From Cytophagales bacterium (lineage in GTDB: Bacteria > Bacteroidota > Bacteroidia > Cytophagales > Cyclobacteriaceae), in assembly GCA_025358885.1 (NCBI GenBank), contig JANYHW010000129.1, positions 1 to 36,553 of the forward strand: a DNA stretch of 36,553 nucleotides, written 5' to 3'. The notes below the pieces were generated by a model. That model ran no database searches. It worked only from the letters and a program-made list of their open reading frames with translations, and had not been told where the DNA came from. The first letter of the stretch is position 1. Each line of letters begins with the position of its first letter. Below are positions 1 to 36,553 of the stretch, piece by piece. The position numbers and the translations under genes are program-made.

Positions 1-720
1 TCCGCGAGGATCGAGCAATGGCGCATCGTCCATGATCCACTCCACCGGTAACTCCACGATGCCCGTGGGTTTGCCATCAACAACGAGCTCATATGGCCGG
101 TCGTCAGACATCATGGAGCTCTCGTAGATGTACTTCATTTCCTGGATGATTTTCGGGGTCTCGGAGCTGAAGTTCCAGGAAGGTGCTCTGTAGCCCACCG
201 GCGCTTCACCGGTAAGGTCGGTGAGCATCTTCTGTGCATTTACAATCATCTCACGCTCTTTTTCTGCCAGGATTTCTGTGTTGCGTTCATGGATCCAGCC
301 GTGAACCGCAAATTCGTGACGAGGCAGCCGCTTGATTTCGTCCGCCATGCGCGGCGCCAGGTGCAGGCTCAGGGCAGGAACAAAAAAGGAGGCAGGCACC
401 TGTTGCTTTTCAAGCAGGCCGACGATTCTCTTGAGTGCCACTCTTGAACCGTACTCCCCTCTTGAAAGGTCGGAGATGGTAGGCTCCCCCTCCCACCAGG
501 CTATGGTTTCATTGTCGACATCAAACGACAAGAGCACGGCCACCTTGGCTCCGTTCGGCCAAACTTTTGGTGTAAGGTCCCTCCCAGCCCTCACCTGGTT
601 CACGGCTTTCTCCAGCCGCTCCACGGACCAGGTCCATTTCTGGTCGGGCACTGGTGGTTTGGTTGGTGACTGACAGGAGGTGCTGAGCAGAATGATTGAC
701 GCAATGGAAATGAGTTTCAT
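1..720 (-). CDS. Polysaccharide deacetylase (NodB-fold), 3' end outside window
   Basis: The reading frame is open from an ATG at 718-720 to the window edge, giving 240 residues with the C-terminus missing. The N-terminus is a short hydrophobic signal ending in LLSTSC, which fits a lipoprotein or Sec signal; the lipobox is imperfect. NodB-fold motifs appear in order: SFDVDNE (residues 65-71, metal-binding Asp pair region), HGWIHE (140-145, with the two His of the HxxxH pair) and YRAPSW (177-182). The DVDNE form and the overall spacing resemble the allantoinase/PuuE-like branch of polysaccharide deacetylases rather than classical chitin deacetylases. The likely role is hydrolysis of an N-acyl or amide bond on a carbohydrate or related substrate in the cell envelope; the substrate cannot be read from the sequence. 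It is divergent from the permease at 838, and a 15-bp palindrome lies just upstream of its start. The family is confident, the specificity is not. Confidence 0.85.
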   Translation of the reverse strand, partial: MKLISIASIILLSTSCQSPTKPPVPDQKWTWSVERLEKAVNQVRAGRDLTPKVWPNGAKVAVLLSFDVDNETIAWWEGEPTISDLSRGEYGSRVALKRIVGLLEKQQVPASFFVPALSLHLAPRMADEIKRLPRHEFAVHGWIHERNTEILAEKEREMIVNAQKMLTDLTGEAPVGYRAPSWNFSSETPKIIQEMKYIYESSMMSDDRPYELVVDGKPTGIVELPVEWIMDDAPLLDPRG

Positions 721-730
721 AGGGTTAAAG

Positions 731-745
731 AATTGGTAACCAATT
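731..745. promoter_or_regulatory. Perfect 15-bp palindrome in a divergent intergenic region
   Basis: AATTGGTAACCAATT has 7-bp arms around one central base. It sits 11-25 bp upstream of the deacetylase start (720) and about 90 bp upstream of the permease start (838). Its position and symmetry suit an operator for a dimeric regulator, but no matching regulator is identified in the window. It may also be chance. Confidence 0.35.
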
Positions 746-837
746 TACAAGAAAGATAAGGCGCTGGTGATATTGGATCGGCCCGACTGTAACAATATTG
801 GCCTAAATTCGTCCTATATGTTATAATTCAACCTGCC

Positions 838-3132
838 ATGTTGCTAAACTACCTTCGCCTCACCTTCCGAACCTTCTTCAGAAACTCGACGGCATTCATC
901 ATCAACTTGCTTGGCATGAGCATTGCCCTGGGATGCTTTATTACGGCATGGGTAAACTATAGGTATAACGTTGAATTTGACTCAAAGCAACTCAATGCTT
1001 CAAGCCTCTACCGCATCGGTTTCTGGCAAGCCACCGAACGTGGCAAGGTGCCCTTTGGTGTATGTCCGATGCCCATGGGGAGCCTTATCCGGGAAGGCTT
1101 GCGCGAAGGTGACCAGGTGATTCAATACATCAGCAAGGATGGGCAATTCCGCATAGGAGATGAACTTTTCCAAAAGCAATTTATTTATGCCGATCCTGCG
1201 TTCACTTCGATCTTCACCATGGAGCTTCTCTCGGGTTCCCTTTCGCTGGCGGATAAGAGTCACGTGCTCATCAGCGACAAACTTGCCGCCACTTACTATA
1301 ATAAATCCGATGTCGTTGGCCTCCCCCTCACGCAACTCGTTGCTGGCGAGCCGAGGGAATTTGTCATTGGTGGCGTGTTCAGGGAATTTCCTGGCAACTC
1401 CAGCTTTAGGTTTGACCTGGTCACAGGCTTCGAAAATTATTTTACTGACCCTTCCGAACGGACTACCATCGAAAACAATTGGGCACGTTGGACCACCACT
1501 TTTCTTTACCTGTCGCAACCGGGTTCTGTTCAAGGCATTGAAAAGCAATTAAGCAAGTACGTCACCACGCAAAACGAAGCACGACCCGATCTAAAGGCCG
1601 AATCATTTTATGTGGAGCCCTTTGTCGGCATGGCTGCGCGGGCAGTGCGCCAACGCACCCAGGGGCATTGGATGAATATGGGGATGCCACCCGCGGCAGT
1701 CATTGCGCCATTCGCCATGGCGGGGTTCCTCCTGCTGGTGGCGTGCTTCAACTTCATGAACAATGCCATAGCGGTTGCAGGAAACAGGCTGAAAGAGATT
1801 GGAATAAGAAAAGTAATCGGTGGCAAGCGCAAGGAACTGATCATACAGTTTCTGTCCGAGACGATGATATTCTGCCTGCTCGCCCTTGGATTAGGCATGA
1901 TTCTCGCGGAATATTTTACGGCAGGATGGAACGGCATGTGGGCTGGCATTGAAATCGCCATCACCTATAAAGACAACTATTTATTCTTTGTCGTACTCGC
2001 CCTTTTAATGATCTTCACGGCCTTGCTGGCTGGAGGCTACCCGGCGTTTTATATCTCTTCTTTCAAACCCATCGAAATCCTCAGGGGCACCACACGCTTC
2101 CGGGGAGCCAATCTATTAACCAAGAGCTTGCTTGTGTTTCAGTTCAGCATCTCGCTGGCCGCGGTCATTTTTGCCCTTACATTCTATTTCAATTCGAAAT
2201 TTCAAAAATCCTATGACCTCGGATATTCTTGGCGCTCGGTTGTTCAAGTGCCGCTGGAGACCTCAGGCCAATTCGAACTTTTGAAAAATGAGATCCAGTC
2301 CAGCCCCTTCATCAAAGCAGTGGGAGGAAGTGAGCATCACATCTACGCAAGTGCCTACAAGGCTGCTGCCCGTTCGGAAGAACGCATTGAAAAGGAGGTT
2401 GATATGCTGAACATCGGTGATGATTATTTCAAAACGGTAAATGTCCGGGTGCTGGCCGGTCGGGAATTTCAAAAGGACCTGGCCTCGGATTACAAAGAAT
2501 CGATTATCGTGAACGAGGAATTTGTAAGGGTATTTGGCGTTGGAGCCAAGCCGCTGGGAGCCAGGATAACGCTGAATGATTCAATACAGGTGTACATCGT
2601 AGGTGTTGTTAAAGATGTCTACCTGAGGGCACTATTTCAGCCACTCGCTCCACTCGCCTTCCGATATGTTCCCACGGAGAACTACAAGTACCTGGTCGCG
2701 TCTGCTGATCCCCAGGAGTTGGTAAAATTGAATGACCAGATGAAGCAGGCATGGCACAAAGTATTCCCTACAAGACTTTACCCGGGCCGTTTGATGGAGT
2801 ACAACATGGTAATGACCCTGGAACACTTCGATAGTGTGGTGATCCTGTACACTTTCATGGGCATCGTGGCGATCATCATGTCTGTGTCGGGGCTTTTTTC
2901 CCTGGTTTCCCTAAACCTCCAGAAAAGAACCAAAGAGTTGGGTATTCGCAAGATTTTAGGCGCTCCCCTTCCCCACATTGTTATTCAATCCAGCAAGCTC
3001 TTTCTCCTGATCATGGTACTTTCTTTTGGAGTGGGCACATTGCTTGGTTCGGTGATGGTGAACAGCCTGATGGATAGCGTGTGGGAGTATTATGAGAAAG
3101 TGAATTTTACAATCATAGCCTTGGCAATATAG
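838..3132 (+). CDS. FtsX/MacB-type ABC transporter permease, truncated by in-frame TAG (remnant continues to 3222)
   Basis: The product has 764 residues with the tandem MacB_PCD/FtsX layout typical of large Bacteroidota permeases. There is an N-terminal transmembrane helix (about 20-42), a periplasmic domain, a three-helix FtsX core beginning near residue 285 with the FNFMNNAIAVAGNR and KEIGIRKVIGG motifs, a second periplasmic domain, and a second FtsX core with KELGIRKILGA. The frame stops at TAG (3130-3132) inside the last transmembrane helix. The same frame then continues without a break for 29 more codons to TGA at 3220-3222 and ends in NPVDSLRYE, the usual C-terminal signature of this family. 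The intact protein would have been about 794 residues. No ATPase gene is adjacent. Family members act as mechanotransmission or export permeases with a MacB-like ATPase. This could be a recent pseudogene, a sequencing error, or a functional protein lacking half of its last helix. Confidence 0.85.
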   Translation: MLLNYLRLTFRTFFRNSTAFIINLLGMSIALGCFITAWVNYRYNVEFDSKQLNASSLYRIGFWQATERGKVPFGVCPMPMGSLIREGLREGDQVIQYISKDGQFRIGDELFQKQFIYADPAFTSIFTMELLSGSLSLADKSHVLISDKLAATYYNKSDVVGLPLTQLVAGEPREFVIGGVFREFPGNSSFRFDLVTGFENYFTDPSERTTIENNWARWTTTFLYLSQPGSVQGIEKQLSKYVTTQNEARPDLKAESFYVEPFVGMAARAVRQRTQGHWMNMGMPPAAVIAPFAMAGFLLLVACFNFMNNAIAVAGNRLKEIGIRKVIGGKRKELIIQFLSETMIFCLLALGLGMILAEYFTAGWNGMWAGIEIAITYKDNYLFFVVLALLMIFTALLAGGYPAFYISSFKPIEILRGTTRFRGANLLTKSLLVFQFSISLAAVIFALTFYFNSKFQKSYDLGYSWRSVVQVPLETSGQFELLKNEIQSSPFIKAVGGSEHHIYASAYKAAARSEERIEKEVDMLNIGDDYFKTVNVRVLAGREFQKDLASDYKESIIVNEEFVRVFGVGAKPLGARITLNDSIQVYIVGVVKDVYLRALFQPLAPLAFRYVPTENYKYLVASADPQELVKLNDQMKQAWHKVFPTRLYPGRLMEYNMVMTLEHFDSVVILYTFMGIVAIIMSVSGLFSLVSLNLQKRTKELGIRKILGAPLPHIVIQSSKLFLLIMVLSFGVGTLLGSVMVNSLMDSVWEYYEKVNFTIIALAI

Positions 3133-3237
3133 ATTCTCTTCAGCATTGCCGTGGGTACCATTGGTTACAAGATTTCACGCGTGGCCGTTGCCAATCCGGT
3201 GGACTCGTTGAGGTATGAATGAAAGTTATGAAGGGGG

Positions 3238-3882
3238 TCAGCGAATTATATCCCACAGGTTCCCGGGATTCGTCTGGAACTTGTCATGGAAGAAGAGAAT
3301 GGTGAGAACGATGTTCGATGCAAACACAACTACAATGATGATCTGTGTCCTGGAAATCTTCTGAATGGACTGTCTTTGGTCCCGGTCGCAGATCTCTCCC
3401 GGGCAGTACTGAGCCTTGTCTTTGTAAATCCAGCCGTACACGAGGCATCCGGCACAGATGCCAAATGCAGACTCTAAGAATAGGAACAGCAGGCAGGTGA
3501 GGCAGGAAACGGCTGAGATGACGCTGTGACCGTTGAGCACGATGAGGAGAACAAACATCGCACTGGCAAGTGCCAATCCTATCCACCACGCGAATTTCTT
3601 CTGCGGCGCACCTACATATTCTGGCGATTGCCTTCTGACAATTATGCGGGCAAGGATTAGCGATGGAGAATATCGGGGATGGATAAACAATCGAATGATG
3701 AAATCCGCCAGGAAGATGGTTACGAAATACTTGAGGACCAGGAAATCACTTTTGAAATTCACGAGCATAATCGCCCAGAAAAGAAACAGGAAATACATTC
3801 CTGCGGATGCACGCACCTCGCGTTCGTTGAGGACGGGGATGCGATATCCATCAACTGTTTCTCCAAAGGGCATCTTGTTCAT
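3238..3882 (-). CDS. DUF4395 family membrane protein (copy 1)
   Basis: This 214-residue integral membrane protein has about four to five hydrophobic helices. It carries the DUF4395 hallmarks: an N-terminal VLNEREVRASAG segment, the LADFIIRLFIHPRYSP motif, FAWWIGL, and a Cys-rich ESAFGICAGCLVY segment followed by YCPGEIC near the C-terminus. The paired cysteines (GICAGC, CPGEIC) could bind metal or form a redox pair, but no function is established for the family. It is closely related to the protein at 5412-6071: more than half the positions match by eye, and both begin with xFGETVxGY. It lies 38 bp downstream of the amidohydrolase and is probably cotranscribed with it. It converges on the permease, whose remnant ends at 3222. 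The family is confident, the function unknown. Confidence 0.85.
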   Translation of the reverse strand: MNKMPFGETVDGYRIPVLNEREVRASAGMYFLFLFWAIMLVNFKSDFLVLKYFVTIFLADFIIRLFIHPRYSPSLILARIIVRRQSPEYVGAPQKKFAWWIGLALASAMFVLLIVLNGHSVISAVSCLTCLLFLFLESAFGICAGCLVYGWIYKDKAQYCPGEICDRDQRQSIQKISRTQIIIVVVFASNIVLTILFFHDKFQTNPGNLWDIIR

Positions 3883-3920
3883 AATTTCATTTGGTCTTAA
3901 GTTGACTGGATGCCGTATTT

Positions 3921-5357
3921 CTACCTTTCTCTGCTTGAATCGAGTTCGATCTTTCGTTCGCGAGCCACTTTCAGCATTTCATCCAGCGCCTTCCGGTTAT
4001 AGAATTTGCCATGCGTAAGAACGCTGTTCACTTTGCGCACGGCTTCAATATTCTCGAGGGGGTTTTGATCCAGCAAAACGAGATCTGCATTCTTACCGGC
4101 AGCGATCGTTGATGTTTTGTCGGATATTCCAAAATAATCGGCACCATTCATCGTGGCGGATTGTAAAATCTGGAGCGGCGTCAACCCGGCCTCCTGAAAA
4201 ATTTCCAGTTCCTGGATGAGGGATTCTGCAGGATAGACATAGGTGTTAAGCGCAGCTGCATCACTGCCTGCTATTATTTTTATTCCGGACTGCTGGATCA
4301 ATGGAATCTGAGAGCGCAGTTGCAGATATCGGTCTTTGCGTTGTTTGATCTGATCAGGGGATTGAACCCCCATGCGTTGTATCCGCCATTGATAATTGGC
4401 AACAAACTTATTTGTCAGGTAGCTGAGAAATGGATCGCGACTGTGATCGGTTTCATCAAGGTAAGCCAGCTGTCGGCCGCCAATCAATGTTGGACAAACA
4501 AATAATCCTGCCTTGCCAAGCTTTGCATATTTTTCAATGGCAGCCTGTTGATTGAATTCCGCGCCATACCGGGCGCCAGCGTGTTCCTTTGTAGTCTTCC
4601 CGGACCGCAAATCGGCAACAATTTGTTCCTCATCTGTTCCCAACCGCATAAGGTAGCTGGCGTGTTCAACACTGGTATATCCAGCACGATGAAGCTCCCC
4701 GATGGTGAGATCAATCGGCACGTGTCCGGAGACTTTGTAGCCCCGTGCATGGGCGGCTTGCACACTTTTTAGAAACAGGTCACCACCAAGGGTGTTCTCC
4801 GTGATCTTTACAAAGTCAACTTTATATTTGTCCAGCAGGTCCAGCATCTGGTTCAGCTCCGTTACATTCTCAATTTCCAGGTCACCCTTCCAGATGGAAT
4901 TCTTGCCTTCGAGCTTTCGTCCTGCCGTAAAAATCACAGGTCCGATCAACTTGCCTGCCTTGATCTCCTCTCTCCATGCGAGTACTTGTTCGCCGAGGTC
5001 GCTGGCGCAATCCCGGATGGTGGTGATGCCATAGGCAAGAAATACCGGCAGCAATAACTTGTTGTCGTCTATCAGGTCTGCTCCTTCCAGGTGCACATGC
5101 ATATCCCATAGGCCGGGGATGAGGTATTTTCCCTGGCAATCAATCCGGTTAACGGCAGCGACCCCGTGATTCAGTTCCTGGTAGTCGCCGATGGCCTTGA
5201 TTTTGTTTCCATCAATCAAAACGGCTCCGCGCTGGATGGCTCCATCTTCGACATGGATGATGTTAACATTGTACAGTAACAGCGAGCCATCCTGGGCGGT
5301 GGCCACGAACGACATACTCAAAAACAGCGAGGTGATAAGAATGCGTCGAAAAGTCAA
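3921..5357 (-). CDS. Secreted amidohydrolase (imidazolonepropionase/prolidase-like)
   Basis: This 478-residue protein has a cleavable signal peptide (about residues 1-21, ending TAQ). It is a metal-dependent amidohydrolase of the COG1228 type. The metal-site residues are readable: HVH at 87-89, Lys184 in FVKIT (candidate carbamylated bridging lysine), His212 in SGHVP, His232 in VEHAS, and Asp366 in AGSDAA. The N-terminal and C-terminal segments form the small beta-sandwich domain, with GKNADLVLLDQNPL near the end. Relatives hydrolyse cyclic amides or dipeptides outside the cytoplasm, including Xaa-Pro-type carboxypeptidases; the substrate cannot be predicted here. It lies 54 bp downstream of one DUF4395 gene and 38 bp upstream of the other, so the three probably form one transcription unit. 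Length and all five ligand motifs are normal for the family. Confidence 0.9.
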   Translation of the reverse strand: MTFRRILITSLFLSMSFVATAQDGSLLLYNVNIIHVEDGAIQRGAVLIDGNKIKAIGDYQELNHGVAAVNRIDCQGKYLIPGLWDMHVHLEGADLIDDNKLLLPVFLAYGITTIRDCASDLGEQVLAWREEIKAGKLIGPVIFTAGRKLEGKNSIWKGDLEIENVTELNQMLDLLDKYKVDFVKITENTLGGDLFLKSVQAAHARGYKVSGHVPIDLTIGELHRAGYTSVEHASYLMRLGTDEEQIVADLRSGKTTKEHAGARYGAEFNQQAAIEKYAKLGKAGLFVCPTLIGGRQLAYLDETDHSRDPFLSYLTNKFVANYQWRIQRMGVQSPDQIKQRKDRYLQLRSQIPLIQQSGIKIIAGSDAAALNTYVYPAESLIQELEIFQEAGLTPLQILQSATMNGADYFGISDKTSTIAAGKNADLVLLDQNPLENIEAVRKVNSVLTHGKFYNRKALDEMLKVARERKIELDSSRER

Positions 5358-5411
5358 TTAATGAATGGGTTGTTTAGGGAAGTTATGATTAATCCTTGTC
5401 CTAAAGTTTGA

Positions 5412-6071
5412 CTACTTGTGGACCTCCACACCAATCAGCTTCCACAGGTTTCGTGGCTTCTCCTTGTAGAAATCATTGAAGAGAAATACGGAGGCTACCA
5501 CAAAGGCAGCAAGTGCGGCAATCATGAGCAGTTGTGTTCCCGATGTCTTCTGAATGGGCTGTCTTGCTTTGGCTTCGCAGACTTCTCCCGGGCAGTATTG
5601 GGCCTTTTCTCTGTACACCAAGGCATATACTTTACACCCCAGGCAAATGCCAAAGGCAGTTTCGAAGAACAGGAAAATAAGACAGATGAAGCAGGCGAGT
5701 CCGGTGATGGCACTGAATGAATTGACGACTACCAACAAAACAAATATGGTTGCCGAAATGGTGATGCCAATCACCCAGGCAAACTTTTTCTGGATGGCGC
5801 CGACGTAAATCGGTGTTTGGTTACTGACAATCATCCTTCCCATGGTCAAAATGGGCGAATATTTCGGATTGACAAAAACGCGGATGGTCATATCGGCAAG
5901 GAACACGGTGACCATGTACTTCAACATCAGAAAATTTGCCTTGAAGACGACGATCATGATGGAGATAAACATAAACAGGAAGAGTATTCCTGCCGAGGCC
6001 CTTATTTCACGCTCATTGAGGACGGGGATGCTGTAGCCGGGAACAGTTTCTCCGAAGGTTGATTTGGCCAT
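5412..6071 (-). CDS. DUF4395 family membrane protein (copy 2)
   Basis: This 219-residue membrane protein is paralogous to the one at 3238-3882. It shares the FGETVPGY start, VLNEREIRASAG, LADMTIRVFVNPKYSP, QKKFAWVIG, the ETAFGICLGCKVY cysteine motif and YCPGEVC. The ATG is preceded by a purine-rich stretch. It is the first gene of a likely three-gene unit (this gene, amidohydrolase, second DUF4395). The conserved cysteine pairs at the membrane edge are the only hint of chemistry; DUF4395 has no established activity. An inverted repeat at 6153-6175 lies 82 bp upstream of its start and may be a control site for this unit or a terminator of the permease gene behind it. Confidence 0.85.
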   Translation of the reverse strand: MAKSTFGETVPGYSIPVLNEREIRASAGILFLFMFISIMIVVFKANFLMLKYMVTVFLADMTIRVFVNPKYSPILTMGRMIVSNQTPIYVGAIQKKFAWVIGITISATIFVLLVVVNSFSAITGLACFICLIFLFFETAFGICLGCKVYALVYREKAQYCPGEVCEAKARQPIQKTSGTQLLMIAALAAFVVASVFLFNDFYKEKPRNLWKLIGVEVHK

Positions 6072-6152
6072 GGGGAAGGATGTTTGGGGTGAAGGGCGTA
6101 CCGATCCTTATACGTGCCCGGTGGAACTTTGATAATGGAAAGGAGACTTTAT

Positions 6153-6175
6153 TTTAGGTCAGTTTCAGACCTAAA
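6153..6175. repeat. Inverted repeat, 8-bp arms, between the permease gene and the DUF4395 unit
   Basis: TTTAGGTC (6153-6160) and GACCTAAA (6168-6175) are perfect reverse complements separated by 7 nt. In the direction of the flanking genes (-), the stem is followed by ATAAAG rather than a T-run, so it is a poor intrinsic terminator. It could be an operator for the DUF4395/amidohydrolase unit. The rest of 6072-6221 shows nothing else I can interpret. Confidence 0.35.
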
Positions 6176-6221
6176 CCCGCTGGAGTTCAGAATAATGATG
6201 ATTAATGATTATTTCAGATCA

Positions 6222-8873
6222 TTACTCATTTCTCAACACCGCAGCTGGATTCGATCGTGCCGCCGCGAATCCCTTGCCAATAACGGTGATCAATACAATG
6301 GATGCACTGAGCAACAAGCCGGCGGCAAAATAAAGCGGCGACCAGGAGATGCGGAACGCGAAGTTCTCGAGCCATTGGTTGACGATCAGGTACGTGAGTG
6401 GCGAGGAAATGATGAAGGCAATGATGACCAATTGGATATACTCTTTTGAAATCAAATAGAGTATACTTTTGACGGATGCACCCATTACTTTCCGGATACC
6501 GATCTCGGATAGACGCTGCTCGGCAACGAACGAGATCAGTCCGTAGAGTCCCAGCATGGCAGTAAAAATCGAAAGCAGGGAGAAGACGAGAAATACCTGA
6601 CTCAGCCGCTGCTCCTTGTCATACACGTGCTGTATAGACTGATCCAGAAAGTGAAACGTGAAAGGTTTTTCAGGAACAAATTCCTTCCAGCGCTGTTCCA
6701 CCGACTTCAATGCCAGGGCTGACTGGCCTGGCCTAATCTTCAAAGCGATATACCAGTTTGGTCCGCCAAACCACATCACAATTGGATCAATTTTCTTTTG
6801 GAGCGGTTCGAAATTAAAGTCTTTAACGACACCGATCACCGTCCCGGTCTGGGGCTTCCGGAAGGAAAGATTTATTCCTTTCCCAATAGGATCATTCCAG
6901 CCCAGGGCCTTCGCCGCCGCTTCGTTGATTATATACCCTGAGGTGGAGTCGGTAATAAACTCATGTGAAAAATCCCTCCCTTGCACCAGATGAAGTCCCA
7001 TGGTCTTTACAAAATCATGAGTCACGTTGAGGATCTTGATGAACTGTGTTTTCTCATTTCCTTCGACATTGAAGTCCATGAACTGAACTTCCCTGCCGAT
7101 GGGTTCAGAAACGGATGATACGCTGACAATGGAAGATTCAGTAAGCAGCTTATTCTTGAATGCGTGGTAAGTTTTGGGTAAAGTTGTACCCCGAACCGGG
7201 AGCATGATGATCTGCTCCTGGTCGAAGCCCAGGGATTTGTTTTTAATGAAATCAAGCTGCGCCGCGATGATCACTGTGCCGATAATCAGGAATATGGAGA
7301 TGGCTATCTGTGCCCCTACCAGTATTTTTCTGAATTGAGCGCCTCCCCTGCCCGGTCGCCAAACGCCTTTCAGGACCCGCTGTGGTTCGAAGGAGGAGAC
7401 AAAGAATGCGGGGTAAGCACCGGACAGCACCCCGGTAAAGAGTGTAAACAATGTCAAGCCAACCAGCATCATCCAGGCTCCCTTGAAATCGACACCCAAG
7501 GGTACACCCAGGAGGTTGCTGAACAGCGGAAGCATCCATGTCAGCATGACAAAAGCAAGCATCAGCGAGAGCAGACAGACCAGCACTGACTCTCCGATGA
7601 ATTGCAGCCTCAGCTGCGATTTAAGTGCGCCCAATACTTTGCTGATCCCTATTTCTTTATAGCGGCGTGTGGAAGTCGCCATGGTGATGTTGACAAAGTT
7701 TATGCACGAAATAAGCAATACCAGCACTCCCACGCCTATAAAAATGAACAAGTTGCTGATGTCGCCATTCTGCGTCAGGTCGGTGTTGTAGTCGAAATTA
7801 GAATGCAGGTGAATATCTTCCATGGGCTGGAGATAAAACTTAGGATCTGTTTCTTTTTGAAAGTCTTCCATCTTCCGGACAGCCAATTGATTCATGCCTT
7901 GTGCTATGGAAGCAGCGGCATGGTGGTTTGGGATGACGAGGTAGGTCTAGAACCAGTCCACGTTCCAGCTCTCCAGTATTGCTGCACTCCGGAAGATGCC
8001 GGAGTTGCTTATGCCTGAGATGGGAATGATGAAGTCGAATTGCAGATGGGTGTTGGAGGGAATGTTCTTCACGACTCCTGTGACTTCCAGTTCTGTCTGA
8101 TTATTGATGGTCAGGTGCTGACCAAGGGCATCTCCGTTTCCAAAATACTTTTCCGCCATGCGTTCTGTAATCACCACTGAGTTGGGATGAAGCAGCGCCT
8201 TGGCGGGGTTGCCGTTCAAGAATGGAAAATCAAAGAGACTGAAGAACGTGCAGTCGGCGAAGATCACGTTCTCTTCGTAGAAGACCTTGTCACGATTGCT
8301 AAAGGTGGGGACCAGGCGCGAGTACTTATAGTTAATGATGCGTGTATACTCCCTTACCTCTGCAGATTCTTCGGCTAGTGCCGGCCCAAGAGCCGGAAAG
8401 CTCGTTGGAATAAGATTGGTTTTCCCGCCCACCACGGAAGACATAGTGATCCTGTATATATCAGGTGACTTGTTGAACATCTTATCGAAGCTCAGCTCGT
8501 GCCTGACATACAGGGCGATCACCATAAAGCAACAGAGTCCGATGCAGAGCCCGGAAACATTGATGATTGAGTGGAGGGAATATTTGCGCATATTCCGAAA
8601 CATCATCTTGAACGTATTTCTGAGCATAAGCCGGGGAGTGTGGTTTTCAGATTGAATCGTGGTGCTTTGCAGTTCCGTCAATTGCCGATCATCGACGGAC
8701 CCGAGCACTTTTTCATATGCCGGTTTGAAGGAGGTACCGGATTTCATTTCCAATTCTACCTCGCAACAGACATGGTCGATGAGTTCTTCCAGCACGGAAG
8801 GATGAGCCAGTCCCCTTTTCCTCAGGTCAAAGCGGATGTACTTGATATCGTCTGTCGACAACTTCACGGTCAT
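6222..8873 (-). pseudogene. FtsX/MacB-type ABC permease with N-terminal prefix domain, split by an in-frame TAG
   Basis: The gene begins at ATG 8871-8873 and ends at 6222 with the family signature ARSNPAAVLRNE. It spans 883 sense codons, broken only by TAG at 7947-7949 (codon 309). The frame is unchanged across the TAG: NVDWF, stop, TYLVIPNHHAAA, then the rest of the protein. Residues 1 to about 75 form the soluble permease prefix domain seen on permeases encoded behind PadR regulators. A first transmembrane helix (about 98-122) and periplasmic domain follow. After the TAG come two FtsX cores (KEIGISKVLGA and SEIGIRKVMGA motifs). If read normally the gene yields a 308-residue fragment with one helix, and possibly a separately initiated 557-residue fragment from 7895. 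The start overlaps the PadR stop by one base. It is probably a recent nonsense mutation or a sequence error; translation across the stop cannot be excluded. Confidence 0.85.
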
Positions 8874-9193
8874 TATTTTAAGACTAGGCTCAGTGCTTTT
8901 GTGAAATCAAAGTAGCCCTTCACCTCCTTCGAAGCGGATGCATCCCCTGCGCTGGTCAACGAATAATATTTTCTTGCGCGGTTATCAACCATCATGGTTT
9001 TTGAGGTAACCAGGCCTTCAGCTTCCAGCTTGTGCAGTGTGGGATACAAGGCGCCAAAGGTCAGTTCAATCTCATCGCCCGAGAGGTCCTTGACCCGTTG
9101 GGTCATTTCATAGCCGTACATGCGCCGGTTTTCTGCCAGCAGTTTGAGGACGATTACCCGCAGGGTCCCTTTGATCAATTCTTTGGAAGTCAT
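8873..9193 (-). CDS. PadR family transcriptional regulator
   Basis: This 106-residue protein consists of a PadR winged-helix domain: LKLLAENRRMYGYEMTQRV (helix 1 and turn), ELTFGALYPTLHKLEAEGLV (recognition helix with the classic LYPTLHKLE core) and RKYYSLTSAG (wing). It has a short C-terminal helix, so it belongs to the small PadR-s2 type. Members repress neighbouring transporter genes and release DNA on effector binding. Its stop codon shares one base with the ATG of the permease (TAATG at 8871-8875), so the two are translationally coupled. An AT-rich palindrome at 9210-9230 lies 17 bp upstream of its start and is a good candidate for its own operator. The effector is unknown. Confidence 0.93.
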   Translation of the reverse strand: MTSKELIKGTLRVIVLKLLAENRRMYGYEMTQRVKDLSGDEIELTFGALYPTLHKLEAEGLVTSKTMMVDNRARKYYSLTSAGDASASKEVKGYFDFTKALSLVLK

Positions 9194-9209
9194 AAGCCGT
9201 ATACGGATG

Positions 9210-9230
9210 ATATATAAGAATGTTATATAT
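9210..9230. promoter_or_regulatory. Candidate PadR operator (AT-rich palindrome)
   Basis: ATATATAA (9210-9217) and TTATATAT (9223-9230) are perfect inverted 8-bp arms separated by 5 nt. The element lies immediately upstream of the padR-like gene and about 94 bp upstream of the divergent gene at 9324. PadR dimers bind AT-rich dyads of this general shape, usually in their own promoters, so autoregulation is the simplest reading. I see no clear Bacteroidota-type promoter match in the remainder of 9231-9323. Confidence 0.5.
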
Positions 9231-9323
9231 GCTTCGATTATTTGTATAGTCCGTCCAATTTTAACTCTTGCTAGCCATGAACGATTAGCCGGGCTGCGTG
9301 TACTGCATTAAAAAACACAGTCT

Positions 9324-11324
9324 ATGAAGTTATCGTCAACACTATGTCTATTCATTTTGGTTACTCAATCATTGGCCGCGCCGGAAAAAATATTACCAAA
9401 AACCCTGGTTCTCAGGTCGGTGGACTATTACCGGCAGCAGGCATCTGATTGGAGGGAGGAAACGCTCAAGACCCGGAACAAGGCTGAATCCTGGCTCAAT
9501 TACTATGCTGCAGCTGCGTTTGGACAACAATCGTCTGAGCAATTGAACAAAATTGTCGCGGAGATGTCTGCCGCTGTACCCGATTCATACGAGTGGTTAG
9601 TCGTCAAGGGTTGGAACGAAGGATACACCTCCTCGGCTCAGTCCTACCTGGAAAAGGCCTACGCCCTTCGACCTGATAAGCCGGAATCACATGGTCTGCT
9701 TCAATTTACTTCAGAACTTGATCTAAATGCTAATAAACGTCAGATATACAGCAAGTTATTGTTCAATCACGAACAGATTTCTCCAAGCTTGCTCAACTAC
9801 AGCTACAATGTGCTAATGTCGGTGGCGCCGTCTGCGGTGCTCATAACTGAAGGTGAAAGTACCACGGTGCCGCTCTTTGTCTTGCAGGATGTGTTGAATG
9901 TTCGTCAGGACGTGAGTATCCTGAACCTGGACTTGCTGGGCAACCATGAGTACATGGAGAAGAAGTTCAAATCACTGGGTCTGGAACTTTCAGGTCCGCT
10001 CAGTGGCGAACACCTTCGAAGTACGCTGTGCACGTTACTTCCTCAGAACAACCAGAAACGGAAATTTTACTACGCCCTCACGGTGTCCAAGGATAACCTT
10101 TCATCGATGAAGGAATACCTCTACGTAGTCGGATTGGCTTCGCTGCACAGCGTGACTAACGTCGACAACGTGTCGCAGATCAGGAAGAACCTGGAGAAAG
10201 AGTTCTTGCTTGATTACCTCAGGGTAGATTTTAACGGGGAGTCGCCTGATGCCACCGGTAAAGTGTTGAGTTCAAACTACCTGGTGCCCATGCTCTTGTT
10301 GTATGAGTCTTATATAAATGAAGGAAAGAACGACCAGGCACGTGACCTTCGTAAGTTGATGCAGCGAATCGCACATGAAAATGGAAAAGAGTCGGCTATG
10401 GCCAAATTCCTGGGAGAAGAACCTGGCGACGGTATCCCCTACTTCGCTTCTGCAATGGATGTAAAGACGCTGGACGGAAATTTTCGCGCTTTTGCAGATA
10501 AGCTGTGGGTGCAGGAGTCGGAAGTGACGAACGAGCAATTCAATCGGTTCCTCTCCTATCTAAAATCCAATGGACTCACTGAGCTTTCGGACAAATACAA
10601 ATACGACTTCAGTGAGTACACCGAGCCTGCGCTGGCCATGATGAAGGCTTATTCGGCGAATGTGGTGGCCTCTAAAAAATCGAAGTTTTATACGCTCCAC
10701 CCGGCCGTGAACATGAGTCATGAAGCAGCGACGGCCTACTGCGAGTGGCTGACAGAACAATACAACCATGCCGCTGATCGCAAGTTCAAGAAGGTGAAGT
10801 TCCGCTTGCCTACCATCGGAGAATGGCAACTTGCCGCTGCGGGCATCAAAGATCCCGCTTCCTGGAATTGGAATGATCAAACGATGGAAGTAAAAATCTC
10901 CCAGCCCGGACACGATATGAGCAAGCACCCTGAAAAGAAGATGATTTCATTTAAAGATGAAGAGATTCGGTATCCCTGGTTCCGCTACTGGAACTTGCGC
11001 AATAGCCCGACGAATACCCGTGGATGCTACCTGGGCAATTTCAAGTCGCCTGACTCCATCTCTTGTCCGGGGATCAAGTTTATTGGCCAGATGGCTTCAG
11101 ATGGTTTTACGACGATGAGTCCGACGGAGTCTTACTTCCCGAACGACATTGGTCTTTACGACGTGGTGGGCAATGCCTCAGAAATGACCTTGGAAAAGGG
11201 GAAAGCCTGCGGCGGAAGTTGGAACCATACCCCGCAAGAATCTACCATGCGAAGCGTTAACTTGTATACCAAACCGGATGCGTCAATTGGATTCAGGGTG
11301 TTTATGGAAATCATTGAAAAGTAG
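9324..11324 (+). CDS. Secreted protein with C-terminal formylglycine-generating-enzyme-like (SUMF1) domain
   Basis: This 666-residue protein has an N-terminal signal peptide (about 1-19). Residues 20-370 are mostly helical. A stretch near 171-205 (VLITEGESTTVPLF to DVSILNLDLL) resembles the C-terminal soluble part of DUF2723/O-mannosyltransferase-like Bacteroidota proteins. Residues from about 390 to the end form an FGE-sulfatase (PF03781) fold: ESEVTNEQFNRF, RLPTIGEWQLAA (494-505), DVVGNASEM, CGGSW (629-633) and IGFRV. The catalytic Cys pair that true formylglycine-generating enzymes carry after GGSW is absent. It is therefore more likely a structural or binding member, like the GldJ/GldK gliding lipoproteins, than a sulfatase activator. 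It lies 3 bp upstream of an ECF sigma factor, suggesting an envelope-sensing or sigma-controlled role; this is inference. Confidence 0.8.
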   Translation: MKLSSTLCLFILVTQSLAAPEKILPKTLVLRSVDYYRQQASDWREETLKTRNKAESWLNYYAAAAFGQQSSEQLNKIVAEMSAAVPDSYEWLVVKGWNEGYTSSAQSYLEKAYALRPDKPESHGLLQFTSELDLNANKRQIYSKLLFNHEQISPSLLNYSYNVLMSVAPSAVLITEGESTTVPLFVLQDVLNVRQDVSILNLDLLGNHEYMEKKFKSLGLELSGPLSGEHLRSTLCTLLPQNNQKRKFYYALTVSKDNLSSMKEYLYVVGLASLHSVTNVDNVSQIRKNLEKEFLLDYLRVDFNGESPDATGKVLSSNYLVPMLLLYESYINEGKNDQARDLRKLMQRIAHENGKESAMAKFLGEEPGDGIPYFASAMDVKTLDGNFRAFADKLWVQESEVTNEQFNRFLSYLKSNGLTELSDKYKYDFSEYTEPALAMMKAYSANVVASKKSKFYTLHPAVNMSHEAATAYCEWLTEQYNHAADRKFKKVKFRLPTIGEWQLAAAGIKDPASWNWNDQTMEVKISQPGHDMSKHPEKKMISFKDEEIRYPWFRYWNLRNSPTNTRGCYLGNFKSPDSISCPGIKFIGQMASDGFTTMSPTESYFPNDIGLYDVVGNASEMTLEKGKACGGSWNHTPQESTMRSVNLYTKPDASIGFRVFMEIIEK

Positions 11325-11327
11325 AGG

Positions 11328-11906
11328 GTGATTTTTGGGAAATCACTCAGCCGACTGCCGGATGAAGAACTGATCGTCCGGCTTCAGGGTGGAGAGGGTC
11401 GTGCGCTGGAAGAAATCTACCGGCGTTACAGCCCTCTCCTGCTTCGCTATTTCTACCGGATGCTATGGAAAGACAAGGAACGGGCCCAAGATGCACTGCA
11501 TGATGTCTTTATGAAGATCATTGAGAACCCTTTGCGCATTGACCCTCAGCGGACATTCTCTACCTGGATGTACTCGGTGGCCTACAACCATTGCAAGAAT
11601 GAATACAGGCGGCAGGCATTTCGACAATCGGCGATGACGACAATGCCAACGGAAACGATCGTGTCTGCCAACGTTGAGATGGCGCTTGACAGGAAGGCAT
11701 TCTCAGAAACGCTGGATAGAGTTCTGCAAGAAGAGGGTGACGAAGCCCGGACCATGATCGTGCTGAGGTATGAACTGGAGTTGCCCTTCGCTGAAATCGG
11801 CGCGGTGCTGGATTGTCCGGAGGGGATCGTAAAGTCACGGTTGTTTTATTTGAAGAAGAGACTGGCCTTTGCCCTGGACCCATATAAAACAATTCTTGAA
11901 AAATAG
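11328..11906 (+). CDS. ECF-type RNA polymerase sigma factor
   Basis: This 192-residue sigma-70 family protein starts with GTG at 11328, three bases after the upstream stop, within AGAGGGTG. Region 2 spans about residues 29-68 (EIYRRYSPLLLRYFYRML, QDALHDVFMKII), and TFSTWMYSVAYNHCKNEYRR follows as region 2.3-2.4. Region 4 spans about 135-185 (MIVLRYELELPFAEIGAVL, then a helix-turn-helix with EGIVKSRLFYLKKRL). Length and architecture are normal for ECF sigma factors. It directs transcription of a small regulon, probably including its own operon. The next gene, 4 bp downstream, encodes a membrane-anchored protein placed where an anti-sigma factor is expected. Confidence 0.93.
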   Translation: MIFGKSLSRLPDEELIVRLQGGEGRALEEIYRRYSPLLLRYFYRMLWKDKERAQDALHDVFMKIIENPLRIDPQRTFSTWMYSVAYNHCKNEYRRQAFRQSAMTTMPTETIVSANVEMALDRKAFSETLDRVLQEEGDEARTMIVLRYELELPFAEIGAVLDCPEGIVKSRLFYLKKRLAFALDPYKTILEK

Positions 11907-11910
11907 TACC

Positions 11911-12507
11911 ATGGAAAATACAGAGAGGTTTGAACAATTGCTGCGGACAAGTCCATACCATGAATTGTCAGCAGAAGATAAGAACTGGGTGTCTCAGTTT
12001 GTCGGGTCTGAAGAAGAGTATGAAGCGATGAGACAGGCGACAATAATATTAGAAAAGCATGATGCAGCCAGCATACAGCCAGATCCTGCTGTCTTGAAAT
12101 CCTTGCGAAAGGCTTGGGATGCAAAACGCAGCCCCGCTCTCAGCGCTAATCGGTTTGGTTGGTCGTTGCCGGCCTACGCCGCGATCCCGGCTTTCTTTCT
12201 TGTCGGAGTAATTTGTTGGTGGATTGGACGGTCGTGGAACAAGGATACCATCTATGTTGATCGCATGGTGACCAGGGTTGATACAATTCGCGTTGCATCT
12301 AAACCAGATACTGTCGTCATTGAACGAGTTGTCTATAAGTCCGTGAATATTCCTTCAATGACAGCCACCACCGCGACAAAGCAATCGGAAGTGAGCCCCA
12401 TGGTGAACCGGGGTGTTAACATGAAGGAGAAAGAAGAGTTAGAGAAGTTGCTGGTGTCGGGAGGGTTTAAATTCATTTCCGCGCAGATTGCTCGGTGGAA
12501 AATATAA
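11911..12507 (+). CDS. Putative anti-sigma factor, single-pass membrane protein
   Basis: The protein has 198 residues from ATG 11911; an in-frame start at 11869 would overlap the sigma gene and is less likely. The cytoplasmic N-terminal part (1-80) is acidic and helical (TERFEQLLRTSPYHELSAEDKNW). One transmembrane helix follows (about 87-106, ending CWWIGRSW), then a periplasmic Val/Thr-rich segment with repeated DTIxV/DTVVIERVVY stretches, and a Lys/Glu-rich tail. No zinc-binding HxxxCxxC motif is present, so this is not a ZAS-domain anti-sigma factor. The assignment rests on its position 4 bp after the ECF sigma gene and its membrane topology. Its stop codon abuts the stop codon of the next, convergent gene with no spacer. 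Confidence 0.7.
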   Translation: MENTERFEQLLRTSPYHELSAEDKNWVSQFVGSEEEYEAMRQATIILEKHDAASIQPDPAVLKSLRKAWDAKRSPALSANRFGWSLPAYAAIPAFFLVGVICWWIGRSWNKDTIYVDRMVTRVDTIRVASKPDTVVIERVVYKSVNIPSMTATTATKQSEVSPMVNRGVNMKEKEELEKLLVSGGFKFISAQIARWKI

Positions 12508-12867
12508 TTATTTCTTACGCGTACCCGAAAACGTTCCATCTCCCATGGTAGAGAACTTAATCTTGCCTTTCATGGTGTCGCCATCTACTGTGCCATCATA
12601 CTCTATGAGGCCGCCGCTGATGGTAAATTCAAGGTGCACTACGTTGAGTTTCACGGTGCCTTTCACTGGCGCTTCGCCCAGGCGGCCTTTGTACGTGCCG
12701 TCCAATGTGGTTTCATTAACATGATTGAGAACAAAAACTGGTGTTCCCTTTCCCATGGGTGATTCCACCTCCATGTTCCAGGTACCTTTTACATTCACTT
12801 GTTTTTGCGCGTGGGTAGGAACCAATGCCATGAGCATTAGTCCAATGAGGAGCAGTCTTGTTTTCAT
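12508..12867 (-). CDS. Small secreted beta-rich protein of unknown function
   Basis: This 119-residue protein has a clear signal peptide (about 1-20, ending THA before QKQV). The mature part is about 99 residues of alternating short strands: VKGTWNMEVESPMGKG, TTLDGTYKGRLGEAPVKG, LEFTISGGLIEYDGTVDGDTMKGKI and GDGTFSGTRK. The repeated pattern of Gly turns with TxDGxxxG resembles small lipocalin-like or beta-barrel periplasmic proteins common in Bacteroidota, but I cannot name a family. It lies 27 bp downstream of the glucan phosphorylase gene on the same strand and may be cotranscribed with it. Confidence 0.75.
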   Translation of the reverse strand: MKTRLLLIGLMLMALVPTHAQKQVNVKGTWNMEVESPMGKGTPVFVLNHVNETTLDGTYKGRLGEAPVKGTVKLNVVHLEFTISGGLIEYDGTVDGDTMKGKIKFSTMGDGTFSGTRKK

Positions 12868-12894
12868 TCTTGTTTAGTTGAAGGTGAGTATATC

Positions 12895-14520
12895 TTAACC
12901 CAGTTTGTATAGTTTCTCATAGTATTCTTCCAGCATCCGCTTTACGGCGAATTGATCCTTACAAGAAATGATGCTTTGCTTCATCATCTCGATCCATTTT
13001 GGTTTGTCGTCGTAGTAGGTGGGAACAACCTCCTTCAAAAGGACTTTATATAATGCTTTCTGGTCGTGTGCGTCCAGGGTTTCTTCTTTCCTGCTTTCAA
13101 ACCCATCTCCGATCTGCCAGCCGTTTACGCCATGATTACACGCCTCAGGCCACCAGCCGTCGAGGATACTCAGGTTCAATACCCCATTCATGGCTGCCTT
13201 CATGCCCGAAGTGCCGCTGGCCTCCTGGGGACGACGTGGATTGTTCAGCCACACATCACTTCCGCGTACCAGCATCGAGCCAATGGTCATGTCATAGTTT
13301 TCGAGGAACACTACGGACCCAGGGTACTCCCTGGTCAGGGACACAATGTTCTCTACAATTTCTTTTCCGCGATCATCCTGCGGGTGGGCTTTGCCCGAAA
13401 AAATAATCTGCAGTTTGCCACTTTTGAAGAGACCGTCAATCTTCGGTTTGTCGCTAAAAATAAAATCACTCCGCTTGTACGGTACGGCCCTGCGGGAGAA
13501 TCCGAGGAGCAGGGAGTCCGGTTTGAGCTGCACACCCGTCCGTTCATACACGAAGGCCAGCAGTTGCTTCTTATTGTCCATGTGGACTTTCCACAAGTCC
13601 CCCTTCCCTTCTGCGGCCTCGAGCATTCGTGGATCGACCCAGGTTGGGCGATGGATAGCGTTTGTGATACCCACGATCTCAGCACGGTCTTTCACCTTGC
13701 TCCACATTTTGTTTGCCGTTACAGCATGGAGTTGTGCGACGGCGTTGGAGTTGCGTGAAAGCCGGAGTGCCGCCACGGTCATGTTGAATGGTGAGCCTCC
13801 CAATTTTTTTAACTGTGCCTTACTGAAAGTTTTTTCATTGTCGGCGCCCATGTACAATAGGCGGTCGATGTAATGAGATTCATTTCCCTGCACGACAGGT
13901 GTGTGGGTGGTAAACACAATTTCATTCCTGGTTTTAGCAAAGGCTTGTTCATACGTCATACCTGATAAAACTTTCTCCCGCATCAATTCAAATCCTGCAA
14001 ACAAGGCATGCCCTTCGTTGAAATGATACACTTCCGACTTGATGCCCAGGGCACGCAAGGCTTTAACGCCGCCAATACCGAGCACCATCTCCTGTGCGAT
14101 GCGCTCTTCACCAAACCAACCATAGAGCTGACCTGTGATCCATCCGTCTTCATTACCCGGAACGTCAGTGTCCAGCAGATACAACGGTACCGTACCATAG
14201 GTATCGCACAACCATACTTTGCACTTTACTTCACGTTTACGGATCGTTACGGTCACCATCACACCGGTGTCCTTCAGGTTGTCGTATTTGTAAATGGGGT
14301 ATGTATCAAGAACTTTTCCTTTTGAGGTGATGCGCTGATCGGTGTACCCTTGCTTCCACTTGATGCCAATACCCACCATGGGATAGCCATGGTCTTTGGC
14401 GCCTTTCATGTAGTCGCCAGCGAGGATACCTAAACCACCGGCGTACATCTTGAAGTCAGATTGCAACGCATATTCCATGCAGAAATAGGCGACTTTGGGT
14501 AAGGAACTGCTTGTGGCCAT
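12895..14520 (-). CDS. glgP: Alpha-glucan (glycogen/maltodextrin) phosphorylase, short type
   Basis: This 541-residue GT35 phosphorylase catalyses phosphorolysis of alpha-1,4-glucans to glucose-1-phosphate with PLP. Visible features are YFCMEYAL and AGGLGILAGDYMKGAKD at the N-terminus, ITGQLYGWFGEERIAQEMVLGIGG, VYHFNEGHALF, FTTHTPVVQGNE, NAIHRPTWVDP and PYKRSD. The PLP-binding segment is EASGTSGMKAAMNG, with Lys441 as the Schiff-base lysine. It is much shorter than the E. coli/mammalian enzymes (about 800 residues) and matches the short branch (TIGR02094 type), so it is not truncated. The role is cytoplasmic mobilisation of stored glycogen or maltodextrin. No glgA, glgB or glgC is present in the window. 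Confidence 0.93.
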   Translation of the reverse strand: MATSSSLPKVAYFCMEYALQSDFKMYAGGLGILAGDYMKGAKDHGYPMVGIGIKWKQGYTDQRITSKGKVLDTYPIYKYDNLKDTGVMVTVTIRKREVKCKVWLCDTYGTVPLYLLDTDVPGNEDGWITGQLYGWFGEERIAQEMVLGIGGVKALRALGIKSEVYHFNEGHALFAGFELMREKVLSGMTYEQAFAKTRNEIVFTTHTPVVQGNESHYIDRLLYMGADNEKTFSKAQLKKLGGSPFNMTVAALRLSRNSNAVAQLHAVTANKMWSKVKDRAEIVGITNAIHRPTWVDPRMLEAAEGKGDLWKVHMDNKKQLLAFVYERTGVQLKPDSLLLGFSRRAVPYKRSDFIFSDKPKIDGLFKSGKLQIIFSGKAHPQDDRGKEIVENIVSLTREYPGSVVFLENYDMTIGSMLVRGSDVWLNNPRRPQEASGTSGMKAAMNGVLNLSILDGWWPEACNHGVNGWQIGDGFESRKEETLDAHDQKALYKVLLKEVVPTYYDDKPKWIEMMKQSIISCKDQFAVKRMLEEYYEKLYKLG

Positions 14521-14622
14521 GTGAATAAAGTTTGTGAGATTATGCGGGTAAAAATAGTCTTTTCAACAGGAATGGAAAGTGAATTATGATAGGTTTGTTT
14601 GAGAGGCCTCGCAGAGTTTGTT

Positions 14623-16866
14623 CTATAACACAAACTTCTTCACCACCTGTGTCGTGTTTGCCCTGTATCCTACCCCGGGAATAACGTTGACGGGATAATC
14701 ATGAAAAGTATTCAAAGGCAATCCCATCGTGCGGTCTGTCACGGTCAATTGTAACGGTAAGTTAGCCTTTACTTCAACGGTGATATCAAGCGCTCCATTG
14801 TCCAGGCCAAGAAAATCGACTACTTTAAAATCACCATTCTCTACACCCGTCCCTTTGCCTCCATCGGGAGCCTGGATCAGTACAGCATTAGGTTGGTTCT
14901 TCTCATCAAATTCGATGTGAAATGAAATGGCGTCTCTCATCGACTGAAAGTGCAAGGAAACTTTTCTGACATTATTTTCTATGGAGTCCCACTTTATTAA
15001 AACAACGGGAGCAGCCAATGGAATCATTGCAGCATCATTGATCAGCCGTCCGCTTTCTATTTCAGGTTTGGAAAAGAACTGCTTGTTCCATTCATCGGTT
15101 GTCGTGAAGCTGGATATCCAGTAGGCTTTGTTCTCGTCGGCACGCACCTGGTATTGCACGTTTGACTGAAGGGGGGTCTGTTCGGTAAAGTCAGATTTAA
15201 AGTGCGCCATGACAACTAATAGGACGAATGCGGAAAGTGCAACCCACTGAACTGCTTTTGATTCTGTGAGTGCTGCCTGAAACACCGGTAACAGAAGACC
15301 AAGCAATAATCCCAGAAAGATAACTGCTGCCGCCGTCGTGGGACTTAACCCAAAAACAATCATCATCAGCTTGATGACGGGCGACAACAAAATGATGGCT
15401 GGTATAACAAACGCGAGTTGTATCAGACTCTTTGCCAATTCGCTCAGATTTTCCCTTGCCATAACAACAATATTGCCGATAAGGCTGTACAGCAGAGGAA
15501 TCATGATCACAAAAATGGCAGTAGGCATGATGAGATAGAGCATAATGAGGATTCCTGTCAGCAAGAGGAACAGTCCGGCCATAAGCGACGCCAGGCTGAA
15601 TTTCTTCAACAGCCAGCGATACAACCAGGCATAAAGTGCAACGGCAACAACAGCAAAGGCACTGAAATAGTACACGCAATTGTACGGATTGGTACTATAA
15701 AAATTCTTATATAATGGATACGCCCATTCAATTCCCTTGATGAGCAGCACGGTGGACAGGCACATGGTAATCAGGACACCCACGAAGGCAATGAATCCTA
15801 TCGCAAAGCCCTTGAATTTGATCTGGTTTGTTACTACTCCCATCACCACAAAGCATATGTATAGCACAACACAAAGGATTGTGAAGCCCAGGTTCCAGGA
15901 GGCTGGATAGCTGATCATGGTATTGCCAATCAAGTTGAAGAAGGAAATGTCATCGGCTTTGGTCTGTAGCAAGCTGATGTTTCCAAAATGCTTTATGAGA
16001 CTCAACATGTTCGATCCGTGTTGCTGTAGGCTTCTTAGATCTAGGTTCTCTGCTTTGTCGTTAGGACTGTGGTAGTTCACATATCCTTCGATAAAGGCGT
16101 GGTTAAGCCCGCTTATGCCAGCCTTACGGAATACGGTATAATCGGTATCATTGGGGAGCAACTTATAGATCTCGTATCCCAGTGAGTTGCCAGACGGGTA
16201 TGCCGCGGCCTTCATGAACTCTTTTATCGCCCAACCATTTCTTGCATTCACTTCAAACATGGAGCTGACACCCGCATTGCCGCGTCCTTCAAAGTTTAAT
16301 ACCAATCCTACTTCTTTTGAGAGTACGCTGTCCTGGACAAATCCTTGTGCTCCCAACAGTCCTGCCTCCTCTCCATCCGTGAAAAGAAAAATCACATCAT
16401 TATTGTAAACCTTTTCAGAGCCTGTAAGCATGCGGGCCGTTTCAAGCATGGCTGCCACGCCTGCGCCATCATCCCCTGCACCAGGGGTATTGGGCTGACT
16501 GTCATAGTGCGACATGACGAGTAGTGCCTTGGAGGGATTCTTTCCTTTCAAGCGTGCGATAATGTTATACACATTGGCGCCGGTCATTCCCCATTTGTTG
16601 TTTCGTATCGCCGCAGTATGCTGGACATAGGCATCGAGTCCAAAACTTTTGCATTGTGCAAGGATGTATTCGCGGACCCTTTTGTTTTCTACCGTGCCGG
16701 TACTGTGGGGTGCCTGGCAGATTTCATTCAGATAGGGATAGGCTCGTTTGGCGGAAAACACACTATCAGGGGCATCTGCGCCAATCACATCTGGAGGTGA
16801 ATCCATCCGGATGGAAATGAACGAGACTAAGATTGCAAAGACTAGAATCAGACCGGGCTTTTTCAT
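14623..16866 (-). CDS. M28 family zinc aminopeptidase with multi-spanning membrane domain
   Basis: This 747-residue protein has an N-terminal signal or anchor helix (about 5-20). The M28 peptidase domain (about 35-300) shows all five zinc-ligand positions: His120 (MSHYDSQPN), Asp132 (GAGDDGAG), the Glu166-Glu167 pair (TDGEEAGLLG), Glu193 (NFEGRG) and His266 (YHSPNDKAEN). Eight or so hydrophobic helices follow (about 310-570), then a beta-rich extracytoplasmic C-terminal domain (about 580-747). This order matches the ERMP1/vacuolar Pff1-like group of membrane-bound M28 peptidases. The catalytic domain probably faces the periplasm and removes N-terminal residues from peptides; the specificity is not visible. 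It ends 102 bp upstream of the phosphorylase gene, with nothing recognisable in the gap. Confidence 0.9.
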   Translation of the reverse strand: MKKPGLILVFAILVSFISIRMDSPPDVIGADAPDSVFSAKRAYPYLNEICQAPHSTGTVENKRVREYILAQCKSFGLDAYVQHTAAIRNNKWGMTGANVYNIIARLKGKNPSKALLVMSHYDSQPNTPGAGDDGAGVAAMLETARMLTGSEKVYNNDVIFLFTDGEEAGLLGAQGFVQDSVLSKEVGLVLNFEGRGNAGVSSMFEVNARNGWAIKEFMKAAAYPSGNSLGYEIYKLLPNDTDYTVFRKAGISGLNHAFIEGYVNYHSPNDKAENLDLRSLQQHGSNMLSLIKHFGNISLLQTKADDISFFNLIGNTMISYPASWNLGFTILCVVLYICFVVMGVVTNQIKFKGFAIGFIAFVGVLITMCLSTVLLIKGIEWAYPLYKNFYSTNPYNCVYYFSAFAVVAVALYAWLYRWLLKKFSLASLMAGLFLLLTGILIMLYLIMPTAIFVIMIPLLYSLIGNIVVMARENLSELAKSLIQLAFVIPAIILLSPVIKLMMIVFGLSPTTAAAVIFLGLLLGLLLPVFQAALTESKAVQWVALSAFVLLVVMAHFKSDFTEQTPLQSNVQYQVRADENKAYWISSFTTTDEWNKQFFSKPEIESGRLINDAAMIPLAAPVVLIKWDSIENNVRKVSLHFQSMRDAISFHIEFDEKNQPNAVLIQAPDGGKGTGVENGDFKVVDFLGLDNGALDITVEVKANLPLQLTVTDRTMGLPLNTFHDYPVNVIPGVGYRANTTQVVKKFVL

Positions 16867-16888
16867 GTATGCGATTAGGATTTATAAT

Positions 16889-17284
16889 CTAGGAATTCTG
16901 GAGCTCGCAGCCTATTTCCCAGTGGTGACCAAACGGATCTGCAACGCGGCCAACTCTCCATCCATGTTCCTCTGCGATTGGTGCGACCACTCTAGCGCCA
17001 GCTGCAACAGCTTTGTTGAATACAACCTCGGGATCAGAAACGGTGAGAATCATACGCACCGTTCCTCCGCCAAGCGATTCGGGGCTGAAATTGTCATGCT
17101 CCGGCGACTCATCGCTCATCCAGAATTCCGCCCCATCGATAGAGAGCTTTGCTACAACTGAGGATGAATCATCGAGTTTGAATACTTCCTCTGCACCAAA
17201 GGCATTCTTATAAAACTTAAGGGCCAACACACTACTCCTCACGGATAGCCATGGCGCTAGAGTTACGATTGGCTTCTTGTTCAT
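16889..17284 (-). CDS. VOC superfamily protein (glyoxalase/bleomycin-resistance fold)
   Basis: The protein has 131 residues from ATG 17282-17284. The open frame extends to 17317, but that start would overlap the upstream gene and add a Cys/Arg-rich stretch with no match to the fold. The two beta-alpha-beta-beta-beta modules are visible: TLAPWLSVRSSVLALKFYKNAFGAEEV with KLSIDGAEFWMSDE, then GGTVRMILTVSDPEVVFNKAVAAGARVV with EEHGWRVGRVADPFGHHWEIG. The PFGHHWEIG ending is typical of PhnB-like VOC proteins with a C-terminal metal-ligand Glu. The substrate is unknown. It is 7 bp downstream of the dihydrofolate-reductase-like gene and 22 bp upstream of the M28 peptidase. Confidence 0.85.
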   Translation of the reverse strand: MNKKPIVTLAPWLSVRSSVLALKFYKNAFGAEEVFKLDDSSSVVAKLSIDGAEFWMSDESPEHDNFSPESLGGGTVRMILTVSDPEVVFNKAVAAGARVVAPIAEEHGWRVGRVADPFGHHWEIGCELQNS

Positions 17285-17291
17285 CTTCTTG

Positions 17292-17858
17292 TCAGGCCGG
17301 CTTATAAAACAATACAACTATTCCACACTCAAATCCCTCTGACTTAACCAGCGTCAGATTTTGTCTCTCTTTGAGTTCTTTAAAGATGGGCATCCCGCTG
17401 CCAAGGAGGCTTGGATTGATAAACAAATGGAATTCATCAATAAGGTGTGCAGCGATTAATCCGGAAACCATCTTACCGCCGCCATAGACTATTATGTCTT
17501 TGCCTGCCATTTTCTTGAGCAAATCGACTTCTTGCTTTAGTTCTCCTTTTGCCAGAGCCGTTCCTGACCAGGGTGATTCTTTTAATGTCTTGGTGAATAC
17601 GACCTTGGCTGTATCATTCATCTTCTTTGCAAACACCAATTCCGGATTTTCCGGACCTGCTGCGGCAGAAGCCCAGTGAGGAATGAATCCTTCCGCCAGG
17701 TTTCTTCCTAAGATGATAGTATCCACGGGCTCAGTGATTCCGGCCACATAATCTTTAAGCTTATCATCCCAATTCCAGACCATCCAATCCATTTCACCAT
17801 TGGGTCCGGCAATGAAGCCATCTGCCGACATTTGAATCTGAAGTTTTAGTTTTCGCAT
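17292..17858 (-). CDS. Dihydrofolate reductase family protein (RibD C-terminal-domain type)
   Basis: This 188-residue protein has the RibD_C/DHFR-like fold. It shows KLQIQMSADGFIAGPNGEMDWM at the N-terminus (beta-A and substrate loop), DTIILGRNLAEGF, KVVFTKTL, KDIIVYGGGKMVSGL (nucleotide-binding GGG turn) and HLFINPSLLGSGMPIF. Such stand-alone proteins are NADPH-dependent reductases of uncertain substrate, distinct from folate FolA and from bifunctional RibD, which carries a deaminase domain missing here. It is the first gene of a minus-strand group and is divergent from nuoA across a 183-bp gap (17859-18041). In that gap I see only the hairpin at 18001-18033. Confidence 0.85.
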   Translation of the reverse strand: MRKLKLQIQMSADGFIAGPNGEMDWMVWNWDDKLKDYVAGITEPVDTIILGRNLAEGFIPHWASAAAGPENPELVFAKKMNDTAKVVFTKTLKESPWSGTALAKGELKQEVDLLKKMAGKDIIVYGGGKMVSGLIAAHLIDEFHLFINPSLLGSGMPIFKELKERQNLTLVKSEGFECGIVVLFYKPA

Positions 17859-18000
17859 AAGGCTTGTTGAAAGTTAAAAGATAAGCACTTTTTCTGCGGC
17901 CCGAACTGCAGCCGAATTTGATTGATTTTCCTGACAAAAGTCATCTAATTCGATAAACTAAGTCATTACCGTTCCATTCCACACCAGGTTACTTTAAGCC

Positions 18001-18033
18001 ATCAAAGAAGCAGGAACTACAGACTTCTTTGAT
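18001..18033. promoter_or_regulatory. Perfect 10-bp inverted repeat just upstream of nuoA
   Basis: ATCAAAGAAG (18001-18010) and CTTCTTTGAT (18024-18033) are exact reverse complements separated by 13 nt. The 3' arm ends 8 nt before the nuoA ATG (18042). In mRNA it would form a stem directly ahead of the start codon. As DNA it would be a dyad of regulator size. No T-run follows, so it is not a terminator. Confidence 0.5.
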
Positions 18034-18041
18034 CTACATCG

Positions 18042-18392
18042 ATGGAAAGCTATGCGTTACTCACCTTCTTCCTGACTGCAGTAGTACTGGTGGGTGGAGC
18101 CATCATCTTTTCTCACTTTGTCGCCCCGCACATACCGGGAATTGTGAAATCAGAACCATATGAATGTGGTATTCCCACTGAAGGCCCCACCTGGATCCAG
18201 TTTCATGTCGGCTACTACCTGTTTGCTATCATCTACCTGATCTTCGACGTGGAGACGGTATTCATTTACCCCTGGGCAGTGGTGATGCGTGAAATCGGAC
18301 TCACGGCATTCTTTGAAATCCTCATTTTCTTCACTGTTCTGGGCTTAGGATTACTTTATGCTTGGAAGAAAAAAGCGCTGATATGGGAGTAG
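18042..18392 (+). CDS. nuoA: NADH-quinone oxidoreductase-type complex I subunit A
   Basis: This 116-residue protein has three transmembrane helices and is the small membrane-arm subunit next to the quinone site. The conserved loop [10 protein letters not shown] after helix 1 and the [14 protein letters not shown] segment of helix 2 identify it. The length is standard. It is the first gene of an eleven-gene operon; its stop (TAG 18390-18392) overlaps the nuoB start by 10 bp. A hairpin ends 8 nt before its ATG. Confidence 0.95.
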
Positions 18393-19048
18393 ATATCAAG
18401 TCAATGCCATATGAAGACTTCAATGACAATGAAACGTTGGAGGAACTGAGAAAATCGGGCAGCAGTGTCATGGTGACAAGCCTGGATTCCATCGTAAACT
18501 GGGGCAGGTCCAACTCCGTATGGCCACTGACTTTTGCTACAAGTTGCTGTGGGATCGAGATGATGGCAGCTGGCGGTGCTCGCCATGATTTTGCAAGGTT
18601 CGGCATCGAAGTGTACCGGGCCAGTCCACGACAGGCAGATGTAATCGTTGTGGCGGGAACTATCGTGAGAAAGATGGCTCCTGTACTGAGGCGACTTTAC
18701 GACCAAATGGCCGATCCGAAGTATGTCATCGCCATGGGGGCCTGTGCAGTGTCTGGCGGACCCTTTTACTATAATTCTTATTCTGTGGTTAGAGGTGTCG
18801 ATCAGGTGATCCCCGTTGATGTTTTTATCCCCGGCTGTCCACCCCGTCCGGAGGCCTTACTATATGGAGTGATGCAGCTTCAAAGGAAGATCAAGACACA
18901 AAAGATGGCCAATCAGAATATGGAAGGCGCCGGAATGATGCCAGAGATGAATACTTCAACTGAAGATAAATCCAGGTATGTTCAACCAGCAGAAAATCAA
19001 AATGATAAAAGCGCAGAAGAATGCAAACCGAACAACTCACCAGCCTGA
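18383..19048 (+). CDS. nuoB: Complex I subunit B (N2 iron-sulfur cluster)
   Basis: The protein has 221 residues from ATG 18383. A TTG at 18362 is in frame but lies deeper in nuoA. NuoB carries the terminal [4Fe-4S] cluster N2 that reduces quinone; its ligands are Cys55 and Cys56 (TSCCGIEMM), Cys121 (GACAVSGG) and Cys152 (PGCPPRPEA). After the conserved core ends near residue 171, there is a hydrophilic Met/Asn/Glu-rich tail of about 50 residues that ordinary NuoB proteins lack or have shorter. The tail's last 28 bases overlap the nuoC start. All ligands are intact, so the protein should be functional. Confidence 0.95.
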
Positions 19049-19476
19049 TTACTGCCCTTGTACCGGATCAAAAACCCGGCATCAGTAAGCAATATCCTGA
19101 GTTCATTATCCCGGCGGATAAAGTGAATAGTCTGGCCAGGGAATTGAAAAACAACAATGAAACGTTGATGGACTACTTATTCTGTCTAACGGCGGTGGAC
19201 CGCAAAGATGGTTTTCATGTGGTCTACCATATGACATCCTCTGTGTTCCGCCACACCTTGGTGTTGAGGGTCGTCCTTGCTGACAAAGTCAATCCCTCGG
19301 TGCCGACCGTAAGTGACGTTTGGCGGGCAGCGGAATGGTACGAAAGAGAAGTGTTCGACCTGTTTGGAATCCGGTTTGAAAACCATCCCAACCTCAAACG
19401 GATGTTTCTGGACGACGACTGGGTGGGTTACCCCTTACGCAAAGACTACAAAGATTCTTTCACCCTTGAGCGTTGA
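19021..19476 (+). CDS. nuoC: Complex I subunit C (30-kDa type)
   Basis: This 151-residue hydrophilic subunit of the quinone-reducing module is recognised by [35 protein letters not shown] and the terminal [11 protein letters not shown]. It is a stand-alone NuoC, not fused to NuoD as in E. coli. The start at 19021 lies inside nuoB (28-bp overlap), indicating coupled translation. The nuoD start follows after 3 bp. Confidence 0.95.
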
Positions 19477-19479
19477 GTT

Positions 19480-20601
19480 ATGGAGGAAACCCTGATGGAT
19501 ATTGATCTGAAGGACAAAGAGGAATACATCGTTAACATGGGTCCTCAGCATCCGTCCACGCACGGCGTACTCAGGTTTGAAACATGCCTTCAGGGTGAAA
19601 AAGTAAAATACATTATCCCTCATTGTGGCTATATCCATCGCGGCATTGAGAAGATGTGCGAGAAGCTTACTTATCCACAGCTACTTCACCTTACCGATCG
19701 TATGGACTACCTCTCAGCCCATATCAATAATGAAGCCGTTTCCCTTTGTGTGGAAAATGCGATGGGCATTGAAGTAAGTGACCGCGTAAAATACATACGC
19801 ACGATCTTCGCCGAGCTAACACGTATCGCATCACACCAGCTATGGTGGTCAGCTTTTGGAATGGACCTGGGTGCACTCACGACATTTTTTTATGGTCTCC
19901 GGGATCGCGAAAAGATCCTGGACATCTTTGAAGAGACAACAGGTACCCGGTTGATCCAAAGTTTTATTACCCCTGGCGGTCTGATGGCCGATGTGCATCC
20001 AAATTTTCAAAGACGCATAAAGGAATTTATCACCTACTTCCGAAAGAAGCTTCCTGAATATGATCAGCTGCTCACCGGCAATATCATATTCCGTGAACGT
20101 ACCAAAGGTATCGGTGTCATGAGCAAGGAACTTGCCATTGATTACGGAGTCACTGGGCCCAGCGGCCGGGGCTCTGGCTTCCATTGCGACATAAGGAAAA
20201 TTGCTCCCTACAGTGCCTATCCATTTGTGAAGTTCAATGAGATCATCTTCCCTGAGGGCGACACCTATGCGCGCTATCTGGTCCGGATGAAGGAGATGTG
20301 GGAATCCCTGAACGTCCTTGAGCAGCTTGTGGACAATATCCCGCAAGGACAAATCATGTTGGAGTTGAAAGCCATCAAAGCACCGAAAGGAGAATATTAT
20401 CAGCGTGTTGAAACAGCCCGAGGCGAACTGGGAGTGTATATCGTGAGCGATGGCGGCCCATCGCCTGCCCGCATGAAATTCAGGACGCCGAACTTCTCTA
20501 ACTTGTTTATCATCAATAAGATAGCTTCCGGGCATAAGATCGCCGACCTGGTGGCCATCAGTGGATCATTGGACCTTGTTATACCCGATATAGACCGATA
20601 A
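19480..20601 (+). CDS. nuoD: Complex I subunit D (49-kDa type)
   Basis: This 373-residue subunit forms the quinone pocket with NuoB. Landmarks are [14 protein letters not shown] (residues 20-33, with the quinone-site His), [43 protein letters not shown] and the terminal [11 protein letters not shown]. The N-terminus is short, consistent with an unfused NuoD. The gene directly downstream (5 bp) is nuoH rather than nuoE, so the genes for the NADH-oxidising module are missing from the usual position. Confidence 0.96.
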
Positions 20602-20606
20602 GAGTT

Positions 20607-21683
20607 ATGTACGACTTCACACCCATGATCGATTCCATTACCGGATACCTGAACGGAGTTTTCACTCCATTTTGGGCTGGTTTGATCTCGATGGTGATGC
20701 TGGGTGTGGTGTTGCTGACAGTTTATGCTGTACTGGGATTGTATCTGGTGTTTGCAGAAAGAAAGATCTGTGCGAGAATGCAAAACAGGTTAGGTCCTAA
20801 CCGCGTAGGCCCGTTCGGTTTGTTCCAGACCATCGCCGATCTGATCAAACTTCTTTTGAAAGAACTGATATTCATCAAGAACGCCGATAATTTCCTGTTC
20901 AATATTGCGCCCTTCATTGTTATCATCGCCTCTATTATGGCCATTGGTTCAATTCCTTTCGCAAAGGGATTACAGGCGATTGATTTGAATATCGGTGTGC
21001 TCTACATTTTGGCCATTTCTTCCATGGGGGTGATTGGCATACTCATCGCGGGGTGGGCCAGCAACAGCAAGTACTCCGTTATCGGTGCGATGAGAAGCGG
21101 TGCCCAAGTGATCAGCTACGAATTGTCAGTAGGCCTTGCCTTGCTCTGCATCATCGTCTATGCCGGTTCGATGCAGTTCTCCGAGATCATTGCTTCTCAG
21201 GAAGATGGATGGTGGATTTTCAAGGGACACATTCCCGCATTCATTGCTTTTGTAATTTACCTCATCGCCGGAACGGCGGAGACAAATCGCGGTCCCTTTG
21301 ACCTGGCGGAAGCCGAATCAGAACTAACGGCTGGATTTCATACAGAGTATTCAGGTATCAAGTTCGCGTTCTTCTTTTTGGCGGAGTACATGAACATGTT
21401 CGTCATCGCTGCTATTGCGACAACCTTGTTTCTCGGCGGCTGGCTGCCTTTCCATTTATTTCAGTGGGCAGGCTTTAACCATGTAATGGATTATATACCA
21501 CCGGTCTTCTGGTTTTTTGCCAAGACTGCTTTTGTGATTTACCTGATGATGTGGTTCAAATGGACCTTCCCACGCCTTCGCATAGATCAGTTGCTGGCAC
21601 TAGAGTGGAAATATTTGTTGCCCATTAACCTCATTAACCTGATCCTGATATCATTCTTAACACTCATGCAATGGCACTTCTGA
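20607..21683 (+). CDS. nuoH: Complex I subunit H
   Basis: This 358-residue membrane subunit has eight or nine helices that link the quinone cavity to the proton channels. Diagnostic stretches are [23 protein letters not shown] (positions about 49-71), [38 protein letters not shown] (the acidic loop near quinone) and the [10 protein letters not shown] segment near the C-terminus. Length is normal. The 3' end overlaps nuoI by 13 bp. Confidence 0.96.
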
Positions 21684-22168
21684 AAACGATAAAGGAAGTA
21701 GGCAACTATTTCAATGAGATCTACGATGGTGTAGCCTCATTGGTGCGGGGTATGAAAGTGACTGGTGGCTACTTCATCAAGCGCGGACAAATTGTTACGC
21801 AGAAGTACCCCGAGAACAGGGCGACGCTGAAGATGTTTGACAACTTCAAAGGTGAACTTCAACTGATTCATGATGAAAATAATCAGCACTCCTGCAACGT
21901 CTGCAACACCTGCGCACGAAAATGCCCTAACGGATCCATTGAAGTGATCTACAAAAAAGTGGAAGGCGCTGACGGCAGGAGCAAGAAAATACTTGACAAA
22001 TACATATATCACCTGGAGACATGCTCCTTCTGCGGCTTGTGTGTACCTGCCTGTGATGAGCATGCGCTTCGCTTCGACCAGGAATTTGAGCATGCAGTAT
22101 TTGATAAAAGCAAACTCACGAAGGTATTAAACAAACCAGGTTCAACCTGTAAAGTCGTAAAAGAATGA
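21671..22168 (+). CDS. nuoI: Complex I subunit I (two [4Fe-4S] ferredoxin-type)
   Basis: This 165-residue peripheral-arm subunit carries clusters N6a and N6b. Both CxxCxxCxxxC motifs are present: Cys75, 78, 81, 85 ([12 protein letters not shown]) and Cys118, 121, 124, 128 ([12 protein letters not shown]). The second motif has Asp instead of the usual Pro after the last Cys. With NuoG absent from the locus, these clusters are the most exposed entry point for electrons from an external carrier. Its stop overlaps the nuoJ start (ATGA). Confidence 0.95.
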
Positions 22169-22674
22169 CAGGGCCAAGGATCATATTCTACATACTGGCT
22201 GCCTCCATTGTGGTGTTCTCCATTCTTTCAGTTACCAGCAGGAGAATTCTTCGAGCCGCAATCTACCTGCTGTTTGTGCTGGTGGCTATGGCGGGCTTGT
22301 ACTATATGATGAATTTTCAATTCCTGGCAGCCGTGCAATTGATGTTATATGCCGGTGGTATTGTTGTGTTGATCATCTTTTCGATTTTGCTTACGAGCCA
22401 GATCGACAGCAAGCTGGATCCCCCAAAGTTCAGTCACCTGCTTGGTGGCGTGTTTACCGCAGTGGGAGGAATCCTTCTAAGTACTATTACCCTTCTCCAA
22501 TTTGTATTTAAGCCCTCTGGCATCGCAGCGGTCGGTACTGATATTCGATCGGTGGGGAGACAACTGATGGATACAAACCTCGTGGGATATGCGTTGCCGT
22601 TTGAAGTCATCAGTGTATTGCTGCTGGCGGCATTGGTCGGATCCATATTTATTGCCAGAAAAGATCGCGTATGA
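22165..22674 (+). CDS. nuoJ: Complex I subunit J
   Basis: This 169-residue hydrophobic subunit has five helices. The conserved helix with FLAAVQLMLYAGGIVVLIIFSILLT includes the pi-bulge glycine region that couples quinone chemistry to the proton path. The C-terminal FEVISVLLLAALVGSIFIARKD is typical. It overlaps nuoI and nuoK by 4 bp each (ATGA junctions). Confidence 0.94.
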   Translation: MTGPRIIFYILAASIVVFSILSVTSRRILRAAIYLLFVLVAMAGLYYMMNFQFLAAVQLMLYAGGIVVLIIFSILLTSQIDSKLDPPKFSHLLGGVFTAVGGILLSTITLLQFVFKPSGIAAVGTDIRSVGRQLMDTNLVGYALPFEVISVLLLAALVGSIFIARKDRV

Positions 22675-22994
22675 ACCTTCAGTCTGAAATACCCCTTGAT
22701 TATATTGTTGTGCTGAGTGCAGTGGTCTTTTTTGTGGGCCTGCTGGGTGTGGTGATACGCAGAAACCTGATTTCCATGCTCATGGGTATCGAATTGATGC
22801 TCAATGCGGTGAATATCAACTTTGCAGCTTTTAATCATTACTTGTTTCCCAACCGTCTTGAGGGGCACTTCTTTGCTCTCATTGTTATGGCCATTGCTGC
22901 TGCTGAGGCTGCTATCGCCATTGCCCTGATCATTAACATTTACCGTCGCTTTGCCACCGTGAGTGTGGATGACGTTGATGAACTGAAATATTGA
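22671..22994 (+). CDS. nuoK: Complex I subunit K
   Basis: This 107-residue protein has three helices and is the MrpC/NuoK-type subunit. The key carboxylates are visible in MGIELMLNAVNINF and in the third helix region VMAIAAAEAAIAIALIINIYR. It begins in an ATGA overlap with nuoJ and ends 3 bp before nuoL. Confidence 0.95.
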   Translation: MNLQSEIPLDYIVVLSAVVFFVGLLGVVIRRNLISMLMGIELMLNAVNINFAAFNHYLFPNRLEGHFFALIVMAIAAAEAAIAIALIINIYRRFATVSVDDVDELKY

Positions 22995-22997
22995 GGC

Positions 22998-24905
22998 ATG
23001 GATTATTCGTACACGATACTGATTCTGCTTACCCCTGTCATACTCTTTCTCTTGATTGGGCTGCTCGGCGATAAAATTGACAAGATGCACGCAGGCCTGC
23101 TGGGCACCACAGGACTGTTTGCAATTACCATGCTTTCTTATTCCACGGCATTTAGTTATTTCAGTCATGGCACCGTGGAATCCTTTCAAAGCATAGAAGC
23201 ATTTCAGATTGTGTGGCTTCAATTCACAGATAACCTGATTATTCACCTTGGTATTTTACTGGATCCTCTTTCAGTCATGATGCTGGTGGTGATCACCACG
23301 GTGTCGTTGATGGTTCATATTTATAGTCTTGGATACATGAAAGGCGAGCCAGGATTCTCCCGGTATTTTGCCTTCCTCTCCTTATTTACTTTCTCGATGC
23401 TGGGATTGGTGGTGGCCACAAACATATTCCAGATGTATCTCTTCTGGGAGCTGGTAGGTGTTTCATCTTATTTACTCATTGGATTCTATTATGAACGCCC
23501 TTCCGCAGTTGCGGCAGCCAAGAAAGCATTCATCGTGACACGATTTGCAGACCTTGGATTCCTCATAGGAATTCTTCTCCTCTCCTTTTATACCAACACA
23601 TTTGATTTCAATACATTGACCGATGTGAATGGCCCTGCCATAGCGCAACCGATCACAAACGTCTTCATGGGACTCTCTGCTACCACATGGGCCATGCTGC
23701 TGATATTCATGGGTGGTGCTGGCAAGTCGGCGATGTTTCCCCTTCACATCTGGCTTCCGGATGCCATGGAAGGTCCTACACCCGTGTCGGCTTTGATCCA
23801 TGCGGCGACGATGGTAGTGGCTGGAGTTTACCTCGTAGCGCGTCTCTTTCCGATTTACTCTTTTTCGTCACCGGATTCACTGGAAGTCATTGCCTATGTG
23901 GGTAGTTTTACTTCTTTGTTCGCAGCCGTAGTCGCATGCACACAGCTTGATATAAAACGTGTGCTGGCCTTCTCTACCCTTTCTCAAATCGGGTATATGA
24001 TGGTGGCGCTCGGCGTTTCAGGCTACGGTGGTGAAGCGGGCCTTGGGTATATGGCCTCTCTCTTCCACTTATTTACTCATGCATTCTTCAAGGCCTTGCT
24101 CTTCCTTGGTGCCGGCTCAGTGATTCATGCCGTTCACAGTAACCTGATGACGGATATGGGTGGTCTTAAAAAATACATGCCGATCACGCACATCACCTTC
24201 TTGATTGCCTGTCTAACGATCGCCGGAATTCCTCCACTCTCCGGATTCTTCAGCAAAGATGAAATTCTGGTGGCAGCCTTTGAACACAACAAAATCATCT
24301 TCGGTGTGCAGTGGATGGTGGCAGGTATAACAGCCTTTTACATGTTCCGTTTGTATTTCAATATTTTCTGGAACAACAGTCCGGCCTACCACCATACGCC
24401 TCATGAGTCGCCAGCCACCATGACCGTGCCTCTGGTCATCCTTGCAATGCTTTCGATTTCTTCTGGGTTTGTTCCATTTCATGAATTTGTTACAAGCGAT
24501 GGACTTCCTTTGACTACTGAGTTTCACTGGATGATCGCCATACCCTCTGTCCTCGTTGCCATGGTTGGAATCGGTGTTGCGGCGGTATTGTATCGAAACA
24601 AGAATTCAAGACCTGAGTCTCTTGCTTTGGGAATGAAGTCGTTGTACACACTGGCCTATCATAAGTTTTATATCGATGAAGTTTATTTGTTTATCACCCA
24701 CAAGATCATCTTTGGCTTGATTTCGCGTCCGGTGGCATGGTTTGATCGCCACATCGTGGATGGCATCTTGAACCTCATTGGCAACACGACAGTATTTTTC
24801 TCCGGTTCTATCAAGAAAATGCAATCCGGTGAAGTGCAGTGGTACATATGGTACTTTACTTCTGGCGTTCTACTTCTCACATTGATGATCCTGTATTTTA
24901 ACTAG
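22998..24905 (+). CDS. nuoL: Complex I subunit L (antiporter-like)
   Basis: This 635-residue distal proton-pumping subunit is of the Mrp-antiporter type. Landmarks are HLGILLDPLSVMMLVVITTVSLMVHIYS, the key-Glu helix LFWELVGVSSYLLIGFYYERPSA, KSAMFPLHIWLPDAMEGPTPVSALIHAATMV, TQLDIKRVLAFSTLSQIGYM, SLFHLFTHAFFKALLFLGAGSVIH and GIPPLSGFFSKDEI. The long C-terminal lateral helix region is present (from about 560). It stops with TAG, 2 bp before nuoM. Confidence 0.96.
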   Translation: MDYSYTILILLTPVILFLLIGLLGDKIDKMHAGLLGTTGLFAITMLSYSTAFSYFSHGTVESFQSIEAFQIVWLQFTDNLIIHLGILLDPLSVMMLVVITTVSLMVHIYSLGYMKGEPGFSRYFAFLSLFTFSMLGLVVATNIFQMYLFWELVGVSSYLLIGFYYERPSAVAAAKKAFIVTRFADLGFLIGILLLSFYTNTFDFNTLTDVNGPAIAQPITNVFMGLSATTWAMLLIFMGGAGKSAMFPLHIWLPDAMEGPTPVSALIHAATMVVAGVYLVARLFPIYSFSSPDSLEVIAYVGSFTSLFAAVVACTQLDIKRVLAFSTLSQIGYMMVALGVSGYGGEAGLGYMASLFHLFTHAFFKALLFLGAGSVIHAVHSNLMTDMGGLKKYMPITHITFLIACLTIAGIPPLSGFFSKDEILVAAFEHNKIIFGVQWMVAGITAFYMFRLYFNIFWNNSPAYHHTPHESPATMTVPLVILAMLSISSGFVPFHEFVTSDGLPLTTEFHWMIAIPSVLVAMVGIGVAAVLYRNKNSRPESLALGMKSLYTLAYHKFYIDEVYLFITHKIIFGLISRPVAWFDRHIVDGILNLIGNTTVFFSGSIKKMQSGEVQWYIWYFTSGVLLLTLMILYFN

Positions 24906-24907
24906 CG

Positions 24908-26407
24908 ATGATCATGAACCCTCTCCTGCCATTACTTTTCGTTCCCTTCCTAACTATCGTCGGCATTGCGTTGGTGAAGGATATTTCCAGTGTTCGTTGG
25001 GTATCGGCTGTAGGCATGGGCACTCAGTTGATCTTTGCCTTCATCTTGCTCTACCTGTTCTATAAAGAAAGAAATGCTGGCAACACAGATTCCATGCTGT
25101 TTGTTTCCAGCACCATGTGGTATGAATCATTCAATATTCATTTGAAGTTTGGGGTAGATGGAATATCAGTAGCCATGATCCTGCTTACGGCTATTGTCAC
25201 CTTTGCGGGAATATTTGCGTCGTGGCAGGTAGAGTATCTGACTAAGGAGTTCTTCATTTCACTCATCATTCTAGCAGGCGGTGTATTTGGGTTCTTCATT
25301 TCCCTGGACCTGTTTACCATGTTCCTTTTCTATGAACTGGCGGTCATTCCGATGTACCTCCTCATTGGCATTTGGGGCAGTGGTCCAAAAGAATACTCAG
25401 CCATGAAGTTAACCCTTATGCTTATGGGCGGGTCTGCCTTGCTGTTGGTAGGAATGTTAGGGATTTATTTCAACTCCGCTCCCGACGGTGGCCAACTCAC
25501 TTTTGATTTGACGGAGATCGCTAAAGTGCACATACCCTACGCTGCACAGATGTTTTTTTTCCCATTCACATTCATCGGGTTTGGAGTTTTAGGAGCTTTG
25601 TTCCCTTTCCATACCTGGTCACCAGATGGTCACGCTTCGGCGCCAACGGCTGTTTCGATGCTACATGCTGGTGTATTGATGAAACTTGGGGGTTATGGAT
25701 GCTTCAGGGTGGCTATGTACCTGCTTCCAGAAGCTGCCCATTCGCTGGCCTGGATATTCATCATCCTGACGGGTATCGGCGTGGTGTACGGTGCATTCGG
25801 TGCAATCTGGCAAAAGGACTTAAAGTATATCAACGCATACTCCTCTGTGAGTCACTGCGGACTGGTGCTCTTTGCCTTGCTTATGATGAATGAGACGGCC
25901 ACAACGGGTGCAATTCTTCAAATGATCTCCCATGGATTGATGACGGCCCTCTTTTTTGCTTTGATTGGAATGATTTATGGACGCACACACACCCGCATGA
26001 TCAATGAAATGGGTGGACTTATGAAAGTTATTCCATTCCTCTCTGTGGTTTATGTTATTGCCGGTTTGGCATCCCTGGGACTTCCCGGATTGAGCGGCTT
26101 CGTTGCCGAGATGACGATTTTTGTCGGTTCATTTCAACACACGGACACCTTCCATCGTGTCGCGACCATTGTGGCATGTTCCTCCATCGTCATCACTGCA
26201 GTGTATATACTGAGAGTAGTTGGCACCTTGCTGCTTGGCCCGATCACAAACAACCACTACCTCGAACTCAAGGACGCGCAATGGTTTGAGAAGATCAGCA
26301 CGGTAACGCTGGTAACATCAATAGCCATCATAGGTTTGACACCATTTTGGATATCCACACTGATCCATGAACCCCTGGCGCAGATGATTCAACATCTTAT
26401 TCCGTAG
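24908..26407 (+). CDS. nuoM: Complex I subunit M (antiporter-like)
   Basis: This 499-residue proton-pumping subunit shows FGVDGISVAMILLTAIVTFAGIFAS, the key-Glu helix LFYELAVIPMYLLIGIWG, FPFHTWSPDGHASAPTAVSMLHAGVLMKLGGYG, DLKYINAYSSVSHCGLV and the LGLPGLSGFVAEM motif. Fourteen helices and normal length. ATG codons at 24908 and 24914 are both possible starts; the first is chosen because it is 2 bp after the nuoL stop. It ends with TAG, 3 bp before nuoN. Confidence 0.96.
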   Translation: MIMNPLLPLLFVPFLTIVGIALVKDISSVRWVSAVGMGTQLIFAFILLYLFYKERNAGNTDSMLFVSSTMWYESFNIHLKFGVDGISVAMILLTAIVTFAGIFASWQVEYLTKEFFISLIILAGGVFGFFISLDLFTMFLFYELAVIPMYLLIGIWGSGPKEYSAMKLTLMLMGGSALLLVGMLGIYFNSAPDGGQLTFDLTEIAKVHIPYAAQMFFFPFTFIGFGVLGALFPFHTWSPDGHASAPTAVSMLHAGVLMKLGGYGCFRVAMYLLPEAAHSLAWIFIILTGIGVVYGAFGAIWQKDLKYINAYSSVSHCGLVLFALLMMNETATTGAILQMISHGLMTALFFALIGMIYGRTHTRMINEMGGLMKVIPFLSVVYVIAGLASLGLPGLSGFVAEMTIFVGSFQHTDTFHRVATIVACSSIVITAVYILRVVGTLLLGPITNNHYLELKDAQWFEKISTVTLVTSIAIIGLTPFWISTLIHEPLAQMIQHLIP

Positions 26408-26410
26408 TTT

Positions 26411-27835
26411 ATGAGCTGGCAGACCTTTTCCATCATGCGCTTCGAAATCCTTCTCTCGTTGATGATTTTGTATCAACTCGTGGCGGATTTGTCGGAGAAG
26501 GAGAACAAACGGATGGTGGTCAATGCAACGATCTTCATTTTCGGGATTATCACCTTAATTGGTTTTCTTCCCTCAGAGGACTCCAGCCTTTTCGGTAGTA
26601 TGTATATTACTGATGGACTAAGGGTTCTTTTGAAGAACATCCTGAATGTCTCCACGCTGATCATCCTCTTGCAATCCGCCGTTTGGCTTGGGAAGGAGGA
26701 GAACCATTCGAAGACGGGACCATTTTATCTGTTGATATTCTCCACCCTGATTGGTATGTATTTCATGATCTCCGCTGGAGATTTTCTCATGCTGTACCTC
26801 GGGCTCGAGTTGGCTACCCTGCCGTTGACCATCCTCGCAGCCTTTGACAAGAAGTTGAGGCGCTCCGCAGAAGCGGGGATTAAACTGATGATGTCCTCTG
26901 CAGTTTCTTCGGCGATTCTGTTGTTTGGTGTTTCTCTGATGTATGGAATTTACGGCACCTTACATTTTGCAGAAATGACCCTTTTGCAGGATAGCAGCGC
27001 CCTGTCGATTTTATCGCTGGTGTTCTTCATTTCTGGTTTGGGATTCAAGCTTTCATTGGTTCCTTTCCACCTCTGGACGGCCGATGTGTATGAAGGTTCG
27101 CCGCTGCCGGTCACCACCTACTTCTCCGTAGTGTCCAAAGGAGCGGCCTTATTTACTTTAATGCTTGTTCTATACAGGGTATTCGGCGATCAACCAAGGG
27201 TGTGGTCACTTACGGCCTATTTCTTATCGATTACAACCATGGTTGTTGGTAACCTCTTCGCTCTTCGTCAGCAAAACCTGAAGCGGTTCCTTGCCTTTTC
27301 GTCCATCACCCAGGCGGGGTTCATGATGCTTGGCTTTGTCAACCCCGATGCGCTAGGCATGAACACCATCATTTATTTTATGCTCATCTACTCCTTGTCC
27401 AATCTGGCTGTCTTTGGGGTTTTGTCTATAGTCATCAATGCCACTGGTAAAGAGACCATGGATGACTTCAATGGATTCTATTCCACGAATCCGCGTCTTA
27501 GCCTGGTCCTATTACTTGCGTTGTTTTCCCTTGCCGGCATTCCTCCGGTAGCCGGATTTTTTGGCAAGTTCTTCCTGTTTACAGCTGCTGCGGCGAAGGG
27601 CATGTACATCCTCGTCTTTATCGCAGTGTTGAATGCCACTTTATCCCTCTATTACTATTTGCTCGTGGTGAAGGCGATGTTTATCAACAAGAATGAATCA
27701 CCAATTCCTTATCTGCCGGTTTCCGGATATGAGAAAGTAGCGCTGTCCCTTTGCTTTGCAGGCATTGTTCTGATTGGCTTCCTGAGCATTATTTTCGACT
27801 ACGTTCAGGCAATGGTAAATCTGACTAGTTTATAA
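26411..27835 (+). CDS. nuoN: Complex I subunit N (antiporter-like)
   Basis: This 474-residue proton-pumping subunit is the last gene of the nuo operon. It is recognised by GDFLMLYLGLELATLPLTILAAFD (key Glu), KLSLVPFHLWTADVYEGSPLPVTTYFSVVSKGAA, RQQNLKRFLAFSSITQAGFM and LAGIPPVAGFFGKFFLF. The 96-bp interval to korA shows no clear intrinsic terminator, so readthrough into korAB is plausible. Confidence 0.96.
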   Translation: MSWQTFSIMRFEILLSLMILYQLVADLSEKENKRMVVNATIFIFGIITLIGFLPSEDSSLFGSMYITDGLRVLLKNILNVSTLIILLQSAVWLGKEENHSKTGPFYLLIFSTLIGMYFMISAGDFLMLYLGLELATLPLTILAAFDKKLRRSAEAGIKLMMSSAVSSAILLFGVSLMYGIYGTLHFAEMTLLQDSSALSILSLVFFISGLGFKLSLVPFHLWTADVYEGSPLPVTTYFSVVSKGAALFTLMLVLYRVFGDQPRVWSLTAYFLSITTMVVGNLFALRQQNLKRFLAFSSITQAGFMMLGFVNPDALGMNTIIYFMLIYSLSNLAVFGVLSIVINATGKETMDDFNGFYSTNPRLSLVLLLALFSLAGIPPVAGFFGKFFLFTAAAAKGMYILVFIAVLNATLSLYYYLLVVKAMFINKNESPIPYLPVSGYEKVALSLCFAGIVLIGFLSIIFDYVQAMVNLTSL

Positions 27836-27931
27836 ACCTGTCGCGTCTCAGGATTGCAGATGACCAAAGTCATGGTTGACAAGCCGGGGTATGGGTAGTT
27901 TAGGCCTGTATTAGGACAATTCTGAATCATT

Positions 27932-29776
27932 ATGACGAAAATAATTGAACACCTGGAAGAAGCGACCATCCGGTTTGCAGGTGACTCCGGAGATGGTATG
28001 CAACTGGTGGGCAGCCAGTTCTCTGAAACATCAGGCTTTGCCGGAAATGAAGTGAATACCTTCCCGGACTACCCCTCTGAGATACGTGCCCCAGAAGGGA
28101 CGTTGTATGGTGTGAGCGCTTTCCAAATTCATTTTGGAAAAGACCACATTCATACGTCGGGTGATCACATCGATGTGCTGGTTGCCATGAATGCTGCATC
28201 ACTCAAGGTGAATATGGGTAACCTCAGACCTGGCGGAATCATTATTGCAAATACGGAGGGATTTGACGAACGGAGCCTTGCCCTGGCAAAATACAGCAGC
28301 AACCCACTTGAAGATGAAAGCCTGAGCAAGTACCAGGTCCATGCCGTAGATATTACCAAAGAAATTAAAACGGAAGTCAAAGACCTCAATCTTCCATCCA
28401 AGATTGTCAGTAAGACTAAGAATATTTTTGCACTGGGTATGGCTTATTGGCTGTTTAACCGTCCGCTGGACCCGACCGTAAATTGGATCAATAAGAAGTT
28501 CAAAGGCAAAGATGAAACCATCCTTGCCAACATTCATGTGCTGCGCGCGGGGTGGAATTATGCCGAAAAGAATGTTGCCTTTCAAACACAATATGTTGTT
28601 GATCGTTCTTCCCTGTCTCCGGGCCGTTATCGGAGTATAACCGGCAATGAGGCAGTTGCTCTTGGACTTGTGGTTGCTGCCCGTAAATCAAATCTTCCAC
28701 TGTTCCTTGGATCCTATCCCATCACACCGGCCACAGATATTCTTCATGCGATTTCAGGTTACAAGAAATATGGCGTAAAACATTTGCAGGCCGAAGATGA
28801 GATCGCCGGAATTTGCAGTGCCATAGGTGCTGCATTTGGTGGAAGCCTTGCAGCAACCACGACCAGTGGACCGGGGCTCTCCCTCAAGACGGAAGCCATG
28901 GGCCTGGCCGTGATGACCGAACTGCCGCTGATCATCGTCGATGTTCAACGTGCGGGACCTTCCACTGGTTTGCCTACCAAACCGGAGCAAGGTGATTTGT
29001 TGATGGCCATGTTTGGTCGTCATGGCGAAGCGCCTATGCCGGTGCTTGCAGCCGCCAGTCCTTCTGATTGTTTTGCACTTACCCTGGAGGCTGCACGGAT
29101 TGCGTTGAAATACATGACGCCCGTGTTACTATTGACAGACGGTCACATCGGACAATCTTCAGAGCCATGGAAAGTTGCCGCTTTGACTGAACTCCCTGAA
29201 ATCAAAGCACACTTTGCACAGGATGCCTCTGCTTTCGCTCCCTACAAACGGGATGAAAAGACATTGCGCAGGGAGTGGGCCATTCCAGGCTTTGAGGGAA
29301 TGGAGCATAGAATTGGTGGACTGGAAAAAGAAGATGGTTCTGGAAATGTTAGCAGCGATTCTGTAAATCATGAAAAGATGGTAAGGCTTCGCCAGCACAA
29401 GATTGACAACATCGCCAATGATATACCGGAAGTTCTCGTGGAAGGAGAACAGGAAGGTGATGTACTCCTTCTGAGCTGGGGCAGTACCTATGGTGCAGCC
29501 AAGACTGCGTTTGACAGGATGCGTGCCAATGGAGAAGTCCTCTCGTTTGCACACTTGCGTTACATGCACCCATTCCCAAAGAACCTGAGAGATATTCTCA
29601 GCCGGTTTAGCCGCGTTGTACTACCGGAACTCAACATGGGACAGTTGCAATTGTTACTTCAAGGCAAATACCTGAAACCGATCATTGGTATTCATAAAGT
29701 AGGCAAGCCCTTCAAGTCAACTGAACTTGAAGAGAAATTGATGAACATCCTTCATAAAAATGAAATATTGGCATAG
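27932..29776 (+). CDS. korA: 2-oxoglutarate:ferredoxin oxidoreductase, alpha subunit (gamma-alpha fusion)
   Basis: This 614-residue protein fuses the gamma domain (about 10-195; RFAGDSGDGMQLVGSQFSET, FPDYPSEIRAPEGT, VAMNAASLK) to the alpha domain (from about 232; GNEAVALGLVVAARKSNLPLFLGSYPITPATDILH, EDEIAGICSAIGAAFGG, TTTSGPGLSLKTEAMGLAVMTELPLIIVDVQRAGPSTGLPTK). The length and fused order match the KorA of two-subunit CoA-dependent oxidoreductases, as in Mycobacterium. With KorB it oxidises 2-oxoglutarate to succinyl-CoA and CO2 and passes electrons to a low-potential carrier; closely related enzymes prefer pyruvate, so specificity is inferred. It lies 96 bp after nuoN. In that gap, TAGTTTAG at 27896-27903 is one mismatch from the Bacteroidota -7 element, a weak promoter hint. 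It stops with TAG. Confidence 0.92.
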   Translation: MTKIIEHLEEATIRFAGDSGDGMQLVGSQFSETSGFAGNEVNTFPDYPSEIRAPEGTLYGVSAFQIHFGKDHIHTSGDHIDVLVAMNAASLKVNMGNLRPGGIIIANTEGFDERSLALAKYSSNPLEDESLSKYQVHAVDITKEIKTEVKDLNLPSKIVSKTKNIFALGMAYWLFNRPLDPTVNWINKKFKGKDETILANIHVLRAGWNYAEKNVAFQTQYVVDRSSLSPGRYRSITGNEAVALGLVVAARKSNLPLFLGSYPITPATDILHAISGYKKYGVKHLQAEDEIAGICSAIGAAFGGSLAATTTSGPGLSLKTEAMGLAVMTELPLIIVDVQRAGPSTGLPTKPEQGDLLMAMFGRHGEAPMPVLAAASPSDCFALTLEAARIALKYMTPVLLLTDGHIGQSSEPWKVAALTELPEIKAHFAQDASAFAPYKRDEKTLRREWAIPGFEGMEHRIGGLEKEDGSGNVSSDSVNHEKMVRLRQHKIDNIANDIPEVLVEGEQEGDVLLLSWGSTYGAAKTAFDRMRANGEVLSFAHLRYMHPFPKNLRDILSRFSRVVLPELNMGQLQLLLQGKYLKPIIGIHKVGKPFKSTELEEKLMNILHKNEILA

Positions 29777-29798
29777 GACCACAGTAAAACTTTAAGAA

Positions 29799-30848
29799 AT
29801 GAAAACACAAGTAGACGATCTTTTAGCCAGGCCCCATGCTGGCAACCTGGTATATACGGCCAAAGACTTTAAACCGGAAGTGGACGTGAGGTGGTGTGCC
29901 GGTTGCGGGGCATTGTCCGTGCTGTCACCTTCGCAGCGACTGATGCCTGATCTTGGTCTACCCAAAGAAAAGATTGTATATGTCTCTGGCATCGGGTGCT
30001 CAGGAAGGTTTCCATATTACATGGATACCTATGGCTTTCACTCTATCCATGGACGGGCGTTGGCCATCGCATCTGGCTTGAAAATAGCCAGAACCGACTT
30101 AAGTGTGTGGGTTGTAACAGGAGACGGCGACAACATGAGCATAGGCGGAAATCATTTTATTCATGCATGCCGCCGCAATGTGGACATGAACGTAATGATG
30201 TTCAACAACGAAGTGTACAGCCTGACCAAAGGTCAGTACTCTCCTACTTCTCATCGCGGACAGATCACCAAGTCATCTCCACTGGGCGTGTTGGATGATC
30301 CATTTAACCCCGTTTCACTGGCATTGGGTGCAGGGGCTACATTTGTTGCTCGTGGCCATGACAAAGACCGCGCACAACTGCAAGGGCTGCTGAAAAGGGC
30401 CTATGAGCACAAGGGCGTTGCATTCGTAGAAATCTATACCAACTGCCGCATTTTCAACGACGGTGCCTTTGATCTGTATACCAATGCCGATACCCGAGAT
30501 AATCACACGATCTTTCTGGAGCATGGTAAACCCCTCATCTTCGGCAAGACGAAGAACAAAGGGATCATCATGGACGGCTATACTCCTCAGGTTGTGAACC
30601 TTGACCAGGGTGATCATTCCATAAGCGATCTGCTCATCCACAATGAGAAAGACAGCACCCTGGCATTTATCCTTGCCAACATGACCTACAGTGAAGACCT
30701 GCCCCGCCCGATGGGTGTTCTGCAGGCCATTCAGCGGGCGCCTTACGAAGAGCGCGTAGTCAACCAGATTCAGCATGAAATAGTTACGAAGGGTGAAGGT
30801 GATTTGCAGAGTCTGCTAACAGGGGAAACGAGTTGGTTGATTGCCTGA
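29799..30848 (+). CDS. korB: 2-oxoglutarate:ferredoxin oxidoreductase, beta subunit
   Basis: This 349-residue TPP-binding and single-cluster subunit starts 22 bp after korA. The TPP/Mg motif is GDGDNMSIGGNHF (108-120), followed by MFNNEVYSLTKGQYSPTS. The one [4Fe-4S] cluster is ligated by Cys33 and Cys36 (WCAGCGALSV), Cys67 (GIGCSGRFPYY) and Cys216 (TNCRIF). There is no ferredoxin-like delta subunit, as expected for this two-subunit type, so electrons leave directly from the proximal cluster to an external carrier. The position directly after nuoN suggests that this carrier also serves complex I. Confidence 0.93.
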   Translation: MKTQVDDLLARPHAGNLVYTAKDFKPEVDVRWCAGCGALSVLSPSQRLMPDLGLPKEKIVYVSGIGCSGRFPYYMDTYGFHSIHGRALAIASGLKIARTDLSVWVVTGDGDNMSIGGNHFIHACRRNVDMNVMMFNNEVYSLTKGQYSPTSHRGQITKSSPLGVLDDPFNPVSLALGAGATFVARGHDKDRAQLQGLLKRAYEHKGVAFVEIYTNCRIFNDGAFDLYTNADTRDNHTIFLEHGKPLIFGKTKNKGIIMDGYTPQVVNLDQGDHSISDLLIHNEKDSTLAFILANMTYSEDLPRPMGVLQAIQRAPYEERVVNQIQHEIVTKGEGDLQSLLTGETSWLIA

Positions 30849-30894
30849 AGTAAACATAATATAGATGGCTGTAGAACTTAAGAGGCCACTTACG

Positions 30895-30914
30895 GTAGTA
30901 AGTCCTATTACTAC
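30895..30914. terminator. Possible bidirectional terminator between convergent units
   Basis: GTAGTAA (30895-30901) and TTACTAC (30908-30914) form a 7-bp stem with a 6-nt loop, followed by a second small palindrome CAAAAGTCTTTTG (30914-30926) containing a short T-run. It lies 46 bp after the korB stop, in the 176-bp convergent interval 30849-31024. The stem is AT-rich and weak, so the call is tentative. Confidence 0.3.
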
Positions 30915-31024
30915 AAAAGTCTTTTGAGCTTCAGCATACAGATGCACCGGCACTCCTTCATTCGTTGAGCCTTGGTTCACGAAGTTGCTAACCAAGCTAC
31001 GAATCGCTGAAATTAATTCTCTGA

Positions 31025-32098
31025 TTACTTTGCGACAACCCTCCTGGACTCCCTCTCTCCATTTCGTTTTCTCATGGGTTGCACTTCCAGCATGAGCAGG
31101 CTTGTGCTAATAAGATCACCCATCGTATTTGCCTGAAGGGAGCGGTCATCTTCATAGAGATCTGCCAATTCGCTGCTAAGCTTGCGGGTGTTTTCTTCCG
31201 TGGACAAAATCTCCTTTTTCATAGCATTGAGCAACATGGGCAGCTGCTCAGAGGCAGCCCGCACACGAGTCAATAGCCTGGTCCGTTCTTCCTTCTGGTA
31301 TTGAAGTTCCAGGACCTGTGACATGCTTTTGAAACCGAGGTTGATGATAGGGTTGTTCTCTTTGAAGTATTGAGGCATGTAAATTTTCACATTTCCTTCG
31401 TAACAATGCTGATCGAAATCGATTGCCCTCAGGCGGAAGTACAGTTCGTCAAAGTCGGGGATCACTTCCACAATGAAATTATCATTGCGCATGTCGCCAA
31501 GAAGTTGCACGAGGCTTCTCTCATTGAACTTCACAAATTCCTTTGCAACGCGCAATGGGTTGAATTCATTCTTCGGAAGGAATTCCTTAATGAAGGAGTC
31601 ACCCGGAATACCCTGGATGTGTTCTTCAATAAGGGTCGCCCCTTTTACGAGGTAGTTGATCTTGTTGGGTGACAGCAGGTGTTCCAACTCCATTCCGTAA
31701 ATACGAGACATGTCGGCCTGCTTGATATAGAAATAGTCGAACAAGTCATTGAGTTTGTTGACGATGCGGACCCGAAGTGGATGAGTGTTAGCGTAGAGGC
31801 AATAGTCTACGCGGTCTATGTACAAGTGTTCAATGACGCTTACATCGCCATCTACTTTCAGTTGAGCATACTCCTTCCTCAAGCAATCATGAATAAACTT
31901 GCGGTCGGACTCACCATAAATCAACGTTTCCCAAAGGGTGTCATTCCCCTTTTTGTCAAAGAGGGTGACCGAGCTGTGATGGTGAAGCAAGTCGGAATAT
32001 GACATGGGTACTTCAATCTCACGGTTGGTGAGCATGAGGTACCCGCGGAGTGCTTTACTCACCGGATAAGAAGGCTTCTTAAACCGGATCTCTGCCAT
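31025..32098 (-). CDS. Conserved-looking protein of unknown function with kinase-like motifs
   Basis: The protein has 357 residues from ATG 32096-32098, two bases from the flavodoxin stop; an extended frame to 32140 would overlap flavodoxin and is less likely. I do not recognise a named family. Three segments in order resemble a protein-kinase-like or aminoglycoside-phosphotransferase fold. LIEEHIQGIPGDSFI (156-170) looks like a hinge. LLGDMRNDNFIV (199-210) looks like a catalytic loop with Asp202 and Asn207 in the DxxxxN spacing, and AIDFDQ (225-230) looks like the metal-binding DFG position. The N-terminal 150 residues lack an obvious glycine-rich loop. The C-terminal 90 residues are charged and helical (about 270-330), probably coiled. 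The gene is tightly coupled to flavodoxin and is last in the PFOR unit. The kinase reading is inference only. Confidence 0.75.
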   Translation of the reverse strand: MAEIRFKKPSYPVSKALRGYLMLTNREIEVPMSYSDLLHHHSSVTLFDKKGNDTLWETLIYGESDRKFIHDCLRKEYAQLKVDGDVSVIEHLYIDRVDYCLYANTHPLRVRIVNKLNDLFDYFYIKQADMSRIYGMELEHLLSPNKINYLVKGATLIEEHIQGIPGDSFIKEFLPKNEFNPLRVAKEFVKFNERSLVQLLGDMRNDNFIVEVIPDFDELYFRLRAIDFDQHCYEGNVKIYMPQYFKENNPIINLGFKSMSQVLELQYQKEERTRLLTRVRAASEQLPMLLNAMKKEILSTEENTRKLSSELADLYEDDRSLQANTMGDLISTSLLMLEVQPMRKRNGERESRRVVAK

Positions 32099-32099
32099 C

Positions 32100-32609
32100 T
32101 TATTGGAACTCGCCCTTGAGCTGGGCGACCCACTTTTCAATTCGACCTTCCGTCAGGTCTTTCTGATTATCTTCATCAATAGCGAGCCCCAGGAACTTTC
32201 CATTGACAACTCCTTTTGAGGCTTCGAAGTTGTAGCCATCTTTTGGCCATGCTCCGACAAAGCTGGCTCCCTTGTCCTTGATGCGATCATGAATGATTCC
32301 CATGGCATCCTGAAAGGTGTCAGGGTATCCATCAGCATCGCCGAGACCGAGGTACGTAACCCGCTTTCCGGCATAGTCAACGTCTTCCAATTGATCAATG
32401 AAGCTGTCCCAGTCTTCTTGCAGTTGCCCTATCTCCCAGGTGGGGCACGCCAAAATCAGGTTGGGATATGGCGCCATGTCCTCGGATGTAGCGGAGTTCA
32501 CATTGTGTAATACCACGTTGGGCTCTCCACCAAGTGCCTGCTGCAATTGACCGACTACCCTTTCCGTGTTGCCTTCGGTAGATCCGAAGAAGATTCCAAT
32601 TTGAACCAT
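32100..32609 (-). CDS. fldA: Long-chain flavodoxin
   Basis: This 169-residue flavodoxin is a soluble FMN one-electron carrier. The phosphate-binding loop GSTEGNTE (residues 9-16) and the FMN ring-stacking regions CPTWEIGQLQEDW (about 55-67) and GLGDADGYPDTFQDAMG (about 93-109) are clear. The insertion after residue 120 (WPKDGYNFEASKGVVNGKFLGLAIDEDNQ) makes it the long-chain type. The product ends with IEKWVAQLKGEF. It is 32 bp downstream of the dihydroorotate-dehydrogenase-like gene and 1 bp upstream of the kinase-like gene. No ferredoxin gene is in the window, so it is the natural candidate acceptor for the PFOR and possibly for KorAB. Confidence 0.95.
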   Translation of the reverse strand: MVQIGIFFGSTEGNTERVVGQLQQALGGEPNVVLHNVNSATSEDMAPYPNLILACPTWEIGQLQEDWDSFIDQLEDVDYAGKRVTYLGLGDADGYPDTFQDAMGIIHDRIKDKGASFVGAWPKDGYNFEASKGVVNGKFLGLAIDEDNQKDLTEGRIEKWVAQLKGEFQ

Positions 32610-32641
32610 AAAATTTACTGTTTGGTTATATTCGATTTAGT

Positions 32642-33691
32642 TTAAAGATCATTGTCATGTTCGTTCTGCAATTCGCCACGCTTGGGATGGTATTGCATGA
32701 ATACATCGGATTTCATCAGGATATCTACATACTGAGCACGCTTGTAAGCAAATGGATCCGCCAGATTTTTTTTAGACAGGTGACCCCTGAAGGAGGCTAT
32801 GGTGTCATAGTCATGGTCCTTCATCCAGTGTTCAATTTCTTCCAGCATCGTAGAGACATATTGGATACCTTTCTTGTAGATGGAACTTACAATCTGAACT
32901 GCATCGGCGCCGGCGAGCAGCATTTTTACTACGTCTTTGCCGTTCAGAACACCCGTGTTAGCAATCACACTTCCCATGGTTTTTGTATGCAACAGACCTG
33001 CATAGCGCAGCGCAAGGCGATTGTCATTCTCACTGCTGAAGTTGTATGGATAGTAGTGCTCTACCTTGTCGACATCAATGTCAGGTTGAAACAATCTATT
33101 GAACAACACAAAACCATTGCTACCCGCATTGTCCATCCGGTGGATAAGTTGCAGTGGATTGGAATAGAATGGACTCAGTTTTACAAAGAGAGGAAGCTTT
33201 ACTGCATGCCTTACCCTCCTGAGCGTTTCAATTTGACCGGATTCGATCGAAGCGCTACCGGTTTCAAAATCGCTGGGGTGGCTATAGAAATTCAGTTCCA
33301 ACCCGTCAATCCCGGTTGACTCCATTTCCTTGGCAAACTGTACCCAGGTTTCATCATGAATGCAGTTCAGACTTCCTATGAGTGGAATATTCAGAGAACG
33401 TTTCGCCGCCTTGAGTTGCATCAGGTGTTCTGCGGGACCAGCGTGTTTTACTTTGGGAAAGAAGGAATCATGCTCGGCATCCCAGCCTTTAAAGGAATCC
33501 ATTTTTTGATCCATGGCCAATGCCTCGAGCTCAATTTGCTCCTCAAACAACGATTTATATACTATGGCCGCAGCACCCGCTTGTTCAAGCTTGATCAGGT
33601 TGGCAGGGTCGGTGACCAGGTTGCTGGCTCCAATGACAATTGGATTCTTCAGCGAAATGCCACCGTAGTTGGTTGATAGGTTGATGCTCAT
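32642..33691 (-). CDS. Dihydroorotate dehydrogenase-like flavoprotein
   Basis: This 349-residue TIM-barrel protein is of the PyrD-like type often encoded beside nifJ/PFOR. It shows LSTNYGGISLKNPIVIGASNL, GAAAIVYKSLFEEQIE, IPLIGSLNCI, GIDGLELNFYSHPSD (about 128-141), LPLFVKLSPFYSNP, and IANTGVLNGKDVVKMLLAGADAVQIVSSIYKKG (phosphate/FMN-binding end of the barrel). The catalytic-loop consensus of true PyrD (NxSCPN or NxSSPN) is replaced by NFYSHPS, with Ser137 where the catalytic base would be. It is therefore doubtful that it oxidises dihydroorotate. It is 11 bp downstream of the PFOR gene and cotranscribed by position. The physiological substrate of this subgroup is not established; a redox role tied to PFOR is inferred. 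Confidence 0.88.
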   Translation of the reverse strand: MSINLSTNYGGISLKNPIVIGASNLVTDPANLIKLEQAGAAAIVYKSLFEEQIELEALAMDQKMDSFKGWDAEHDSFFPKVKHAGPAEHLMQLKAAKRSLNIPLIGSLNCIHDETWVQFAKEMESTGIDGLELNFYSHPSDFETGSASIESGQIETLRRVRHAVKLPLFVKLSPFYSNPLQLIHRMDNAGSNGFVLFNRLFQPDIDVDKVEHYYPYNFSSENDNRLALRYAGLLHTKTMGSVIANTGVLNGKDVVKMLLAGADAVQIVSSIYKKGIQYVSTMLEEIEHWMKDHDYDTIASFRGHLSKKNLADPFAYKRAQYVDILMKSDVFMQYHPKRGELQNEHDNDL

Positions 33692-33702
33692 ATCATTTCT
33701 CT

Positions 33703-36553
33703 TTAGGCTTCCGACAAATGTTTAATATCCTTGAACCGTTGATCGTTGTCTTTTTCGGCGAGTGCCACCAGGCGTTTGGCTTCTTCCGGGTTAGTGAGGT
33801 TGAGGGTCTTATAACGGATTTCTTCTTCGAGGTACGCCTCAAAACCTGTATCGACTTCGACGCCATCCCAGCTGAACGGATTAAGCGACTCCTTCCGTGC
33901 ATCAGGGTTGAAGCGGTACATCGGCCAGTATCCGCACTTTGCAGCCTTCTCGGATTGTTTTTTCGTGAACTTCATGTCATATCCATGGGCAATGCAAGGA
34001 GAATAAGCGATAATGATGGAAGGTCCGATGTGCTTTTCAGCCTCCACGAATGCGAGTGCTGTTTTCTCCCGATCCATACCCATGTTGACTGAAGCAACGT
34101 ACGCATTGCTATAGGTTGCCATCATCAAGCCAAGGTTCTTCTTGCTCAACTTCTTGCCATCGGAAGCAAACTTGGCTACGGCACCGCGGGGTGTTGATTT
34201 AGATGCTTGCCCGCCCGTGTTGGAATAAACCTCCGTGTCCACCACCAGGATATTCACATTGCGATTGGATGACATGACGTGGTCTAGTCCGCCAAAGCCG
34301 ATGTCATATGCCCATCCATCTCCGCCAAAGATCCATACACTCTTATCAACAAAATAATCTTCAAGCTCAACCACTTTGTCGAGTATCAGACTCTTGCCTG
34401 AAATTTTCTGTTCGGCAGCCAGCAATTGCTTCAGCTGATCAGCATTTGCTTTTGCTTCGCTTGTAACTTCATTGAAAAGCCTCATGCCTTTTTGTAGTGA
34501 AGACTTCAGGCCCTCGCTGATAGAAGTTTCAAGAAGTGCCTCTACATTTGTCTTCAATTGTCTCCGGTTGGCATCGACAGCGAGGCGCATGCCCAGTCCG
34601 AATTCGGCATTGTCTTCAAAAAGTGAGTTAGCCCATGCCGGACCCTTGCCGTTCTTGTCCTTTGTGTAAGGCGTCAATGGGAATGTGCCTCCATAAATCG
34701 ATGTGCAGCCGGTGGCATTGGCAATAATCATGCGGTCGCCATACAATTGGGTGACCATATGGATATATGGAACTTCACCACAGCCCGAGCAGCTTGGAGG
34801 ATATTCTATATATGGCTCTGCCACGTTGGGCTCGCTTACAAATGGAAGTTTTTCAATCCATGTCGCTGGATTACCTGGTATCCCCCTATATTCCAGGCGC
34901 TTGGTACCGGTTGGAACCGCTCCATTCACAGGCATAAAGGAGACAGGAATATTATCCCCCTTGAGTCTTAGGATCGGATCAATGATATTATCGGCGAACC
35001 AGCCGGAACCAGCCGGAACTACAGCCGTGATTTCTGTGAACTTATCAGACTCTTCAGGTATAGGAATTGATACTACAGCAGCTGCGGAGGCATCAATGGC
35101 TTTCCAGTTCATTTCCACAATCTCCGGGCCTTTTCGTGCAAATTGTTTTTGGACAAACTTCTTGATCAACTCGATCGCTTCACTTTCAGGAAGTACACCC
35201 GAGACCTTAAAGAAAGCTGTTTGCATCACGGAACTTATCCTTCCACCGAGTCCCACGCTCTTGGCAATCTTCGAGGCGTCAATGGCAAATACCTTAACCT
35301 TCTTTTGTCGAATGGTATCCTGCATCGCTTTCGTGAACATCCGGAATACATTTTCAGGCTTCTGACTGGTATTGAAGAGGAAAGTCCCTCCTTCTGTGAT
35401 GCCTTCAAGGATATCATACTGTCCTATGTATTGAGCTCTGTGCAAGGCGACAAAGTCCACTTTGTTCAAAAGGTATTCGGACTGTATCCGTTCTTTGCCG
35501 AAGCGAAGGTGAGAGATTGTCCAGCCACCGGACTTGTTGGAATCATATTGGAAATAACCTTGCACAAACAAGTCTGTACTTTCCCCAATGATCTTGATGG
35601 CATTCTTGTTGGCGCTCACGGTTCCGTCTGAGCCATAGCCCCAGAACTTGCAGCGAACGATTCCTTTTTGTTCTGTATCGATGTCTTCTTTTACGGTGAT
35701 GGACTTCTTCGTTACGTCATCGTTGATTCCCACAGTGAAATTGTGCCATCCATTGTTGTCAAGGTGATTGTAAACAGCCTTCACCATCGATGGCGTGAAT
35801 TCCTTGGAAGACAAGCCGTACCGCCCTCCAATTACCTGTATACCAGATCGTTGTCCTGCAGCAAGCGCCGCAACAATATCCAGGTACAAGGGTTCGCCGA
35901 GGGCACCTGGCTCCTTGGTTCTGTCAAGCACAGCAATCTTCTTGACCGACTTGGGGATTTCATTAAGAAAATCTTCTAAGGCGAATGGCCTGTACAGCCT
36001 GAGTTTTAGTAGCCCGACCTTTTCCCCTTTCTTCCTCAGGTAGTTGATGGTCTCCTCAATGGTTTCGGTGCCGGACCCCATCGCAATGATGATCTTCTCT
36101 GCATCCGGTGAGCCGATGTACTCATATAGTTTATATTGCCGACCGGTTTTTTCACCAAAAAGTTTCATGTATTTCTTTACAATTGCCGGGCAGGCCTCAT
36201 AATATTTGTTAACCGTTTCTCTTCCCTGGAAGTACACATCTGGGTTTTGGGCTCCTACTTTGCAGATGGGTGCTTCGGGCCTTAGTGCCATAGCCCGGAA
36301 TTCTTCCACGTACTTCATGTCCACCATACTTCTCATTTCATCATAGGTAATCGGAATGATTTTCTGAATGGAGTGAGAAGTACGGAATCCGTCGAAGAAG
36401 TGAAGGAAAGGAATTTTAGATTCAAGGGTTGCCAGATGGGACACCACCGCCATATCCTGTGCTTCCTGGACACTCGAAGACGCAAGCATGGCAAACCCTG
36501 TTCCCCGGGTTGCCATCACATCAGAGTGGTCGCCAAAGATGGACAGCGACTGG
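33703..36553 (-). CDS. nifJ: Pyruvate:ferredoxin (flavodoxin) oxidoreductase, N-terminus outside window, lacking domain V
   Basis: The frame is open to the window edge; about 950 C-terminal residues are visible, beginning SLSIFGDHSDVMATRGTGF. It oxidises pyruvate with CoA to acetyl-CoA and CO2, using TPP. Visible parts are the domain I/II region (HFFDGFRTSHSIQKI, AQNPDVYFQGRE), the CoA-binding domain (GSGTETIEETINYLRKKGEKVGLLKLRLYRPF, DRTKEPGALGEPLY), the large linker domain (CKFWGYGSDGTVSANKNAIK, GYFQYDSNKSGGWTISHLRFG), and the TPP domain (FGGDGWAYDIGFGGLDHV, DTEVYSNTGGQASKSTPRGA). The proximal cluster cysteines are in CSGCGE, ATGCTS and YSPCIAHG. Between TWIEK (34850-34860) and CSGCGE (34780-34791) only about 20 residues remain. 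Canonical PFORs have more than 100 residues there, with two CxxCxxCxxxCP clusters. The reading frame is uninterrupted. Confidence 0.93.
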   Translation of the reverse strand, partial: QSLSIFGDHSDVMATRGTGFAMLASSSVQEAQDMAVVSHLATLESKIPFLHFFDGFRTSHSIQKIIPITYDEMRSMVDMKYVEEFRAMALRPEAPICKVGAQNPDVYFQGRETVNKYYEACPAIVKKYMKLFGEKTGRQYKLYEYIGSPDAEKIIIAMGSGTETIEETINYLRKKGEKVGLLKLRLYRPFALEDFLNEIPKSVKKIAVLDRTKEPGALGEPLYLDIVAALAAGQRSGIQVIGGRYGLSSKEFTPSMVKAVYNHLDNNGWHNFTVGINDDVTKKSITVKEDIDTEQKGIVRCKFWGYGSDGTVSANKNAIKIIGESTDLFVQGYFQYDSNKSGGWTISHLRFGKERIQSEYLLNKVDFVALHRAQYIGQYDILEGITEGGTFLFNTSQKPENVFRMFTKAMQDTIRQKKVKVFAIDASKIAKSVGLGGRISSVMQTAFFKVSGVLPESEAIELIKKFVQKQFARKGPEIVEMNWKAIDASAAAVVSIPIPEESDKFTEITAVVPAGSGWFADNIIDPILRLKGDNIPVSFMPVNGAVPTGTKRLEYRGIPGNPATWIEKLPFVSEPNVAEPYIEYPPSCSGCGEVPYIHMVTQLYGDRMIIANATGCTSIYGGTFPLTPYTKDKNGKGPAWANSLFEDNAEFGLGMRLAVDANRRQLKTNVEALLETSISEGLKSSLQKGMRLFNEVTSEAKANADQLKQLLAAEQKISGKSLILDKVVELEDYFVDKSVWIFGGDGWAYDIGFGGLDHVMSSNRNVNILVVDTEVYSNTGGQASKSTPRGAVAKFASDGKKLSKKNLGLMMATYSNAYVASVNMGMDREKTALAFVEAEKHIGPSIIIAYSPCIAHGYDMKFTKKQSEKAAKCGYWPMYRFNPDARKESLNPFSWDGVEVDTGFEAYLEEEIRYKTLNLTNPEEAKRLVALAEKDNDQRFKDIKHLSEA

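Follow-up and report, generated by a model that had tools for sequence, protein, structure and literature searches.

A single-chain PFOR without domain V

The analysed window is a 36,553-nucleotide stretch of DNA from a Cytophagales bacterium. At its right end a minus-strand gene (33703-36552) codes for a single-chain, homodimer-type pyruvate:ferredoxin oxidoreductase (PFOR). The window covers contig G000:C79 completely, so that the 5' end of the gene lies off the contig. The encoded 949-residue fragment scored 1266.7 bits with TIGR02176 (pyruvate:ferredoxin (flavodoxin) oxidoreductase; cut-off 911.35), the N-terminal part being absent. The Pfam domains POR_N, PFOR_II, POR, EKR and TPP_enzyme_C followed one another in this order in one chain and correspond to domains I, II, III, IV and VI. 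The first 120 codons were found intact, by homology (85% to L003), on another contig (G000:C134:2-361); C134 and C79 probably share one PFOR gene.

The usual description of a single-chain PFOR gives it a row of three clusters. Two of these, [4Fe-4S] clusters held by eight cysteines, belong to domain V. In the window frame RGIPGNPATWI is followed by the linker EKLPFVSEPNVAEPYIEYPPS (34792-34854, minus strand), which replaces approximately 114 residues of domain V, and then directly by CSGCGE. The preliminary description, made from the sequence alone, had placed a linker of about 20 residues here; the position was correct and the exact size is 21. With phmmer, the fragment aligned to the PFORs of Moorella thermoacetica (6cin) and Desulfovibrio africanus (1b0p) in two pieces, query residues 2-566/567 and 576/577-947/948. 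Chain residues 683-796 (6cin) and 686-799 (1b0p) were skipped, the region which in the aligned canonical relatives carries the two CxxCxxCxxxCP motifs. The frame is open and the other domains are kept; the domain V gap suspected earlier is real.

The four cysteines of the proximal cluster are present (minus strand; residues counted in the 949-residue fragment). Cysteines 588 and 591 (CSGC, 34780-34791) and 616 (ATGC, 34705-34707) were conserved in 32/32 short and 43/43 canonical rows of the alignment, and cysteine 853 (SPC, 33994-33996) in 31/31 short and 41/41 canonical rows with a letter at this position. The eight domain V cysteine columns were gaps in all 32 short rows, as had been claimed for the window protein, and cysteine in all 43 canonical ones. 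The enzyme thus resembles the homodimeric PFOR/NifJ type (TIGR02176; 1b0p, 6cin) in having domains I, II, III, IV (EKR) and VI in one chain and the same four proximal cysteines, but differs from the canonical three-cluster PFOR in the absence of domain V with its two CxxCxxCxxxCP motifs. Without domain V, one [4Fe-4S] cluster per chain is expected instead of three. The conserved cysteine pattern predicts a one-cluster PFOR that hands electrons straight to a carrier, in agreement with the preliminary description.

Eleven short relatives had 1066-1079 residues from the chosen start, each in one open frame. The short relative L013 was 51-55% identical to the 1b0p and 6cin chains over the aligned residues. 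In its AlphaFold monomer (pLDDT 79, pTM 0.74) the linker region appeared as a low-confidence loop (residues 673-686 and 690-695). The model matched 6cin with a Z score of 57.8 but with an rmsd of 21.4 over 1002 residues, so that its domain placement is unreliable.

The PFOR gene is linked to a flavodoxin gene

Downstream of the PFOR gene, on the same strand, lies a gene for a DHOD-like flavoprotein of the PRK07565 subfamily (32642-33691; NF005741, 364.7 bits, cut-off 303), the second gene of the cassette. It is followed by a gene for a long-chain flavodoxin (32100-32609; TIGR01752, 218.4 bits, cut-off 146.75), the candidate direct acceptor for the short PFOR, whose best PDB matches were flavodoxins (e.g. 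6kif, 1czl and 1flv). A 371-codon ORF (31025-32140, minus strand), which neighbour comparison showed to be conserved beside most cassettes, gave no family match and no convincing structure match in profile and structure searches.

Of the Bacteroidota short loci, 28 extend downstream of PFOR, and every one of these showed the order short PFOR, DHOD-like gene, long-chain flavodoxin; in two others (L106 and L239) only 1 or 2 bases follow the short PFOR. In contrast, none of 43 canonical loci had a flavodoxin gene in the searched flanks, a count that includes L168 and L175 with fewer than 300 bases downstream. The flanks were searched by phmmer with the window's flavodoxin as sole query, and distances to PFOR were counted up to its matched part rather than its start codon. 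The canonical loci came from the window's family (14 of its 16 canonical genomes), the phylum sample (22), Spirochaetota (three) and the order (four). The gene order was different in the spirochaete G857, where the flavodoxin gene lies on the other side of PFOR and stops 222 bases short of the PFOR match. In G1020 the flavodoxin gene was about 36 kb from the short PFOR, and in G727 it was on another contig. The preliminary description had named the flavodoxin as the plausible carrier; the linkage in 28/28 Bacteroidota short against 0/43 canonical loci, together with G857, argues in favour of this suggestion. However, the Bacteroidota loci probably share a single arrangement by inheritance and do not stand for 28 independent events, which makes the independent evidence thinner than the counts suggest.

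Genome-wide, a long-chain flavodoxin was encoded in all 28 short genomes searched whole (25 of the window's family and three Spirochaetota). Within the family it was present in 25/25 genomes with a short and 9/16 with a canonical PFOR, and in 2/26 PFOR-less genomes, the last group hand-picked out of many without a match. The corresponding numbers for Spirochaetota were 3/3 short and 3/21 canonical genomes, the latter drawn from the higher-scoring ones. Each of the nine canonical family genomes with a flavodoxin gene has it on a contig separate from that of PFOR. Beyond these samples, a long-chain flavodoxin was also encoded in three of five genomes of the nearest canonical relatives.

In the tree of the DHOD-like proteins all rows linked to a short PFOR, G857 included, formed one side of a 100/100 branch. 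The direction of the transfer is inferred, because the other side has a single non-Bacteroidota row and the root is a midpoint root. The flavodoxin tree had a weak base and several long branches, therefore a resident, rnf-linked origin of the cassette flavodoxin rests mainly on gene order. Of four other family genomes compared, flavodoxin adjoined rnf in G060, which has no PFOR match, and in G254, which has a canonical PFOR, but not in G067 and G136, and we propose such an origin tentatively.

Neighbouring rnf, nuo and korAB genes

The plus strand of the window contains an 11-gene complex I operon, nuoABCDHIJKLMN (18042-27835), whose product is a candidate electron sink. NuoB, C, D, H, I, J, L, M and N were matched by NCBIfam models (C, I and J below the cut-offs), and NuoA and NuoK were recognised by reading the ORFs, without a model. 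nuoD (19480-20601) is directly followed by nuoH (20607-21683); nuoE, nuoF and nuoG are absent between them. Directly after nuoN come korA and korB (27932-30848, plus strand), coding for a two-subunit 2-oxoacid oxidoreductase: KorA scored 634 bits with TIGR03710, above the cut-off of 482.75, and KorB 247 bits with TIGR02177, below the cut-off of 261.9. A NuoF match over the cut-off on another contig of the same genome (C237) makes a second, NADH-type complex I probable.

Beyond the flavodoxin, rnf genes were found at 18 short loci and a nuo operon at six, the window among the six. Where PFOR and pump genes were on one contig, the flavodoxin gene lay between them; in G857 the rnf genes were upstream of flavodoxin. 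Among the canonical loci, three adjoined nuo plus korAB, others korAB and one rnfC.

Distribution and phylogeny of the short form

Among the matches listed, gapless PFORs without domain V occurred in at least 33 genomes: 25 of the window's family, five from a second family within the order and three of Spirochaetota (the lists were sorted by score, and gapless matches rank first). L012-L015, which by length are identical with contigs of genomes G025, G081, G220 and G239, were counted once with these. The short form was present as open frames in two phyla. In an alignment of 52 proteins, including six short ones, the four proximal ligands and the GDGWxYD motif were invariant. Class-specific changes (L699Y, S703P and K716H) were located on either side of the CxGC cluster loop. 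In six of eight short PFOR pairs, those with unsaturated synonymous sites, dN/dS was 0.02 to 0.09, indicating purifying selection.

In the PFOR tree, which holds 32 of the 33 short genomes (the truncated G022 was left out), the short forms made up one clade (SH-aLRT 100) nested among canonical PFORs of Spirochaetota. This topology implies a single loss followed by horizontal transfer. Repeated independent losses of domain V were not supported, all short rows being on one side of the SH-aLRT 100 branch. Nor was a loss within the Bacteroidota's own PFORs, as the short clade grouped with sequences of Spirochaetota, Lentisphaerota, Verrucomicrobiota and Cloacimonadota.

Discussion

We consider it likely, with a probability of roughly 0.7, that the short enzyme is a working pyruvate oxidoreductase, that domain V was lost once and lastingly, that the gene was transferred across phyla, and that this one-cluster PFOR would pass electrons directly to flavodoxin and from there to Rnf or complex I. 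Pyruvate would be oxidised at TPP as usual and the electrons would move to the sole remaining cluster. Flavodoxin, which we infer to be the acceptor from the gene linkage, would dock in the space vacated by domain V and accept the electrons singly. Its hydroquinone would then feed a membrane ion pump. For the majority of carriers this pump would be Rnf; the 11-subunit complex I, which also adjoins korAB, is the probable one in the lineage of the window. The loss probably took place in a spirochaete; the short PFOR and its DHOD-like neighbour would subsequently have moved to Cytophagales and been placed before a resident flavodoxin-rnf locus.

Some features of this arrangement have parallels. 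StOFOR1 and StOFOR2 of Sulfolobus tokodaii (5b48/5b46) are similar in having one cluster, as the cysteine pattern predicts for the window PFOR, and no domain V. Magnetococcus OGOR (6n2n) and KorAB are also two-subunit, one-cluster OFORs. StOFOR is described as consisting of two subunits (domains III-I-II fused, plus VI) without domain IV, and the absence of domain V as creating, between domains III and VI, a large pocket for an external carrier, close to whose surface the sole cluster lies (PMC5020499). Unlike enzymes of the StOFOR/KorAB type, the window PFOR is one chain and has kept domain IV. The POR of H. pylori is reportedly a multi-subunit enzyme encoded by porCDAB. In Campylobacterota, POR has been described as a pyruvate:flavodoxin oxidoreductase, and complex I, with nuoEF replaced, as likely coupling to flavodoxin or ferredoxin (PMC6682613); the present case differs from this route in that the enzyme is a single chain and most cassettes are beside rnf. 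For Rnf, an energy-conserving ferredoxin:NAD+ activity has been described (PMC7414866, PMC5861303). The presence of rnf genes beside 18 cassettes is in keeping with its involvement, flavodoxin being suggested as its donor by gene order only.

The best surviving alternative, which we nevertheless regard as unlikely, is that the role of domain V is filled in trans by a soluble dicluster ferredoxin with its gene at another site. This protein would dock in the pocket, flavodoxin being only a secondary carrier or one for iron limitation. StOFOR, without domain V, is described as working with its cognate dicluster ferredoxin (PMC5020499), so the vacated pocket could equally take a ferredoxin. Genomes with a short PFOR do encode other Fer4 proteins, and G007, G178, G264 and G085 have matches in short frames (111 to 129 codons); in the window's genome the shortest Fer4-matching frame listed has 150 codons. 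However, no ORF for a small two-cluster ferredoxin was found in the sequence flanking 34 short loci or within 1.5 kb of the 5' end, where a domain V subunit might have been encoded according to the preliminary description. The motif-bearing flank ORFs were NuoI, RnfB or RnfC, and frames of 582 and 51 codons with one motif each. The linked carrier is a flavodoxin, not a ferredoxin.

Direct docking, in which a cluster exposed by the loss of domain V would pass electrons to RnfB/RnfC or NuoI, with the enzyme as an input module and flavodoxin serving other reactions, seems improbable. It would account for the rnf and nuo genes beside the 18 and six cassettes, for the window's nuo operon without nuoEFG running straight into korAB, and for G1020 and G727, which have no flavodoxin gene near PFOR. 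The position of the flavodoxin gene between PFOR and the pump genes, where one contig shows both, speaks against it. The loss of two of three clusters might also mark a decaying or repurposed paralogue rather than a working pyruvate oxidoreductase, but the low dN/dS values, the invariant cluster ligands and GDGWxYD motif, and the open frames in two phyla make this very improbable. An in-frame assembly deletion or collapse, conceivable for a fragmented assembly in which the PFOR gene runs off the contig end, can be ruled out, like chance, by the same gap in at least 33 genomes. These include G085 and G264 (one contig each), G074 (10 contigs) and G857 (3.29 Mb contig).

A more far-reaching version of the flavodoxin reading can be put forward tentatively. 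After the loss of domain V the short PFOR may have become an obligate flavodoxin enzyme, with flavodoxin as a removable wire in the vacated pocket. Short PFOR, flavodoxin and Rnf or a complex I without NADH module may then constitute a horizontally spread, swappable module by which pyruvate oxidation is coupled with ion pumping in the absence of ferredoxin. The ferredoxin use of StOFOR tempers the flavodoxin reading as a whole, and the canonical POR of Eubacterium limosum is described as also reducing flavodoxin (PMC13390469), so domain V loss is not needed for flavodoxin use.

Among the titles and abstract openings listed for openly licensed papers in PubMed Central, none pointed to a single-chain PFOR lacking domain V, which is not proof of absence. 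The short PFOR, with one predicted cluster and kept in two phyla, offers a direct test of the role of domain V, and would show whether the filling of the pocket decides carrier choice. Gene order ties this soluble pyruvate enzyme to Rnf in some lineages; in close relatives it ties the enzyme to a complex I without NADH module. The latter linkage bears on the question of what donates electrons to the 11-subunit complex I.

Absence of domain V from the PFOR

The single-chain PFOR frame (33703-36552, minus strand) runs off the contig at its 5' end. It scored 1266.7 bits against TIGR02176 (cut-off 911.35), and POR_N, PFOR_II, POR, EKR and TPP_enzyme_C were all matched in this order, as expected from the preliminary description, which had considered the other domains intact. 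Alignment to solved PFORs was interrupted at domain V, confirming that the domain is missing. A linker does take its place, as described previously, its length being 21 residues rather than about 20. The first 120 codons, as judged by homology, appear to lie intact on another contig of the genome (C134). A separate domain V ferredoxin encoded beside the missing 5' end had been considered as an alternative, but no ferredoxin-motif ORF was found in the 1.5 kb beyond the C134 part.

Across 75 aligned rows, the columns of the eight domain V cysteines contained cysteine in 43/43 canonical and a gap in 32/32 short rows, and the four proximal-cluster ligands were present in every row with a letter at those columns. 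The proposed loss of the domain V cysteines with retention of the proximal ones was thus borne out. Eighteen positions were fixed differently between the classes (at least 90% in short, at least 80% in canonical rows); three of them, L699Y, S703P and K716H (numbering of L013, a short relative), flank the CSGCGE loop (706-711). dN/dS was 0.02 to 0.09 in six short-PFOR pairs (dS 0.20 to 1.41); two additional pairs were saturated.

Distribution and origin of short PFORs

Gapless matches across the junction were classified as short, and matches split near residue 566 as canonical; longer match lists were ranked by score. Among the matches listed, 21 of 36 matching genomes of the family (295 searched) were short, the window's own included, and four further short genomes of its genus raised the number to 25. 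At order level, the matches listed included a strong one in 13 of 291 genomes: four family members already counted, five short genomes of another family (f19) and four with the match split in two. Short PFORs were found in 4 of 214 matching genomes of the phylum sample (395 searched), all from the window's family, and in 3 of 155 matching Spirochaetota genomes (G727, G1020 and G857; 296 searched), again among the matches listed. With gapless short PFORs in 33 genomes among the matches listed, an in-frame assembly deletion, the artefact previously considered, can be excluded.

In a maximum-likelihood tree built with the domain V columns removed, the 32 short rows formed one clade (SH-aLRT 100). 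The nearest canonical row (G890, Spirochaetota) lay within a group of Spirochaetota sequences, and most canonical Bacteroidota PFORs, including those of the window's own family, were located elsewhere. A previous tree, in which the canonical rows were different, had the same outcome. The DHOD-like (dihydroorotate-dehydrogenase-like) proteins linked to short PFORs, including that of G857, were separated from the canonical-linked ones by a 100/100 branch. Because of the tree placement and this split, we read the sequences as reflecting one loss of domain V in a spirochaete, followed by transfer of PFOR and the DHOD-like gene to Cytophagales, a direction inferred from a midpoint root.

Linkage to flavodoxin

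The position of the flavodoxin gene described previously, two genes downstream of PFOR, recurs in Bacteroidota: PFOR, DHOD-like gene and flavodoxin were on one strand in 28/28 Bacteroidota short loci with downstream sequence (30 loci in total). In G126 the PFOR contig ends at PFOR, and the other two genes open another contig. A phmmer search with the window's flavodoxin detected none in the flanks of 43 canonical loci, 41 of which had at least 1.5 kb of downstream sequence. Within the family, all 25 genomes with a short PFOR encode a long-chain flavodoxin, compared with 9 of 16 with a canonical PFOR and 2 of 26 in a chosen PFOR-less set. The Spirochaetota counts were 3/3 for short and 3/21 for canonical genomes, and among the nearest canonical relatives recovered by other searches 3/5 genomes had one. 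Since most short loci share one ancestor, independent support for the linkage perhaps amounts to two or three events.

Gene order in G857 (L225:6856-7344) is unlike that of the Bacteroidota cassette: flavodoxin ends 222 bases before the PFOR match, the DHOD-like gene follows PFOR, and rnf genes lie upstream of flavodoxin, at the far end; a second, weaker DHOD-like match is upstream on the opposite strand. Neither flavodoxin nor a DHOD-like gene was found in the fetched PFOR flanks of G1020 and G727. In the canonical locus L181 (G019, window's genus) PFOR and its DHOD-like neighbour are each split into two frames, by either decay or a draft-assembly frameshift.

A conserved 371-codon ORF (31025-32140) follows flavodoxin in most cassettes and also occurs upstream of canonical PFOR in four family loci (L169-L172). 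Neither Pfam nor NCBIfam gave a match for it, and the PDB yielded nothing better than a chance-level match. Elsewhere in the window (838-8873) are three ORFs (764, 557 and 308 aa) whose scores for the ADOP permease family stay under its cut-off; the second and third, neighbours on one strand, are perhaps a split gene.

Genes beyond the cassette

Candidate electron sinks are encoded beyond the cassette. Genes for rnf lie there in 18/30 Bacteroidota short loci (G126 via its second contig); three of these loci stop too early to show the complete set B, C, D and G. G007 Rnf subunits scored over the cut-off. A nuo operon was found in 6/30 (the window, L145, L146, L155, L157 and L164), four of them with korAB in between and forming one four-row PFOR clade. 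L235 has korAB alone, nothing was recognised in 7.3 kb beyond the L237 cassette, and 4/30 loci reach contig ends before any such genes. Contrary to this pattern, canonical PFORs were found beside nuo plus korAB in three loci, beside korAB in several more and beside rnfC in one.

Flavodoxin directly adjoins rnfBCDG in G060 (no PFOR match; L220) and G254 (canonical PFOR; L223), two of four other family genomes examined (not in G067 and G136), suggesting that flavodoxin and rnf can form a unit without the short PFOR.

The primary paper on flavodoxin-fed complex I of Campylobacterota is reportedly Weerakoon and Olson 2008. Within 18042-30848, the window's 11-gene nuo operon lacks EFG genes between nuoD and nuoH and continues directly into korAB; thus a two-subunit 2-oxoacid oxidoreductase ends a complex I operon devoid of the NADH module. 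NuoF is encoded on contig C237, therefore the genome likely has a second, NADH-type complex I. Excerpts of PMC6682613 and PMC11238625 provide the Campylobacterota precedent for flavodoxin feeding a complex I of the kind that lacks the NADH module.

Comparison with known enzymes and a proposed flavodoxin pocket

The predicted L013 monomer (pLDDT 79, pTM 0.74) resembled Moorella PFOR (Z 57.8), with unreliable domain placement (rmsd 21.4) and the linker region as a low-confidence loop. According to excerpts of the Thermoanaerobacter kivui paper (PMC8091585), most PFORs have domain V, and domain IV occurs only in dimeric PFORs. Targeted searches of openly licensed literature did not find a single-chain PFOR with domain IV and without V. 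Flavodoxin use by POR as such is not new, since the canonical POR of Eubacterium limosum reduces flavodoxin as well as ferredoxins (PMC13390469). Domain V is also absent from Sulfolobus OFORs. According to PMC5020499, their domains III and VI are separated by a large pocket; the sole cluster lies close to the pocket surface, and a dicluster ferredoxin was modelled into the pocket. By analogy, the short PFOR should have a similar pocket between these domains and, because of the gene linkage, its guest would be flavodoxin.
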